Notes under the pieces: model-generated
The model's input: the letters and a program-made list of their open reading frames with translations, nothing else
What the model was told of the DNA's origin: nothing
Database searches by the model: none
In this document: positions 1 to 64,000 of the stretch, in pieces
How positions within the stretch are numbered: position 1 is the first letter of the stretch
Layout of the letters: each line of letters begins with the position of its first letter
Source of the DNA: Peristeroidobacter agariperforans
GTDB lineage: Bacteria; Pseudomonadota; Gammaproteobacteria; Steroidobacterales; Steroidobacteraceae
NCBI RefSeq assembly: GCF_004138335.1
Contig: NZ_RYFW01000003.1
Location: 496,001 to 560,000, forward strand
Length of the DNA stretch: 64,000 bases
Direction of reading: 5' to 3'
Translations under genes and position numbers: made by a program

Positions 1-18
1 TTCCAGAGCCTGGGAAAT

Positions 19-40
19 CGGTGGGCAACCCTGCCCACCG
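19..40. terminator. Hairpin downstream of the first TBDR gene
   Basis: An 8-bp perfect stem (CGGTGGGC / GCCCACCG) encloses the 6-nt loop AACCCT. It lies about 70 nt past the stop codon of the minus-strand TBDR gene. There is no clear T-run on either side, so intrinsic termination is only a possibility. The other bases in 1-108 hold no gene I can support. Confidence 0.3.
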
Positions 41-108
41 CCAGCGATTGTGGTGATTTATGTCGTGACGGGATGACGACCGCTTCACAGAATCATCGTT
101 CCGGCACT

Positions 109-2760
109 TCAAAGACGATAGTCGAGCCCGATGAGAAACGCCCGGCCGCGCAAGTCATATTGCGTGAAGTCATACGGAGCGCGAATACCCGGAAACGAAG
201 CGTCGTACGGCGGCTGTTCATCGAACAGGTTTTCGACCTTGGCGTACACCGTCAGATTGTCCGAGCCCGAGGACCAGCCGGTATAGAGATCGAACTGTTC
301 GTAAGCGTCGACGCGAGTTTGCGCAGCAGACGCGGCGGCGCTGGCTTTCTGATCGTAGCCGCCGGTGTGATACCAGGTGAGCGCGGTCCTGACGCTGGCG
401 ATGTTCCATTCAACCGTCGTCGTCGCCTTGTCCTGCGGCAAGGAAAACGATGCGCCGAGGTTGCTGCCGGCATAGTCGACCAGCGGCCCACCGGTGGTTT
501 GCGGGCGCCGATAGTCGAGCACGTGGGTATAGACGGCGGTGACGCCAAACTCGCCGATGTTTTGAGTCTGCCAGCGCCGGCGCAGCTCGACGTCGATGCC
601 GGACGTCGTCAGCTCGCTCAGGTTCTGATAGCGGTTGTAGACGGCGACCAGCTTGCCGCGAGCGTCACGAACCACGTCGCCGGGACGATTGTTCTGCACG
701 ATCGTGCTGGTGTTGTCGGTGCCGATCAGGTTGTCGAGCTCGATGCGATACCAATCGACGCTCAGGCTCGAGCCCTGCCACGGCGTCAGCACGACACCGA
801 AGTTATAGCTGTGGGTGCGCTCCGGATCGAGGTTGGAGTTGCCGACGGTAAAGAACGTCGGATTCTGTCGCGAGCCCGGCACGTCCGGATCGTAGGGATC
901 GACGACGGAGCCATAGGAAATATTGGTGCTGGCCGAGTTCTCCGACAGGGAGGGCGCCCGGAAGCCACGCGAAGCCGCGCCACGCACGGCCAATACATCC
1001 AAAGGCTGCCACCGCAAGCTGGCCTTCGGTGAGAAGGCGCTGCCGAAGTCGCTGTAATGATCGCCGCGACCGGCCAGCTGCAACTCCAGAGTGGCGAGCA
1101 CAGGAACGTTCAACTCGGCGTAGGCGGCGGTGACATTGCGCTTGCCGTCTACTTCCGCAATCGCAGGACGGATCTGCAAGCCAGCATCGATTTGCCACGG
1201 GTTGCGTGACACCACCTCTTCCTCGCGCCACTCGACGCCCGCCGCAAATCCAACCGAACCCGCTGGCACATCGAACAGGTTGCCGGTGATCTTGAAGTCT
1301 GCGCCGTGCAAGCGCGAGTCCGCCGGACGCACCGTGCTCAGGCGGATCGAATCGATGACGGATAGCGGCGTGCTCGAAGGATCGTGCAGGTTGTAGCTGC
1401 CGTTGGCCAGCGCTGCAAACAATCCCCACCGGTTCGCGAAACCGCCGGAGACTGTTTCTTCCTCTTTGCTGCGTGCCGAAAAGGCTGAGGCTTCCCAGTC
1501 CCAGCGCTCGCCGCGACCGCGCACGCCGGCGACGACTCGATACGCATCCGAGCGGTTCGTCTTCACCGACTGGCCCAGATCGAAGAACGTGTATTCGATC
1601 TGCGTGTTGACGCCGTACGGATTATAGGGATTGCCGGCGGGCAGAACGGCGGGCACGGGCTCGGCGAGGCCGCTGTCGGCGTTCAGCGCAAACCGTCCGC
1701 CTTCCAAAGTGAAATAGGGACTCGAGCCGAAGATCGAAGCGCCGCGAATGTGGCTGTAGATCACTTCGCCGAAGGCGTCGATGTTGTCATTGATCCGCAG
1801 CGTGCCGTTGATGTAGCCCTGGTAGCGCTCGGTGGACGGAATCAATGTGGTATAGGGCGCGAGGTTGATTGCGCAGGTGTTGCCAGGCAGGCCGTCGATC
1901 GGTGCGCTGGCGGTCAACTCCATGCCGTCAGGGCAGTTGCCTTGCGCATCGAGCAGCGGCACGGAAGCGCCGTTCACCAGAAAGCGCGCGCCCTTGGCAG
2001 TCCAGCCATTCCAACGGCCGCCCGGCGAGTCGGTGTAGATGCCCGAGCGGGTGAGGTCGCGCTGGTCCTGGTCCAATCGATCGCGATCGTACGCTTCAAA
2101 GCTGAAGAGCACGTTGTATCCGTCGCTGTCCTTGTCGCCGATGCCGCCCAGGAAGCGCGCACGCTGTGTATCGAGGCCGCCTTCATCGGTGCTGCTGAAG
2201 CTGCCGCCGGCTTCGAAGCCTTGATAGTTCTCGCGAGTGATGATGTTGACCACGCCCGCGACAGCATCGGAGCCGTAGACGGCGGAGGCGCCGTCTTTCA
2301 ACACGTCGATGCGCTCGACCGCCACCATCGGCAGGGCATTGAGATTGACGAACGTGTCCGACAGGCCATTCGCCGGGAATCCATAGTTGGCAAGCCGGCG
2401 TCCATTGAGCAACACGAGCGTGTTCTTCTGCGACAAGCCGCGCAGACCGATACCTGCCGCGCCGGAAGCCCAGCCATTGTTGGTAGTTTCGTTGGTGGCG
2501 TTGCCAGTGTTGGCGGAGACGGAACGCAGCACATCCGCCACCGTGACTTTGGCCGAGGTTTCCAGCTCCTCGCGGCTGAGGATCTGCACCGGATTCGGTG
2601 CGTCGCTGCCGCTGCGTTTGATATTCGAGCCGGTGACGACGATGGTGGCGATGGGCTCATCGCTGGGCGCTGTGGTTTGTGTTTGAGAGACGGCTTCACC
2701 GCTCACCACGCCGCCGAGAACAGCCGCCAGCGCAGCGGAGAGTGGTGTAAATCGACGCAT
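109..2760 (-). CDS. TonB-dependent receptor (outer-membrane transporter)
   Basis: About 883 residues: a signal peptide, a plug domain at roughly residues 30-165 and a long beta-barrel. The N-terminal TIVVTGSNIKR segment is a TonB-box/plug start seen in a large proteobacterial TBDR group. Plug hallmarks VLLNGRRLANYG, VERIDVLKDGASAVYGSDA and GVVNIITR are present, and the C-terminus ends in an aromatic/hydrophobic strand. ATG 2760 is preferred because it opens directly on a good signal peptide. GTG at 2772 is an alternative 4 codons upstream. The protein imports a ligand across the outer membrane using TonB energy. The ligand is not evident, but the divergent M28 peptidase hints at peptides. The identity is secure and the substrate is unknown. 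Confidence 0.93.
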   Translation of the reverse strand: MRRFTPLSAALAAVLGGVVSGEAVSQTQTTAPSDEPIATIVVTGSNIKRSGSDAPNPVQILSREELETSAKVTVADVLRSVSANTGNATNETTNNGWASGAAGIGLRGLSQKNTLVLLNGRRLANYGFPANGLSDTFVNLNALPMVAVERIDVLKDGASAVYGSDAVAGVVNIITRENYQGFEAGGSFSSTDEGGLDTQRARFLGGIGDKDSDGYNVLFSFEAYDRDRLDQDQRDLTRSGIYTDSPGGRWNGWTAKGARFLVNGASVPLLDAQGNCPDGMELTASAPIDGLPGNTCAINLAPYTTLIPSTERYQGYINGTLRINDNIDAFGEVIYSHIRGASIFGSSPYFTLEGGRFALNADSGLAEPVPAVLPAGNPYNPYGVNTQIEYTFFDLGQSVKTNRSDAYRVVAGVRGRGERWDWEASAFSARSKEEETVSGGFANRWGLFAALANGSYNLHDPSSTPLSVIDSIRLSTVRPADSRLHGADFKITGNLFDVPAGSVGFAAGVEWREEEVVSRNPWQIDAGLQIRPAIAEVDGKRNVTAAYAELNVPVLATLELQLAGRGDHYSDFGSAFSPKASLRWQPLDVLAVRGAASRGFRAPSLSENSASTNISYGSVVDPYDPDVPGSRQNPTFFTVGNSNLDPERTHSYNFGVVLTPWQGSSLSVDWYRIELDNLIGTDNTSTIVQNNRPGDVVRDARGKLVAVYNRYQNLSELTTSGIDVELRRRWQTQNIGEFGVTAVYTHVLDYRRPQTTGGPLVDYAGSNLGASFSLPQDKATTTVEWNIASVRTALTWYHTGGYDQKASAAASAAQTRVDAYEQFDLYTGWSSGSDNLTVYAKVENLFDEQPPYDASFPGIRAPYDFTQYDLRGRAFLIGLDYRL

Positions 2761-2918
2761 GGAGCTTGGCACCTGGACAATATTGGGGGCGCAAAGGTAG
2801 CCAACCTCATGGGCCGGAAAAATATCCGTTTGGCATCAGATCATGATTTGTAACCGGCCGTGACCGAAATCAAACCTTTGTGGTTCCGACAACGGCGCCA
2901 TCGCGTTAGGCTAGCTGC

Positions 2919-4577
2919 ATGAAGACGCACCTCGCTTGCCTCGCGGCACTGATTGCCATCGCCTCATCCAGTGTTGCGAGTGCCGCTTCCGTAGACCCCA
3001 AGCGCCTGTCCGAAATCGTTCGCGTCCTCGCGTCCGACGAGTTCGAAGGGCGCGCGCCAGGAACGGCAGGCGAGACCAAGACCATCAAGTATCTTGTCGA
3101 CACGTTTCGCGGCCTGGGCCTGGAGCCCGGTGGCGTCAACGGTTCCTGGACTCAGGGCGTGCCGCTGCTGCGAACTCAGGTCGAAACACCGCGCACCCTG
3201 CAGATGACGATTGACGGCAAGGTGCGGCCGCTGGTCCAGTCCAAGGACATCTATTTCAGCACCGTGCGGAATGCGCAGCAGGCGCTGGTCGAAGCTGCGC
3301 CGCTGGTGTTCGTAGGCTACGGCGTTACGGCGCCCGAGCGTCAATGGGATGACTATAAAGGCGTCGATCTGCGCGGCAAGGTCGCGGTGTACCTGATCAA
3401 CGATCCGGATTTCTCGGCGCAGCCCGGCGAGCCCGTCGTCGGCAAATTCGGCTCGCGACGCATGACGTACTACGGCCGCTGGTCCTACAAGTACGAAGAA
3501 GCCGCGAGGCGGGGCGCGATCGCGGCGCTCATCGTCCACGACACTGAAGGCGCCGGCTACGGCTGGTCGACGGTGATCGCGCCGGGCGGGGAGAACTATG
3601 CCCTGGTGCACGCGGACGCTGCGAGAGCCCCGCCCACCCTGAAATTGCAGGGGTGGTTGGAAGGCGCTGCTGCTACCGATTTGTTTCGGAGTGCCGGGCT
3701 GGATCTGGCCGACCTGCGGCGGCAAGCGCGCAGGGCAGACTTCAAGCCAGTGTTGTTGAAGGGCGCGACATTCACCGCCGACGTGCCCGTGGCGACCGTC
3801 GTAAGCACCAGTAACAACGTGCTCGCGAAGATCACGGGTAGCGAGTATCCCGACGAGACGGTGATGATGTCCGGCCATTGGGACGCATACGGCCTCGGCG
3901 CGCCGGATGCGCAGGGACGAAAGGTTCGGCCGGGCGCCAATGACGATGCTCTTGGAATCGCCGGCGTGGTTGAGCTCGCACGTCTGTTCAAGGCCGGGCC
4001 TCGCCCGAAGCGCACGCTCGTGTTCGCGGCGTGGACGGCCGAAGAACGCGGTCTCATCGGTTCGCAGGCATACGCCTCGAATCCGGTGTATCCATTGTCG
4101 ATGACCGTGGCGAATCTGACGCTCGATGTGCTCCAGACGGCAGGTTTGTCGCGCGACGTGCTACTGGTCGGCGCGGGGCAGAGCGATCTTGAAGACGATC
4201 TCGCGCGGGCCGCCAAGAAACAAGATCGAACGATCACACCGGAAACGTTGCCGGAGCGCGGTTTGTTTTATCGCGCCGATCACTTCTCATTGGCGCGACA
4301 GGGCGTGCCGGTGCTGTTGCTGATGGCGCTGAGCGGCGCGCCTGATCTGCGCGAGGGCGGCCGCCCAGCGGGTGAAAAGTGGCTGACGGACTACATGCGC
4401 TGCTATCACCAGACGTGCGACGCATGGGATGCAAACTGGGATCTGCGCGGCGCGGCTCAGGACGCGGAGTTGTTTCATATCATAGCCGGCGATCTCGCCA
4501 ACTCCCGCCACTGGCCGCAGTGGCGAACGGAGTCTGAGTTCCACGCGATTCGTGAGCGTTCCAGAAAAGAGCGTTGA
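2919..4577 (+). CDS. Secreted M28-family zinc aminopeptidase with PA domain
   Basis: 552 residues. A Sec signal peptide ends near VASAA. A PA-type insert lies around residues 130-270, and the M28 catalytic domain follows. Metal and catalytic segments are visible: GHWDAYG (His and neighbouring Asp), GANDDALGIAG (bridging Asp region), WTAEERGLIGS (Glu-Glu general base and ligand) and ADHFSLA (C-terminal His ligand). Length and order fit PA-containing bacterial M28 peptidases, which release N-terminal residues from peptides in the periplasm or outside. The gene is divergent from the TBDR across about 158 bp, so shared regulation and peptide uptake are plausible. The RBS is weak (TTAGG region). 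Confidence 0.9.
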   Translation: MKTHLACLAALIAIASSSVASAASVDPKRLSEIVRVLASDEFEGRAPGTAGETKTIKYLVDTFRGLGLEPGGVNGSWTQGVPLLRTQVETPRTLQMTIDGKVRPLVQSKDIYFSTVRNAQQALVEAAPLVFVGYGVTAPERQWDDYKGVDLRGKVAVYLINDPDFSAQPGEPVVGKFGSRRMTYYGRWSYKYEEAARRGAIAALIVHDTEGAGYGWSTVIAPGGENYALVHADAARAPPTLKLQGWLEGAAATDLFRSAGLDLADLRRQARRADFKPVLLKGATFTADVPVATVVSTSNNVLAKITGSEYPDETVMMSGHWDAYGLGAPDAQGRKVRPGANDDALGIAGVVELARLFKAGPRPKRTLVFAAWTAEERGLIGSQAYASNPVYPLSMTVANLTLDVLQTAGLSRDVLLVGAGQSDLEDDLARAAKKQDRTITPETLPERGLFYRADHFSLARQGVPVLLLMALSGAPDLREGGRPAGEKWLTDYMRCYHQTCDAWDANWDLRGAAQDAELFHIIAGDLANSRHWPQWRTESEFHAIRERSRKER

Positions 4578-4645
4578 GCTCTGAAAATCTGCCGTAGAAA
4601 GAATTTAGCGTGTATCCACGGCGACAGTTTGCGTCTTGAGACAGA

Positions 4646-4668
4646 TGGCGCGTAGGTTCCCCGCGCCA
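4646..4668. other. Hairpin in the leader before the glycosidase-like gene
   Basis: A 7-bp perfect stem (TGGCGCG / CGCGCCA) with a 9-nt loop lies in the 193-bp gap between the M28 gene and the next gene. It may end the M28 transcript or belong to the downstream leader. I recognise no riboswitch consensus here. Confidence 0.25.
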
Positions 4669-4770
4669 AATGATTAGCCGGACACGCGCGCACATTCCGA
4701 AAAAGAGTCTGCGTCGCCCGGTCTCAGCGGCATTAACAACGTCCAACCAAACTGATAGGGGACCTCGCCC

Positions 4771-5658
4771 ATGTTCCGGATGCATGCACTCGCTGCAGCG
4801 GTATCGCTGTTGCTCGTTACTGTCGCGGGCAGCGCTGAAGCGGCCAATCCGCTCGGCATCGCCTTCAAATACGTCACCAACGTACCGTTGTACGGCAAGC
4901 CCACCGGCATGCTCATCGCCGGACGCTGCAATCACCAAGACCCCGCTTTTCAGACGGCCCGCCAGAAGGGCGCCGAAGTCCTCGCATATGTCAATCCTGT
5001 CGCGCGCCCGGATCATTTCGTGTGCGCGCTGGACACCAAGTTCTACATGAATGATATCGGCCAGGTGCCGCTGTGGCCGTATCCGACGTACGGCCAGCGC
5101 AGCCCGTGGCCGAACACCCGCATGACCGACATTCGTGCGGGCTCGGACTGGTCTGACTGGGTTGTGAAGTACGTCGAAGGTCTGATGCGAGAAGGCAAGG
5201 TCGACGGTGTGTTTCTGGATGCCGTCGGCATCCGGCCGTGGGCCAGCCTCGCCGAGTGGAATTCCTGGCCGCAGTCCGAAAAGAATGCGTTCGCGGCCGG
5301 CAATGTCGATCTGGTGCGTCGCCTCGATGCAAAACGTCGCGCGATCAAGCCGAGCTTCATCATCGTCGCAAACAACGTGTGGGAAGCCGGCACGATGAAG
5401 GCGCTCGAAGGCGAGCGTTATATCGATGGCGTTGCCCTCGAACATCCGAAGCCGCTCTCGCCTTGGCACGTGAATTACGCTGCCAGACCGTTTTCGAACC
5501 TCGGCCATCGGCGCGTGCTGGTGATTGCCAACACCAAGACGGATGCGCAGGCGTGGGCAAAAGTGAAGGGAGTGACTCACGTGTCGGATCAGACGTCCGC
5601 GCAGTACAAGAATCCGAATCCACCAGCCGTGGGGTTCCAGGCGTTGAACGATCGGTAG
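4771..5658 (+). CDS. Secreted putative glycoside-hydrolase-like TIM-barrel protein
   Basis: 295 residues with a clear signal peptide (MFRMHALAAAVSLLL, cleavage near GSAEA). The segments GAEVLAYVNPVARPD, GKVDGVFLDAVG and SFIIVANNVWEAG are beta-strand ends rich in Asp and Asn. They resemble uncharacterised glycosyl-hydrolase-like (GHL15 / GH114-like) barrels, where a DGxFxD motif sits at the catalytic end. Activity and substrate cannot be named. AGGGGA precedes ATG 4771 at about 9 nt. It is on the same strand as the next gene but separated from it by a long inverted repeat. The fold class is a moderately confident inference. Confidence 0.6.
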   Translation: MFRMHALAAAVSLLLVTVAGSAEAANPLGIAFKYVTNVPLYGKPTGMLIAGRCNHQDPAFQTARQKGAEVLAYVNPVARPDHFVCALDTKFYMNDIGQVPLWPYPTYGQRSPWPNTRMTDIRAGSDWSDWVVKYVEGLMREGKVDGVFLDAVGIRPWASLAEWNSWPQSEKNAFAAGNVDLVRRLDAKRRAIKPSFIIVANNVWEAGTMKALEGERYIDGVALEHPKPLSPWHVNYAARPFSNLGHRRVLVIANTKTDAQAWAKVKGVTHVSDQTSAQYKNPNPPAVGFQALNDR

Positions 5659-5678
5659 TGTCGGCGAGGAACTCACCT

Positions 5679-5737
5679 CCATGGTCAAACATTTCAAAGG
5701 CTACGGCCATGACGGCCGGCCGAAATGTCGACCATGG
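5679..5737 (+). repeat. 59-nt interrupted inverted repeat between two secreted-protein genes
   Basis: The left arm CCATGGTC-AA-ACATTTC (5679-5695) pairs with the right arm GAAATGT-C-GACCATGG (5722-5737), giving 7 bp plus 8 bp with one small asymmetric bulge. The 26-nt loop contains a smaller GGCC/GGCC pairing. The right arm covers ATG 5725 and ATG 5734, both in frame with the next gene. The Shine-Dalgarno-like GGGGAG (5736-5741) starts at its very end. It could be a terminator for the upstream gene or a translational control structure. Confidence 0.5.
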
Positions 5738-5751
5738 GGAGTGGGTTCATC

Positions 5752-7191
5752 GTGCGCACGAGAATTATCGGTGTCTGCCTGGCGAGCGTCGCGCTGACGA
5801 TGGTGATGGGGACCGCTTCGGCGTCCCCGCTGAGCCGACCCACACCACGAGCGAGCCTGGCCGCGGCACCGTGGAATTCGACACCGGACATCATTACTTC
5901 CGAGTACGAGTATCACGAGCCCACGAATCAGTCCAAGAATCAGCAATACGGCGGACAGGTTGCGCTGAGTGGCGACGGTTCGACGCTCGCCGTCGCCGAC
6001 GCTTGGTACTTCGGCGGCAGCGAGTGGCCTTGGTATGGCTCCGGCGCCGTCTACGTGTATCGACGCGTGAGCACCGGCTGGCAGTTGGAGGCCAAGCTCG
6101 AGCCACCTGCAGCGCGCGGCTATGACTTCTTCGGTTCCGATGTGGCGCTCAGCAATTCTGGCAACGTCCTCGTGGTCGGCGCTCAGTACGAGGGCTACGA
6201 CGCGCCCAGTCAGGATGCGGGGCCAGGCTCGGCGTTCGTTTACAAACGTCGCAGTGGGGTCTGGACGCAAGAGAGCCTGTTGCGGGCCAGTCGTGCGCAG
6301 GATTCGTCGTCGTTTGGCAAGACTGTCGAGGTCAGCTCGGCGGGCGATGTGATCGCCGTAGGTGCGCCATACGAAGACGTCGATTCGGAAGGCGCGGCCC
6401 AAAGGGCTGCCGGTGCGGTGTATGTATTCAAGAAGCAAGCGGGCGCCTGGGCCGAGCAACAGGCAGTGACTGCTCCGGCTCCGCAGAGTGACGATTGGTT
6501 TGGCTGGGGCCTGCGTTTGAGCGAAGACGGCCGGACTCTGGCGGTGCTCGCGGCCGAGCAGAACGCAGACACGGAAGATTGGGAGAACGGCGGCTGGCCG
6601 AATCGCGCCAACACGGTGTATCTCTTCCAGCGAGGGAACGAGGGTGCATGGAATGTTTCCGCCCAGTTCGAAGGCTCGGCGAGCGAGCCGCACTTCGGCG
6701 GCACTGCTTACGAACCCGAAGGGCAGGCCGAAGGTTTCGACTTGAGCGCGGACGGCCGCACGCTCGCGATCGGATCGCCATTCGCCGCCGCGTCGGACGG
6801 CGCCGCTGGTGTCATTAGAATGTATCGACGAGCGACGAACCAATGGCTGCCCACGAATACCGTGCTCACGCCGGCACTTCCAGATCGTCGCTCGTTTGGC
6901 TCTCGTGTGACGCTGAGCGCGCACGGTAAAACTTTGGTGGCATTCGCGGATCGTGACGATGGCGCTTACGGCCAACCCTATGTCGTCGCGTTCGATCAGC
7001 GGCAGAACACCTGGCAGCAGACCGGCCTCTTTGAATCGCCCGCGGCTGTTCCCGTTGCCACCGGCTTTGCGAATTCACTCACGCTGTCGTGGAGCGGCTG
7101 CTTCTTCGCACTGGGTGCGAGGACGTACTCCACCGAGACCTCGACCTGGGGCGCCGCGTTCAACTATAGGCGGCAGGCAAGCGCGCAGTAG
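5752..7191 (+). CDS. Secreted FG-GAP/integrin-alpha-like beta-propeller protein
   Basis: About 479 residues from GTG 5752, with a signal peptide (RTRIIGVCLASVALTMVMG, cleavage near TASASP). Several repeats follow, each with a [Y/F]G..VALSGDG.TLAV-like strand and a SGAVYVYRR-like strand. Examples are QVALSGDGSTLAVAD, DVALSNSGNVLVVGA, RLSEDGRTLAVLA, DLSADGRTLAIGSP and TLSAHGKTLVAFA. This matches seven-bladed FG-GAP-type propellers, usually extracellular binding proteins. GTG 5752 is preferred because GGGGAG sits 10 nt upstream and the signal peptide then starts at its charged end. ATG 5725 and 5734 lie inside the inverted repeat. No catalytic motif is visible and the partner is unknown. Confidence 0.7.
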   Translation: MRTRIIGVCLASVALTMVMGTASASPLSRPTPRASLAAAPWNSTPDIITSEYEYHEPTNQSKNQQYGGQVALSGDGSTLAVADAWYFGGSEWPWYGSGAVYVYRRVSTGWQLEAKLEPPAARGYDFFGSDVALSNSGNVLVVGAQYEGYDAPSQDAGPGSAFVYKRRSGVWTQESLLRASRAQDSSSFGKTVEVSSAGDVIAVGAPYEDVDSEGAAQRAAGAVYVFKKQAGAWAEQQAVTAPAPQSDDWFGWGLRLSEDGRTLAVLAAEQNADTEDWENGGWPNRANTVYLFQRGNEGAWNVSAQFEGSASEPHFGGTAYEPEGQAEGFDLSADGRTLAIGSPFAAASDGAAGVIRMYRRATNQWLPTNTVLTPALPDRRSFGSRVTLSAHGKTLVAFADRDDGAYGQPYVVAFDQRQNTWQQTGLFESPAAVPVATGFANSLTLSWSGCFFALGARTYSTETSTWGAAFNYRRQASAQ

Positions 7192-7196
7192 CGAGA

Positions 7197-8182
7197 CTAT
7201 CGAGCATCTCTCCTGGCATCCTGCTCGAGCTTTCTTGCCCCGGCGAGAATGCCTGTCATCGCATAGTTTCCTTCATGACAGGCGAACTCCAGGATGCGGT
7301 CGCGAGGCGCCGCGCGCTTTAGCGTGCGCTCGCCGGTGAACGGGCGGGTATATGCAATTGGGTCGAGGACCGCGAAGCTATAGAGGATTTCGTCGGGTCC
7401 GGTCCGTGTGAAGCGCTCGGTCAGCTCGAAATGCTGCGACATCGGCAAGATCGCCGCATACGACTGCTCCGGCCGGAAGTTGATGGTGTGGACGACGAGG
7501 GTGTCGTCTTCGAACCAGCCGATCGACTCGCCCATCCAGGTTGGCCAATCGCGTTTCGAATGTCTGGCGTTCAGAGGAACGATGCGCGCGTCGTGGAACA
7601 TTTCCGTGTGCAGCACGACGTGGTGCTCAGTCTGCACGATCTGCATCAGTGCGCTCCAGGGCATGGGAAAGATGGACGGCACCGGCAGAGGCTGCAGGCA
7701 GCGGGTGGGTGTATCGAGCGTCTCGGGGCCGTCCGCCTTTTGTATGTTCCTGGCCGCGAGACTGGCATGGTAGTCGACGAACTCTTGCCGGCGCGGGATG
7801 CGGCCGTCTTCAGGGGGTCGACGATGATGGCAGTCCGATACTCACCATTGACCCGCGTGAGCTCGTGGCGTCGCTCCATCGCCATCTCATCGGCCTCTTC
7901 GCCGACGTGCCCGCCAATCGCCGGCGCGTTCCGAGAAAGATCGATGGGCGCGTCCTTTCGCAGATTTGCGTGACGAGCCTTTGTTTCCAGCTCTGCTGCT
8001 TCCGCGTCCGTGTAAGCACGTTTAGTTCCTAGTGCGGCGGGGCGCTCCCAAGGAGTCCTGGTGCCGAAATCCCAAGTACCCTGAAGATCCGGCTGGCCGA
8101 AGATCTGCGCCGTTGGGGTGGTGAACAACAGGACGAATGACCCGAGTGTCACGATCCATGACCGTTCCTTGCGCTGGTGCAT
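7197..8182 (-). pseudogene. Secreted hypothetical protein gene interrupted by a frameshift in a G5/C5 run
   Basis: Two overlapping minus-strand frames encode one protein. The 5' part starts at ATG 8182 (GGGGA upstream) with signal peptide MHQRKERSWIVTLGSFVLL and runs to GEYRTAIIVDP. The coherent reading then moves to another frame, giving PEDGRIPRRQEFVDYH, RCLQPLPVPSIFPMP, QIVQTEHHVVLHTEMFHDAR and EFACHEGNYAMTGILAGAR. These match a widespread proteobacterial secreted family of unknown function. One extra C in the five-C run (7813-7817) restores a frame of about 328 codons. It is either a recent pseudogene or a homopolymer error in the sequence. The family has no assigned activity. Confidence 0.8.
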
Positions 8183-8266
8183 ACTGATCCCCGCCGATAA
8201 GGACGTAGCCCTTGGGACGTGACCGGGCGGGCAGAAGGTTGCGCCCGAGAGAACCAAAGCGGTTCT

Positions 8267-9343
8267 TCAGTCTTTCACCGTGAAGCGCATTCGCCTCAGC
8301 AGCTGGCCTTGCGGGGTTCGCACGTCGACGATCCAGCGGCCGGGGGCATTGGCGGGGAAGATCTCTTTGCGGGAATAGGTGCGCCAGCCGCTATCGTTGC
8401 CGCCTTGGATTTCCGAGGTGATGCGTTCGATCTCGCCGGCGTGCCGCCACTCGAAGATGATGGATTGAGCGACACCGCTCGGTGCGCGAATGGCGGCGAA
8501 AGCGACCACGCCGGCGCTGAGCTCCGCTGTCGTCAGCGTGCGCACAGGCGGGCCGGGTGTTCGTTCGACGATGGATTGGGTGATGACCGCTTGCGTCACT
8601 GCCAGCCCGGCCGGCGGGACATGGGCTCGCAATACCCACACCAGCAACGGCGCGAGTAGCGAGCAGGCGACCCAGATCAGTTTGTGCCGGGTCGAACGCA
8701 GGGAGCGCAGCGACATTGGCGCCGTCAACAACAACCAGACACCGACGGCGCCGAGCGAGAACGGCAGTGCCTCTTCGAGCGACAGATGCACGACCATAGG
8801 CACGACGACGACCGCTGCAATCAAGCTGCAATAAGCGTGAAACAGCAGACGCGTTGCGGCGCGGGCGGCGATCCAGCGCTCATACAAAGGATCGATAGCG
8901 GTGAGCAGGGCGGCGCCACCAGCAATCGAGATGAAAGCGATCTGGCCCAGGTCCTGCTGTAACGAGCCGAATAGAAACGGCAGCGAAAAGAACAGCACTT
9001 CCTGCTGCAATGACTGGGTCAGGAAGTTCGATACGAACTTGCCGATGCCCGAGCGGCGTCGCTCCAGAAAACGTCGCACCAACGGCTCGATGAGCAGCCA
9101 CAGCCAGCCCGCTAGGGCGGCAATGGCGATGATGCGCGCCAGGTCTGCGCCGCGCTTGACCATCACGAAGCCGATCACGCCCGACACGAAGCTGATTGCG
9201 GGAATCAGCCAGGGCACGCGCTCGAGAAAGCGGGCGAGGCGAGTCAATCTGCGCGACGGCCCGATCTCGCCGGGCTGTGTTTCTGAAACCGTCGTCGGTA
9301 TCTCCATCGTGAGCGGCGCTGACTCGTCGCCCGAGGGCGACAT
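8267..9343 (-). CDS. DUF5924/DUF2914 inner-membrane protein
   Basis: 358 residues. After a cytoplasmic N-terminus there are about seven hydrophobic segments between roughly residues 45 and 250 (WLIPAISFVSGVIGFVMV, IAIAALAGWLWLLIEPLV, LWVYACSLLAPLL-like regions). A soluble C-terminal domain of about 100 residues follows, with VFAAIRAP-like, IIFEWRHAGEIERI and GWRTYSRKEI segments ending GRWIVDVRTPQGQLLRRMRFTV. The order (multi-pass DUF5924 then periplasmic DUF2914) fits an uncharacterised proteobacterial membrane family. Function is unknown; DUF2914 domains look like ligand- or polymer-binding beta-sandwiches. The start could also be ATG 9307. A 6-bp hairpin (8250-8266) abuts the stop. Confidence 0.7.
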   Translation of the reverse strand: MSPSGDESAPLTMEIPTTVSETQPGEIGPSRRLTRLARFLERVPWLIPAISFVSGVIGFVMVKRGADLARIIAIAALAGWLWLLIEPLVRRFLERRRSGIGKFVSNFLTQSLQQEVLFFSLPFLFGSLQQDLGQIAFISIAGGAALLTAIDPLYERWIAARAATRLLFHAYCSLIAAVVVVPMVVHLSLEEALPFSLGAVGVWLLLTAPMSLRSLRSTRHKLIWVACSLLAPLLVWVLRAHVPPAGLAVTQAVITQSIVERTPGPPVRTLTTAELSAGVVAFAAIRAPSGVAQSIIFEWRHAGEIERITSEIQGGNDSGWRTYSRKEIFPANAPGRWIVDVRTPQGQLLRRMRFTVKD

Positions 9344-9432
9344 CCAAAGAAGGTGATGACGCCGTCACGATATCGAATGCGCCGCGCGCCGGGAAGGGCG
9401 GCGGCGTAGATGCTTTTTACATGGAGCTGCGC

Positions 9433-11085
9433 TTACGCCACGCGTCGAACTTGTCGCTCATCGGCGAAGTGCTTTTCACCGCGCGCCGAAGCCGATCGAG
9501 CGGGAGCGGGCGCATTGGTGTGCGTCTGCTGCATCGAGAAGGCAGAGATTGCGGACAACATCTGGGTCGATTGTTCCTGCAGTGTTTGAGCCGTCTCTAT
9601 GAGCTGCTGCGCCATGTGCGCGTCCTGCTGAGTGATGTTGTCCATCTGCGTGACAGCCTTGTTGATCTGCTCGATGCCGGCGGCTTGCTCGCGGGTCGCC
9701 GCTTCGATCTCTTTGATCACGCCGGTCACCTGGTGCACGGAGTCGACGACTTTGGACATGGCCTGCTCGGCCTGGCTCGCAAGATCGGCGCCGCGACTCA
9801 CCGTGTGCGCCGAGGCCTGGATCAGATCCTTCACTTCCTTGGCCGCCGCAGCGGAACGCTGCGCGAGGCTGCGCACTTCCTGGGCGACCACCGCGAAGCC
9901 GCGACCTTGATCGCCCGCTCGGGCCGCTTCGACAGCGGCGTTGAGCGCGAGCAGATTGGTCTGGAAGGCGATGCCGTCGATGATGCCGACGATCTCTCCG
10001 ATGCGGGTGGAGGAACCGGAGATCTCAGTCATCGTCGTGAACAACTGGCCCACTACGTCGCGACCATGAGTGGTCACGTCAGAAGACTGCGTCGCCAGCG
10101 CGACCGCCTCATGCGCGCTGTCGCGATTGCGCGTGACAGTTGCGGTCAGCTCTTCGAGCGACGCGGCGGTCTCTTCGAGGCTGGCCGCATGTTCGCCCGT
10201 GCGATTGGAAAGCTCGGTGTTGGACTCCACGACCTGCACGACACCGGATTGGACGCTGGCGGCCGCAGCCATGTTGTCTTTCAACACGCCGTCCAGCTTC
10301 ACGCGCACCTGCTCGAGCGTCCTCGCAACCGAGACGATGCAGGACACACCGTTCGCCGGAATGGGCGTGTGCGTATCGCCGCTGAGGAGATCGAAGGTCA
10401 CGCGCTGCAGTTTGATCAGCGGCTGCACTACATTCGATTGAATGTAGAACATGTTGGCGAGCGCGATGGCGGCGGCGAGCAAGGTCAGGTTGGTCCTCCA
10501 ACCGAAACCGACGGTGGCCGCGCCGACCACGCCCATCGTGAGCAGCATCGCACTCAGAAGGCCGACGACTGCCCAGGTGCCGGTGCGCAGCGAAGGATTC
10601 ATGGCGCGCTTCAGCGCGCCGAACCAAGACCTGTCGTACACACGACCTTCGCGGATGCACAGACCGCCCGCACGACCCTCGCGGATCGCGGCATAGACGC
10701 GCTCTGCTTCGTGAATTTCATCGCGCGTCGGTTTGACGCGGACCGACATGTAGCCAACGATCTGGCCGCGACCGTCGACCATCGGTGTGACATTGGCACG
10801 TACCCAATAGAAGCCGCCGTTCTTACGTCGGTTCTTCACCAGGCCGGTCCACGACCTGCCTGCGCGAATGGTTCGCCACAGATCGGCGAACGCTTCTCTG
10901 GGCATGTCGGGATGGCGAACGATGTTCTGCGGCCTGCCCAGGCATTCTTCGAGCGAGAACTCGCTGCTCGTCAGGAAGGCCGGGTTAGCATAGGTTATAT
11001 AGCTGGAAGGGTCGGTGTGCGTGATGATGACTTCGCCATCGGGGAGCACATATTCCGCGTCGGTAACTCGACTACTCGTTCTCAT
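9433..11085 (-). CDS. Aer-like PAS methyl-accepting chemotaxis protein
   Basis: 550 residues. An N-terminal PAS domain (about 10-120) carries the Aer-type signature [29 protein letters not shown] and [15 protein letters not shown] hydrophobic hairpin (about 170-225) and a HAMP-like linker follow. The long coiled-coil signalling domain contains the hairpin tip [20 protein letters not shown] and [14 protein letters not shown]. Aer proteins bind FAD in PAS and steer cells toward favourable redox or oxygen levels through CheW/CheA. No che genes are in the window, so this is an orphan receptor. GGAAG precedes ATG 11085. It lies downstream of the GH43 gene but beyond a terminator. Confidence 0.92.
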
Positions 11086-11187
11086 GACCGCTTCTTCCGT
11101 TGCTTAACACTGTCCTCGGTTGTTACGACTGCACGCAGTGCAGACATGAGGAACTGCAACGGATTTCAGGGCCCGCCTGATCGGGAA

Positions 11188-11220
11188 AACCGCTACGGGG
11201 TAGGGGAATCCGTAGCGGTT
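11188..11220 (-). terminator. Intrinsic terminator of the GH43 gene
   Basis: An 11-bp perfect stem (AACCGCTACGG / CCGTAGCGGTT) with an 11-nt loop begins 7 nt beyond the GH43 stop. On the minus strand the stem is followed by TTTTCCC (its first Ts shared with the stem), so it should terminate GH43 transcription before the chemoreceptor gene. Confidence 0.6.
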
Positions 11221-11226
11221 CGAGTC

Positions 11227-12336
11227 CTACTCGTGCACGAACGGATCGATCGTCTTGATCGTGCCGTCGGGGTTGTGGAACAGCTCGGTGACTTTCACAT
11301 TGCGCAGACGTGTCTGGCCCGACAGCTGCGAATCGGCATAGAACAACCACCAGCGGCCATCCCATTCGACGATCGAATGATGCGTGGTCCAGCCTTCGAC
11401 CGGTTCGAGGATGCGGCCGGCGTACTTGAACGGGCCGTAGGGCGAGTCGCCGATCGCATAGACGATGTAGTGCGTGTCGCCGGTCGAGTAGCTGAAATAG
11501 TACTTGCCGTTGTACTTGTGCAGCCACGAAGCTTCGAAGAAGCGGCGGTCGTGATCGCCGCCCAGCAGCGGCTTGTCGTTCTCATCGAGGATGACCACGT
11601 CGCGCGGCTTCTCGGCGAACTCGAGCATGTCGTCGGTGAGCATCGCGACCTTCGCGGTCAGTGCGGGCTGATCGTCCGCCTGAAGATCGGTCTTGGAGCC
11701 GTTCGGATCGTAAGTGCCCGTGGTGTTCCGCTGCAGCTGACCGCCCCAGATGCCGCCGAAGTACATATAAGTGCGGCCGTCGGCATCGGTGAACACTGCC
11801 GGGTCGATCGAGAAGCTGCCCTTGATCGGCTCGGGCCGCGGCTCGAACGGACCGGTCGGCGACTTGGACGTCGCGACGCCGATGCGGAACGCGCCCTGTT
11901 TGTCCTTGGCGGGGAAGTACAGGAAGTAAGTGTCGCCCTTGCGCGCAGCGTCCGGCGCCCACATCTGCTTCTCGGCCCAAGGCACCTGGCCCACGTCGAG
12001 GGCAACCGGGTGCACCGTGACCGGTCCACCGATCTTGTCCATGCTCAGGATGCGATAGTCACGCATCTCGAAGTGTGCACCCAGATCGTCTTCCGGCGTC
12101 GTGCCGTCGATGTCGTGACTTGGATAAACATAAATCTTGCCGTCCCAGATGTGCGCCGAAGGATCGGCGGTATAGATCTCGGACACCAGCGGCTGCGACA
12201 GATATTGACGCGCGGCCTTGGCCGCCGGCGGTTGATCCGCACTGGCGCCCTCGGCGGCGGGTTGATCTTTGGAGGAGCATGCGGCGAGCACGACGAGCAC
12301 GGAGCATGCGAGAAGACGCAGCGGCGGACGATTCAT
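11227..12336 (-). CDS. GH43-family glycosidase lipoprotein (xylosidase/arabinanase type)
   Basis: 369 residues from ATG 12336, preceded by AGGGGA. The start MNRPPLRLLACSVLVVLAAC is a lipoprotein signal with Cys as acylation site, so the enzyme is probably membrane-anchored. Five-bladed propeller motifs of GH43 are visible: YTADPSAHIWDGKIYVYPS (catalytic base Asp), FSIDPAVFTDADGRTYMYFG (pKa-modulating Asp) and FFEASWLHKYNGKYY (acid Glu). The family removes xylose or arabinose from plant polysaccharides; exact specificity is not readable. It is divergent from the GH5 gene across 304 bp, with a XylR-box-like site about 58 nt upstream of the start. Confidence 0.88.
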   Translation of the reverse strand: MNRPPLRLLACSVLVVLAACSSKDQPAAEGASADQPPAAKAARQYLSQPLVSEIYTADPSAHIWDGKIYVYPSHDIDGTTPEDDLGAHFEMRDYRILSMDKIGGPVTVHPVALDVGQVPWAEKQMWAPDAARKGDTYFLYFPAKDKQGAFRIGVATSKSPTGPFEPRPEPIKGSFSIDPAVFTDADGRTYMYFGGIWGGQLQRNTTGTYDPNGSKTDLQADDQPALTAKVAMLTDDMLEFAEKPRDVVILDENDKPLLGGDHDRRFFEASWLHKYNGKYYFSYSTGDTHYIVYAIGDSPYGPFKYAGRILEPVEGWTTHHSIVEWDGRWWLFYADSQLSGQTRLRNVKVTELFHNPDGTIKTIDPFVHE

Positions 12337-12640
12337 GGGTTCCCCTGATCGAGATCGGTTCGGCGCCGAAAGGTAGCACCATTTCGACCCGACTGGTAGC
12401 GGTATCAGAAATGTCCCGAGCGCCGCCGCTAACGCCAGAAAAGCACAACGATTCTTGTTGAGGCTGTCCCCGCCGCGCCTTTGGAAATGGCTCGGGAGAC
12501 AGCGCGTGAGCGAAGAAAACCCTGTTGACAACGATGGCCAATGAGGTTCACGGTGGCGCCCGTCGACGGAACGAGCAACGTAGCTCGCCGTGGCGTGGTC
12601 AACGACGCGCGGCGGACGACATCATCCTCAGGGGGTACAC
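12337..12640. promoter_or_regulatory. Divergent control region between GH43 and GH5 genes
   Basis: 304 bp without a convincing gene. It holds a 14-nt LacI-type palindrome (12394-12407) near the GH43 side. On the GH5 side, a perfect TTGACA (12525-12530) sits within CTGTTGACAAC. It ends with the RBS CAGGGGG before ATG 12641. Open frames that run through it lack ribosome-binding sites and overlap the real starts. Confidence 0.5.
12394..12407. promoter_or_regulatory. XylR-box-like LacI-family operator
   Basis: TGGTAGCGGTATCA is an imperfect even palindrome with a central CG. It matches the xyl-box consensus I recall for Xanthomonas/Caulobacter xylan genes (TGGTAGCGCTAACA) at 12 of 14 positions. 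It lies about 58 nt upstream of the GH43 start codon, where a repressor could block transcription. No xylR gene is in the window, so the link is inferred from the motif and neighbouring enzymes. Confidence 0.45.
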
Positions 12641-14521
12641 ATGAACGGATTCAAGTGGTCTCCGCTGCGACGGAACGTGGTTCTCTGGGCAGCGCTGTTA
12701 CTCGCACCTCTGGCGGCGTGGTCGCAGACCTTGCCGACGGCAACGCAGGTCGCCGCACAGATTCAACTCGGTTGGAATCTCGGCAACACACTCGAAGCCC
12801 AATGCGGCGAGACGGCGTGGGGCAATCCCGCTGTCACTCAGGCGTTCATCAACTCGGTGAAGGCTGCGGGTTTCAACTCGATACGCATTCCAGCGGCGTG
12901 GGACTGTCACGCCAATCAATCGACGATGACGATCGATGCGACCTGGATGGCTCGCGTCAAACAAATCGTGGACTATGCGCACGGCCAGGGCATGTACGTC
13001 ATCCTGAACATTCACTGGGATGGCGGCTGGCTCGAGGAACATCCGCTGTACTCGTATCAGACCGCGGTCAATCAGAAACAAAACGCCTACTGGACGCAGA
13101 TCGCAACCACGTTCCGCAACTACGACGAGCGTCTGTTGTTTGCGGGAACCAATGAAGTGCACGCCGACTACGGCACGCCGACCACCGAACACATCACCGT
13201 CCAGCAGTCGTACAACCAGACTTTTGTAAACGCCGTGCGTGCCACCGGTGGCAATAACTCGTCGCGCACCCTGGTCGTGCAGACCTACAACACCAACGCC
13301 TGGCACGGACTGAACTATTTCACGATGCCGACCGATACGATCGCCAATCGGCTGATCGTCGAGATTCACCACTACGACCCTTACGATTTCACGCTGAACC
13401 CGAGCGGCAGTTGTTTGTATTGGGGCGCGCCGTATCCGTCGCAGGGTGCGTGCACGTGGGCGCAAGAGGCTTATCACGACGACCTGTTTGCCCAGGTGAG
13501 GAACAAATGGGTCAATCAGAACGTGCCGGTGATCATCGGCGAGTACGGGGTGGCCACCCGCGCGAATCTCAGCTTGCCGGCGCGGCAGTACTACCTCGAG
13601 TACGTCAATCGAGCCGCCGCCGCGAATGGCCTCAAGACCTACTATTGGGACAACGGTGTGCAGCCGAGCCAGACGAACGGCTTCGCGATCTTCGATCGCA
13701 ACAGCGGCAGCGTGATCGATCAGGGCGTGCTGGATGCGATCAAGCGCGGCGCCGGCATCGGGACTCCGACGAACTACACGCTGACTGTCACGAAGGCGGG
13801 CGCCGGCAGTGGCACAGTCACATCGTCACCCTCGGGAATCAATTGCGGCGGGACTTGCAGTTCCAGCTATTCCAGCGGTACGTCCGTGACGTTGACGGCG
13901 ACCGCCGCAAGCGGCTCGTCTTTCGCAGGCTGGAGTGGGGCGTGTTCAGGTACCGGCACGTGCATGGTATCCATGAGCGCGGCGCGTTCAGTCACGGCGA
14001 CTTTCAACAGCACGGCCACGACGTTTTCACTCGGCGTCACGAAGATGGGCACCGGCAGTGGCACCGTGACGTCTGCGCCTTCTGGAATCAACTGCGGCAG
14101 TACCTGCACCGCGAACTACGCGGGCGGAACATCCGTGACGCTCACGGCGACCGCAGCCAGTGGCTCAACTTTCGGCGGCTGGAGCGGTGCGTGCACGGGG
14201 ACGGGCACGTGCACGGTCTCGATGACTGCAGCACGCAATGTCACTGCGACATTCAATACGAGCGGCACGGGCGGCACATGTTCCAATCCCATCTCGTTCA
14301 CCAACAACACCGGTAACTTCAACACCACGGGCGCGGTTTGCTATCGAACCAGCCAAACCATCAACGGCTGGGGTTGTTCCAATTTCGACGGGCGCACGTT
14401 GACGGTCGGCGGGCAAGCCAGAACCTGCGGCCAGCTGCCGCTGACCCGGTCGGCCGACGGTTATTACTACTTCTCAGTGACTGGCGGCACCTTTCCCTGG
14501 GCGAGCATCTACGCCTGGTAG
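12641..14521 (+). CDS. Secreted GH5 endoglucanase-type enzyme with two repeats and a C-terminal module
   Basis: 626 residues. A signal peptide (VLWAALLLAPLAAWSQ) precedes a GH5 barrel (about 25-370) with LGWNLGNTLEA, FNSIRIPAAWD, YVILNIHWDGGW, LLFAGTNEVHADY (acid/base Glu), IVEIHHYDPY and VPVIIGEYGV (nucleophile Glu). Two about 80-residue repeats follow (13775-14017 and 14024-14256), each with SGTVTS.PSGINCG.TC and FxGWSGAC.GTGTC. These are InlB-B-like bacterial spacer repeats with paired cysteines. The last 80 residues (NGWGCSNFDGRTLTV...GTFPWASIYAW) form a compact aromatic, Cys-containing module, possibly carbohydrate-binding. RBS CAGGGGG supports ATG 12641. It probably cuts beta-1,4-glucan or xyloglucan backbones outside the cell. 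Confidence 0.88.
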   Translation: MNGFKWSPLRRNVVLWAALLLAPLAAWSQTLPTATQVAAQIQLGWNLGNTLEAQCGETAWGNPAVTQAFINSVKAAGFNSIRIPAAWDCHANQSTMTIDATWMARVKQIVDYAHGQGMYVILNIHWDGGWLEEHPLYSYQTAVNQKQNAYWTQIATTFRNYDERLLFAGTNEVHADYGTPTTEHITVQQSYNQTFVNAVRATGGNNSSRTLVVQTYNTNAWHGLNYFTMPTDTIANRLIVEIHHYDPYDFTLNPSGSCLYWGAPYPSQGACTWAQEAYHDDLFAQVRNKWVNQNVPVIIGEYGVATRANLSLPARQYYLEYVNRAAAANGLKTYYWDNGVQPSQTNGFAIFDRNSGSVIDQGVLDAIKRGAGIGTPTNYTLTVTKAGAGSGTVTSSPSGINCGGTCSSSYSSGTSVTLTATAASGSSFAGWSGACSGTGTCMVSMSAARSVTATFNSTATTFSLGVTKMGTGSGTVTSAPSGINCGSTCTANYAGGTSVTLTATAASGSTFGGWSGACTGTGTCTVSMTAARNVTATFNTSGTGGTCSNPISFTNNTGNFNTTGAVCYRTSQTINGWGCSNFDGRTLTVGGQARTCGQLPLTRSADGYYYFSVTGGTFPWASIYAW

Positions 14522-14823
14522 CCGTGCCGCGAGGAATGTCGAGCGAACGACATGGATCTGTATTGGGTGTCCGTCCCACAAATTACACGGCTGCAGTGCA
14601 GGTCCAAGGTTCGCTCGATATTTCTTTGTCGAGCGATAGACATTTGTCCGAGTTAAAGCGTATGATCATTAGTGAACAATATTTCATTGCCGATCCGGGC
14701 TGCAGCCACGGGTCGAGGATGTGAGTGGGGGACGGTGACGAACGCGTGAAATATGCGCGGCGTCGCGCATGGCAATCCCTCAGTGAATGGCACGACGGGT
14801 CAAACAATGGGGGATACGTTGTT
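14522..14823 (+). promoter_or_regulatory. Leader region of the glycan TBDR operon
   Basis: 302 bp between the GH5 stop and the TBDR start. A stem TCGCTCGA / TCGAGCGA (14611-14618 and 14629-14636) may be the GH5 terminator. It is followed by an AT-rich stretch (TATGATCATTAGTGAACAATATTTC) that could hold the promoter of the TBDR-halogenase-GH31 unit. GGGGGA lies about 9 nt before ATG 14824. Short open frames here look non-coding. Confidence 0.4.
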
Positions 14824-17748
14824 ATGGCTGAGGTGAGTTCATATCGGGCGGGGCACGGATCGTCCGTCGCCAGCGCCGTACGCCGGGCGCTGCAACTGCG
14901 GAGCGCGGTTTCGACAGCGCCGGCTCTGGCAATAGCGATGGCATTGTCGGCGTCGCCGGCGCAATCGCAGAATGCCTCGGGATCCTCGTCCCAAGTCGAG
15001 GAGGTCGTCGTTACTGGCATTCGCGAGCAACTGAAATCATCACAGGCGCGCAAGGCCGACGCCGAAGAAATTCTCGACTCCATCACGGCTACCGACATCG
15101 GCGCGTTGCCCGATCGCAGCGTCACCGAGGTTCTGCAGCGAATTCCCGGTCTCGCGATCGGCCGCATTCCGGAAGCGCGCGACGCTGACCGCATCGCCGT
15201 CGAAGGCGCGGGTGTGACGATTCGCGGTTTGACCTGGGTGCGCAGCGAGCTGAACGGACGTTCGGCCTTCTCCGCGAAGGAGAGCCGCGCCTTGGGCTTC
15301 GAAGATATTCCGCCCGAGCTGATGGCCGCCATCGACGTTTATAAGAACCCTTCGGCGGCGATGGTCGAAGGCGGACTGTCGGGGGTCGTGGATCTGCGCA
15401 CCCGCATGCCGTTCGATAGCCCTGATCGAGTCCTTGCCGCATCGGCGGAATATGCGGTCGGCGACCTGGCGAACAAAGAGCGTCCTTCGGGTTCGTTCCT
15501 GTACAGCGATCGCTGGAACACGGGCATCGGCGAGCTGGGCTTCCTGGTCTCGACCAGCGCCTCGCAACTCACCACGCAGACTCATACGCTGCACATCGAC
15601 AAGTACTATCGGCGCAACAACTTGCCCGGCTACGAAGGCCAGGATGTCCTCGCGCCGGGCGGCGTCGGCTGGCGTGAGTTGACCGTGGATCGCGACCGCA
15701 TCGGCGGCTCGCTGGCCCTGCAATGGCGACCGAACGACAGAGTGGACGTGTCGTTGCAATATTTCATGGCCGACGCGACCTTCGAGCAGAACGAGAACGC
15801 GTTGTGGACCGAGCAGGGCAATAGCCTGACCGGCAGCAACCTGCAGGTCTCGAACGGCTATTTGGTGGCAGGACAGATCGACAACAGGTACTTCGCCGGT
15901 TCCGCTCGATATAACGAGCGCGAAAGCGAGAACCATGATGTCTCCCTGCACGTGACCTGGCGTGCAGCCGATCAATGGCGTTTCGACGTGGACGTGCAGC
16001 GCGCGTTCGCCGACGCGGACATCATGGATCTGACGCTGGGCTCGCCCACGTTGGAGCAGACCGATCCAACTACGCTGGGCTTCGATCTGCGCTTGAACGG
16101 CAGCAGCGAGCCGCGCATCGCACTGCGACCGAACAGCGTGATGACCGATCCCGATCAGCACTACTATGGCTGGGCGATGGATCACTACGAGGAGAACGAG
16201 GCCGACGCCTGGGCCTATCGCGCCGACGGCGAGTACACGTTCGACAACAGCGATTGGCTGGATCGAATCCGCTTCGGCATCCGTCACGAGGACTACAGTT
16301 CGACGTCCCGGGAAACGGGCTATCGCTGGGGAGGGGTCGCTCAGACCTGGGGCGGCGGAGCCACGACGTTTGGCCAAGCGAGCGTGCCTCTAACCCAACA
16401 GGTATTCTCGGATTGGTTCCACGGCGGGCGGGCGCCGAGCGCTTATGTGTTTCCGAGCGCCTCGGCGTTCAATAGTCGGGCCGCGTTTGAAAGCACCATC
16501 CAGAGCGTCAAAACCTTTGATGCGAACACTGGTTGGACGCCCTGGAACGGCGACTATGCCGACAGCACGCCCGGCAACGATGGCTTGGGGGTCAATACCC
16601 AGAATCAAAAGTCCTGGGCCGGTTACGTGGCCGCGCATTTCGAGAAGAACAGCTTCGACGGCAATGTCGGCGTGCGCGTGGTGCGAACGGAAAATCTTGG
16701 CGCCGGCTTGCTCACCTTCAGCGGAGCGGACGTGGTCGGCGCGCCGGACGAGCTGGCTTTCGCCAATGGCGCCTCCTACGAGCAAACGGACGAGAACACC
16801 TATACCGACGTTCTGCCCAGTCTAAATCTGCGCTACAAAGTCCGGGACGACGTGTTCCTGCGACTCGCGGTAGCTCGCTCGCTGGCGCGACCTGATTTTC
16901 CGCTGTTGCTGCCAGCGATCAACATCACGGCGAGGCTCGGCTTGATGGCGAATGGCGTCTGCAACGAATTGCCTGAAAACGCCGAGCGCGGCACTTGCGT
17001 GTTCCAGTACAACGGCTTCGCGGGCAACCCCGATCTGGAGCCGATGCGCTCGTGGCAATACGACGTGGCGGCGGAGTGGTATATCAATCCCACCAACTCG
17101 TTGACCGGCGCGATCTTCTACAAGCAGCTCGAAGGGTTCATGGAAACGTCGTTGAACTCTTCGGTGGAGTACACCAACAACGGTCAGACGCGCACGGTCC
17201 GCGTCCTGCGGCCGGAGAACCAAGGCAATGGTTACGTGCAGGGCTTCGAGGTCGCTTACAACAGCTTCTTCGATTTCCTGCCCGGGTTCTGGAAGAACTT
17301 CGGAGCGCGGGCGGCGTTCACGTATGTCGAGAGCGGCGGCACGCGCAACATAGCGGCGAATCCGTACGATCAGAACCAGCGCGACAACGCGGCTCTGGAC
17401 GACTATCCGCTGGAGGGATTGAGCAAGACCAGCTACAACGCCGAGCTGTACTACAGCACCCAACGCTTCGAGGCGCGTCTGGCGTACAACTGGCGCGAAC
17501 AGTATGTGCTCACGATGGCCGCCGCCAATCTGAACATTCCAGCCTGGGTCGACGACTACGGTCAGCTCGACGGCTCGGTGACCTGGAACGTTTCGCAGAA
17601 GCTCAAAGTGGGCCTGCAGGCGGTCAACCTGACGGATGCGCCATACCGCGTTCTGGTCGACAACTTCGTGGATAACACCGGGCTCACCTATCACAACTGG
17701 GTGAGCGCGGACCGGCGCTACAACGTGTTCGTAAGGGCCAGCTTCTGA
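14824..17748 (+). CDS. Caulobacter-type TonB-dependent receptor for glycan uptake
   Basis: About 974 residues from ATG 14824 (GGGGGA upstream). A signal peptide ends near SPAQSQ and a TonB-box/plug start EEVVVTGIREQLKSS follows. ALPDRSVTEVLQRIPGLAI, VTIRGLTWVRSELNGR and the long barrel with many aromatic strands are typical of the Caulobacter/Xanthomonas TBDR subgroup, which is strongly associated with carbohydrate loci. Segments LRLAVARSLARPDF, NPDLEPMRSWQYD and the C-terminal RRYNVFVRASF support a full-length barrel. It is followed after 1 bp by the flavin halogenase and then GH31, so one transcript is likely. The ligand is presumably an oligosaccharide released by the GH5/GH43 enzymes, an inference from context. 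Confidence 0.92.
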   Translation: MAEVSSYRAGHGSSVASAVRRALQLRSAVSTAPALAIAMALSASPAQSQNASGSSSQVEEVVVTGIREQLKSSQARKADAEEILDSITATDIGALPDRSVTEVLQRIPGLAIGRIPEARDADRIAVEGAGVTIRGLTWVRSELNGRSAFSAKESRALGFEDIPPELMAAIDVYKNPSAAMVEGGLSGVVDLRTRMPFDSPDRVLAASAEYAVGDLANKERPSGSFLYSDRWNTGIGELGFLVSTSASQLTTQTHTLHIDKYYRRNNLPGYEGQDVLAPGGVGWRELTVDRDRIGGSLALQWRPNDRVDVSLQYFMADATFEQNENALWTEQGNSLTGSNLQVSNGYLVAGQIDNRYFAGSARYNERESENHDVSLHVTWRAADQWRFDVDVQRAFADADIMDLTLGSPTLEQTDPTTLGFDLRLNGSSEPRIALRPNSVMTDPDQHYYGWAMDHYEENEADAWAYRADGEYTFDNSDWLDRIRFGIRHEDYSSTSRETGYRWGGVAQTWGGGATTFGQASVPLTQQVFSDWFHGGRAPSAYVFPSASAFNSRAAFESTIQSVKTFDANTGWTPWNGDYADSTPGNDGLGVNTQNQKSWAGYVAAHFEKNSFDGNVGVRVVRTENLGAGLLTFSGADVVGAPDELAFANGASYEQTDENTYTDVLPSLNLRYKVRDDVFLRLAVARSLARPDFPLLLPAINITARLGLMANGVCNELPENAERGTCVFQYNGFAGNPDLEPMRSWQYDVAAEWYINPTNSLTGAIFYKQLEGFMETSLNSSVEYTNNGQTRTVRVLRPENQGNGYVQGFEVAYNSFFDFLPGFWKNFGARAAFTYVESGGTRNIAANPYDQNQRDNAALDDYPLEGLSKTSYNAELYYSTQRFEARLAYNWREQYVLTMAAANLNIPAWVDDYGQLDGSVTWNVSQKLKVGLQAVNLTDAPYRVLVDNFVDNTGLTYHNWVSADRRYNVFVRASF

Positions 17749-17749
17749 C

Positions 17750-19237
17750 ATGCATTTCGTGATCGTCGGCGGCGGCTCGGCCGGTTGGATGGCCGCCGCC
17801 GCGCTCGCGCACGCGCTCAAGGGCGCACATCCGATCAGCCTGGTCGAGTCGGAGGAGATCGGCACGGTCGGCGTCGGTGAGGCGACGATTCCGCCGCTGC
17901 AGTTCTTCAACAAGGTGTTGGGGATCAATGAACGTGAGTTCGTGCGCGCCACGCAGGCCACTTTCAAGCTGGGCATTCAGTTCCGGAACTGGGGCGACGC
18001 CGGCCAGCGCTACTTTCACCAGTTCGGCGAGTTCGGCGCGAACATCGATGGTATTTCGTTTCATCAGTTCTGGTTGCGGCTGAACGCTCACGGACATCCG
18101 CATCCGCTCAGTGACTACGCGCCGGCGGCGATCGCGGCGGCGCAGGAACGGTTCCTGCCGCCGTTCCCCACGATGTCGAAGGACATTCCGCAACTGGCGT
18201 ATGCCTATCACTTCGATGCCGGGCTCTACGCTCGCTATCTGCGGAGCTACGCGGAACAGCGGGGCGTCGAGCGTCATGAAGGGCGCATCGTGCACGTCGA
18301 CCGTGACGGTGAGCGGGGATCTATCAAGGGATTGCGGCTCCAGGACGACCGCACCGTCACCGGCGATTTCTTTCTCGATTGTTCCGGCTTTCAAGGACTG
18401 CTGATCGAGCGGACGCTGGGTACGGGCTTCGAAGACTGGTCGCACTGGCTGCCGTGCAATCGCGCGCTCGCCGTGCCTTGCGAGAGAAACAATGAAGACT
18501 TCGCGCCGTACACGCGCTCGACGGCGCATCACGCCGGCTGGCAGTGGCGCATTCCACTTCAGCATCGAACCGGCAACGGGCACGTCTACTGTTCGAACTA
18601 CATCAACGACGATGAGGCCGCGCGCATCCTGCTCGACAACCTGGATGCCAAGCCTCTGGCCGAGCCGCGGTTACTGCGTTTCACTACTGGACGACGCAAG
18701 AAATTCTGGAATGGCAACTGCGTGGCGTTGGGATTGGCGGGCGGTTTCATGGAGCCGCTCGAATCGACCAGCCTGCACCTCGTGCAGGCGGCGGTGTTTC
18801 GGTTCCTGTCGTTGATACCGCTGTCCGTATCAGTCGATCCTGCCGCGGAGGAGGAGTTCAATCGTCTCAGCATCGTGGAGTACGAGCAGATCCGCGACTT
18901 CATCCTCCTGCACTACGTGGCCAATCGTCGCGACGAGCCGTTCTGGCGCGACTGCCAGCACATGTCGATTCCGGACTCTCTGGCGCACCGGCTGGAGCTG
19001 TTTCGTTCGCGAGGCAAGGTCGCCCGGCATGACGGGCAGCTGTTCGCGGACGCCAGCTGGGTCGCCGTCATGTTGGGACAAAGCGTTCAGCCGCAACGGT
19101 GGGATCCGCTGGCCGACATCATCCCGCTCGCCGAGTTGCAACAGAAAGCAGAAGGGTTACGAAGTAAACTACACGCCGCCGTTGCACGTATGCCGAGCCA
19201 TCAGCAGTTCATCGAGAGCAACTGCAAGGCCGCCTGA
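17750..19237 (+). CDS. Tryptophan-halogenase-family flavoprotein
   Basis: 495 residues. An N-terminal FAD-binding GGGSAGWMAA motif, a conserved Lys in TFKLGIQFRNW (about K73) and the halogenase signature WQWRIP (about 264-269) are all present. FMEPLESTSLHLVQ carries the usual Glu region. The family uses FADH2, O2 and halide to make HOCl, which is relayed to the conserved Lys. The start overlaps the TBDR stop region with only one intervening base, so co-translation is likely. Such proteins recur beside Caulobacter-type TBDRs in glycan loci, where no substrate is established. No flavin reductase gene is adjacent. Family membership is firm; real halogenation is unproven. Confidence 0.9.
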   Translation: MHFVIVGGGSAGWMAAAALAHALKGAHPISLVESEEIGTVGVGEATIPPLQFFNKVLGINEREFVRATQATFKLGIQFRNWGDAGQRYFHQFGEFGANIDGISFHQFWLRLNAHGHPHPLSDYAPAAIAAAQERFLPPFPTMSKDIPQLAYAYHFDAGLYARYLRSYAEQRGVERHEGRIVHVDRDGERGSIKGLRLQDDRTVTGDFFLDCSGFQGLLIERTLGTGFEDWSHWLPCNRALAVPCERNNEDFAPYTRSTAHHAGWQWRIPLQHRTGNGHVYCSNYINDDEAARILLDNLDAKPLAEPRLLRFTTGRRKKFWNGNCVALGLAGGFMEPLESTSLHLVQAAVFRFLSLIPLSVSVDPAAEEEFNRLSIVEYEQIRDFILLHYVANRRDEPFWRDCQHMSIPDSLAHRLELFRSRGKVARHDGQLFADASWVAVMLGQSVQPQRWDPLADIIPLAELQQKAEGLRSKLHAAVARMPSHQQFIESNCKAA

Positions 19238-19267
19238 TCCGAATTTGCCTATCGAGAGACCAATCGC

Positions 19268-21589
19268 ATGATTCCAATGAATCGCGCGGCGCTGACCGCG
19301 CTGGCGTTGATGTGTTCGAGCGTCGTTTCGGCCGAGCCCCTGGGGCTGCTCGATCGCAACGGCAGTTTTGTCGCGATCGAGCCCTATGCGCCGAATGTCG
19401 TGCGGGTCACGCTGAGCCTGGAGAAAGAGCGGGCGGTCGCGCCGCCAGGCTATGGGTTCGTTGCCAATCCGGATGCTCAGGGTTGGAAGCACGCGGTCGC
19501 AGCGTCGGGCGATGTTTACTCATCGCCGGTGCTGTCCCTGGAAGTGAAAGCTCAGCCGCACCCCGGGCCGCCGAATCAGATGCAACGCTACTTCGCTCCA
19601 TCGCTGCCGCCCGTTTCGCTCACAGTGCGCAAGCCGAGCGGCGAGACCATCGTTGAGATGAGTGGCTGGGAGCTGTCGCCGCACACCGTGAACGGCGAGA
19701 AAACATTTCGCGTCGGTGCGAGCTTTCCCGCGCCCCCCGATGAGCACTACTATGGCCTGGGTCAGAACCAGGAAGGCATTCTCGACCACCGCGGTCGCAC
19801 GATCGATTGCAAACACAACTACGATGCGCCGGCCGGCGAGACGGTCTGCGTGCCGTTCCTGGTGACGAACAAGGGCTACGGCATACTCTGGGACAATCCT
19901 TCGAGCACCGTGATCTCGCCTGGATTGCAGGGGCGCACCAGCTGGCAGTCCAGAGTGGGTGAGCGCGTCTCCTATTTCGTGATCGCGGGCGAGACGGCGG
20001 ATGAGATCTATGCCGGTTATCGCAGGCTGACGGGCGTCACGCCGCTGCCGCCGAAAGCGGCGTTCGGTTATATCCAGAGCAAAGCGCGTTACGAGAATCA
20101 GCAGCAAGTGCTCGACGTGGCCGCCGGTTATCGCAAGCGCGGCTATCCGCTCGACATCATGGTCGTCGACTGGTTCTACTGGACTCGCATGGGCCAGCTC
20201 GACATCAATCCGGTCGATTTTCCCTCGCCGGCGGCGATGAACAAGACGCTCAACGAACAAGGCGTGCGCTCGATGATCAGCGTCTGGCCGCGCTTCGAGC
20301 TCGAGTCGCGCTACTTCGATCTGTTGGCGTCGAAAGGCTATTTGTTGAAACATGCGGACGGCCGGCCGGTCGATGGCCTGCCGGTGCGCAACGATCGCGC
20401 CGGCGCCTTGCTCGACAGCACCAATCCCGAGGCGCGCGAGTGGTTCTGGAGCAAGATCCGGGACAACATCGCCTCGCAGGGATTCGATTGGTTCTGGCTG
20501 GATGAGACCGAGCCCGACCTGGTGCCCGACGGCTACTTCTACAGCATCGGGTCGGGGGATCGGTATCACAATCTGTATCCGCTGGTTCATACGCAAGGCG
20601 TCGCTGAAGGCTCGCGGCGAGATCGCCCGAACAAGCGCAACTTGATCCTGGCGCGCGCGGCGTACATCGGGGCGCAACGCTACGGAAATTTGTTCTGGTC
20701 GTCCGATATCCACCCGACCTGGGAAGCCTTGCAGCAGCAGGTGACGACGGGCTTGAACTTCACCGCGACCGGACTCGCCTATTGGGGAAACGATATCGGC
20801 GGGTGGCAGTGGCACACGCCGCATCACCGCTCCGGGCAGAAGCCACTGGTCGACCCGTCTGACGCGCGCAACGTCGTTGGCAACTACGACGACTATCCAG
20901 AGCTGGCGGTGCGTTGGTATCAATACGGAACATTCCTGCCCACCATGCGCGCTCACGGCCTGCGCAAAGAAGCTGAGGTCTGGTCTTATGGCAAGGAGGC
21001 CGAAGCCATCATCAGCCGGTATTTGAAGCTGCGCTACACGCTGATGCCTTACCTGTATTCGCTCGGCAAGCGAACCTACGACACGGGTGCGCCGTTCATG
21101 CGCGCACTGTTCATGGATTTCCCCAACGATCCGAAGGTCTTCAACATCGGCGATCAATATATGTTCGGCCCCGCGTTCCTGGTGGCGCCCGTGACCGAGC
21201 AGGGCAAACAGAGCCGCGAGGTGTACCTGCCTGCGGGTAGCGATTGGTACAACTACTGGACCAACGAGAAGTTGACGGGTGGGCAGACGGTGACGGTCGC
21301 TGCACCCGTCGATGTGATTCCGCTGTTCGTGCGCGCCGGCTCCATCGTTCCGATGGGCGTCGATATTCCGAGTACGGCGACCGCGCAGGCGCTCAAGGAG
21401 ATTCGTGTCTATCCCGGCAAGGACGCCGAGTTCACGCTCTATGACGACGATGGCGTGTCATACGAATATGAGAAAGGCGTCGGACGGACGACACGATTGA
21501 AGTGGGATAACCAAGCGGGGCAACTCTCTGCTGCGGGTGACAAAGCAATCAGTCGTTCGATTCGAGACCTGACACGGATCGTTCGCTGA
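19268..21589 (+). CDS. GH31-family alpha-glycosidase (alpha-xylosidase or alpha-glucosidase)
   Basis: 773 residues. A signal peptide ends near VVSAEP, then an N-terminal beta-sandwich and a GH31 barrel. The nucleophile lies in WFWLDETEPD (Asp about 412) and the acid/base in FWSSDIHPTWE (Asp about 480). YYGLGQNQEG, MVVDWFYW, GIDIGGW-like GNDIGGWQW and the C-terminal sheet (VFVRAGSIVP-like LFVRAGSIVPMG, YDDDGVSYEYEKG) complete the family. GH31 enzymes remove alpha-linked xylose or glucose. With GH5, GH43 and a glycan TBDR, a xyloglucan side-chain alpha-xylosidase is an attractive but unproven role. ATG 19277 is an alternative start. Confidence 0.9.
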   Translation: MIPMNRAALTALALMCSSVVSAEPLGLLDRNGSFVAIEPYAPNVVRVTLSLEKERAVAPPGYGFVANPDAQGWKHAVAASGDVYSSPVLSLEVKAQPHPGPPNQMQRYFAPSLPPVSLTVRKPSGETIVEMSGWELSPHTVNGEKTFRVGASFPAPPDEHYYGLGQNQEGILDHRGRTIDCKHNYDAPAGETVCVPFLVTNKGYGILWDNPSSTVISPGLQGRTSWQSRVGERVSYFVIAGETADEIYAGYRRLTGVTPLPPKAAFGYIQSKARYENQQQVLDVAAGYRKRGYPLDIMVVDWFYWTRMGQLDINPVDFPSPAAMNKTLNEQGVRSMISVWPRFELESRYFDLLASKGYLLKHADGRPVDGLPVRNDRAGALLDSTNPEAREWFWSKIRDNIASQGFDWFWLDETEPDLVPDGYFYSIGSGDRYHNLYPLVHTQGVAEGSRRDRPNKRNLILARAAYIGAQRYGNLFWSSDIHPTWEALQQQVTTGLNFTATGLAYWGNDIGGWQWHTPHHRSGQKPLVDPSDARNVVGNYDDYPELAVRWYQYGTFLPTMRAHGLRKEAEVWSYGKEAEAIISRYLKLRYTLMPYLYSLGKRTYDTGAPFMRALFMDFPNDPKVFNIGDQYMFGPAFLVAPVTEQGKQSREVYLPAGSDWYNYWTNEKLTGGQTVTVAAPVDVIPLFVRAGSIVPMGVDIPSTATAQALKEIRVYPGKDAEFTLYDDDGVSYEYEKGVGRTTRLKWDNQAGQLSAAGDKAISRSIRDLTRIVR

Positions 21590-21661
21590 GCCGCGCTCAA
21601 AACAAACAACTGGAACGCCGGGCGGCTGCGTTGCCTGTCGCGACACGCCATTCAACAACTC

Positions 21662-21693
21662 CAACGAATCGCATGTTGCCATGCGATTCGTTG
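21662..21693. repeat. Strong hairpin after the GH31 gene (first of a tandem pair)
   Basis: A 14-bp perfect stem (CAACGAATCGCATG / CATGCGATTCGTTG) closes on the 4-nt loop TTGC, about 70 nt past the GH31 stop. No T-run follows, but a second hairpin begins at its last base. It could stop or stabilise the operon transcript. The rest of 21590-21882 holds no gene I can support. Confidence 0.6.
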
Positions 21694-21715
21694 TTGATCG
21701 CGCAGCGCGATCAAC
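21693..21715. repeat. Second hairpin of the tandem pair
   Basis: A 10-bp perfect stem (GTTGATCGCG / CGCGATCAAC) with the 3-nt loop CAG. It shares its first base with the preceding hairpin, so the two would compete for one position or stack end to end. Confidence 0.55.
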
Positions 21716-21882
21716 TGTGCTCGTGCAAGTCTCACCGACACGCGTTTGACCCTGCCAGAATAGATAGAACGAGCAGTGGTCATGCGCCGAGAGTGCGCTA
21801 TGCTGCCCACTCGCCACGCGCAAGCGCAGAAGCGCAATCTCACATCGACGACGACCGCATGGAGGCGTGGGGAGCAACAACA

Positions 21883-23529
21883 GTGAACGACCGAGGTGCG
21901 CCGACCCTGGAGACCGCGCAGCTTACGGCGCCCGAGACTGGGCTGGGCAAGTTGCGAAGTGTGGTCGGGGAAGTGTGGCTTGCGCTCGGTGGCGGCGCCT
22001 TCGGTCGACGCGTTCTGTGGGGCGCCACTGCCGTGCTCGCCTTGATGATCATAGCCGGCGCGATCGCCTACCTCGTCGGCTCGGATCGTCGCGACATCAA
22101 GGAAATGCTCGACGACGGGCAATATGCAGAGAGCGCCGCGGCCGCCAATCGTTATCTCGAACAAAAGCCCGACGACGCGGAAGCCAGCGCCTGGGCGGAA
22201 GAAGCGCTGACCAAGGCCATCGTGCCGACATGGTTGGGCCTTATCGAGAACGCTCGTTACGCCGAGGCGGCTCGCTTCCTGGCAGCGCAGCGCGAAGCGC
22301 ACCCGTTCATTCCTCGTGCGGTGCAAATGATCGACACGCTCGCCTGGGCCGGGAGAATGGAGTCGCACATTGCGTCTCGCGGCGGTACCGCCGGTCCCCT
22401 GGTCATGTTCCGAGACGAAGAGCCGATACGCTCATTGGTAGAAGAGTGGAGTGCGGACAGTTTCCGGCATCAGTTGATCGTGGATCAGATCGCGAGCCGC
22501 GCTCCGCAGTTCGAACCATTCCACTCGCGGATCTTCAGCAGCCTGACGAGTCTGCGCAGCGACAACGCGCTATATCTGGAGGCCATCGATAAATTGAAGG
22601 CGGCGATTCAGTTGGCCTTGAACCGTGGCGAGCGCCAGAGCATCGACAAGTTGGTCAACGAGTTCGCGTCTCGTTATCCGCGTGTGTCTGGCGTCGAGGC
22701 TCTGCGCGAGGACCTGGTGCGCTTCGACAGGCTGAATCAACTCGTTCAACGCAAGGAGCTGTTTCAGCTTGCACAGCTCAATCAATCCGACGAATTCCGC
22801 ACACCGATCTTTGCCGAGTACGTCGATGCATGGCTGGCGAAAACGCTGCCGCCGCCCGACGTCATTGCCAAACATGCCAAAGCGTCCGAGGCGTGGCGTG
22901 CGGGAAATCATGAAGAGGCGATTGCTACTCTGCAGTCTGTACGGGACGCTCCGTGGGGCGGAGTCGCGACGCGCCAGATCGAGCGCTACCAGAAAATCGG
23001 CGCTGAATACGACGCTTTGCTGACGACCAAGGGCAACGATGGGTACTCGGACCGCTTGTTGACGCTGTGGTCCTCGCTGCGCCCGGAAGAGGACAGTCAT
23101 CTGATTCAGGCGCTGGAGCCAGACTTCGTCGCTCACAAAGAACAGCTGTTGCCGCGAATGGATCAATCGTTGGCTCGCGTGCGCACTTATTGGAGCGAGT
23201 ACCAAAGCGACGGAGGCATTCCCGGGGTGATTCGTGTGGAGGAGCGCATCTCGACGCGGTTTTCGGGCCAGGCGAAACGTCTCTCCAGCGCGTACCGGGA
23301 AATCAGCGGCGGCGCGCGCACCTATCAACTCCTGCAGGTCACGCCGCCGCCCGAGTGGCAGTCGCTCCAGCGGGAAGTCGTCGAAGAGGTGCAGCGCCAG
23401 CGACGTTGGCTGCAGGATCTGAACGTCGTGCTGGAGCCGGCGCTGCTGCACGCGAAGCTGGAGCTGCTGCCGGAACTCCCGGAGCAATCGCTATGGGTAC
23501 AGTCCACTAACGATCAAAAAAGGGACTGA
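21883..23529 (+). CDS. Single-pass membrane protein with helical repeats, function unknown
   Basis: About 548 residues from GTG 21883. GTG is chosen because GGGGAG lies about 9 nt upstream; the in-frame ATG 21859 has no RBS. A short cytoplasmic N-terminus precedes one transmembrane helix (VLWGATAVLALMIIAGAIAYLV). About 470 hydrophilic, mostly helical residues follow, with TPR-like pairs such as GQYAESAAAANRYLEQKPDDAEA and ARYAEAARFLAAQREAHP, then coiled-coil-like Glu/Arg-rich stretches. No enzymatic motif is visible. The topology suggests a periplasmic scaffold tethered to the inner membrane. It is alone between hairpins and the convergent AraC gene. Confidence 0.6.
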   Translation: MNDRGAPTLETAQLTAPETGLGKLRSVVGEVWLALGGGAFGRRVLWGATAVLALMIIAGAIAYLVGSDRRDIKEMLDDGQYAESAAAANRYLEQKPDDAEASAWAEEALTKAIVPTWLGLIENARYAEAARFLAAQREAHPFIPRAVQMIDTLAWAGRMESHIASRGGTAGPLVMFRDEEPIRSLVEEWSADSFRHQLIVDQIASRAPQFEPFHSRIFSSLTSLRSDNALYLEAIDKLKAAIQLALNRGERQSIDKLVNEFASRYPRVSGVEALREDLVRFDRLNQLVQRKELFQLAQLNQSDEFRTPIFAEYVDAWLAKTLPPPDVIAKHAKASEAWRAGNHEEAIATLQSVRDAPWGGVATRQIERYQKIGAEYDALLTTKGNDGYSDRLLTLWSSLRPEEDSHLIQALEPDFVAHKEQLLPRMDQSLARVRTYWSEYQSDGGIPGVIRVEERISTRFSGQAKRLSSAYREISGGARTYQLLQVTPPPEWQSLQREVVEEVQRQRRWLQDLNVVLEPALLHAKLELLPELPEQSLWVQSTNDQKRD

Positions 23530-23530
23530 A

Positions 23531-24400
23531 TCATCGCAGTCGCTCACACTGACAGCGCAGTTTTGCCGGCGACCAGTGAGTCGCTCGAATGAAATCGCGC
23601 GTCATGTGACTCTGGTCGGCAAAGCCATTGTCGTGGGCGATGGCAGCTAATGACTCCCGGCTCTCGAGTAACCGGCGGGCCGTGCGCTGTAGCCGGAGCT
23701 CTCGCAAGTATTGTGAAACCGACATGCCCTTGTAGTGCTTGAACGCTCTCGACAGATGCACCGGATGCAGATCCAGATCGGCGGCGATCGCGCGCAGCGA
23801 TTGATGTGCAGGGTCGGCGTGAAGCATGTCGATCGCACGCTGCAGCCACGACGGAGGATCTCGTCGCCCTACGCGGCGTGATTCGTCGGCGTACTCTGCC
23901 ACCAGTTCGTTTACTAACGACTCAGCAACGCTCTGCCATCCGGGCTGCTTTTCGCACAGTTCCTTGAGCAACCGCAAAGCGACGCGAGACATCGGCCGAT
24001 CGTCAAACGCGCGCCGTTGCAAACGAACTCCAGAATCAGCCAGCGCATCGCAATACGCTGGGGCGATATCTACGCAAAGGAATACCGAGCCGTCGGGTCC
24101 GATCTCGTCGCGATGTTCTGCCTGCGCCGGGCGCAGGACCATGGAGAGGGGGCGCGCATCCCAATGTTCCTGTCCAAACCATTCTCGATAGTGGCCGCTG
24201 ATCAGCATCGAGAAGAATGCGTTCGCATGGGCGTGCATGGGCACGGTGCGCGAATTCGTATGAGTCACCGCGCTGACAGTGAAGTCGCCCGAGCGAAGCT
24301 GCAGGCGAGTTGCGCCAAAGAAAGTGCCGGCGGCCATCAGGCCGTCGGGCCGGCCGATGTTGTGTTTTTTCAATACGCGTCCGGCGTCTCGAGGCAGCAT
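23531..24400 (-). CDS. AraC-family transcriptional regulator
   Basis: 289 residues. An N-terminal cupin-like sensor region (MHAHANAFFSMLISGHYREWF) is followed by the C-terminal double helix-turn-helix of the AraC family. It carries SLRAIAADLDLHPVHLSRAF and the second HTH LAAIAHDNGFADQSHMTRDF ending in a short W-P-like tail (THWSPAKLR). The gene is divergent from the cytochrome P460 gene, with only 39 bp between start codons, so control of that gene and itself is the obvious prediction. GGGGATGGGA precedes ATG 24400. The effector is unknown. Confidence 0.9.
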   Translation of the reverse strand: MLPRDAGRVLKKHNIGRPDGLMAAGTFFGATRLQLRSGDFTVSAVTHTNSRTVPMHAHANAFFSMLISGHYREWFGQEHWDARPLSMVLRPAQAEHRDEIGPDGSVFLCVDIAPAYCDALADSGVRLQRRAFDDRPMSRVALRLLKELCEKQPGWQSVAESLVNELVAEYADESRRVGRRDPPSWLQRAIDMLHADPAHQSLRAIAADLDLHPVHLSRAFKHYKGMSVSQYLRELRLQRTARRLLESRESLAAIAHDNGFADQSHMTRDFIRATHWSPAKLRCQCERLR

Positions 24401-24439
24401 GGATCGGTTCCCATCCCCTGGAATTCAAAGGATAGTCCG

Positions 24440-25033
24440 ATGCGCAGATCGATGCATGTCCTGCTGGCGATTTTAGCCATTGGCGCTGCCGTTCCCGTGA
24501 CGATGGCATTGCGGTCGGCGCCAGCCGCGCCGGCGCAGCCAGCCAAGGCAAAACTGGTAGGGGCGAAGTTTTCCGCCGACGGCAAATTACTGCGGCCGGT
24601 GGATTATCGGAGTTGGCGATTCGTGAGCGCTGGTCTAGGGATGAGCTACGGCCCGGCCGCTCAGGCTGCCGCTCTGACCGGCCATGTCATGTTCGACAAT
24701 GTTTTCGTTCAGCCGGAGGCGTACGAAGCATTTCTACGCGACCGCGTTTGGCCCGAGGGCACGATGTTCGTCCTGGAGTTGCGCGGCAGCGAGACGCAGC
24801 GGGCGCCCAACAATAGAGGGTATCTGCAGACGGATCTCCACGGCATCGAAGTGTCCGTGAAAGACTCGGCCCGCTTCAAGAATCGATGGGCCTATTTCGA
24901 TTTCGGCATGGACGCCGCAAGCGCTACGCCGATGCCGGAGTCGGCGTGCTTCGCTTGTCACAAAGCGCACGCCGCGGTCGACATGACGTTTGTTCAGTTC
25001 TATCCGACGTTACAGAAGCGGGCGGCGCACTGA
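24440..25033 (+). CDS. Secreted cytochrome P460-family haem protein
   Basis: 197 residues from ATG 24440 (AAAGGA upstream). A hydrophobic signal (HVLLAILAIGAAVPVTM) targets it to the periplasm. DYRSWRFVSAGLGMSYGP, ETQRAPNNRGYLQTDLHGIEV and the C-terminal CFACHKAHAAVDMTFVQFYP (C170-x-x-C173-H) fit cytochrome P460. That family binds a haem through CxxCH plus a Lys crosslink in the true P460s, which oxidise hydroxylamine to N2O or NO. Many relatives are cytochrome c'-beta and instead bind NO. Which function applies cannot be read here. The divergent AraC gene is the likely regulator. Confidence 0.85.
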   Translation: MRRSMHVLLAILAIGAAVPVTMALRSAPAAPAQPAKAKLVGAKFSADGKLLRPVDYRSWRFVSAGLGMSYGPAAQAAALTGHVMFDNVFVQPEAYEAFLRDRVWPEGTMFVLELRGSETQRAPNNRGYLQTDLHGIEVSVKDSARFKNRWAYFDFGMDAASATPMPESACFACHKAHAAVDMTFVQFYPTLQKRAAH

Positions 25034-25039
25034 TCCCGC

Positions 25040-26839
25040 TCAGCTTTTATCATCTTCAGCCCAGGCGGGCGGGGGCGCCCTGAACGTCATGGGCTGACGG
25101 GTCACGGGATGGCGGAACGTGAGCTCGAACGCGTGCAGACACAGCGGCGGCGCGTCGATGCTCAGAGTCTGGGTTTCGCCCACTTCGCTGCCGGCGAGGT
25201 AAGCCGGATCGCCGCAGACCGGCCAGCCGAGATGGGCGATGTGAATTCGAATTTGATTGGTGCGACCGGTGCGAGGCCGAGCCTCGAGCAGGGCCGTGCC
25301 GTCGTTGAAGCGGCGCAGGACGCGGAAATCGGTATGCGCCGGCAAGCCCGCGACCGGGTCGACGCTGCGCGAGCCAAGCTTTCCGGGTTCTCTGCTGATC
25401 GGCATCTCGCAAGCGAACTCATCCGCTTCGGGATGACCGTTGACACGAACCAGGTAAACCTTCTCGACCTGCATCTGCGCGAACTGATCCTGCACACGCC
25501 CGGCGAAATGGCGAGTGCGAGTCAGCACCTGGATGCCGGTGGTGTTGGCGTCGAGCCGGTGCGCAGGCCGCAGCTTCTGCGGCGAGTAGACGTCGAAGAG
25601 CAGCCATTGCAGCGTATTGCGATAGAAGCGGCCGCCGGAGTGAACAGGCAGCGGTGCGGGCTTGTTCACGACGACGATCGCTTCGTCCTCATGAAGAATG
25701 CGCACATCCATATTCACCGCCGGCTCGATGACGGCGGGCAGCCGGTGTAGATAGCGCTCTCCGGACTTCACTCGATGCGTAGCAGCGACGGGCTCATGAT
25801 CCGCCGTGAGCACCAAGCCGTCCGCACACTTCTGTTCCCAGACGTCGATCGGAATGTGCCGTACGACTCGGTGCAGCGCCTCGACAATCGTCTGGCCATC
25901 GCAATCCACCGGCACGTTCACCGGTTTGAAGTGGTCGTAGGGCTGGCTGCCGGGCAGGGGCTGCGTGAGCTTGCGAATGGCTTCGTGGCGCCGCTCGATG
26001 TTCGATGTCATCTGCTCGGCCGGGGTCTTGTAGCAGTACTGGCAGGACTTGCCCGGCACATAATGAGGATGGGCCTGCTCGGCCGGCGTGAGCGGCGACT
26101 GGCAATGGAAACATTGCGTCGAATGGGTCTCGCCCAGTTTCGGATCGAGGCCGACCCGCTGATCGAACACGAAACACTCGCCGTCGTAATGTTCGCCGCC
26201 GACCTCCTCGAAATATTTCAGGATGCCGCCATCGAGCTGCAGGATGTGCTTAAAGCCGGCTTGTTCCATGTACGGCCCCGCCTTCTCGCAGCGGATGCCG
26301 CCGGTGCAGAACATCACCACCGTCTGCTCTTTGAGCTCCTCGGGCAGCTTGGCGACGGCTTCGGGGAAATCGCGGAAGTGGTCGATGCCGATGGGCAGCG
26401 CGTTCTTGAACGTGCCCAGCTTGATCTCGTAATCGTTGCGCGTATCGAGCAGCGTGAGTGGGCGGCCTTCGTCCAGCCACTGCTTCAACTGCGCGGCAGC
26501 GAGCTTTGGCGACGTGCGCTGCGCCGGATCGATGCCGGGCACACCGAAGGCGATGATCTCCTGCTTGATCCGCACCAGCATGCGATTGAACGGCTGGTGA
26601 TCGGTACGGCTGATTTTCGGCTGCAGATCCGCCAGCCCCGGCCAACTGCGCAACTCGGCCAGCAGCCTGTCGATCTGCGGCCCGACGCCGGCCACGAACA
26701 GGTTGATGCCTTCGGGGCTGAGCAGAATGCTGCCTTTGAGATCCGCCTCTTTGCACAGGTCCTGCAAGCGCGTGCGCAGGCCCTTCAAGCCTGCGAGCGG
26801 CAGGAACTTGTAGGCGGCGATGTTGACGACGGGTTCCAT
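25040..26839 (-). CDS. Fusion of TrhO-type tRNA uridine hydroxylase and RluA-family pseudouridine synthase
   Basis: 599 residues from ATG 26839; the frame is open further upstream but lacks family sequence. Residues 1-275 match TrhO/YceA. They include an N-terminal acylphosphatase-like part (KGSILLSPEGINLFVAG) and a rhodanese domain with LLDTRNDYEIKLGTF and catalytic VMFCTGGIRCEKAG (C178, C184). Two CxxC pairs (C243/C246, C266/C269) follow. TrhO makes 5-hydroxyuridine at tRNA position 34. Residues about 305-375 resemble an RNA-binding S4-like segment, and about 378-590 are an RluA-type synthase with PAHRLDANTTGIQVLTR (catalytic Asp430) and RTGRTNQIRIHIAHLGWP. Both catalytic centres look intact. 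The joined architecture is unusual. Confidence 0.88.
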   Translation of the reverse strand: MEPVVNIAAYKFLPLAGLKGLRTRLQDLCKEADLKGSILLSPEGINLFVAGVGPQIDRLLAELRSWPGLADLQPKISRTDHQPFNRMLVRIKQEIIAFGVPGIDPAQRTSPKLAAAQLKQWLDEGRPLTLLDTRNDYEIKLGTFKNALPIGIDHFRDFPEAVAKLPEELKEQTVVMFCTGGIRCEKAGPYMEQAGFKHILQLDGGILKYFEEVGGEHYDGECFVFDQRVGLDPKLGETHSTQCFHCQSPLTPAEQAHPHYVPGKSCQYCYKTPAEQMTSNIERRHEAIRKLTQPLPGSQPYDHFKPVNVPVDCDGQTIVEALHRVVRHIPIDVWEQKCADGLVLTADHEPVAATHRVKSGERYLHRLPAVIEPAVNMDVRILHEDEAIVVVNKPAPLPVHSGGRFYRNTLQWLLFDVYSPQKLRPAHRLDANTTGIQVLTRTRHFAGRVQDQFAQMQVEKVYLVRVNGHPEADEFACEMPISREPGKLGSRSVDPVAGLPAHTDFRVLRRFNDGTALLEARPRTGRTNQIRIHIAHLGWPVCGDPAYLAGSEVGETQTLSIDAPPLCLHAFELTFRHPVTRQPMTFRAPPPAWAEDDKS

Positions 26840-26990
26840 GGAGGCCGCGCATCTTATAGAGGGGGCTGGGATGCCGCAAACCCTGGCGAGCCGACCGCTA
26901 GAGCCGCGTCCCGCTTGCTTTTTCCGCTTGCGGGGATCCTGGCTCGGCCTACGAGAATTCAATGGGTACCCGCGACGATGGAGGATCCTG

Positions 26991-27650
26991 ATGAAACGAC
27001 TATGGCGCGATAACGGGCTTTCCCTGGTGCTGTTCGCGCTATTTCTGCTCTTTTGGGCGGGCCAGGCCTGGACCGGCTGGCTCAATGAAGTCGAAGAGCA
27101 ACGCGACCATGGCGCAACGCCACCGAGCTTCGTCGAATATTTGGGCAGCGGCAGTTTCGTGGAGGCGACCGCCGAGAACTGGGAGAGCGAGTTCCTGCAG
27201 ATGTTCGGTTACGTACTATTTACAGTATTTCTTTACCAGCGCGGCTCGGCCGAATCGAAGTCGCCCGACAAGCCCGAAGAAGTGGATCGCGATCCGCGGC
27301 TCAACCGCAGCAAGGATTCACCCGGTCCGGTGAAAACCGGAGGCTGGCGGCTGCGACTTTATGAGAACTCGCTGAGCCTGGCGTTTCTTGCGCTGTTCCT
27401 GGTGTCGTTCATATCCCACGCCATGGGTGGAACAGCGGCATTCAACGAAGAACAGCGTCTGCACGGCGGCGCGGAGATCTCAGTATGGGAGTTCTTCGGC
27501 CACACGCGCTTCTGGTTCCAGTCGTTCCAGAACTGGCAAAGCGAGTTTCTGGCGATCTGGTCCATGGTGGTGTTCAGTATATTTCTGCGGCAGCGGGGCT
27601 CGCCGGAGTCCAAGCCCGTCGATAGTCCGCACAGTCAGACGGGCGAGTGA
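26991..27650 (+). CDS. Membrane protein with two tandem DUF6766-like units
   Basis: 219 residues; GGAGGA 5 nt before ATG 26991 fixes the start. The protein is an internal duplication. LSLVLFALFLLFWAGQAWTG...EEQRDHGA...ENWESEFLQMFGYVLFTVFLYQRGS (residues about 8-85) recurs as LSLAFLALFLVSFISHAMGG...EEQRLHGG...QNWQSEFLAIWSMVVFSIFLRQRGS (about 122-200). Each unit has two membrane helices joined by a loop with a conserved EEQR.HG and NW.SEFL, so four helices in all. The family is uncharacterised. It is divergent from the TrhO-RluA gene and convergent with the YciI gene. Confidence 0.75.
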   Translation: MKRLWRDNGLSLVLFALFLLFWAGQAWTGWLNEVEEQRDHGATPPSFVEYLGSGSFVEATAENWESEFLQMFGYVLFTVFLYQRGSAESKSPDKPEEVDRDPRLNRSKDSPGPVKTGGWRLRLYENSLSLAFLALFLVSFISHAMGGTAAFNEEQRLHGGAEISVWEFFGHTRFWFQSFQNWQSEFLAIWSMVVFSIFLRQRGSPESKPVDSPHSQTGE

Positions 27651-27654
27651 CGCT

Positions 27655-27963
27655 TCAGCCGGTCGGCGGCACTGGATGCGCAGCCATCTCGCCGACCACG
27701 GTTGACCATTCGCGCACGTACCAATGAGTCACCAGTCCGTTCTGGACGTACGGATCCGATTTCGCGAAGTTTTCTGCGACATCCCGGGACTCTCCGCGAA
27801 ACAGAATCACCGCGCCGTCGGTCGGATCGGCCAGGGCTCCGCCCAGGATCATCTCGTGCCGGCCGATCGACTCCCACGCCTTTGTCAAATGGGCTTGCCG
27901 GAACTGCGCCCGCTTTTCCACATAGTCCGCGCCAACTTCGTAGAACAGCAGAAAGTGTTTCAT
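27655..27963 (-). CDS. YciI-family (YCII domain) protein
   Basis: 102 residues from ATG 27963. MKHFLLFYEVGADYVEKRAQ, RHEMILGGALADPTDGAVIL and FAKSDPYVQNGLVTHWYVREW are characteristic of the small ferredoxin-like YCII fold (conserved His/Asp and the SDPYV motif). These cytoplasmic proteins are possible enzymes or sensors with no settled role. The gene converges with the DUF6766 gene (4-bp gap) and is divergent from the GyrI-like gene. Confidence 0.88.
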   Translation of the reverse strand: MKHFLLFYEVGADYVEKRAQFRQAHLTKAWESIGRHEMILGGALADPTDGAVILFRGESRDVAENFAKSDPYVQNGLVTHWYVREWSTVVGEMAAHPVPPTG

Positions 27964-28029
27964 CGTCTGTCTCCGCAGTGTGGATGGGGAACTGTGGCAC
28001 GAATGAGGCGGCGTGGATACAGTCCGGCC

Positions 28030-28641
28030 ATGAACAAGATCGACTACAAGAAAGAGCTCAAGCATCTGTACGCCGCGTCGGCCAAGCAGCCGGCGCTGGT
28101 CGATGTCCCCACGCTGCGTTATCTGCGGATCGATGGCGCCGGCGATCCGAATACGGCGAGCGCGTATCGGGAGGCGGTGGAGTCGCTCTTCAGTCTGGCG
28201 TACACGATCAAGTTCGCGATCAAAAAGGGCGAGGCGGCGATCGACTATGCAGTCATGCCGCTGGAGGGTCTGTGGTGGATGGATGACATGACACAGTTCA
28301 GCGTTGCGCGTAAGGATGAGTGGCAGTGGACGCTGATGATCATGCAGCCGCCGCTCGTGACCGAGCCGCTGGTCGAGTCGTGCAGAGCGGGGCTGGCTCG
28401 AAAGAAAGCGCTACCGGCGCTCGCCAAAGTGGAGTTCGCTGGCTTCGAAGAAGGCAAGGCTGCGCAGATCCTGCACATCGGCCCGTTCAGCGAAGAAGGG
28501 CCGACGATCGCAAAGCTGCACCGCTTTATCGAAGCCCAAGGACTGAAGCTCGCCGGCAAGCATCACGAGATCTACCTGAACGACATCCGCCGGGCTGCGC
28601 CGGATAAATGGAAGACCATCATCCGACAGCCCGCGCAATAG
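28030..28641 (+). CDS. GyrI-like small-molecule-binding domain protein
   Basis: 203 residues. It starts KIDYKKELKHLYAASAKQPA and contains TLRYLRIDGAGDPN, FAIKKGEAAIDYAVMPLEGLWW, ILHIGPFSEEGPTIAKLHRF and HHEIYLNDIRRAAPDKWKTI. These are typical of the stand-alone GyrI-like family (SOUL/GyrI fold) that binds hydrophobic small molecules. There is no DNA-binding domain, and it is presumably cytoplasmic. Divergent from the YciI gene across 66 bp; the two may share control. Confidence 0.85.
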   Translation: MNKIDYKKELKHLYAASAKQPALVDVPTLRYLRIDGAGDPNTASAYREAVESLFSLAYTIKFAIKKGEAAIDYAVMPLEGLWWMDDMTQFSVARKDEWQWTLMIMQPPLVTEPLVESCRAGLARKKALPALAKVEFAGFEEGKAAQILHIGPFSEEGPTIAKLHRFIEAQGLKLAGKHHEIYLNDIRRAAPDKWKTIIRQPAQ

Positions 28642-28645
28642 CAGC

Positions 28646-29359
28646 TCAACGAGCAAACACAGCGGCGATTACGCTGCTGCCGCGGCCGACAGGATCCTTG
28701 CGAATGGCCTTTTCTTCCTCGCCGACTTGCGTGAACAGCGCGTTGAGGCTTTGAGTGAGCACGTGCTGTTCCAGGTCCAGGTCCGGCTTGTTGGTCAGCG
28801 GCAATTGTTTGTAGGCGCTGAGCAGCTGCTGGTACTGGTTGTAGAAGCCGATCTGCCGCAGATTGCTTTGGATGATCGGCAGATACTTCTGTCGCAGCTC
28901 CGCTTCGGTGTGCTGGCGGAAGTAGGCGGTTGCGGCCGTGTCGTTGCCACGCACGATGCCCATCGCATCCGTCAGCGTCATGCTTCGCACCGCGCTGATG
29001 AAAATCCCTTTGGCTTCGACGGCGGCACGCTCGGCGCCCTGGTTCATCAGCTTCTCGATCTGATCGACCTGACCGCCCAGCCCGAACTGTCGCAGCCGCG
29101 AGGCGATCGGCTGCACGGGTTCCGGCAATTTGATGCGGTAGAGGGAGCTGTTCTGATATCCGCCGGCCTTGGACAGCAGATCCGCCGCTCGGGTACTGCT
29201 CAGCTCCAGCGACTCTTTTACCGCGCGCGACAAGGCGGACTGATTGGAATTACCGGCGGTACCCACACCGCTCGACTGCAGAACCTGCGACATCTCCGCG
29301 CACGCGCCCAAACACAAGGTCATGGCAAGCGCCAGTCCCGCAACCAATATTCTCATCAT
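28646..29359 (-). CDS. DUF4197 lipoprotein
   Basis: 237 residues from ATG 29359 (AGGA upstream); frames further upstream lack family features. A lipobox (LALAMTLCLGAC) predicts a lipoprotein. The rest matches DUF4197: SRAVKESLELSSTRAADLLSK, IKLPEPVQPIASRLRQFGLG, AVEAKGIFISAVRSMTLTDAM, GNDTAATAYFRQHTEAEL, and the C-terminal LTQSLNALFTQVGEEEKAIRKDPVGRG broken over two conserved stretches. The family is helical, periplasmic and of unknown function. Convergent with the GyrI-like gene across 4 bp. Confidence 0.88.
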   Translation of the reverse strand: MMRILVAGLALAMTLCLGACAEMSQVLQSSGVGTAGNSNQSALSRAVKESLELSSTRAADLLSKAGGYQNSSLYRIKLPEPVQPIASRLRQFGLGGQVDQIEKLMNQGAERAAVEAKGIFISAVRSMTLTDAMGIVRGNDTAATAYFRQHTEAELRQKYLPIIQSNLRQIGFYNQYQQLLSAYKQLPLTNKPDLDLEQHVLTQSLNALFTQVGEEEKAIRKDPVGRGSSVIAAVFAR

Positions 29360-29436
29360 CTCGGTTCCTGCACACGCACTGGGAAGCCGGATTGTAGCCG
29401 GTGCCCTGGTGCCGAGCAGGAACTTCGTCGCAAGAG

Positions 29437-31866
29437 TTATTCGTACCGCAACGCTGCGGCCGGTCGCCATCTTGCGACTAAATAGACGTGGGCGGCGACG
29501 GTCAACGCACCTATCAGCACCACCACGGCGCCGGCTGCAATCAACAGCCAGGCCTCGATCGACGCGCGCTGCGCGAACCCGTTCAACCACCGCTGCATCA
29601 GCCACGCTCCCAACGGCAGCGCTAGTACGATCGCCACCAGCACGGGGCGCAGGAACTGCCACAGCAACAGCCGCATGATCTCTTGCGTGCCTGCGCCCAT
29701 GGCCTTGCGAATGCCGACCTCCTTGGTGCGCTGCTGGGCCGAGAACACGGACAAGCCAAACAAACCGAGAGAGGCGATGATCAACGCGATTGCGGTGAAG
29801 CTGTTGAACAGCCGCGCCTGTTGTCTCACGTCCGTGTACAGCAGCTCGTAATACTCATCCAGAAACTGGCTCTCGATGGGCCGCGGCTCGCCGATGCGTT
29901 GCCAGAGTCGATTGATCTGGGTGAGCGTTTCTGGGATGGTGCGGCCGTTCAACCGAGCACTGATCATGGCGAGCCGGCTCTGATCCACGAAGTACACCGT
30001 CGGCTGGATCGCTACTCGCAGCGAATCGACCGGAAAATCAGGAATTACTCCGACGATCAGATACTGGAGATTCGGCGACCATTCCTTGATTTTTATGATC
30101 TGCCCGACGGCCTCGTCGGGGCTCGCAAGACCGAGTGCGCGCACAGTAGCTTCGTTGACGATCAGTGCCAATTGTGCAGCGGAAGCCCCATTGGACGGCA
30201 CGGCATCGGTACCGCGATGGCGTGAGAACAATCGACCGGCGAGCGGGTGCAGCCCGTAGAACTCGTGAAAGTCGAAGTCGACGGGCGTGAATTGCAGCGC
30301 TGCTGGTGAGCTGCCGGCACGCTCCGCGGTGAGTTGGATGGTTCCACGGTTGGTCGGTGCGGTATGTGAGCTGGTCACGGCCTCGACTCCGGCGACCTCA
30401 CGCAGAGCTTCCTGGAATCCTTGCCGGACTCCAGCGTCTCTGAACGACAGCAGTAGCACTTGATTGCGATCGATGCGCAATCCTTCATTCAAAGCAAATC
30501 GGGTCTGGCGATGAATGACCGCGGTGGCCAGGATCAGCAGCACCAGGACGCCGAACTGCAGCACGACCAGCAGCTGCCGCACCTTGAAGGAGCCGGCGCT
30601 TCGCACCAGCCCGGTCTTGAGCGCATTGATGGGGCGGAATGCGGACACGAGCATGGCCGGATAAAAGCCCGCCGCGATGCCGATGATGAGGACGGCAGCA
30701 ACGAGAGCGAGCGCGAGCGCCGGGTCTCGCCAGTACTCGAACTGAATCGTCGCTGTGACATCGCCGCCGGGGCTGCGATCCAGCAGGGCATTGAAGTAAG
30801 GCATGAGCAGCTCGACCGCGGCGATTGCAACCAACATCGCAATGGTCACGTGGATCAGCGACTCACCGATAAACTGCACCATCAGATCGCGCCTGCTCGC
30901 GCCCGCGACCTTGCGTACACCGACCTCGACCGCGCGTTGTGATCCCCGGGATGTCATCAAATTCACGAAGTTGATGGCGGCGATCACGACGATCAGTAAG
31001 CCGACGGCCGCAACCGCGTAGACCGTCTTCAGATCCCCAGGCGGTTTGAGTGGAAACTGGCCCGAGGATTTCAGGTGAATGTCAGCGATGGGCAGCACAT
31101 CCACCTGGAGCTGGATGCCGGGCGGGAATTGCTGATGGCGATCGACCAGGCCGGCCATGCGCTCACGCAACGCATGCAGCGATGTCGACGGATCCAAGCT
31201 GAAATAAGTGTGCGCTTCGAACTTGCGGACGTTGAACTCCGGTAGCTGCTGCAGTTCCTGCAGCAGCCGCGCGTTGGATGCAATGGCGGTGAAGCTCAGA
31301 TGCGTGTTGGAGGGCAGATCCTCTATCACGGCGGTGACGCGCATCACGGTGCCGCGGTCCAACTCCAAAGTCTTGCCGATGGGCGTGTCCTCGCCAAAGT
31401 ATTTTCGCGCAGCCTGGCGGGTCAGCACGATGCCATCGGGCGTGCTCAGCGCGGTGGCCAGATCGCCGGCGATCGCGGGCAGCGCAAAGACACGAAAGAA
31501 ATCCGGATCGGCAAAACCCACGGGCTGCTGCGCTTCGAATTCTCCGTGGCGCAGCGCTTTGCGGACGACCCACAGTCGACTGATCGCCTGGATCTCGGGG
31601 AAATCGCTCTGAAGCCAGTCCGAAACCCGGTGATAGGCAGTGCTGAAGGGCGCGGCGGGCGCGCCGGGCACTTGCCGCGTCATCGAGACGCGATAGATAT
31701 TCTCGTGACCCGGGATCAATCGCTCGTAGCTCAACTCCTCACGTACGTACAAGCCCGCGAAGATTCCCGCCGCCAGTCCGATCGCCAGGCCGACGATGTT
31801 GATCGCGGCGTAAAGGCGATTGCGCGACAAGTTGCGAAGCGCCGCGCTCAGATAGTTTCGCCACAC
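29437..31866 (-). CDS. MacB/FtsX-type ABC transporter permease (orphan)
   Basis: 809 residues starting GTG (GGGGA upstream): WRNYLSAALRNLSRNRLYA then a first membrane helix (INIVGLAIGLAAGIFAGLYV). Two periplasmic MacB-like core domains alternate with two FtsX permease blocks. The first block contains AAINFVNLMTSRGSQRAVEVG and VRKVAGASR; the last contains SLGLFGLSVFSAQQRTKEVG and IRKAMGA. This is the usual duplicated permease of the MacB/YknZ-like class, which drives mechanotransmission rather than classic transport. No ATPase or adaptor gene is adjacent, so its partner must lie elsewhere. Confidence 0.88.
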   Translation of the reverse strand: MWRNYLSAALRNLSRNRLYAAINIVGLAIGLAAGIFAGLYVREELSYERLIPGHENIYRVSMTRQVPGAPAAPFSTAYHRVSDWLQSDFPEIQAISRLWVVRKALRHGEFEAQQPVGFADPDFFRVFALPAIAGDLATALSTPDGIVLTRQAARKYFGEDTPIGKTLELDRGTVMRVTAVIEDLPSNTHLSFTAIASNARLLQELQQLPEFNVRKFEAHTYFSLDPSTSLHALRERMAGLVDRHQQFPPGIQLQVDVLPIADIHLKSSGQFPLKPPGDLKTVYAVAAVGLLIVVIAAINFVNLMTSRGSQRAVEVGVRKVAGASRRDLMVQFIGESLIHVTIAMLVAIAAVELLMPYFNALLDRSPGGDVTATIQFEYWRDPALALALVAAVLIIGIAAGFYPAMLVSAFRPINALKTGLVRSAGSFKVRQLLVVLQFGVLVLLILATAVIHRQTRFALNEGLRIDRNQVLLLSFRDAGVRQGFQEALREVAGVEAVTSSHTAPTNRGTIQLTAERAGSSPAALQFTPVDFDFHEFYGLHPLAGRLFSRHRGTDAVPSNGASAAQLALIVNEATVRALGLASPDEAVGQIIKIKEWSPNLQYLIVGVIPDFPVDSLRVAIQPTVYFVDQSRLAMISARLNGRTIPETLTQINRLWQRIGEPRPIESQFLDEYYELLYTDVRQQARLFNSFTAIALIIASLGLFGLSVFSAQQRTKEVGIRKAMGAGTQEIMRLLLWQFLRPVLVAIVLALPLGAWLMQRWLNGFAQRASIEAWLLIAAGAVVVLIGALTVAAHVYLVARWRPAAALRYE

Positions 31867-32023
31867 GGACTGTCCCCATCGATCTGCTCAGTGCTCGCTA
31901 GTCTAAGCGGCCGTGTCGTATGATCAAATCGTGTAAGGATCAATCGGTTAGCAGCAACGGGGAAATCCGGTGCGGGCCTGAGTGTTCGAAATCGAACAGC
32001 TGCGTGCAGGGAGAGGGGATTCG

Positions 32024-33277
32024 ATGCGTAAGCAAGTCACTCGCCGTTGGGTCCTTCAGGGCGCGACCGGTCTCGTGGCAGCGCCTGCATGGGCCGCGAG
32101 CCTGGCGAAGGACGAGCCAGGGCCGGCGCTGAACAACTCGGTCCTCTACGGGCAAAGCTCATTGCCTGTGGGCATTCGCTCGCGTCGGGTCGACAACAAC
32201 AACGGCGCCACTCTGCACATTCTCGAAGCGGGCTTCGCATCGCCTGGCAGACCCTGCGTCGTCTTACTGCACGGCTTTCCCGAGCTCGCATACAGCTGGC
32301 GCTGGCAATTGTTGCCCTTGGCCCGCGCCGGCTTTCATGTGATCGCGCCGGATCTGCGAGGCTACGGTCCCAGCGCGCCCAGCCCAGTCGCGTTTCATGA
32401 CGATCCGGCGCCGTACTCCATGCTCAATCGCGTCGCCGATATCTTGGGATTGGTTCGTGCACTGGGCTACGAGAAGGTCGCTTCGGTGGTTGGGCACGAT
32501 TGGGGAGCCCCCACTGCGCAGTGGTGCGCGCGCTTGCGGCCGGATGTTTTCCAGTCGGTTGTCTCAATGAGCACGCCGTTCCTGGGGACAGCGAGCCTTC
32601 CGCTCCGCTCAGCCGACAAGCCGCGACCCGGCGTAGCTGCGACAGATGTCGACAAAGAGCTCGCCGCGCTTCCGCGTCCTCGCAAGCACTATGCAACGTA
32701 CAGTGCGAGCGAAGCAGCCAATGCGGATATGTGGCATGCCCCGCAAGGTGTCCACGACTTGCTGCGAGCGATGTATCACTTCAAGAGCGCCGACTGGAAG
32801 GGCAACAAGCCGCATCCGCTCAAGTCATGGAGCGCGACGGAACTCGCCCAGATGCCCGAGTACTACATCATGGATCTCGACAAAGGAATCGCCGCAACCG
32901 TGGCGGCGGCGATGCCGTCGAAAGCGCAGATCGCTGCGTGCCAGTGGATGACCGAAGCCGACCTGACCGTGTACAGCACAGAATTCATCCGCACCGGGTT
33001 CCAGGGCGGCCTCAATTACTATCGCATGGGAATGGGCCTGAATCTCAAGGCCTTTGCCGGCCGAACGATCGACGTGCCCGCCTGCTACATCGGCGGCGCT
33101 AGTGAGTGGGCCGTGTATCAGACGCCCGGCGCCTTCGAGGGAATGAACAAGGTGTGCACGCGGTTGCACGGCGTGCACCTGGTGCCCGATGCAGGGCATT
33201 CGCTAGCCGAAGAACAACCCGAAGCGGTCAATCGACTGTTGCTCGATTTCCTTCGGGCAACTGTCGCGAAGTCGTGA
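32024..33277 (+). CDS. Exported epoxide-hydrolase-like alpha/beta hydrolase
   Basis: 417 residues from ATG 32024 (GAGAGGGGA upstream). A twin-arginine-like leader (VTRRWVLQGATGLVAAPAWA) suggests Tat export of a folded protein. The oxyanion motif HGFP (83-86), nucleophile elbow VVGHDWGAP (Asp159), cap-domain tyrosines in LTVYSTEFIRTGFQGGLNYY, and catalytic His in PDAGHSLAEEQ fit epoxide-hydrolase relatives rather than serine esterases. The reaction would be hydrolysis of an epoxide through an Asp ester; substrate unknown. It converges on the RoxA-like operon, where epoxide or terpenoid chemistry could be relevant (inference). Confidence 0.82.
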   Translation: MRKQVTRRWVLQGATGLVAAPAWAASLAKDEPGPALNNSVLYGQSSLPVGIRSRRVDNNNGATLHILEAGFASPGRPCVVLLHGFPELAYSWRWQLLPLARAGFHVIAPDLRGYGPSAPSPVAFHDDPAPYSMLNRVADILGLVRALGYEKVASVVGHDWGAPTAQWCARLRPDVFQSVVSMSTPFLGTASLPLRSADKPRPGVAATDVDKELAALPRPRKHYATYSASEAANADMWHAPQGVHDLLRAMYHFKSADWKGNKPHPLKSWSATELAQMPEYYIMDLDKGIAATVAAAMPSKAQIAACQWMTEADLTVYSTEFIRTGFQGGLNYYRMGMGLNLKAFAGRTIDVPACYIGGASEWAVYQTPGAFEGMNKVCTRLHGVHLVPDAGHSLAEEQPEAVNRLLLDFLRATVAKS

Positions 33278-33282
33278 AGATC

Positions 33283-33310
33283 GAGACGAGCGCCCCGATG
33301 CGCTCGTCTC
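33283..33310. terminator. Bidirectional hairpin between convergent genes
   Basis: An 11-bp perfect stem (GAGACGAGCGC / GCGCTCGTCTC) with the loop CCCGAT fills most of the 53-bp gap between the hydrolase gene and the RoxA-like gene. There is no marked T-run, but position and strength fit a shared terminator. Confidence 0.55.
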
Positions 33311-33330
33311 TGCCGTTGCCTGCGCGAAGA

Positions 33331-35376
33331 TCACAACGTCTTCATATACTCGATCAGAGCCTTGCGTTCGTTATCCGTGAGCACGGAATTGAACGTGTGG
33401 CCGCCATTGCCCTGGCCGAACATATAGCTGTTATAGATCTTGCGCTCTTCGATGTCCGAGTTGGTGATGGTCGGCGGGAACAGCACGTTCCAGGCCAGGA
33501 TCACGTTCCCGTACAGGTTGGTGAGCAAGGCGTCATACCACGAGAGCAGCAGACCGCTCTCCGGGTCGCAGCGTAGATACTGCGATGGGATCGGGTCCAG
33601 GAGCGACGGGCGCTTGCACTGGACCGCGTCATACTTCCAGCCCACTTTCGTCGTGTCGAAGGCCGCCATGCTGGTGTCGTAACCCATGATGGCGCGACCG
33701 GTCTGATCCCAGCGCGGTGTCTTGGACTTACGCTTCCAAAGCGGTTTGCGATCGGCAGGTTTCAGCAACTCCCAGAGATTCGGCACCGAGCCGTTGTGCA
33801 TATACGGCGCTGTCGCCCACACGCCGTACAGCGGCGGAGCCAGATAGCCCAATTCGCGATTGCCGCGAAGATCCGAACGGTTTTGCGGGCCGCAATCGTT
33901 GGCCGTGCCCGCTGTCGTCGGATACCCAAAGAAATTATTGGCGCCCGCGATCTGCACGGCTTCGTTGTTGGTCCGTTGTCGCACCACATCCGTCTGAATG
34001 ATTCGCTGCGGAGTGATATAGGAGGCCATGCCCTCGAGTGCAGGCGTCGCCAGGAAGGCTGGATCGTTCACGTAACGCGGCGCATAGGCGCCGTGGCAAC
34101 TTGCGCAAGAGCCGTTGCCTTCATTCGGCTTCGGCACCGGGTTGTTGCGGTTCGAGGCCCACAGGTTGAGAGTATGAAACAGCACTGCACCTTCTTCGGC
34201 GAGCGTGGTATTGATCGCCGCGGGATACGCAGGCGCCTTCAGGGCTTCGACCCACGTGTTCGCATCCGGTCCGTGTGCACGCATCCACGTTTGCCCGGCT
34301 TCGGAAAGCGGTCCGCCGAGCGAGCCAAACAGACCGAAGGCCGGTGTGTAGAACACCATGTCGACGCGCGGCGCATCCATTGGGAACACACCATCGACGA
34401 ACTTCACCGGACGATGGCCCATGTTCCACCACGCCGGCGTGTCCATGGATGCCGTCGAGCCGGAGGCGAGCACCCCGAGCGCGGTATCGATCGATATCAA
34501 CCCCTCATCCGGAAACAGGAAGGCGAGATTGATGTCACTCGCATTGTTCGTTCCGCGAGTACGGGTCAAGTTCGCAAGCGACGCGAGCGAGGGCAGATAG
34601 CCCAGAGGCACGGCATCGCGCAGGATCAGGTGCAGGTCCTGGAGACTGCTGCCGCTTCCCGGGGTCTGCACGCCATTCGCAGATCCGCTGTGACAGGCAT
34701 GACAGGTGATGCCGATGCGTCCACTCCATGAGCCGTCGGGATTGCGTAGCTGAGTGAACATTTCCGGCAAGCGACCGGTGCCGCCATTGGTGCGGTTCGG
34801 ATCTTCGAAGGGTTTCGGATACGGATTGCGTCCCGTGCCGAACGCCGAGCCATAACGTTCGGCGACCAGTTCGTCAAAGTTATCCGGACGCAGCAGGAAG
34901 CCGTCCCAGCTCATCCACAACGAGTTGTATTGAGCGGCAGTGAGCGTGGCTGCGCCGAACAGCGACTCGGCCGTTGTGGGATTGTTGCCGGTGAAGAGTG
35001 CAGCGACCGTGCGCGAACCGGTGTCGAGCAAGCCATCGCCACGATAGAAGCGTTGGCGCAGTTCGCCGCACGTCTTCGGGTGGCCTGCTTCTTTCACTGC
35101 CACTGGATCGGTGTGGCAGTCCTTCCAGAACGCGTTGAAGGCAACTGCACGACCGGTGCCGATGCCGGGCTGGACCAGCGATCGCGGATCCGGCGGCAAT
35201 ACCGCGGCGTCGGCTTTGCCTTCGCACCAGTCCCAGAGTTGCGAGCCGCCGCGGCTGCTCTTGATGAGGTCCGTGGCAGCTTGAGCGCCGGTCGCGAGAC
35301 CGGCGGACAAACTCAGGACCATAAGAATGGAAGCGCGCGGCACCTTGGCACGCGCCCGGTGTTGGTCTGAACTCAT
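33331..35376 (-). CDS. RoxA/LatA-like diheme c-type cytochrome (candidate polyisoprene-cleaving oxygenase)
   Basis: 681 residues from ATG 35376 (AAGGGGGA upstream), with a signal peptide ending near TGAQAA. Two haem c sites, C225-H-A-C228-H and C424-A-S-C427-H, are 199 residues apart. As I recall, RoxA has CSACH and CASCH sites with the same spacing and a similar 678-residue precursor. DTPAWWNMGHRPVKFVDGVF and APYMHNGSVPNLWELL (MauG-type motif) also fit the RoxA/diheme-peroxidase superfamily. RoxA oxygenases cut rubber double bonds to keto-aldehydes outside the cytoplasm. It follows a molybdenum hydroxylase pair with a 49-bp gap. The substrate here is unproven; a plain diheme peroxidase is the alternative. 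Confidence 0.78.
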   Translation of the reverse strand: MSSDQHRARAKVPRASILMVLSLSAGLATGAQAATDLIKSSRGGSQLWDWCEGKADAAVLPPDPRSLVQPGIGTGRAVAFNAFWKDCHTDPVAVKEAGHPKTCGELRQRFYRGDGLLDTGSRTVAALFTGNNPTTAESLFGAATLTAAQYNSLWMSWDGFLLRPDNFDELVAERYGSAFGTGRNPYPKPFEDPNRTNGGTGRLPEMFTQLRNPDGSWSGRIGITCHACHSGSANGVQTPGSGSSLQDLHLILRDAVPLGYLPSLASLANLTRTRGTNNASDINLAFLFPDEGLISIDTALGVLASGSTASMDTPAWWNMGHRPVKFVDGVFPMDAPRVDMVFYTPAFGLFGSLGGPLSEAGQTWMRAHGPDANTWVEALKAPAYPAAINTTLAEEGAVLFHTLNLWASNRNNPVPKPNEGNGSCASCHGAYAPRYVNDPAFLATPALEGMASYITPQRIIQTDVVRQRTNNEAVQIAGANNFFGYPTTAGTANDCGPQNRSDLRGNRELGYLAPPLYGVWATAPYMHNGSVPNLWELLKPADRKPLWKRKSKTPRWDQTGRAIMGYDTSMAAFDTTKVGWKYDAVQCKRPSLLDPIPSQYLRCDPESGLLLSWYDALLTNLYGNVILAWNVLFPPTITNSDIEERKIYNSYMFGQGNGGHTFNSVLTDNERKALIEYMKTL

Positions 35377-35425
35377 TGGATCCCCCTTGGTTCGCCTCTG
35401 AACCGAGACTGGTTGTCGATCATCT

Positions 35426-35890
35426 TTATCCGATCGCGGCCGCGGCTCGTTTGATCGCAGCTCGAATGCGTACATACGTGCCGCAGCGGCAAACGTTCTC
35501 TGACATCGCGGCGTCGATCTCCGCGTCCGTTGGATTCGAGTTCTGTGCGAGCAGCCGAACTGCGGTCATGATCTGACCCGGCTGACAGAACCCGCATTGG
35601 GCGACATCTTCATCGATCCACGCTTGTTGAACCGGGTGCAGCACGTCGCCATTCGCGAGCCCCTCGATCGTGGTGATCTGTTGATTGCCGATGCTCTGGA
35701 TCGGCACGATGCAAGGACGCGCGACGTTGCCGCCGATGTGACTCGTGCAGGCGCCGCAGATACCTACGCCGCAACCGTACTTGGGACCGGTGATCCCGAG
35801 CAGATCGCGCAGTACATACAACAGCGGCATGTCTGCCGGCGCGTCGACGACGCGTTCTTCACCATTCACCGTCAAGGTGTAAACGGGCAT
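35426..35890 (-). CDS. [2Fe-2S] small subunit of a molybdenum hydroxylase (IorA/OxiA-like)
   Basis: 154 residues. Two [2Fe-2S] clusters are encoded: the plant-ferredoxin type C40-x4-C45-x2-C48 with C60, and the helical type C99-x2-C102 with C134 and C136 (QCGFCQPGQIM ... CRCGTY). This is the electron-transfer subunit of xanthine-oxidase-family enzymes of the two-subunit isoquinoline 1-oxidoreductase type. Its ATG overlaps the stop of the large-subunit gene by one base (TGATG), so translation is coupled. The RoxA-like cytochrome follows it. Confidence 0.93.
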   Translation of the reverse strand: MPVYTLTVNGEERVVDAPADMPLLYVLRDLLGITGPKYGCGVGICGACTSHIGGNVARPCIVPIQSIGNQQITTIEGLANGDVLHPVQQAWIDEDVAQCGFCQPGQIMTAVRLLAQNSNPTDAEIDAAMSENVCRCGTYVRIRAAIKRAAAAIG

Positions 35891-38094
35891 CAGGCGAACT
35901 CCTGAATCGGAAAGCGACGCGGCCGCGTGCCGGTGGCGCGGGCGTAAGCATTGACGCAAGCGGCAGCGGCCGCGGTGATGCCGAGTTCGCCAGCTCCGCC
36001 GGGCTCCGCTCCAGCTTCCGCCGGAAACACGTGCACCTCGGTGGTGATCGGCGAGTGGTTCATGCGTGACCAGAGAAAGTCACCGAAGCTGCCTTCCCGG
36101 ATCCGACCGTCGTCGAGGTGATTGCCGGCGCGAAACATCGAGGACCAGGCATCGATCAACGAGCCCTGCATCTGCGCCGACAGGCCGCTGACGTTGACCG
36201 GCACGCCGACGTCGACAGCGCAGTAGGCTTTCAACAAGCGAGGCTCCGGACCGGTGGTGTCGATCTCGACCAGATAAGCCACGGCCGAGCGATACTCCGC
36301 GTGGATCGCGATCCCTTGCGCGTGCCCGGGCGGCATCCTGCGGCCCCAGGAACCGGCCGACGCCACGTGCCGCAAGCAACGCTCGGCGTTTGCTGAGTCG
36401 AGATGACGCAAACGGAAGTCGACTTCGTCGTAACCGCGCGCCCGCGCCATCTCGTCGATGAAGATCTCGTTGGCCGCGGTCATGACGCCCGAGTACACCG
36501 AACGCCAGCTGCCGGTGGGCACATTGAGCTCTCGCTCCACCAGCTTGGTGCTGGTGCTACCGAAGCGATAGGGCAGCGAGATCATGGTGACGAAGCCCAC
36601 TTGATTGAACAGGTCGGGCACTACGTTGACGCCTGCAGCACTCAGCGCGTCGCCCAGCCCGTGCCTGAAGTCGTTTCTCGCCGCCGCCATGTGGTGTTCG
36701 AAGGAAAGCGTCGCACCGCCGAGCCACGATGCGCGGATCGCGCAACGAGACATCGGCCGGAACCGGCCATGTCGCATATCGTCGTTGCGGGTGCACATCA
36801 ATTTGACCGGCATGCCGAGCGCTTTGGAGACTCGCGCTGCCTCGACCGCCACTTCACCAAACAAACGTCGGCCGAAAGAGCCGCCCGCGAAGGGCACATG
36901 GATCTTCACTTTCGATGCCGGAATGCCTATGGCTTGCGCAATCTCCGACGCGATGTAGTTGGGCGATTGAGATGCGTACCAGATTTCCGCGGACTGTCCG
37001 CGAACATCGGCTACTGCGGCCATGACCTCCATCATTGCGTGTGCGAGATACGGAAACTCATAAGTGGCGGTGAGCGATCCAACCAAAGGCAGCACCGGGG
37101 TCAGCGGTGTGTTGATCTGTTGCAGCGTATTGCGGACGTTGGCGTCGGAGATCCCGCGAACGGGACCGGGACGCCAGGTGATCTGAAGAGCATCGCGAGC
37201 ATCGAACGCCTGTTTGAATGTTCGTGCGGTGACTGCGATGCCATTTGGCACAGGTACGATGCCGAGCACGCCGGGCATGGATAAGGCTGCGCTGCCGTTC
37301 CAGGAAAGTACCGTGCCTTTGATATCTGGAGCGCGAGCTACGACGGTCGGCATTGCGCCTGGGACATCGACATCCAACGTGTACTTCTGAGCACCTGTGA
37401 CGATGTCACGGGCGTTCTTGCGAGGACGCGCGGTGCCCACCACCTTGTATTGACCGATCGACTTCGGTGTGACGGAAACCTGCGGGACCAATACCAGCGC
37501 CGCATCCGCTGTGAGCTCGCCATAGGTGGCGCTGCGCCCATCCGGGGCAATCACTTTGGATTGCGAAGTCCTCAAGGTGCCCGCACTGACATTCCAGCGA
37601 CGTGCCGCGGCGGTGACGAGACGCGCGCGGGCTTGAGCGCTCAAACTGCGGACCGGACTCCAAAGTGCGCGGATCGCAGCGGAGTTGCCGGTGATGGAAA
37701 ACGGCCGGTCTGCGCGGCGGTCGCTGAGTACTACGTCGGTTCTTGCATAGTCCGCGTCTAGTTCGTCAGCCACCAGCATTGCGAACGCGGTCGCGATGCC
37801 TTGTCCTTTGTCGAGTCGCGGCAGCTCGAAACGAACGCGGTTGTCGGCCGTGACTTCGAGCACGAGGTTGCTGGCGTAGGGCGTTTCGGCCAACGTAATA
37901 ACATCGGCGAAGTCGAGGATCTCGCCCAGCTCGGGCAAAGAGACGGACGCCTCAGCCTCGTCGGCGCCGACGAACGTGCCGCCCACGATCAGCGTCGCGG
38001 ACCCGCCCAGGATGTATTGAAGGAAGCGGCGACGAGTGGTGCTCGAGTCGGACGACGTGTCGTGATGCGGGTTTCGATCCGAACGTTGCGACAC
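35890..38094 (-). CDS. Tat-exported molybdopterin large subunit, isoquinoline 1-oxidoreductase/OxiB type
   Basis: 734 residues starting GTG 38094 (AGGGGG upstream). The N-terminus has a Tat signal STTRRRFLQYILGG, so the enzyme works in the periplasm. Xanthine-dehydrogenase large-subunit motifs include KVHVPFAGGSFGRRLFGEVA-like KIHVPFAGGSFGRR, VKLMCTRNDDMRHGRFRP and the C-terminal EPGGAGELGITAAAAACVNA with the catalytic Glu. The family hydroxylates aldehydes or N-heterocycles with water and passes electrons through the [2Fe-2S] partner, often to cytochromes. In Streptomyces rubber degraders a similar pair (OxiAB) sits beside lcp and oxidises cleavage aldehydes. Coupled downstream genes make the same role attractive here. 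Confidence 0.9.
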   Translation of the reverse strand: MSQRSDRNPHHDTSSDSSTTRRRFLQYILGGSATLIVGGTFVGADEAEASVSLPELGEILDFADVITLAETPYASNLVLEVTADNRVRFELPRLDKGQGIATAFAMLVADELDADYARTDVVLSDRRADRPFSITGNSAAIRALWSPVRSLSAQARARLVTAAARRWNVSAGTLRTSQSKVIAPDGRSATYGELTADAALVLVPQVSVTPKSIGQYKVVGTARPRKNARDIVTGAQKYTLDVDVPGAMPTVVARAPDIKGTVLSWNGSAALSMPGVLGIVPVPNGIAVTARTFKQAFDARDALQITWRPGPVRGISDANVRNTLQQINTPLTPVLPLVGSLTATYEFPYLAHAMMEVMAAVADVRGQSAEIWYASQSPNYIASEIAQAIGIPASKVKIHVPFAGGSFGRRLFGEVAVEAARVSKALGMPVKLMCTRNDDMRHGRFRPMSRCAIRASWLGGATLSFEHHMAAARNDFRHGLGDALSAAGVNVVPDLFNQVGFVTMISLPYRFGSTSTKLVERELNVPTGSWRSVYSGVMTAANEIFIDEMARARGYDEVDFRLRHLDSANAERCLRHVASAGSWGRRMPPGHAQGIAIHAEYRSAVAYLVEIDTTGPEPRLLKAYCAVDVGVPVNVSGLSAQMQGSLIDAWSSMFRAGNHLDDGRIREGSFGDFLWSRMNHSPITTEVHVFPAEAGAEPGGAGELGITAAAAACVNAYARATGTRPRRFPIQEFA

Positions 38095-38296
38095 GTTTTG
38101 CCCCCTGAGCTGCAGCGATGGCGGCTATTTCCAAAGTTCCCTGCCGCGCCACCCATCCTAGCGAGGTCACCGCGGCCTGACTGCTATCAAGGTCAACAGC
38201 TGTGCGCCGGCTGCTCGAGCTGCCAACGTAGGGCCAGACCCATACAAAGATGACCATATAAAGACGAATAGTCACGGCGCCAGCCGCGGGGGAGTA

Positions 38297-40729
38297 ATGC
38301 GTATTGGAATCGGAGCGGGTGTGAGTTTCGCGTCGCTGTTGTGGCTGGCTGCATTCAGCAGGACGGCCGGCGCTCAGGAATCGACGGTGGAGACGGGTGG
38401 AACGCTCGAGGAAATCATGGTCACCGCACAGCGGCGTGCGGAGTCGATCAACGAGGTCGGCCTGGCGATCCAGGCGTTCGATGCCGCCAGTCTCGAAGCA
38501 TTGCGTGTCGACAGTGTCGCCGACCTTACCACTGTGGTCCCGAGCTTCACGGTGTCGCAGAGCTATCAGGGCGTGCCGACGTATACGATGCGCGGCATCG
38601 GCTTCAACACGATCAATCTCTCCGCCACTTCAACAGTGGGCACCTATGTGGACGAGGTGGCGTACGCCTATCCCATCATGAATACCGGGCCGCTCATGGA
38701 CCTGGAGCGAGTGGAAGTATTGAAAGGACCGCAGGGAACGCTCTATGGCCGCAACACGACGGCGGGCCTGATCAACTTCATCACGGCGCGGCCGACAGAC
38801 ACCTTTGGCGCCGCTGTTACCGCCGACGTGGGCAACTATCAAAGTTATAACTTCGGCGGCTATATCTCCGGGCCGCTGTCGGAACGGGTGCAGGCGAGAA
38901 TTGCCGTTCGCAGCGAAAACAGCGGCGAAGGCTGGCAGCGCAGCGCGAGTCGGGGCGAACGGCTTGGCGAGATATCGAAACATGGCGTGCGGGCGTCGTT
39001 AGCTATCCAGCCCGGCGACGGCACTCAAATCGATTTCTCCGCGACCTATTGGCGCAACGAGTCCGACACCGTGGCCGGGCAGGGCATCGGCTTCACACCG
39101 GCCACTGCGAACAGCCCGTTCAACGCGCCCGGGCTGGTGAACTTCATCCGCAGCAATCCGCCGAACGATGCGACGGGTGCGGACTGGGCGCCCGAGTCCC
39201 TGCGCTCGACCGACATCGGCATTGGCGCAGGGCTGACCGGGCCGCTGCGCGAGAACAATCCTTTCACGGGTTTGAAGCTGCGCATCGACCAGGATCTTTC
39301 CGACAGCGTCAAGCTGGTGTCCCTATCGAGTTACAACGAGTTCGAGCGCGACGCGCTGTTCGACTGGAGCGGCGCGCCCTATGAGATCCTGGTGCAAAAG
39401 GCGACAGGCAAGATCCGCTCGCTGGCCGAGGATCTGCACATCGAAGGAGAGACCGACCGCGTGAACTGGCTGGTCGGCGCCTACTACGCGCAGGACGAGA
39501 TCCTCGATTCCAACCGGACGCTGCTCGGCCAGAACGCCAATGTGTCGTTGATCCGGACGGTGGGACTGCCGCTGCTCGCGACCCCGTTCAATTGTTGTGG
39601 CTACACGGCGGCCGACCTGGCGCGGTCGTTTCGCACCTATGAAGACGTGGGCAACATCGACACGGAGACGTGGAGCGTCTTTACCAACGCCGGTTTGCGC
39701 CTGAACGATCTGTTCAAGCTCAACGCGGGCGTGCGCTACACGGAAGATCGCCAGGACTATCGCGGCTGCTCTCGCGACTTCAACGGCAGCATGCTGCCGA
39801 ACGTGAACGTGGTGAATCGTGCGTTGTTCCTGCAGAACTACGGGATCCTGAGCGCGCCGATCTCGGCCGGCCAGTGTCACACGTTCGATCCGGTCACCGG
39901 CACGTTCCACGAGATCGTCTCGACGCTCGATGAGAGCAACGTGTCCTGGCGCGCCTCGCTCGACTTCACCCCGGCGGATACCACGCTGATCTACGCGTCG
40001 GTGTCGCGGGGTGCGAAAGCGGGCACGACGCCAATCAATCCTGCGAACATTGCGCGACAGAACGCGCCTGTGAAACAGGAGTTGTTGACGGCGTATGAGC
40101 TGGGCCTGAAGGCAACCGGAGCCGGGCGCACCCTGCAGACCAATCTCGCGGCCTTCTACTACGACTACGAGGACAAGCAGATCGGCACCTATTTCGCCGA
40201 TCCCATCTATACGGCGCTCACGCGCCTCGACAATGTGCCGAAATCCCAAGCCTATGGTGTCGAAGGCGATGTGACGTGGCAGCCCGTGTCGGGCATTACG
40301 ATCGCAGGCACCGCGCTGTGGCTGCAGACGGAAGTGAAGGACTATGTGGGCACAAACGCTGCCGGGCAGCCGCAGGACTATGACGGAGCCGAGTTCATCT
40401 ACAGCCCGGAGCTCCAGGCCAGTCTCTCGCTGCTTTATCTGCGTCCCCTCGGCAATGGGCTCAATCTCGAGATGACTTTGAACGGCCGCTATCAAGGCAA
40501 GTCGAACACCATCTTCGAGGATATCGATCTCTACAAAATTCCTGCGTACGGTGTGGCGAACGTCAGCGTCGGCCTGCGAGATGCGGAGGATCGCTGGTCC
40601 TTTACGCTCTGGTCCCGCAACGTGCTCGACAAATACTATTGGACTGCCGTCGCGAGCAACGCCAACGTGGTCGTCCGATTCCCGAGCCCGCCGCGGACCT
40701 ATGGCGCGACGATCGGGCTGAAGTTCTGA
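38297..40729 (+). CDS. TonB-dependent receptor divergent from the RoxA/Mo-hydroxylase operon
   Basis: 810 residues. A short signal peptide precedes the TonB-box/plug start EEIMVTAQRRAESINEV. Plug hallmarks YTMRGIGFNT, VEVLKGPQGTLYGRNTTAG and LINFITARPTD are present, then a full barrel ending PPRTYGATIGLKF. The VTAQRR subgroup is common in sphingomonads and steroid or aromatic degraders and often imports hydrophobic catabolites, in contrast to the Caulobacter-type glycan receptor at 14.8 kb. GGGGGAG precedes ATG 38297. It is divergent from the molybdenum-hydroxylase operon across 202 bp, so uptake of cleavage products is a reasonable inference. Confidence 0.92.
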   Translation: MRIGIGAGVSFASLLWLAAFSRTAGAQESTVETGGTLEEIMVTAQRRAESINEVGLAIQAFDAASLEALRVDSVADLTTVVPSFTVSQSYQGVPTYTMRGIGFNTINLSATSTVGTYVDEVAYAYPIMNTGPLMDLERVEVLKGPQGTLYGRNTTAGLINFITARPTDTFGAAVTADVGNYQSYNFGGYISGPLSERVQARIAVRSENSGEGWQRSASRGERLGEISKHGVRASLAIQPGDGTQIDFSATYWRNESDTVAGQGIGFTPATANSPFNAPGLVNFIRSNPPNDATGADWAPESLRSTDIGIGAGLTGPLRENNPFTGLKLRIDQDLSDSVKLVSLSSYNEFERDALFDWSGAPYEILVQKATGKIRSLAEDLHIEGETDRVNWLVGAYYAQDEILDSNRTLLGQNANVSLIRTVGLPLLATPFNCCGYTAADLARSFRTYEDVGNIDTETWSVFTNAGLRLNDLFKLNAGVRYTEDRQDYRGCSRDFNGSMLPNVNVVNRALFLQNYGILSAPISAGQCHTFDPVTGTFHEIVSTLDESNVSWRASLDFTPADTTLIYASVSRGAKAGTTPINPANIARQNAPVKQELLTAYELGLKATGAGRTLQTNLAAFYYDYEDKQIGTYFADPIYTALTRLDNVPKSQAYGVEGDVTWQPVSGITIAGTALWLQTEVKDYVGTNAAGQPQDYDGAEFIYSPELQASLSLLYLRPLGNGLNLEMTLNGRYQGKSNTIFEDIDLYKIPAYGVANVSVGLRDAEDRWSFTLWSRNVLDKYYWTAVASNANVVVRFPSPPRTYGATIGLKF

Positions 40730-40740
40730 AATGCGCGGGA

Positions 40741-41487
40741 TCACAAACGCATGCTGATGAAGCCGAGAGCCGTCGCGTGGTGCACGATGCGTATCCGACC
40801 GCTCTCGCCGAGTTTGTCGCCGGCTTTCTTGAGGTGAAAGCGCACCGTGGGAATGGCGACATCGAGGATCATGGCGATCTCCTCGTCGGTCTTACCGGCG
40901 GCGGCGAGCTTCAAACATTGGATCTCACGGCGGGTGAGCCGGTAGGAACGAATGCTCGGCTCCCCGTGCATGGCGGCGTTGCAGGCGGAAATGAACCGCA
41001 ACGCCAGCACGTGAAGATCGGCGGCGTGTTTATCGAACAGTTCGCGCACGTTGTCGCGAGGTTGGTCGGTTGCCCAGACGACAGCGCCAATCACGCTGCC
41101 CGGCAGATGAATCGGCGCGACGATGGCGCCGCGGATGCTCAACGTCATCCGGTTCTTCTGCCGTTCCAGCTCGGGGGCGATGTGCAGAGCGCGCCAGCCG
41201 CCGATTTCGCCGCGGTCGTAATAGAACGGTTCGGCGGTCCAGCGAATGATGGTGACGATGGCGTTTTCGAGCGCGAGGTCCGGCTGTAACCAGTATTCGC
41301 GAGCATCGGTGGCGAACTCGAACAGAGCGGCGACGGGGATGTTCCGGCCCACTGTCGCCGGGCGTGCGCTACTGATGTCCGCCCAGGTGGCGATCATCGG
41401 CAAGCCGATGGCGTGGCCGCGTGCGGCGATCTCGCGCGCCGTGTCGATGATCCCAGGCTCGAACGAGCTCGATGGCATCGCATTCAT
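40741..41487 (-). CDS. LuxR-family transcriptional regulator with autoinducer-type sensor domain
   Basis: 248 residues from ATG 41487 (GGGGGACTGCAA upstream). The N-terminal about 170 residues resemble an autoinducer-binding or GAF-like sensor (AREYWLQPDLALENAIVTII, RGAIVAPIHLPGSVIGAVVW). The C-terminus is a LuxR HTH: RSYRLTRREIQCLKLAAAGK and TDEEIAMILDVAIPTVRFHL. No LuxI synthase is nearby, so this is an orphan receptor that may sense a host or catabolic ligand. It is divergent from the MpaB-like gene across 177 bp and converges with the TBDR gene, so it is the best local candidate regulator of the island. Confidence 0.88.
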   Translation of the reverse strand: MNAMPSSSFEPGIIDTAREIAARGHAIGLPMIATWADISSARPATVGRNIPVAALFEFATDAREYWLQPDLALENAIVTIIRWTAEPFYYDRGEIGGWRALHIAPELERQKNRMTLSIRGAIVAPIHLPGSVIGAVVWATDQPRDNVRELFDKHAADLHVLALRFISACNAAMHGEPSIRSYRLTRREIQCLKLAAAGKTDEEIAMILDVAIPTVRFHLKKAGDKLGESGRIRIVHHATALGFISMRL

Positions 41488-41664
41488 TTGCAGTCCCCCA
41501 ACGCGATCATGCCGTTGCGGGGCTGGGGGGAAAGTCGTCCGTTCCGACGAACCGGGGGTGAGGGCCGGGTGGGGCCCCCTGTTTGGCTCGATAGTATTCA
41601 AAGCCCATGCCGGGCGGGTAAACGATGGGCAAGTGCGTGTTCACCGTTGAATGAAGGAAAGCAA

Positions 41665-42582
41665 ATGAGTAACCCCGTCCGTGGCCCGCAGCGACGAGCG
41701 GTTCCACAAGTGGATTTTCTGAGCCCGAGCGGCGCCCCCGCCTTGTACGCGCCCGATTCGCTCGCCTGGCAGGTCTTCAAGAACCCGATCTCGCTGTTCA
41801 TCGGCGGCATTACTGCCGTGCTGCTGGAGCTGGCCGAGGAACGGGTGCGTACGGGCGTGTGGGAACATTCGATCTTTCCCACCGATCCCCTGACCCGGAT
41901 GCAGCGTACCGGGCTGATGACTCACGTGAGCGTGTATGCGCCGGTCGCGGTGGCGGAGAAGCTGATCGGGGGCGTGGTGGCGATGCACGCGCGCGTTCAG
42001 GGAACGACGCCGAAGGGCACGCCGTATCGAGCCAACGATCCCGAGTTGTTGAACTGGGTCCAGTGCACGGTGAGTTACGGCTTCATGGAAGCGTATGCCG
42101 CCTTCTGCCGACCCTTGTCGGACGCGCAACGGGATCATTTCTATCGGGAGTCGATGGCGTCGGCCCGGTTGTTTCTTGCGCACGGAGCGCCGCAATCCAG
42201 AGCCGAGCAACAGCAACAGTTCGAAAGAATGCAGCCCCACCTGGAGGCGCACCCGATCATCCTGCAGTTCCTGGATATCGTGCTGCGGACGTCTGCGCTG
42301 CCGTTGTTTCTTCGGCCGCTGCAATCGACTATGGTTCGCGCAGGCATCCATCTCCTGCCGGAGTGGCTGATCGAGCGGCTCGGTCTGCACGGCAGGCAAT
42401 GGCAACTGAAGCCTTGGGAACATCGATTGCTCAGAACGCTCGGCGCGCTATTCGAGCGGGTGCCCGTTCCCAACACGGCGCCGACGTTGGCCAGTCGCCG
42501 CATGGGCTTGCCGGCCAACTATCTCTACAAGCGGTTCACGGCGACCACGGGGGACGGATCGATGGCGAGCGCTCGGCCGTGA
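41665..42582 (+). CDS. MpaB/Lcp-family (DUF2236) oxygenase-like protein
   Basis: 305 residues from ATG 41665 (GAAGGAAA upstream). The pattern AWQVFKNPISLFIGGITAVL, RMQRTGLMTHVSVY, VVAMHARVQGTTPKG, NDPELLNWVQCTVSYGFMEA and PLSDAQRDHFYRESM is the DUF2236 helical fold. It is shared by fungal MpaB oxygenase, which cleaves a farnesyl chain, and bacterial latex-clearing protein Lcp, a haem b rubber oxygenase. The family is broad, so activity is not assured. There is no signal peptide, so it is cytoplasmic. Its stop overlaps the acyl-CoA synthetase start by four bases (GTGA), showing a coupled operon. Confidence 0.82.
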   Translation: MSNPVRGPQRRAVPQVDFLSPSGAPALYAPDSLAWQVFKNPISLFIGGITAVLLELAEERVRTGVWEHSIFPTDPLTRMQRTGLMTHVSVYAPVAVAEKLIGGVVAMHARVQGTTPKGTPYRANDPELLNWVQCTVSYGFMEAYAAFCRPLSDAQRDHFYRESMASARLFLAHGAPQSRAEQQQQFERMQPHLEAHPIILQFLDIVLRTSALPLFLRPLQSTMVRAGIHLLPEWLIERLGLHGRQWQLKPWEHRLLRTLGALFERVPVPNTAPTLASRRMGLPANYLYKRFTATTGDGSMASARP

Positions 42583-44171
42583 CCGATCGAGTGGACTACG
42601 ACGCCATGCCGGTACTGGGCGACATCGTGCGCTATCACGCGCGGTATCGTCCCGAGCGCATCGCTGTCTCCTTTGAGAGCCGCGTTACCTCGTGGGGCGA
42701 GTTGGACCGGGCAAGCTGTCGGGTGGCGAATGCACTCAACGCCGCAAGTTGCCGGCCGACGGACCGCATTGCATACATCGGCAAGGGCACCGATGAGTTT
42801 TTCGAGCTCATGTTTGGCGCCGCGAAGGCCGGCGTGGTCCTGGTGCCCGTGCAGTGGCGGTTGGCGCTAGCAGAGATGCAACAGATTTTGCTCGATGCCG
42901 ACGTTCGGATGGTGTTCGTCGGCAGCGATCAGTTCGACAAACTCGACGCCTTCCGTCAGGCGCTCTCAAGCGACGTAACCTTGATCGCAATGGAGCGAGG
43001 TAACGCGGACCTCCCACGGTACGCCGAGTGGCGCAACGCCATGCCGGTGTCAGATGCAGAGCTGCCCGTCGATCCGACATCGGTGGCGATACAGCTGTAC
43101 ACCTCCGGCACCACCGGCGTTCCAAAAGGAGTGATGCTCAGCCATCGAAACATTCTGAGCGGCCGGCGCGACGGCATGCGGACGGGCATGGCTTGGAACG
43201 AATGGCTGGAAGACGATGTGAACCTGGTCGCGCTGCCAGTCGGTCATGTCGGTGGCATCGCTTGGGCGATCGTTGGTTTCTACAGTGGCGCGAAAACCAT
43301 CGTGCTGCGAGAGTTCAATCCTGCGCAGGTGCTCGAGGCGATCGAACATGAGGGCGTCTCGAAACTTTTCATCGTGCCGACAGCGTTGCACCAACTGCTA
43401 TTGCAGCCCCGCGTGAGGGAAGTCGACTATCGACGGCTGCGTCATATTCTTTACGGCGCATCGCCCATTGCCAGCGACCTGCTGCGCGAGGCGACGCAGG
43501 TGTTCGGCTGCGGCTTCTGTCAGCAGTACGGAATGACAGAAACGGCCGGCACGATTGTTTTTCTTCCGCCCGAAGATCACATCGCTAGCGGCAGTCCGCG
43601 GATGCGCGCTGCCGGCAAGGCGATGCCCGGCGTGGAGATTCGCGTCGTCGATGCTCATAGCCGCGAACCGCTCGCGGCGGGTCAGGTTGGCGAAGTCGAA
43701 ACACGCTCGGTCGCCAATATGGTGGGCTACTGGCGATGGCCGGCGGCCACCGCGCAGATCATCGATGAAGCCGGTTGGCTGCGCACCGGCGATGCAGGCT
43801 ACATGGACGAGGAGGGCTATCTGTACATCCACGACCGGTTCAAGGACATGATCGTGTCCGGCGCGGAAAACATCTACCCCGCCGAAGTCGAGAACGCCAT
43901 CTATGGACATCCGGCCGTGCAGGAAGTCGCGGTTATCGGCGTGCCCGACGAGAAATGGGGCGAGGCGGTCAAGGCCATCGTCGTCCCGAAGGCAGAGGCG
44001 AGCGCCGACGCCGCCGACATCATCGCTTTTGCACGCACTCGTATCGCTGCATTCAAGACGCCAAAGTCCGTCGAGTTCGTATCGGCTCTGCCGAAGGGGC
44101 CCTCGGGAAAGGTTCTGCGGCGTGTGTTGCGCGAACCGTATTGGGAGGGACGCGAGCGTCGAGTGAACTGA
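42579..44171 (+). CDS. Acyl-CoA synthetase (fatty-acid/aryl-CoA ligase, ANL family)
   Basis: 530 residues from GTG 42579, overlapping the upstream stop by 4 nt; ATG 42606 is an alternative. ANL motifs are clear: the P-loop YTSGTTGVPKGVMLSH, YGMTETAGT, GWLRTGDAGYMDEEGY (hinge Asp region), DRFKDMIVSGAENIYPAEVE and the C-terminal catalytic Lys in PSGKVLRR. The enzyme adenylates a carboxylic acid and transfers it to CoA, the step that commits fatty or isoprenoid acids to beta-oxidation. Coupling to the MpaB-like oxygenase suggests activation of a carboxylated cleavage product. It converges with the hybrid kinase gene across 12 bp. Confidence 0.93.
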   Translation: MTDRVDYDAMPVLGDIVRYHARYRPERIAVSFESRVTSWGELDRASCRVANALNAASCRPTDRIAYIGKGTDEFFELMFGAAKAGVVLVPVQWRLALAEMQQILLDADVRMVFVGSDQFDKLDAFRQALSSDVTLIAMERGNADLPRYAEWRNAMPVSDAELPVDPTSVAIQLYTSGTTGVPKGVMLSHRNILSGRRDGMRTGMAWNEWLEDDVNLVALPVGHVGGIAWAIVGFYSGAKTIVLREFNPAQVLEAIEHEGVSKLFIVPTALHQLLLQPRVREVDYRRLRHILYGASPIASDLLREATQVFGCGFCQQYGMTETAGTIVFLPPEDHIASGSPRMRAAGKAMPGVEIRVVDAHSREPLAAGQVGEVETRSVANMVGYWRWPAATAQIIDEAGWLRTGDAGYMDEEGYLYIHDRFKDMIVSGAENIYPAEVENAIYGHPAVQEVAVIGVPDEKWGEAVKAIVVPKAEASADAADIIAFARTRIAAFKTPKSVEFVSALPKGPSGKVLRRVLREPYWEGRERRVN

Positions 44172-44183
44172 GCGATCGAACTC

Positions 44184-48146
<3,963 letters not shown>

Positions 48147-48294
48147 AAGTCGCCTGCTCGCGTCCATTGGTGTTGTGGCGGGAGAGCGCATCACACGAAG
48201 TATCGGCCCGCCCGCCACGGGCCTGAGGAATCAATCAGCCTGGCGCCGCGTCGATCGCGTGGAAGTGTGAAGTCCGTCAGCCCGGCAAGCAGGC

Positions 48295-48321
48295 GCGCCG
48301 TGGGGCGGGGCCCCACGGCGC
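48295..48321. terminator. Very stable hairpin after the pectate lyase gene
   Basis: A 12-bp perfect stem (GCGCCGTGGGGC / GCCCCACGGCGC) with the loop GGG starts 14 nt past the pectate lyase stop. There is no T-run on the transcribed strand, so termination is uncertain. It separates the lyase from the kinase gene downstream on the same strand. Confidence 0.5.
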
Positions 48322-48335
48322 AAAACACTCCAAGC

Positions 48336-49292
48336 TCAATAGTTCGTATTGCCAGACTGAGTACAGCTCGACCACGGGCCGATACAGACCGTGCCGGCGT
48401 CGTGCAGCCGGCTGTTGGTGAGCCGAGCCGTGCTGCTCGAGCTGTCGGTGCGGAACACACCTTCATTCATATCGTTGATGTCGCAGCGGTCGAAAGTGAC
48501 GTTGATCTGGAACGTGGTGCCGCCGTTCTGTCGCAGGGCCTTGCCGGCGCGATGAATGATGCAGTTACTCACATTCAACGTGGAGGCGGCATTGATCTGG
48601 AAGAACTTGTCGTCGGCGTCGTAGCCTTCGATGTTGCGCACCGTGGTGGTGCCCGAAGACTTGATGGTCATCGCGTCCTCGCCGACGTTCATCCAATAGA
48701 TGTTGTCGAGCACGGCGCCGTTGTAGGTATGGATGCCATCCGCGCCGTTGGTGCCGATCACGATATTGCGCAGGGTTGCACCGTTCTCGACTCTGAACAC
48801 CGGCTGCTGACCTTCGGACTGACTGCCATCGCCGAGCGCCGAGCCGGCATTGAAACGCTGGCAACCGCCGTCGTATGTACCGCTCGTTACACGGATCGTT
48901 GCATTCACCGTGGTCTGCGCGCCGCCGGTCCCGCACGACGAGCCCGAGATCGTTCCACCGCCGCTGCCGCCAGAGGGAGTGGCCGAAGCCACGTTGGAAT
49001 TCTCAGCGACGCCGCTGACAGTGTTCTTGATCCAGTAATAGTAGGTCGTGCCGCCGCTCACGCCGGTGTCGACATAGTTGCGTGTGCTGGAGCTCACGCT
49101 CGCGATGCGCACCCGTCCGTTCGGGTTCGAATCCAGATCGCGATAGATTTCTTGGGTGACGGGCGTGCTGCCGGAATAGGACCAGTTGAGCGATACCTGG
49201 CCACTGCCGGCCGATGCCGTCAGGTTGATGGCGCCCCAGGATGTGCTCGCTGCCGCCAGCAGTAATCCCCCGAAAAACAACTTGCGAATCAT
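48336..49292 (-). CDS. Secreted PL3 pectate lyase with N-terminal fibronectin-III-like domain
   Basis: 318 residues from ATG 49292 (AGGAG 7 nt upstream). A signal peptide (FFGGLLLAAASTSWG) is followed by a Fn3-like domain (SGQVSLNWSYSGSTPVTQEI, GTTYYYWIKNTVSG). A Gly-Ser linker leads to a compact PL3 beta-helix: RVTSGTYDGGCQRFNAG, LGDGSQSEGQQPVFRVENGA, GADGIHTYNGAVLDNIYW, VGEDAMTIKSSG, NADDK-type YDADDKFFQINAAST, GKALRQNGGTTFQINV and VFRTDSSSST. PL3 enzymes cleave polygalacturonate by Ca2+-dependent beta-elimination outside the cell. The kinase downstream and the palindrome upstream may control it. Confidence 0.93.
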   Translation of the reverse strand: MIRKLFFGGLLLAAASTSWGAINLTASAGSGQVSLNWSYSGSTPVTQEIYRDLDSNPNGRVRIASVSSSTRNYVDTGVSGGTTYYYWIKNTVSGVAENSNVASATPSGGSGGGTISGSSCGTGGAQTTVNATIRVTSGTYDGGCQRFNAGSALGDGSQSEGQQPVFRVENGATLRNIVIGTNGADGIHTYNGAVLDNIYWMNVGEDAMTIKSSGTTTVRNIEGYDADDKFFQINAASTLNVSNCIIHRAGKALRQNGGTTFQINVTFDRCDINDMNEGVFRTDSSSSTARLTNSRLHDAGTVCIGPWSSCTQSGNTNY

Positions 49293-49461
49293 TGTCCATC
49301 TCCTATCCGTTGGATGTTTGGAACAAAGAAGATCCTGGCCGGGCGACGCTGCGGGCTGCGAAAACAGCTGCGGAACGACAGGCGCAAGAACACGATTGCG
49401 TGCTGATCCTTCGAGCACACACGACTATCTCCGACCTGGATTGGCTACCGGCGGCCAGCCC

Positions 49462-49479
49462 CCTGACACCGGTGTCAGG
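49462..49479. promoter_or_regulatory. 18-bp perfect palindrome upstream of the pectate lyase gene
   Basis: CCTGACACCGGTGTCAGG is an uninterrupted 18-bp palindrome with a central CG, the pattern of a LacI-family operator. It is 170 nt upstream of the pectate lyase ATG and 16 nt past the stop of the preceding membrane-protein gene. It could therefore also form a small terminator hairpin (7-bp stem, CCGG loop, no T-run). Confidence 0.5.
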
Positions 49480-49495
49480 ACCGTACAATCACCCC

Positions 49496-50170
49496 TCAGC
49501 GATATGTATACGTACAAGGTGCAGCGGAACGGTGACGGAGTGTCTGGACGTAGCAGCACGTCAAGCTCAGCACCAGCATCTCACCGCCGTCCTCCACCAG
49601 AGCCGCCAGGGTGTCGAACATCGTGTTCGTTAGCAGCCGATGTATCGTGTCGCCGCCAACCGCGAAAACCAGCAACATGATCAGCAGCAGGAGCAGATCG
49701 GCCGAGATGGCGCGCGCCATTGGTGAGCTGCGCATGTATGTGAGCACCAGAACGGGCGTGAGGACCACGGCGCCAATGGCAGCATAGATCAGCTCGCCGA
49801 AGTCTCTGCCGCGCAGGCCGCCGAAATCGGGGAGGTGCGCCCACGCCGTCATGCCCAAGCCGAAGCGCTCGTGAATGCGCATCGAATCGTCGAGCAACAG
49901 GAATCCAAACACGCCGATCCACATCAATAGCACCGGCAGGCGAGTTCTGTGAAACGAGTAGGCGAGCGCGAGCACGATGGCGCCGTACTTCAGATACTGA
50001 AACATCTCGCCGAAGCCGCGATCGTATCCGATGGACCAGAGCTCCGAGGTGAGCAGGCCGGTGTGGACGTGCAGCCAGTGCAGGGCCATGAACAGCACGT
50101 CACCCCCGATCAGGGCAGCCAGCATGTTGCGAGAGGCGGCACCCGAGTGCCGGAAGGAATCGTAGATCAC
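49496..50170 (-). CDS. Six-helix inner-membrane protein of unknown function
   Basis: 224 residues starting GTG 50170 (ATG 50125 also possible; neither has a strong RBS). About six hydrophobic helices are visible: MLAALIGGDVLFMALHWL, YLKYGAIVLALAYSF, LPVLLMWIGVFGFLLLDDS, ELIYAAIGAVVLTPVLVL, ADLLLLLIMLLVFAVGGD and LVEDGGEMLVLSLTCCYV. The charged positions DDSMRIHERFG, GGDTIHR and EDGGEM lie at helix ends and might bind metal or a cofactor, a pattern seen in uncharacterised membrane-hydrolase-like families. I do not recognise the family. Confidence 0.65.
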   Translation of the reverse strand: MIYDSFRHSGAASRNMLAALIGGDVLFMALHWLHVHTGLLTSELWSIGYDRGFGEMFQYLKYGAIVLALAYSFHRTRLPVLLMWIGVFGFLLLDDSMRIHERFGLGMTAWAHLPDFGGLRGRDFGELIYAAIGAVVLTPVLVLTYMRSSPMARAISADLLLLLIMLLVFAVGGDTIHRLLTNTMFDTLAALVEDGGEMLVLSLTCCYVQTLRHRSAAPCTYTYR

Positions 50171-50279
50171 CGTGTAATTTTAGGTGATCGCGCCTCTTCG
50201 GCAATTATGAATAGCGTCGCTCGTTGGCGACCGACGTTGTGCTCTCAACACGTTCAGGGGAAACGATCAGGGAAATCGC

Positions 50280-51701
50280 TCACGTCACATACTTGATGAG
50301 CAATTCGCTCAGTCGACGTTTGCGCGCATCGTACGGAGGGAAGAGCAGTTCCAGCGCCGACAGCGGGCCGGCGGCCATCACTGCGCGCTCGTGCGAGAAC
50401 GCCTTGAAACCGAAGAAGCCGTGGGCATTGCCGATGCCGGAGGTGTTGACGCCGCCAAAGGGCAGATTGTGTTGCGCGAACTGCTGCAAGCACAGATTCA
50501 CGCACAAGCTGCCGGAGCTCGTGTTCGTTTCGATCGCCTGGACCGTGCGCTCGCTCTTGCTCCACACGTACAACGCCAGCGGTTTCGTGCCCGCATTGAT
50601 CTCCGCGATGACAGTGTCTAGAGAATCGAACGTGAGGATGGGCAATGCCGGGCCGAAGATTTCTTCTTTGCGAATCTGGGCCGCCGGCGGCACGTCTCGC
50701 AGCAGCGTCGGCCCGACATAGCGGGCATCGGCGTCGGATTCGCCGCCAAATGCGATTCGACCGCCCGCTTGCACAGCATCGTCGATGAGTCGAGCGACGC
50801 GCTCTGCGTGGCGACGGTGGATCATGCGCGGAAAATCGGCGCTGGCCTTGATCGCGGCGTCGGTCTCGCCGTAGCGCTGGGCGATGGTGCTGCGACAGAG
50901 CTCGACAAAGCGATCGGCGACATCACGGTGCACGTACACATAGTCCGGAGCGATGCACGTTTGGCCGGCGTTCACCATCTTTCCCCAGATGATATGTTCC
51001 GCGGCCCCGCCCAGATCGGCGCTCGCATCCACAATGACAGGCGATTTGCCTCCCAGCTCCAACGTCACCGAGGCAAGATGGCGAGCTGCCGCGGCCATGA
51101 CGATCTTTCCAACAGCGGGTGAGCCGGTGAAGAAGATGTGGTCGAAGGGCAATGAGAGCAGGGCGGTGGCCGTTTCCGCCGCACCCTCCACGACGGCGAC
51201 CTCGTCGGCCGCGAACACCGCGCCGACGATGTCTTTGATGACGCGATTGGTGTGAGGCGTGAACTCCGAGGGTTTGAGAATCGCCGTATTGCCGGCGGCG
51301 ACGGCAGAGACCAGCGGCCCCAGGGCCAGGCTCAACGGATAGTTCCAGGGACTGATGAGAAGGCAGCGGCCCTTCGGCTGATACACCACGCGCGAGCTGG
51401 TCCCGAGTGTCGCCATCGTCGCGCCGATCCGATGCGGCTTCATCCAGCGCTTCAGTTTCCCGATGGCGTGCTTCAGTTCGCCAACCAACGGCAGTACTTC
51501 GGTGAGGTTGGTTTCGGTCGGATGCTTGCTCAAGTCACGATGAGCGGCTTCCAGCAGCGCGTCCTTGCGCTCCAGAATCGCGGCGAGCAGCTTGGTGAGT
51601 TTCAGGCGCCGCTCGGCAACGCCTGACTGTCTCAGCCTGAGTGCCGTGGCTGCCTGGGACTCGAACAACCTGGCGACCGAATCATCCACCGGCGACTCCA
51701 T
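50280..51701 (-). CDS. Class-3-type aldehyde dehydrogenase (coniferyl/fatty aldehyde dehydrogenase-like)
   Basis: 473 residues from ATG 51701, 5 bp after the TBDR stop. Catalytic Asn120 lies in LLISPWNYPLSLALGPL, Glu215 in SVTLELGGKSP and nucleophile Cys249 in NAGQTCIAPDYV. The C-terminal NLPFGGVNTSGIGNAHG and PPYDARKRRLSELLIKY are typical of class 3 ALDHs, including coniferyl aldehyde dehydrogenases and long-chain fatty ALDHs. It converts an aldehyde to the acid with NAD(P)+ in the cytoplasm. As the last gene of the cytochrome/TBDR operon, it probably handles an imported aldehyde product. Confidence 0.92.
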   Translation of the reverse strand: MESPVDDSVARLFESQAATALRLRQSGVAERRLKLTKLLAAILERKDALLEAAHRDLSKHPTETNLTEVLPLVGELKHAIGKLKRWMKPHRIGATMATLGTSSRVVYQPKGRCLLISPWNYPLSLALGPLVSAVAAGNTAILKPSEFTPHTNRVIKDIVGAVFAADEVAVVEGAAETATALLSLPFDHIFFTGSPAVGKIVMAAAARHLASVTLELGGKSPVIVDASADLGGAAEHIIWGKMVNAGQTCIAPDYVYVHRDVADRFVELCRSTIAQRYGETDAAIKASADFPRMIHRRHAERVARLIDDAVQAGGRIAFGGESDADARYVGPTLLRDVPPAAQIRKEEIFGPALPILTFDSLDTVIAEINAGTKPLALYVWSKSERTVQAIETNTSSGSLCVNLCLQQFAQHNLPFGGVNTSGIGNAHGFFGFKAFSHERAVMAAGPLSALELLFPPYDARKRRLSELLIKYVT

Positions 51702-51706
51702 GGCTT

Positions 51707-54160
51707 TCAAAACGAGACCGTCGCTTCCACGCCCCACTGGCGTGGCTCGGAGATGGACGCGAACGGCGTGCCGAACGTGTCGGCCGTGAGCCTGTTGATG
51801 CCCGTCACGTACTGATCGTCCAGCACGTTCGTCACGTAAGCCGCGAGGCCGAAGGTGTCGCTTGCACTGGTCCAGGCGAGTCGCATGTCGAGGCGCTCGG
51901 TCGCTTCTCCGACCTTGAAGACCGACTGCAGCGCGCACGTGCCTTGTCGCTCGGAATCGGCGTTACAGCGCGACTTGCCGCGATACGCGAAGCGGCCGGA
52001 CAGCTCCACATCGCCCGTGGCGCCGAGTGCCCATCCATAGCTCGCACCGAGTGCCGCGCTGAGATACGGCTCACCGGTCGGCTCGCCAGAAAGATCGAGC
52101 GGATCCTCGCCGCGCGTCAGCTTGTCCTTGAAGGTCGCATCGATGAATGCAACGTTGGCATAGAGCCTGAACTGGTCGACCGGCCGCCACTGTGCGTCAA
52201 CGTCGATGCCCCACGCCTTCTCGTCGCTGGTATCGATCACGTACTGTGGGATGTCGGAGCCTTCGATGTCGTTGGCCAGCGCGATCGACTGTTTGTTTTC
52301 GTAGATGTAGTAGAATACCGAAGCGTTCAGGATCACGCCCGCGTCCGGGAACACGCTCTTGAAGCCGGTCTCGACGTTCCACACGTCCTCGTTCTCGAAC
52401 TCCGAGCCGACCTCGGTGCTGTTGTAGCCGCCGGCCTTGTAGCCCTTGGCGAGCGAGCCGAACACCATGACGTTCGGAACGACTTTGTAGTCGAGCACCA
52501 GGCGCGGGCTCACGTCATCCCACGAATCCTTCTTGGTCAGGCCGCCGGGCGGTGTGTCCACCTGGAAGATGATGTCCGAGAAGCGGTACGCCTCGGGCGG
52601 AATCCCCAAGACCGTGAAGAAAGGCAGCTCGATTCCCGGGACGATTACATCCTCGAGTCCCGCGACGACCGCGTCGAGCTCCGGAGTCTCGTGCGGGCCA
52701 TTGATCCACGTGAACTCTTTCGAGTCGTGCGTGTAGCGCAGACCGAAGGTCAGGTTGGTCTTGTCGTTCAAGTGCCAGATCACGTCGCCGAACGCCGCGA
52801 ACGCTTCGAAGTCGCCCTTGTTGTACATCGCTTCCCGCCACGGCATGCCGAGCATCGTGACGCCGAACGGCTCGAGGAACATGCTCGTGCCGGCGTACAG
52901 CGGGAAGGGGTTGCCGAGCGGGTCGACGATGTTGAGCTCTTCGAAGATGCCGAGGTTGAGCCCGAGAGTATCGATGCCGTCCGTGAACGTGTGGGTATCG
53001 CTGATCTGTTTGGCCTTCTCCTTGTAGTAGCTCACACCGCCAACCCAGTCGATCGCATCGGTTCTACCGGAGAGCTTGAACTCCTGATAGAAGCTCTCGT
53101 TGTCCTCGATGTTGGCTGTGTCGAAGTACACGCCGATCAGATTCGTGCCGTCCTCGTCTTCGCGATTAACCGTGTCGAACTGGCGCCACGAAGTGCTGGA
53201 ACGGAAGTCGACCGCGCCGAAGCTGTGATCCACGAACAGGTTCACCTGGTCGAGCTGACGCGATTCTTCGTTGCCGATCACGTCGTTATAGACCGGCGCC
53301 TTGCGAGGATCGAGATAAGTGGCGGGATCGGCCGGGAAGGGGACCTGCGTCTGCCCCGTCGAGATGGGAATGAGACCGATTGCGGGGCGTGCCAGCTGAT
53401 CGAGGTCGTCATGGTCCCAGGAGAGCGTCGCGCTGGTCGCGTCAGAAATTTTCCAGCGTAGCGCGACGCGGCCGGCCCAGTTCTCCTCGGGCATGAGGTC
53501 CTGGCCGGTGGCCGCGTCCTCGAGCCAGCCATCGCTCTTGTTATAAACGCCATTGATGCGAACCGCGACGTTATCGCCGAGCGGAGTATTCAGCATGCCT
53601 TCGTAGTACTGCTTGCCGTACTCGCCGACGCGCACGCGCAGTAACGAGTGGAACTCGTCTTCGGGTTGGCGGGTGACGATCGAGATCGCACCGGCGGCGC
53701 TGTTGCGCCCAAACAGCGTGCCCTGCGGGCCTTTCAACACTTCGATGCGCTCGATATCGTTGAATGCGAGCAGCGAGGCGCCGGAGCGAGCTGCATAGAT
53801 GCCGTCGACATATACACCCACGGCTGGATCGGTACCGACGCCGAAATCGCCGGTCTGAATGCCGCGAATCTGGTATCGCGGCTGGGTCGGGCTGCCGTCC
53901 GAGATGACCAGGCCCGGCACGAAGCCATTCAGATCGCCCATATTTTCCGCTGCAACGTCCTGGATCAGCGCGCTGTCCACGACCTGGATTGCGATCGGCA
54001 CATCCTGCAGCGACTGTGAGCGGCGCTGCGCCGTCACTACAATTTCCTCGACGCCGGTGGCTTCTTGCGCCGAGGCAGCGCTGGTCACTGCGGCTGCGAA
54101 CGCCGTCCCCGTCAGCACCGTGGCTACCGCATACGCGAGCTTGTTCTTGCGATTGATCAT
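51707..54160 (-). CDS. TonB-dependent receptor of the cytochrome operon
   Basis: 817 residues from ATG 54160 (GAGGAAG upstream). A signal peptide ends near TSAASAQE and the plug begins EEIVVTAQRRSQSLQDVPIA. YQIRGIQTGDFGVGTDPAVG, VYVDGIYAARSGAS and IEVLKGPQGTLFGRNSAAGA are plug hallmarks. The barrel ends PRQWGVEATVSF. The VTAQRR class suggests a hydrophobic or aromatic ligand. It lies between the beta-helix-cytochrome gene (54-bp gap) and the aldehyde dehydrogenase gene (5-bp gap), so uptake of a periplasmically or extracellularly oxidised product is a plausible role. Confidence 0.93.
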   Translation of the reverse strand: MINRKNKLAYAVATVLTGTAFAAAVTSAASAQEATGVEEIVVTAQRRSQSLQDVPIAIQVVDSALIQDVAAENMGDLNGFVPGLVISDGSPTQPRYQIRGIQTGDFGVGTDPAVGVYVDGIYAARSGASLLAFNDIERIEVLKGPQGTLFGRNSAAGAISIVTRQPEDEFHSLLRVRVGEYGKQYYEGMLNTPLGDNVAVRINGVYNKSDGWLEDAATGQDLMPEENWAGRVALRWKISDATSATLSWDHDDLDQLARPAIGLIPISTGQTQVPFPADPATYLDPRKAPVYNDVIGNEESRQLDQVNLFVDHSFGAVDFRSSTSWRQFDTVNREDEDGTNLIGVYFDTANIEDNESFYQEFKLSGRTDAIDWVGGVSYYKEKAKQISDTHTFTDGIDTLGLNLGIFEELNIVDPLGNPFPLYAGTSMFLEPFGVTMLGMPWREAMYNKGDFEAFAAFGDVIWHLNDKTNLTFGLRYTHDSKEFTWINGPHETPELDAVVAGLEDVIVPGIELPFFTVLGIPPEAYRFSDIIFQVDTPPGGLTKKDSWDDVSPRLVLDYKVVPNVMVFGSLAKGYKAGGYNSTEVGSEFENEDVWNVETGFKSVFPDAGVILNASVFYYIYENKQSIALANDIEGSDIPQYVIDTSDEKAWGIDVDAQWRPVDQFRLYANVAFIDATFKDKLTRGEDPLDLSGEPTGEPYLSAALGASYGWALGATGDVELSGRFAYRGKSRCNADSERQGTCALQSVFKVGEATERLDMRLAWTSASDTFGLAAYVTNVLDDQYVTGINRLTADTFGTPFASISEPRQWGVEATVSF

Positions 54161-54183
54161 GAGCCTGTCTTCCTCTGGCCAGT

Positions 54184-54207
54184 CATTAGTTATCAATCAT
54201 CAGTCAC
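54184..54207 (-). other. Three-frame stop-codon cluster between two operon genes
   Basis: In the gap before the TBDR start, the minus strand carries seven stop codons in 24 nt covering all three frames (TGA and TAA alternating). The stretch is much more AT-rich than its surroundings. It would block ribosomes that read past the upstream stop in any frame. Chance in a short AT-rich linker is possible. Confidence 0.45.
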
Positions 54208-54214
54208 TTCGTTC

Positions 54215-55735
54215 TCAGTTCGTCACTTGCAGCATGTATTGCGCGACCGCCAGGCGCGTCTGCGGATCGAGATAGTCTTGCGGCGGCATTTCAGGGTAGT
54301 CGTCACGTTTCTTCGCGGGCTTCGCGATGTAGTCGGCGAGGCCTTGCGGATTGTCCAGGTACAGCGCCTGGATCACTTGCACCGGCGGGCCGATCATGCG
54401 GCCGTTATATGTGTGGCAGCCGGTGCAGATTCCGAGGTACACGACCTTGCCGCGCTCGCCTGGCTTGATCTCGCGCGGTGGCACAGGTGGCAGCAGATAG
54501 TTCACCGTGGCCGCGGTGTTGGTGAAGTCACATTCGGTGAAATCACTCACGCCGACGGTCACATACTGATGACGATTGATGATGCAACTGCCGGGGCTCG
54601 GGCCGACGCGCACGATGTCCAGGTTCTTTGCGCCCACCTTGCCCTCGGCGAGCATCAGGGCCTTGGCCTCGGTGATCGTGTCGTAGCCGTTCCTGAGCAT
54701 CACGTTATCGAGGATCTTCACGCGATCCGAGTTCGGCTCGGACTCCGGATCGGCCGTGATGTTCTGGGCGTTGGCGTGATCCGTGATGATGATGCCGGAA
54801 ACCTTGTTGTCGGAAATGATGTTGCCTTCGATGACTACATCATCGGCCGCCATCACCAGGATGCCGGTGCCCGCCGGGATGCCGGACACGGTCGAGCCGG
54901 GCGCGCCGAAGTTCGGGTGGTTGTTGCCCACCACGAAGTTGTTACGGAAGATCACGTCGACCGTGTCCTTGATCGGCAGCCCCGGCGTGACGAAAGCGAG
55001 CAGACCGCCCGTGTTGTTGTGAACGTAGTTGTGCTCGACGATGGCGTGGCGGCTGTTCTCGATCTCGATGCCGGCGACGCTGTCGAACACATCGTTGTGC
55101 GCGACCAGGATGTTGTCGCTCATGCCGATGTAGATCGCCGCGTCGGCGATCTTCGAGACGACGTTGTGCTCGACGATGCCGTTCTGGCCGAGCTGCGGAA
55201 AAATGCCGTAGACGCCGGAGTCCACGATCACGTTGTTACGGATCTCGAAGTTGTTGCCGGCCTGGCCCATGATCCCGTTGCCCTTGTAGTTGCGGATCTC
55301 CAGGTTCTCGGCGACGAAGTTGTTGCCCGAGTACAGGATCGCGTCGTTGAGCTTCTTCTCGCCGTCGAGCACGGCGCGGCGGCCGGCCTCGATGACGCCG
55401 ATGATGCGGATGTCGTCTTTATCGACGTACACGGTTTCGTGATACGTGCCCGGCATCACTCGGACGATGGTTCCCTTCGGCGCCGCTTTGATGGCGGCCT
55501 GGATCGATTCGCCGTCCTTGACGACCACGACGTTGGTCGGCGCCGGACCCGCCACCGACCGGATCGCGTCGCCGGGTTTTACAGCGACGCCCTCGGCCTT
55601 GAAGCCACCCGCGTAGCTGGCGCCCTGCGTGGACGAACTGATCGTCATCTCTTGTTTGCCGCTGCGGCCGAAGTACGTGCCGGCGCCGAACGCCACTGCA
55701 GCGACCAGCAAGCCGATGATGAGGCCCTTCTTCAT
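54215..55735 (-). CDS. Exported right-handed beta-helix protein fused to a C-terminal cytochrome c
   Basis: 506 residues; AGGAG precedes ATG 55735. An N-terminal hydrophobic segment (LIIGLLVAAVAFGAGTYF) is a signal or anchor. From about residue 70, GESIQAAIKAAPKGTIVRV and PGTYHETVYVDKDDIRIIG start a parallel beta-helix with about ten NosD-like turns (FVAENLEIRNYKGNGIMG, FEIRNNVIVDSGVYGIF, IVEHNVVSKIADAAIYIG, VIEGNIISDNKVSGIII). The last 75 residues are a cytochrome c domain with C437-T-G-C-H, Met ligand in YPEMPPQDY and terminal helix LAVAQYMLQV. Beta-helices bind or process polymers; the attached haem suggests binding coupled to electron transfer. It follows the MauG-like gene by 2 bp. Confidence 0.85.
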   Translation of the reverse strand: MKKGLIIGLLVAAVAFGAGTYFGRSGKQEMTISSSTQGASYAGGFKAEGVAVKPGDAIRSVAGPAPTNVVVVKDGESIQAAIKAAPKGTIVRVMPGTYHETVYVDKDDIRIIGVIEAGRRAVLDGEKKLNDAILYSGNNFVAENLEIRNYKGNGIMGQAGNNFEIRNNVIVDSGVYGIFPQLGQNGIVEHNVVSKIADAAIYIGMSDNILVAHNDVFDSVAGIEIENSRHAIVEHNYVHNNTGGLLAFVTPGLPIKDTVDVIFRNNFVVGNNHPNFGAPGSTVSGIPAGTGILVMAADDVVIEGNIISDNKVSGIIITDHANAQNITADPESEPNSDRVKILDNVMLRNGYDTITEAKALMLAEGKVGAKNLDIVRVGPSPGSCIINRHQYVTVGVSDFTECDFTNTAATVNYLLPPVPPREIKPGERGKVVYLGICTGCHTYNGRMIGPPVQVIQALYLDNPQGLADYIAKPAKKRDDYPEMPPQDYLDPQTRLAVAQYMLQVTN

Positions 55736-55737
55736 CT

Positions 55738-56895
55738 CTATTCTCCTCGCTTGGCCGGCGCCAAACCGGAGGGGACTCGTGCCGGCGTCTGCGGCAGGAA
55801 AGTCTCATCGGTCAAGGCGCCCAGAAAATCCACGATTCGATCGACCTCGGTGTCCGTGAGCTTTGGATCCGAGATGTGCCAGTGCAGGTAGAGGTGCATG
55901 TCTTTGGGCACGGCGTTGCCGCGGCCTTTGTTGTAGAAGTCCACGACGCTGCGCAGGTCGGCGAACGCGCCGGAATGGGAATACGGCGCGGTGCGCGTGA
56001 TGTTACGAAGCGTAGGTACCTTGAACGCACCCTTCAACTTCGGGCTGTGCAGGATGGCTTCGGCGCCGACATCGAACGCATGGCCTTTCGGCTCCGGCAT
56101 GCCAATGACCGCGATCTGCTCGTTGGTGAACAGCGGCGGCGTATGGCACTCGGAGCAGCGCGCGACGAACGAGCGGAACACGTTCAATCCCTCGATCTCG
56201 CGCTCGGAGAGTGCGGCGTCGTAGCCGTGCACATACCGGTCGTAACGGCTGTTGAGCGATACGAGCGAGGTCTGGAAGGCGGCGAGCGCGGTGAAAATCT
56301 CTTGCTCCGCGATCGGGCCGCGATGGCTCGGGAATGCTTCCTGGAACAGGCGACGATAGGTGGCGTTGCCGTTCAGGCTTGCGAGCAGTCGGGTCGGCGT
56401 GTTGCCCATCTCACGCGGCGAGTAGAGCGGGCCAGAAGCTTGCGCTTCTAAAGAGTGCGCGCGTGCATCCCAGAAGAAGCGTTTGAGGAATGCAACGTTC
56501 CACAATGTCGGGGCTGCACGGCCTGCGTCCTCACCGTGAATGCCGAGCGATCTTGGACGCCCATCGGACAAGCCGCGGGCGGGATCGTGGCAGCTTGCGC
56601 AGGCCAAGGTGCCATCGCCCGACAACACCGGATCGAAGAACAGATAGCGGCCGAGATCGATCTGGCGCGGTGTGAATCCGTCGCGGTGCGGCGGCAGAGC
56701 GGTGCGGGTGCCGCCGAGGCCGCGATTTTCGAGCGAGTCGTAGAACTGATAGAGCGTGCGCAGCTCGCACACGCCGGCCTGGGTCTTCTCGAATCCCGGC
56801 GGGCAAGAAGTGTTGAGCGTGAAGTCAGGCGGTGCCGGCCCGGTTGCGCCAGCGGTCCCTATGGCCGCGATCAGCAACACGAGCGCGCGAATCAT
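55738..56895 (-). CDS. MauG/CcpA-like diheme cytochrome c peroxidase family protein
   Basis: 385 residues. The ATG at 56895 overlaps the stop of the cytochrome c4-like gene (ATGA). A signal peptide (RALVLLIAAIGTAGATG) precedes two haem sites, C99-A-S-C102-H and C247-S-E-C250-H. VGRYLFFDP-like LGRYLFFDPVLSGDGTLAC, APTLWNVAFLKRFFWDARA, FKVPTLRNITRTAPYSHSG and AFADLRSVVDFYNKG are hallmarks of the diheme peroxidase family. Members reduce H2O2 or, like MauG, oxidise protein or polymer targets at high-valent haem. No methylamine dehydrogenase is present, so the target may be the neighbouring beta-helix protein or its ligand (inference). Confidence 0.92.
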   Translation of the reverse strand: MIRALVLLIAAIGTAGATGPAPPDFTLNTSCPPGFEKTQAGVCELRTLYQFYDSLENRGLGGTRTALPPHRDGFTPRQIDLGRYLFFDPVLSGDGTLACASCHDPARGLSDGRPRSLGIHGEDAGRAAPTLWNVAFLKRFFWDARAHSLEAQASGPLYSPREMGNTPTRLLASLNGNATYRRLFQEAFPSHRGPIAEQEIFTALAAFQTSLVSLNSRYDRYVHGYDAALSEREIEGLNVFRSFVARCSECHTPPLFTNEQIAVIGMPEPKGHAFDVGAEAILHSPKLKGAFKVPTLRNITRTAPYSHSGAFADLRSVVDFYNKGRGNAVPKDMHLYLHWHISDPKLTDTEVDRIVDFLGALTDETFLPQTPARVPSGLAPAKRGE

Positions 56896-57536
56896 TTCGG
56901 GCGACCCTGCCGATGAATGAACGCGATGATGTCGTCGAGATCGCGCTCCGTCGGCAGCGTCCTGGCCATCATGGCCATCTGCCTGCCGGGCGCATCCTTC
57001 GGATCCGTCCCGCGCACCCCATCGCGGAAGTGCGCAAACTGCCGCTTTATATACGCGGCATCGAGACCCGCGAGTCGAGGCGCTTTCAACGCCGGATTGC
57101 CCTCGGCCTTGCCGCCATGGCAAGCACCGCACTTGCCTTGGTAAAGGTTATTTCCGTTGTGCAGATTTCCCGGCGCGGGCGCTGCACTGACGGTCTTCGG
57201 CAGGCTTGCGGCATAGCTCGCAACCTTCGCGATGGCCGCGTCGTCGCCGAGTGTCGTCGCCATAGCCTGCATCTGCGCGCCGAGCACATCGGACTTGTCA
57301 GCGCCGCGCCGGCGATTGCGGTAGTTGAGCAACTGTCGCTCTAGATACGCTGCGTCCTGGCCCGCGATGGCGGGGGCGTTGAGTGTCGCGTTGCCTTCGC
57401 CCTTGTTGCCGTGGCAGGCAACGCACTGTGCGAACAATTTCTCGCCATCGGCACTGAAAGCACTGGCGCTGTACATCAGCAACAGAGTGCCGATCCATGA
57501 CGAGATCGCAATTCCCCGGGCTTGGCTTATGAGCAT
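56892..57536 (-). CDS. Diheme cytochrome c4-like protein
   Basis: 214 residues with an N-terminal signal (SSWIGTLLLMYSASAFSAD). Two similar class I cytochrome domains carry C38-V-A-C41-H and C136-G-A-C139-H, each followed by G..EGN..L.AP..AG-type segments and Met ligands (MQAMATTLGDD; MAMMARTLPTE). This internal duplication is typical of cytochrome c4, a periplasmic electron shuttle. It is the first gene of the minus-strand operon and probably carries electrons between the MauG-like and beta-helix cytochromes and a terminal oxidase. Confidence 0.92.
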   Translation of the reverse strand: MLISQARGIAISSWIGTLLLMYSASAFSADGEKLFAQCVACHGNKGEGNATLNAPAIAGQDAAYLERQLLNYRNRRRGADKSDVLGAQMQAMATTLGDDAAIAKVASYAASLPKTVSAAPAPGNLHNGNNLYQGKCGACHGGKAEGNPALKAPRLAGLDAAYIKRQFAHFRDGVRGTDPKDAPGRQMAMMARTLPTERDLDDIIAFIHRQGRPK

Positions 57537-57838
57537 CAGAGAGAAAGATGCTGTTATGTTGATTGCTGCTGCACTGCTTCATATCCGACCTACGAACGGA
57601 TTGCAACCAGGCTCAGAAAACTGTCCGACAGTGGGACTGATGTCGTGGCGAGCGAACATCGTCGTATACAACGCCGCGTTGCCAGCAATGATACGGGCGA
57701 CGCAATGTTGCACAGCTGCAGCTGTGGACCTTAAGTAGTTCCGCAATCTTTTCGCCAAAACAATCTCAGGTAAGGTGGCCGCTCCAGAACCAAGACCATC
57801 TCAGCGATCTCAGAACTACAACAGCGGGGTGGTGCAGC
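57537..57838. promoter_or_regulatory. Divergent control region, cytochrome operon versus CHASE2 operon
   Basis: 302 bp with no supportable gene. It contains two palindromes: ACTGTC-C-GACAGT (57620-57632) and the perfect 16-bp CACAGCTGCAGCTGTG (57711-57726). Both are possible operators. GGGGTGG lies before ATG 57839 on the plus side; the minus side has a poor RBS before ATG 57536. Confidence 0.4.
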
Positions 57839-59365
57839 ATGCATGGAATCAAGCCGGCGGTTGCTTCTTGGGCAGCGCGGTTCCGCGCACCGTTGATTGT
57901 CGCGCTGACGGCTTTCATCGTTTCCTATGTCGATCCTCTCGGAGTCGAGGAAGCAACGGGCGATCGCGCTGCCGGCACGGTCATGCGCTTGTCGTCGACG
58001 CTGTGGTCAGGATCGGGGCAGGTGACGGTGGTGCTGATCGATCAGGCCTACCTCGAATCGCAACCGAACCCCGGCTGGCCGCTGAGCTATGGGGAGCAGG
58101 GAATGCTGCTGCGTCAGATCGCGAACGAGTCACCGGCCGCGGTGTTCGTGGATCTGCTTTATAAGAATCCACATCGGAATGCTCCCGCTGTGTTGACAGC
58201 GGCGCGCGCCGATGCTGCCGATCGGCACGACGCACCTGCGGACTTGCTCGAGCCCATTCGATCCAAGGATGTTCCTTTCTACTTTGCGGCCCTGCCCAAA
58301 TACGGCGGCGTCAAAGGCCAGGCCGAGGAGTTCGACGTCGCCTCGTTCTCGCCCGGACTCGATGAGCAGGGCAAGCTGGATGCCTCGCTGGAAAAGCGCC
58401 TGGCGCTCGTTTCGTGGAGCGGCTATGGCGACTACTACCCGTTGCGCCTCGGACGTGCTGGCGCAGTACGCACTCCGGCCTACGCGCTCTATCAGGATCG
58501 ATGCATCGCGCATCGGCTTCCCTGTGCAAGCGAGAGTCGTCAGTTCGAAAAGCCGATGAGGGTGCGATGGGGCGCCTTCGTGCCTCAAAAGATTGCCGGC
58601 CACATCGACGCGGGCGTCTGTCAGTACACCGACTTCGCAGGCAGCGTGAACTATCCGGACCTGTGGTTGCGAATGCGTGCACTGGCTTGGCAATTCATGC
58701 TGGCCCTCGCTGATCGAGCCAACGAAGCCAGCGACGTGAACAGCCGCTTGCCGTGCATGTCCTTCGCGGTGCTGCCCGCGTCGTTCCTCTCGGATGCCTC
58801 GGGTGCGAGAAATGAAGCACTGATCAAAGAATCATTGCAGGGCAAGTTTGTGTTCGTCGGCGCTGACATTCCCGGCATTCCGGATCGCACGGCCAGCCCG
58901 GTGCACGGGCAGGTGCCCGGCGTCATGCTGCACGCGATGGCGATGGAGAATCTGTTGACCGGCGAGGGTCGCTACCTGCGCGCCACGCCGGAGTGGTTCT
59001 CGATTCTCTTCAAGCTCGCGATTCTGTGCGCAGTGGCGGTCTTCGCGGCCTCTCGTCCGCTGAAGCAAGGCGGCTTCGTGTCAGCGGCCTTCGTCGTGAT
59101 CGGTGTGTGCGCGTGGCTTGGATGCGCGGCTTTTTCATTCATGCATGACAACACGGCCCGCGGCATGTTGTTTCTGATCGGCGGCGCGCTGGTCACATGG
59201 TTTGCCGCCGCGGAGACCGGCAAGGTCATCTTCTTGTTTGTCCTCATCAGCGCGCTGGCGCTGGGGATGATCGAGCTCGGTTGGGAGCCGACCAACTGGA
59301 TCGTGTTGGCCGTTGCGGCCAGTTTCGTACAACAAATATCGAGACACTTGCGCGCGAATTCGTAG
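57839..59365 (+). CDS. CHASE2-domain membrane protein without a recognisable output domain
   Basis: 508 residues. A first membrane helix near residues 15-32 leads to a large periplasmic CHASE2 domain: VTVVLIDQAYLESQPNPGWP, AAVFVDLLYKNPHRNA and LQGKFVFVGADIPGIPD then TASPVHGQVPGVMLHAMAMENL. At least three hydrophobic helices follow (LAILCAVAVFAASRP; FVSAAFVVIGVCAWLGCAAF; VIFLFVLISALALGMIELG). CHASE2 usually feeds adenylate cyclases or kinases, but this protein ends with the helices. It may be a sensor that signals through its downstream partners. The next gene starts 21 bp after its stop. Confidence 0.82.
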   Translation: MHGIKPAVASWAARFRAPLIVALTAFIVSYVDPLGVEEATGDRAAGTVMRLSSTLWSGSGQVTVVLIDQAYLESQPNPGWPLSYGEQGMLLRQIANESPAAVFVDLLYKNPHRNAPAVLTAARADAADRHDAPADLLEPIRSKDVPFYFAALPKYGGVKGQAEEFDVASFSPGLDEQGKLDASLEKRLALVSWSGYGDYYPLRLGRAGAVRTPAYALYQDRCIAHRLPCASESRQFEKPMRVRWGAFVPQKIAGHIDAGVCQYTDFAGSVNYPDLWLRMRALAWQFMLALADRANEASDVNSRLPCMSFAVLPASFLSDASGARNEALIKESLQGKFVFVGADIPGIPDRTASPVHGQVPGVMLHAMAMENLLTGEGRYLRATPEWFSILFKLAILCAVAVFAASRPLKQGGFVSAAFVVIGVCAWLGCAAFSFMHDNTARGMLFLIGGALVTWFAAAETGKVIFLFVLISALALGMIELGWEPTNWIVLAVAASFVQQISRHLRANS

Positions 59366-59386
59366 ATGCGATGGGGGGAAGCACAA

Positions 59387-59776
59387 ATGACCGCATTCAC
59401 CAGGTTGATGGTTGGCGCAGCAGGGTTGGTGTCGCTGCTCCCGGCCGGACAGGCGCTGGCTTGCCATGCCCTGGACCGGGAGATCGTCGAAGTCAGAGCG
59501 GAAAAAATCGGCGGCTACACTGAAGCCGGCAAGTTCGACCGGGACCTCACGCGCGCCGAAGTGATGAACAAGAAGGTCATTGCCTGCAGCGAAGTCAACA
59601 GCGCGCTCGCCAAGATCATGTTGAGCGCCCAACGGGCGGTCTGGATCGATCTGACGGAAGTGAAACTGACTGCGTCCACCTGCGAGGAGTCTGTGCCCCG
59701 CACGATCGTGGGCGTGCCTTCGACCCCTCCGGATGCAACCACACCCGTTTCATCCGGAATCGGCAGCTGCAAGTAG
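59387..59776 (+). CDS. Small secreted Cys-containing protein, unknown function
   Basis: 129 residues from ATG 59387, preceded by GGGGGGAAG (an in-frame ATG at 59366 has no RBS). The signal peptide (LMVGAAGLVSLLPAGQALA) leaves a mature protein of about 105 residues. Its four cysteines (ACHALD, VIACSEVN, TASTCEES, GSCK) could make two disulfides. The C-terminus is Pro/Thr-rich. I do not recognise a family. Its place between the CHASE2 and M48 genes (21-bp and 15-bp gaps) suggests a periplasmic partner or substrate of the protease. Confidence 0.65.
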   Translation: MTAFTRLMVGAAGLVSLLPAGQALACHALDREIVEVRAEKIGGYTEAGKFDRDLTRAEVMNKKVIACSEVNSALAKIMLSAQRAVWIDLTEVKLTASTCEESVPRTIVGVPSTPPDATTPVSSGIGSCK

Positions 59777-59791
59777 CACAAGGAGAGCAAC

Positions 59792-61348
59792 ATGAAAGCT
59801 GTGGTTGCTTGCGCGCTTGCCGCGCTGGTCGGAGCTTCATTGGCCGATACTTCCGCCGCTAGCGAAGTCGATACGAGTGCTCAGCAGCTGCCGTCCGTAG
59901 CGCCATCGAACGAGGCTGAACGGAGCTACCTGCACCATGATTACCTGTTCGTCGAGGATGAGTCGCTGCACGTCGCGGTTCAATCCGTCATCGACACGCT
60001 GCTGGCGAAGCAGCCGGGGCAACATCGACCCAGGCTGTTGATCTATTCCGCGGAGAACTTTTCTGCGGCCGCCGACATCGAAGGCAACATCCTCATTTCG
60101 ACGGGCACATTGAGGAAATTGGACAGCGAGGATGAGCTTGCGGCGCTGTTGGCGCACGAGCTTGCCCACGTGATCCAGAAGCATCCGAGCAAGAAGAGCT
60201 TCATGCAGCGATTTCCGGTGGGGGTCGACAGCTACTCGGCCATTGTGGCGGCTTCCGATCGCCTCCAGAAAAGCGCGGGGAAAGCGGAGCAGAGCGACAC
60301 CAAGCTGAATCAGAAGCGGGTGGCCCATTCGCAGAATGTCAGCTTGTTCTGGAGCGATATCCTGGCGCCTTCCTGGAATCGGAAGGACGAGCAGCAAGCC
60401 GACCGCCTCGGCCTCGAGATGATGCAGGCGGCGGGCTACGATCCCCGCGCTGTCGTGACTCTCATCGCCAAGCTTGCCGAAGCCCGCGTGCAGCGAAGCC
60501 AGCGAATGCAGGCGCTGTGCGACGAGATGGTCGCGCACGAGCAGAAGCGTCGCCTTGAAACCAGCAGCGACAACCAGCTTACGCAAGCCGCAGCCCTCGA
60601 GGTCGACAACCTGCGCGGTAAGGGCAGCGAAAAGCTCATTCGCGAGGGATTCGATGAGCTGCTGAAGTTTTCCTCGCCGTACTCGAGCAATGACGAGCGC
60701 ATCGAGCAGATCAAGCAGGAATTCGCCACGAGCGGTCGCGACATGGTGGCGACCAAGAAAATGAAATACAGAAAGCAGGCGAAGGATAACGGCGAGTTGC
60801 TGAACCTCGATGAGCAAGCCATCGCTGGCATGAGCTCACTGGCGCGCGAAGATGTGCGCGCGGGGATCGAAGCGCTCCGCCAGGTGGCGACATCCAAGTC
60901 GAACAGTCCACACTTCAAGTTGGCAGCAGGTGCTTACTACGAGGCGCAGAATGAGCCGGTGAAAAGCGATGCGGCCATTGTCGAATGGCTGGCGACGCCA
61001 CGCGCGCCCGTGATCGCCTTCGTACTGCACGCTGACTATCAATCGTCTCGACAGAACTACTCCGGTGCTCTCGCCACGCTGGATGCGGGGCGCATGCGCC
61101 TGGATGCTCCAGTGCCGTTTCTGCCGCCGATGATCACGGCGGCCAGGCTCAACAAGGATGAAGCGCTGGCAGAGCGACTCACGCTGGAGTGTAAAGCCGC
61201 CGAGCAGCAGAGTTTGCTGGTCAAGACCGCCAACGTATTCACCGGCGGAAAGCCAACAGGCGTGTATGCGGAGTGCATTAGCAAGCTGGGGCGCTTGCCC
61301 GCAGCAGCGCAAGGCGAGGGTGGCTGGCTCGATCGCTTGAAGCGCTGA
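59792..61348 (+). CDS. Periplasmic M48-family zinc metalloprotease
   Basis: 518 residues; AAGGAGAG 6 nt before ATG 59792. A signal peptide (VVACALAALVGASLADTSAA) is followed by an M48 domain with NILISTGTLRKLDSEDELAA and the zinc motif HELAH (122-126); the third ligand Glu lies in RKDEQQADRLGLEMM. A long helical C-terminal part (about residues 250-510) resembles the TPR-like region of BepA-type proteases, which monitor outer-membrane proteins. It is the last gene of the CHASE2 operon. Confidence 0.88.
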   Translation: MKAVVACALAALVGASLADTSAASEVDTSAQQLPSVAPSNEAERSYLHHDYLFVEDESLHVAVQSVIDTLLAKQPGQHRPRLLIYSAENFSAAADIEGNILISTGTLRKLDSEDELAALLAHELAHVIQKHPSKKSFMQRFPVGVDSYSAIVAASDRLQKSAGKAEQSDTKLNQKRVAHSQNVSLFWSDILAPSWNRKDEQQADRLGLEMMQAAGYDPRAVVTLIAKLAEARVQRSQRMQALCDEMVAHEQKRRLETSSDNQLTQAAALEVDNLRGKGSEKLIREGFDELLKFSSPYSSNDERIEQIKQEFATSGRDMVATKKMKYRKQAKDNGELLNLDEQAIAGMSSLAREDVRAGIEALRQVATSKSNSPHFKLAAGAYYEAQNEPVKSDAAIVEWLATPRAPVIAFVLHADYQSSRQNYSGALATLDAGRMRLDAPVPFLPPMITAARLNKDEALAERLTLECKAAEQQSLLVKTANVFTGGKPTGVYAECISKLGRLPAAAQGEGGWLDRLKR

Positions 61349-61398
61349 ATTCCCGGCCAATACACACCACTGCGACGCTCGCGGAATAACTCAGACAA

Positions 61399-61430
61399 CT
61401 GTTGACAACAGCGGTGTGGGCATTGAGTAT
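61399..61430 (+). promoter_or_regulatory. Possible promoter/operator of the GH39 gene
   Basis: A perfect -35 hexamer TTGACA (61402-61407) lies inside the odd palindrome CTGTTG-A-CAACAG (61399-61411). A weak -10 (GAGTAT) follows 17 nt later. The start codon is 42 nt beyond. The 11-nt core CTGTTGACAAC also occurs before the GH5 gene at 12522-12532. Confidence 0.35.
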
Positions 61431-61471
61431 TGCCCGGCGATCCTCGGCACGTACCAGGGCGCCACACCGAA

Positions 61472-63163
61472 ATGCACATCCAACTCTGGCGGCCGTTGAC
61501 GGTCTGCCTCGCGCTCTTGTTGCCTGGAATCGCCGGCGCACAGTCGCCGCCATCCGAACGGTCGAACGTGCAGGTCTCAGTGAACACCGCGCGAGAGGTG
61601 GGCGAGCTGCCCGCGGTATGGCGTTTCTTCGGCGCAGACGAGCCGAACTACGCGACCATGAAAGATGGTCGAAAACTCTTGCGTGCGTTGGGCGAGCTGC
61701 GGCCACAGCAGGTTTATTTTCGCGCACACAATCTGTTGAACACGGGCGATGGCACGCCCGCGTTCAAATGGGGCAGCACCAACGCCTATACCGAAACGGC
61801 CGACGGCCAGCCTGTTTACGATTGGACGATCGTCGACGGCATCATCGATGCTTATCGAGCGAACGGCGTGCGGCCTTACTTGCAGATCGGCTTCATGCCG
61901 CAGGCTTTGTCCAGCGCACCGCCGGGCACGCCTTATCAGCACGTCTGGCGGCCGGGCTTCAAATATGACCTGATCACCACCGGCTGGGCCTACCCGCCGA
62001 AGAGCTATGAGAAGTGGGGCGAGCTCGTCCATCAGTGGACGCTGCACAACGTCGAGCGCTACGGACGCGCCGAGGTCGAGCAGTGGTACTTCGAGCTGTG
62101 GAACGAGGCGAACTTTCCGACCTACTGGCGCGGCTCACCCGAAGACTTCTATCGATTGCACGACGTCTCCGTCGCGGCGATTCGTCGCGCGTTGCCCACC
62201 GCTCGCGTGGGCGGCCCGGACGTCGCAGGGCCGGGCGGTGCATTCATGGACGGGTTCCTGGCGCACGTGGCGCGCGGACGAAATTACAGCACCGGTGAGA
62301 TCGGTACGCCGACGGACTTTCTTTCATTTCACGCCAAAGGCAGGCCGACGGTCGTCGACGGGCACGTTCGCATGGGCATCGCCGCGCACTTGAAAGATGT
62401 CGCGGGCGGCTTTGCGAAGATTGCCGCCGTGCCGGAGCTTGCCCGCAAGCCCATCGTGATCGGTGAAAGCGACCCCGAAGGCTGCGCGGCGTGTCCGGGC
62501 CCGCAGAACGCATATCGCAACGGAACCATGTACTCGAGCTACACCGCCGCCAGCTTCGCGCGCATCTGGCAGCTGGCGAAGGAACACAAGGTCAATCTCG
62601 ACGGCGTGCTCTCATGGTCTTTTACGTTCGAGAATCAGCCCTGGTTCGCGGGCTATCGTCAGCTCGCCACCAATGGCATCGATCTGCCGGTGCTCAATGT
62701 GTTCCGATTGTTCAGCAAGCTCGGGGCCACGCAGCTCGAGGCGCACAGCAGTGCCCAAGTGTCCCTGCAAGAGATCATGAATCAGGGAGTGAGCGGAGCT
62801 AGTGACGTTGGCGTACTCGCCACCCGTGCCGAGCGCAAGGTGCAGGTGCTGTTGTGGAACTATCATGATGACGAACTTGCCGGCGCTGACGCGACGGTCT
62901 CTCTGAATCTCACCGGTCTCGGCCGCGGTGATCGCTCCGTGACTTTGTGGTACGTGGACCCGCAGCGTGCAAATGCCTTTACTGCCTGGAAGGCGATGGG
63001 GGCGCCGCAATCGCCGAACGAAGTGCAATATCAACAACTCGAGCAGGCATCGCAGCTGCTGCCAACTCCATCCAAACCCTTATCCGTGAGATCAGGACGC
63101 GCGACGCTCGATGTGGATGTGCCGCGCCAGGCTGTAGTGTTGGTGGAGCTGACGCAATCATGA
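61472..63163 (+). CDS. Secreted GH39-family glycosidase (beta-xylosidase type)
   Basis: 563 residues from ATG 61472 (frame open 14 codons upstream without a signal peptide). The leader LTVCLALLLPGIAGAQ predicts secretion. The GH39 barrel shows FRAHNLLNTGDGTPAF, VRPYLQIGFMPQALSS, FELWNEANFPTYW (acid/base Glu about 212), DFLSFHAKGRPT, and KPIVIGESDPEGCA (nucleophile Glu about 332). A beta-sandwich follows (VLLWNYHDDELAGADATV). GH39 enzymes are mainly beta-xylosidases and iduronidases; plant xylan or arabinoxylan is the likely target. Its stop overlaps the GH51 start (ATGA). Confidence 0.88.
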   Translation: MHIQLWRPLTVCLALLLPGIAGAQSPPSERSNVQVSVNTAREVGELPAVWRFFGADEPNYATMKDGRKLLRALGELRPQQVYFRAHNLLNTGDGTPAFKWGSTNAYTETADGQPVYDWTIVDGIIDAYRANGVRPYLQIGFMPQALSSAPPGTPYQHVWRPGFKYDLITTGWAYPPKSYEKWGELVHQWTLHNVERYGRAEVEQWYFELWNEANFPTYWRGSPEDFYRLHDVSVAAIRRALPTARVGGPDVAGPGGAFMDGFLAHVARGRNYSTGEIGTPTDFLSFHAKGRPTVVDGHVRMGIAAHLKDVAGGFAKIAAVPELARKPIVIGESDPEGCAACPGPQNAYRNGTMYSSYTAASFARIWQLAKEHKVNLDGVLSWSFTFENQPWFAGYRQLATNGIDLPVLNVFRLFSKLGATQLEAHSSAQVSLQEIMNQGVSGASDVGVLATRAERKVQVLLWNYHDDELAGADATVSLNLTGLGRGDRSVTLWYVDPQRANAFTAWKAMGAPQSPNEVQYQQLEQASQLLPTPSKPLSVRSGRATLDVDVPRQAVVLVELTQS

Positions 63164-63330
63164 TCGCTGGAAGATGGCTCATTGCGCTCGTGTCGTGCCT
63201 GTGTTGGACGGCTCACGCCGCGCCCGCTCGAGTGCAAGTCGATCTGGCTCAGGAGAAGGCCATCAGCCGCGACTTGATGGGCGTGTTCTTCGAAGACCTC
63301 AATCATGCCGGCGACGGCGGGCTGTATGCC
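63160..63330 (+). pseudogene. Truncated GH51 alpha-L-arabinofuranosidase gene (5' part only)
   Basis: ATG 63160 overlaps the GH39 stop, as expected in a translationally coupled glycosidase pair. The 57 codons encode a signal peptide (LIALVSCLCWTAHA) and the start of a GH51 enzyme: QEKAISRDLMGVFFEDLNHA then GDGGLYA, which in the family continues ELVQNRSFE. After 63330 family similarity stops and about 47 unrelated codons run to a stop at 63471, crossing the convergent monooxygenase. A normal GH51 enzyme has some 500-850 residues, so most of the gene is gone. This is a deletion or rearrangement, or a false assembly join. Confidence 0.8.
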
Positions 63331-63359
63331 CTATACCGCTCCGCCGAACTCGCTGACGA

Positions 63360-64000
63360 TCATTCGGCTCGCGCGCTGAGCAACTCCGCGTCGTGCGCGT
63401 ATAGCCAGGCAATCGCCTGCAGCGACCAATCGGTCGTTCCACTGGCCATCACGGCGTCGCGCTCCGATTGAGCGGGGCCATCGGGTAGATGGAAGCGGCG
63501 CTTGTTGTCCTCGGACAAGTTTTGGAGATGCGATGCTCGCGGCAGTCGTAAGCGTTCGTATCGGCGCAGTGCTTCAGGAATCTGCTCGGACCTGATGCCG
63601 GCCAGGCACGCGGCCAAGGATGCGCCATCTTCGATGGATTGGGCGGCGCCCTGGCCCATGAAGGGCAGCATCGCGTGACAGGCATCGCCGAGCAACGTCA
63701 CGCGCCCGACGGACCACCACGCCATCGGCTTGCGATCGAAGAGCGCCCAAATGAAGGTCTCGTCGCTGGCGCGCAAAATTTCACTCAGCTGCGGGTGCCA
63801 ATCCTCGAAAGCAGCGAGCGCGTCGGACACGTCGCCGCGGTCGGTCCAAGATTCCCGGGTCCACGTGTCTTGCTCGACGACGGCGACAAAGTTCACCAGC
63901 CGTCGACCGCGCACGAAGTAGTGAACGAAGTGCTTGCCCGGCCCCATCCAGATCTGTGCGGTTGTTTCCAAATTCAGATGCGCCAGACGCTCCGCCGGCA
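63360..64000 (-). CDS. FAD-dependent aromatic monooxygenase, partial (salicylate-hydroxylase type)
   Basis: At least 213 residues; the 5' end lies beyond the window and the frame is open to base 64000. The visible C-terminal half has PAERLAHLN, WMGPGKHFVHYFVRGRRLVN, FVAVVEQDTW, and the FAD-binding GRVTLLGDACHAMLPFMGQG followed by AAQSIEDGASLAACL. It ends normally at WLYAHDAELLSARAE. These are marks of class A flavoprotein hydroxylases such as salicylate or 6-hydroxynicotinate 3-monooxygenase, which use NAD(P)H and O2. It is unrelated in function to the glycosidases it faces, which fits a rearrangement boundary. Confidence 0.88.
   Translation of the reverse strand, partial: PAERLAHLNLETTAQIWMGPGKHFVHYFVRGRRLVNFVAVVEQDTWTRESWTDRGDVSDALAAFEDWHPQLSEILRASDETFIWALFDRKPMAWWSVGRVTLLGDACHAMLPFMGQGAAQSIEDGASLAACLAGIRSEQIPEALRRYERLRLPRASHLQNLSEDNKRRFHLPDGPAQSERDAVMASGTTDWSLQAIAWLYAHDAELLSARAE

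Follow-up and report, generated by a model that had tools for sequence, protein, structure and literature searches.

A 64,000-nucleotide stretch of the Peristeroidobacter agariperforans genome (contig NZ_RYFW01000003.1, positions 496,001 to 560,000; hereafter the window) carries five genes that we read, with a probability of roughly 0.4, as a redox module of the periplasm, built around a beta-helix protein and linked to both uptake and aldehyde oxidation. The core of this system is a pair of genes, one for a MauG-like protein and one for a protein that combines a beta-helix with a cytochrome c domain (BHX), usually accompanied by a cytochrome c4 gene, while a TonB-dependent receptor (TBDR), an AraC regulator and an aldehyde dehydrogenase (ALDH) are variable companions. 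The original prediction, made from the same DNA, spoke of a five-gene operon; the five genes are in place, and the description turned out to be drawn around one version of a system in which TBDR and ALDH vary. It knew of no named system with this gene set, and among the papers listed by our literature searches there was likewise no description of the system, nor any paper under Ruegeria locus tags (of which the old-style SPOA numbers were guessed).

The five genes and their products

The ORF coordinates agree with the order and spacing predicted for the five minus-strand genes, namely -4, +2, +54 and +5 bp from c4 through MauG-like, BHX and TBDR to ALDH:

57537-57838, no strand: intergenic space that separates the operon from the divergent CHASE2 gene (gap between ORFs)
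57536-56892, minus strand: cytochrome c4, 214 aa, ATG start, open ORF
56895-55738, minus strand: MauG-like protein, 385 aa, ATG start, open ORF
55735-54215, minus strand: BHX (beta-helix/cytochrome), 506 aa, ATG start, open ORF
54160-51707, minus strand: TBDR, 817 aa, ATG start, open ORF
51701-50280, minus strand: ALDH, 473 aa, ATG start, open ORF

The intergenic region is the probable promoter region of the operon. A sigma-70-like promoter scan found no match within 57537-57838; on the operon strand it gave two matches, at the junction of TBDR and ALDH and below ALDH, where shuffled sequence leads one to expect 1.7, and so carries no information on promoters.

Family scans covered the longest ORFs, that is, eight proteins of the window. 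The claim that three of the products are secreted c-type cytochromes is supported by the leaders or anchor read in their sequences. Cytochrome c4 matches Cytochrom_C (78 bits) over two stretches and has a Sec-type leader by eye and two CxxCH motifs; Met89 and Met187 do not vary across 67 rows, and the protein is likely an electron carrier. The TBDR is a member of its family by both Plug (71.6 bits) and TonB barrel (99.3 bits), and the ALDH matches Aldedh at 302 bits, with no leader seen.

The MauG-like protein matches CCP_MauG at 173 bits and displays CxxCH motifs at 99 and 247, a leader by eye and an N-terminal segment with Cys31 and Cys43. Its closest solved sequences are bacterial cytochrome c peroxidases (CCPs). 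Tyr321 is aligned with the CCP methionine, which we take to be the ligand of the C-terminal heme, and also with the tyrosine of an annotated MauG, and this replacement is found in 87 of 87 MauG-like rows. The position of the CCP histidine, presumably the distal ligand of the N-terminal heme, is an isoleucine in the window protein. The protein has two CxxCH hemes with a tyrosine at the axial position of the second, as in MauG, and lacks the Met and distal His of the peroxidases. An argument based on the surface tryptophan of MauG, presumably Trp199, was dropped, since an annotated Methylobacterium MauG also lacks this Trp in the alignment. The Tyr-His ligation of the MauG heme is given in a figure legend of PMC6405878. 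The protein scores below the cut-offs of both TIGR03791 (191.6 bits against 443.85) and TIGR04039 (219.8 bits against 362.85), and neither mau genes nor an MbnP family match were found among the eight window proteins scanned, the partner being BHX. Its ColabFold model gives 6e1c at the head of its matches (Z 18.4, 300 residues aligned at rmsd 5.7), on a par with several CCPs; because the pLDDT of 70 is middling, the structural match was used at the family level only.

BHX is composed of an N-terminal anchor helix, a right-handed parallel beta-helix (about residues 68-405) and a C-terminal cytochrome c domain with C437xxCH441 and Met483. It matches Beta_helix at 65 bits, Cytochrom_C at 25 bits in its C-terminal part (cut-off 21) and Pfam NosD, and belongs to TIGR03805 with 169 bits against a cut-off of 141.5, far lower than the 400-436 bits of most canonical members. 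In its model (pLDDT 84.9) the N-terminal hydrophobic helix spans residues 3-24, so that the window protein looks like one with an inner-membrane anchor that faces the periplasm. The best fold matches of the beta-helix are alginate epimerases, tailspikes and pectinases (2pyg: Z 31.8, 281 residues aligned at rmsd 2.2, level with 5lw3 and others), and the NosD chain 7osf is matched at Z 27.7, rmsd 2.5 and 264 aligned. Across 88 BHX rows, Met156, Met205, Met295, His230 and His320 show 97-100% conservation, and the window BHX contains no Trp.

A conserved pair with changing companions

The MauG-like gene lies directly upstream of BHX in 80 of 80 relatives (best 80 of 313), an adjacency beyond chance, and the two subfamilies occur in the identical 8 of 196 genomes of the order. 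The gene order, whose restriction to this strain would have counted against the prediction, is thus not unique. A c4 homolog stands upstream of the pair at 62 of the 80 loci; it was not found at the other 18, five of which end, on the upstream side, within 1 kb of the MauG-like gene. The module is present in many Gammaproteobacteria, including marine SAR92, Halieaceae and Colwelliaceae, and the pair is also found on the megaplasmid of Ruegeria pomeroyi DSS-3 (Alphaproteobacteria), where SPO_RS20600 encodes the MauG-like protein and SPO_RS20610 BHX, with an AraC gene, a c-cytochrome and an extra TPR gene. The locus counts were taken from tblastn and clusters because a simple gene caller picked antisense ORFs at some core genes, and loci L039-L044 (6 of 13 loci in one set), which encode more distant beta-helix proteins, were excluded from the 87-locus counts.

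That the genes form a genuine unit of function, conserved beyond this strain, is supported, and so is its predicted link to TBDRs and an ALDH. The window TBDR forms one set (99/98) with those of 27 further operons and with four from a sister module (see below) in a tree that covers the TBDRs of 27 of 43 loci plus the window, and the best-scoring own paralogs of the window TBDR fall outside it. This tree is a firmer test than bit scores, which are summed pieces and by which 45 of 46 TBDRs outscore the best own paralog (194 bits). Of the 54 loci with enough flank, 21 have no TBDR of the same cluster, and an ALDH of the window class stands beside the module, with at most one gene in between, at only 8 of 87 loci. 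At the pair of locus L155, outside the host's class, no TBDR, ALDH or CoA-ester gene was seen among nine neighbours scanned. Other loci have as neighbours an acyl-CoA thioesterase, a CaiB-type CoA transferase, an acyl-CoA dehydrogenase and an SDR. As substrate clues, PanP decarboxylase, AptA aminotransferase, XylB-like kinase and polyamine transferase, as well as SelO, G6PDH, ABC, MatE, SLT and Ada, were set aside as mixed and chance-like, and so was the p-cresol-type oxidase-like FAD_binding_4 protein downstream of BHX at locus L123, with no NCBIfam match at a strict 1e-60.

In an unrooted tree, the window ALDH falls in an AlkH-type group of 14 rows (97/90) consisting of eight plasmid relatives, five Steroidobacteraceae and Massilia, and 13 of 13 own paralogs lie across a 100/100 branch from it. 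The eight plasmid enzymes analysed share 48.8-58.7% identity with it (among the best 20 of 3346 records): six are encoded in operons of AlkB, rubredoxin, ALDH, AlkJ-like and CoA ligase genes, one adjoins a P450 that is accompanied by AlkJ-like and CoA ligase genes, and the closest among the matches listed (58.7%, Burkholderia) lies outside any alk operon. Grouping with AlkH-type enzymes of alkane operons points to an aliphatic aldehyde. The tree needs three changes, so the operon ALDHs appear to have joined the core on several occasions instead of descending together with it. Neither AlkB, a P450 hydroxylase, rubredoxin nor an AlkJ-like gene was found among the eight window proteins scanned.

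A sister module provides a comparison. Loci L190-L192, from three genomes of the same family, encode a related beta-helix protein and a two-heme cytochrome of TIGR03806, along with a TBDR that belongs to the set above and an ALDH related to that of the window; the latter two are found at only 3 of 15 sister loci. The two-heme proteins match TIGR03806 in 10 of 10 cases tested, none of three tested matches CCP_MauG, and no MauG-like or c4 profile match was found in 16 sister loci; among the eight window proteins there is no TIGR03806 match, so the window does not hold a TIGR03805/TIGR03806 pair. The sister beta-helix protein is without the cytochrome c domain that the window BHX has, and that of L190 reads as a lipoprotein. 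Both modules nevertheless have homologous beta-helices with the same groove signature (YGxxP, DAxIYxGxSxN, VAGIEIEN and NxGGxLxF, in at least 95% of 50 rows and at least 85% of 16 rows). With TIGR03806 in place of MauG and c4, the beta-helix is constant and its heme partner varies. The top match of a plasmid TBDR search (best 20 of 896 records) adjoins a pair of TIGR03805 and SO2930, the latter being the TIGR03806 family, and such a pair on a Novosphingobium plasmid has TBDR and ALDH genes alongside, as in the window. Tyr176 and Tyr202 occur in both types of beta-helix and in the BHX of R. pomeroyi. The latter departs from the groove at five positions checked (A221M, I225F, G243A, L246T and F248T), does not retain His230, Met295 or His320, and has an N-terminus that reads as a cleavable leader and not an anchor.

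A putative oxidation route and its alternatives

The sequences show that the genes are there and stay associated, that the heme partner is exchanged, that TBDRs of one set are retained along with them, and to which class the ALDH belongs. All this is consistent with a route for which we infer the localisation, the direction of electron flow, the site of the chemistry and the class of substrate. The TBDR would import a hydrophobic compound, probably aliphatic or isoprenoid-like, into the periplasm, where the conserved beta-helix groove of the inner-membrane-anchored BHX may serve as the binding site and oxidation to, or towards, an aldehyde may take place. The MauG-type enzyme would be the dedicated partner of BHX, which it might mature or oxidise, or with which it might act jointly on the substrate. 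Electrons would pass from the cytochrome c domain of BHX to cytochrome c4 and then to a terminal oxidase, and the aldehyde would reach the cytoplasm, where the AlkH-like ALDH would turn it into an acid for CoA activation. What weighs against this route is that the R. pomeroyi BHX has neither the anchor nor the full groove signature, which lowers our confidence slightly, that a number of loci lack the TBDR or c4, and that the ALDH is seldom close by. The original prediction placed oxidation outside the cytoplasm, ahead of import of the product. Oxidation outside the cell before import is not supported; because the window BHX appears to be anchored in the inner membrane and to face the periplasm, its anchor helix suggests the opposite order, with uptake probably coming first.

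It is tempting to consider copper or another metal instead, with the MauG-type enzyme converting BHX into a metal-binder and the TBDR importing the metal or its carrier, and we regard this as unlikely. Such a modification has a precedent proposed for MbnH/MbnP or SACCP/MopE, and PMC3621798 places MbnPH pairs often near TBDTs. The top match of the MauG-like model is 6e1c, whose title names a MauG-like protein linked to microbial copper homeostasis, but it is within 1 Z of several CCPs in a model of middling pLDDT; the NosD matches of BHX could be taken in the same sense, but the beta-helix fold as such yields matches of this kind. The conserved Met and His residues listed above would suit a metal site, yet three of the five are lost in R. 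pomeroyi. A MopE-like, Trp-derived site is excluded for the window BHX, as it has no Trp, and the companions include ALDH and acyl-CoA genes, with no copper gene among the neighbours scanned.

Somewhat less probable still is that the MauG-type enzyme builds a tyrosine-derived redox cofactor in the BHX groove. A pectinase-like beta-helix would then have turned into a periplasmic, quinohemoprotein-like dehydrogenase acting on an aliphatic compound, and the TIGR03806 module would wire that catalytic beta-helix in a second way, without MauG. That BHX modifies the envelope or a polysaccharide, the heme proteins serving another purpose, is improbable: the carbohydrate-active folds at the top of its matches invite this idea, but such matches are common among beta-helices, and the annotated neighbour clusters show ALDH and CoA-ester genes recurring and no recurring glycan gene.

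We also hold it very doubtful that a polymer is cleaved oxidatively outside the cell and the aldehyde imported. PMC5979037 describes di-heme RoxA/RoxB of Steroidobacter cummioxidans making the aldehyde ODTD and names its TBDRs among the suggested uptake routes. Against this, the lignin or rubber substrate proposed earlier fits poorly with an anchored BHX, with nearest annotated ALDH relatives that are mostly of the AlkH type and with a MauG-BHX pair common across many marine genera and present in R. pomeroyi. Periplasmic peroxide reduction, with c4 feeding a bacterial CCP, agrees with the closest solved sequences and the frequent c-cytochrome neighbour, but was rejected on the ligand residues (Tyr, Ile) and has very little chance, the constant BHX partner having no known role in a peroxidase.

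Relation to known systems

The putative periplasmic beta-helix module is a variant of the known MauG-plus-partner theme, with a beta-helix as partner. As in MbnH/MbnP, SACCP/MopE and CorB/CorA, a MauG-like gene is fixed to one partner; MbnP, MopE and CorA are unrelated to BHX and contain Trp, and MopE and CorA are linked to copper. PMC5739008 and PMC6405878 describe, for MauG/methylamine dehydrogenase and MtoX-SCO1-MauG, a MauG or MauG-like gene beside the oxidoreductase whose maturation it performs, or is believed to perform. The window differs from MauG/methylamine dehydrogenase in that TTQ needs Trp, which BHX does not have.

The ALDH class and the logic of aliphatic alcohol and aldehyde oxidation recall the alk operon, whose gene letters we take to denote AlkB-rubredoxin-AlkH-AlkJ-AlkK, except that a heme/beta-helix module and a TBDR replace AlkB, rubredoxin and the AlkJ-like enzyme. 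In the PEG operon pegBCDAER, a TBDR, an ALDH and an AraC regulator surround alcohol oxidation by a flavoprotein; these three companions are alike in both, with the heme/beta-helix proteins here where the flavoprotein stands there.

The TIGR03805 beta-helix proteins and a group of MauG-like enzymes are thereby joined into one testable system. No other beta-helix oxidoreductase is known to us, so that BHX, if it is the catalytic part, would be the first; in that case the swap of heme partner would also constitute a natural experiment on the role of MauG-like enzymes. Gene replacement has been achieved in R. pomeroyi, as PMC5739008 reports.

The operon and its conserved gene pair

The original prediction had placed five genes in an operon, and they are present as it described them; exact coordinates, ATG starts and gaps (-4, 2, 54 and 5 bp) were recomputed, and family scans confirmed the domain content. 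The operon and its neighbourhood in the window are as follows.

50280-57536, minus strand: cytochrome c4, MauG-like protein, beta-helix protein with a C-terminal cytochrome c domain (BHX), TonB-dependent receptor (TBDR) and aldehyde dehydrogenase (ALDH)
49496-50170, minus strand: hydrophobic protein of 224 aa, 109 bp downstream of ALDH, with no Pfam or NCBIfam match
48336-49418, minus strand: pectate-lyase-like protein (PF03211, 143 bits), extended at its N terminus and encoded by the second gene after ALDH
44184-48218, minus strand: protein of 1344 aa that, by its translation alone, looks like a hybrid sensor kinase bearing a beta-propeller and receiver domains
57839-59365, plus strand: CHASE2-domain protein, divergent from the operon, in which the scan gave no further domain

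At the related locus L054, a 235 aa gene close in size to that of the 224 aa protein lies at equal distance from ALDH, and a 1384 aa gene occupies the place corresponding to that of the 1344 aa protein. In the host assembly (7.65 Mb) the TBDR barrel family has 117 matches and TIGR03805, the beta-helix family of BHX, has one.

A genome-collection scan for BHX relatives gave 313 encoding one; the best 80 were kept, among which Steroidobacter agaridevorans shows the highest identity (96%), and on this ground the host is described as Steroidobacter-like. A MauG-like match lies just upstream of BHX on the same strand in all 80, and cytochrome c4 is also present in 62; in five of the 18 c4-less loci the sequence upstream of the MauG-like gene breaks off within 1 kb. 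With seven further loci (87 in total), the clusters comprise BHX in 87, the MauG-like protein in 86, c4 in 66, TBDR in 43 and an AraC-type regulator, its domain checked in one member, in 35; at L063, the only locus missing a MauG-like member, the contig ends within that gene. Of the 54 loci whose flanks exceed 6.5 kb on the upstream and 4.5 kb on the downstream side, 33 have the TBDR of the operon cluster. Within the order (196 genomes), the BHX (170-189 bits) and MauG-like (590-685 bits, next best 223 bits) subfamilies occupy an identical set of eight, the host included. BHX of the window type (at least 685 bits) occurs in seven of 398 genomes of the phylum, again counting the host, and the pair in the one genome outside the class has neither TBDR nor ALDH beside it. 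On the Ruegeria pomeroyi megaplasmid the order is AraC, c-cytochrome, MauG-like (52.8%), TPR gene (L178:14553-15629), BHX (41.2%).

The MauG-like and beta-helix proteins

The MauG-like protein keeps two CxxCH hemes, and its Tyr321, present in 100% of 87 rows, aligns with a Tyr of an annotated Methylobacterium MauG and with a Met of bacterial cytochrome c peroxidases, while the peroxidase His, which we take to be the distal ligand, aligns with an Ile. The hemes and these alignments show that the protein is of the MauG type, although it scores below the curated cut-offs of both the MauG and MbnH models. Cys31 and Cys43, both invariant, and the HWH at 338-340 are marks of its group.

The BHX model (pLDDT 84.9, pTM 0.82; residues 438-447, part of the cytochrome domain, below 50) contains a beta-helix whose structural matches include alginate epimerases (2pyg, with 281 residues aligned at Z 31.8 and rmsd 2.2, a score tied by others), NosD and numerous further proteins; such matches show the fold, not the function. 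Groove positions within 176-180, 198-208, 220-227, 241-248 and 271-276 are common to this protein and to the beta-helix of a sister module, in which a two-heme TIGR03806 cytochrome stands in place of the MauG-like protein and c4; they are held in at least 95% of 50 MauG-type rows and at least 85% of 16 TIGR03806-type rows. MauG-type BHX proteins have in addition the C-terminal heme domain and a further set of residues found in at least 97% of the 50 rows, Met156, Met205, Lys256 and His320 among them. The R. pomeroyi protein, the most distant MauG-type member, keeps Met156, Met205 and Lys256 and lacks His230, Met295 and His320; at A221, I225, G243, L246 and F248 its residues are not those of the groove signature. 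Trp is absent from the whole window BHX sequence, which excludes a TTQ- or kynurenine-type modification of this protein. Other families of the order have a beta-helix group that is more remote and in which a single protein (566-613 aa) carries two CxxCH (L042-L044).

The sister module and a proposed pathway

Fifteen canonical-type TIGR03805 loci were fetched from the order as sister loci. The two-heme protein adjoins the beta-helix gene in 14, the contig of the fifteenth (L194) ending just after that gene, and all ten two-heme proteins scanned (nine of the 14 and one from a Novosphingobium plasmid) match TIGR03806. Three sister loci, all from the window's family (L190-L192), carry a TBDR with 43-45% identity to that of the operon (604-658 bits) and an ALDH with 37-38% identity (262-278 bits). 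The TBDR match is more distant in three others (L183, L189, L196); at L194 it is weak (32 bits) and comes with an ALDH that is likewise more distant, and the remaining eight have no match to either. Genes for TBDR, ALDH, alcohol dehydrogenase and AraC surround the Novosphingobium pair; this TBDR is the top plasmid match to the window receptor (511 bits in two pieces; next 339 bits, among 20 of 896 records listed), and the gene is split by an IS5 transposase gene (L180:3814-7606). An unrooted tree unites 28 TBDRs of MauG operons with four of the sister module in a single set (99/98) and leaves seven own-genome and three sister-locus TBDRs outside it. Taken together, these loci and this tree indicate that in some lineages the beta-helix and this receptor stay together while the heme partner changes. 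Two further TBDR-like ORFs of the window (38297-40729, plus strand; 109-2772, minus strand) fall outside the set.

We tentatively propose, with a probability of about 0.4, a pathway in which a substrate would enter through TBDR, BHX and its MauG-type partner would oxidize it in the periplasm, on BHX, electrons would leave through the BHX heme domain and then c4, and ALDH would act in the cytoplasm. The MauG-like protein may either mature BHX, as MauG does for methylamine dehydrogenase, or share in each turnover; the sister module, in which no MauG-like protein is found, argues that the BHX groove, and not this protein, defines the substrate. Published precedents for such a gene being tied to a single partner are MbnH/MbnP, MopE and CorA (PMC3621798) and MtoX (PMC5739008). 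Several of these precedents have a copper link, which favours the main rival, a copper-linked role, which we consider unlikely. Against the predicted oxidation pathway count the absence of TBDR, c4 and ALDH each from many loci, the lack of TBDR and ALDH in most sister loci, some pairs with no catabolic neighbour and several loci with random-looking neighbours. No description of this system was found in the open-licence papers searched.

Aldehyde dehydrogenases and other neighbouring genes

In Steroidobacter, Peristeroidobacter and Povalibacter (L045, L046, L049, L054) ALDH directly follows TBDR; in three Colwelliaceae (L078, L097, L099) it is downstream of BHX, and at L033 it is divergent from TBDR with one gene between, which makes eight of 87 loci. 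L070 has a remote one on the other strand; at L037 the position after BHX is taken by a different ALDH-family protein, and at L038 by one similar to it, judged by length and weak similarity. The ALDH tree requires three changes for the operon enzymes, those of Steroidobacteraceae grouping with AlkH-type enzymes (97/90) and those of Colwelliaceae with the L190-L192 sister-module ALDHs (100/98), so that these modules must have gained their ALDHs, all of a single broad class, more than once. Novosphingobium plasmid ALDHs belong to another class. Of the eight closest plasmid relatives of the window ALDH among those listed, six lie in alk operons, one beside P450 and AlkJ-like genes and one elsewhere; the next (Massilia, 41.6%) stands beside an alcohol dehydrogenase outside an alk operon.

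Loci from Porticoccaceae, SAR92 and similar bacteria (L105, L107-L112, L114-L117, L120, L121, L123), some of which end early, have neither c4 nor the operon-cluster TBDR; in several, genes for an acyl-CoA thioesterase and a CaiB-type CoA transferase lie close to the pair, and at L123 a FAD-oxidase-like gene follows BHX.
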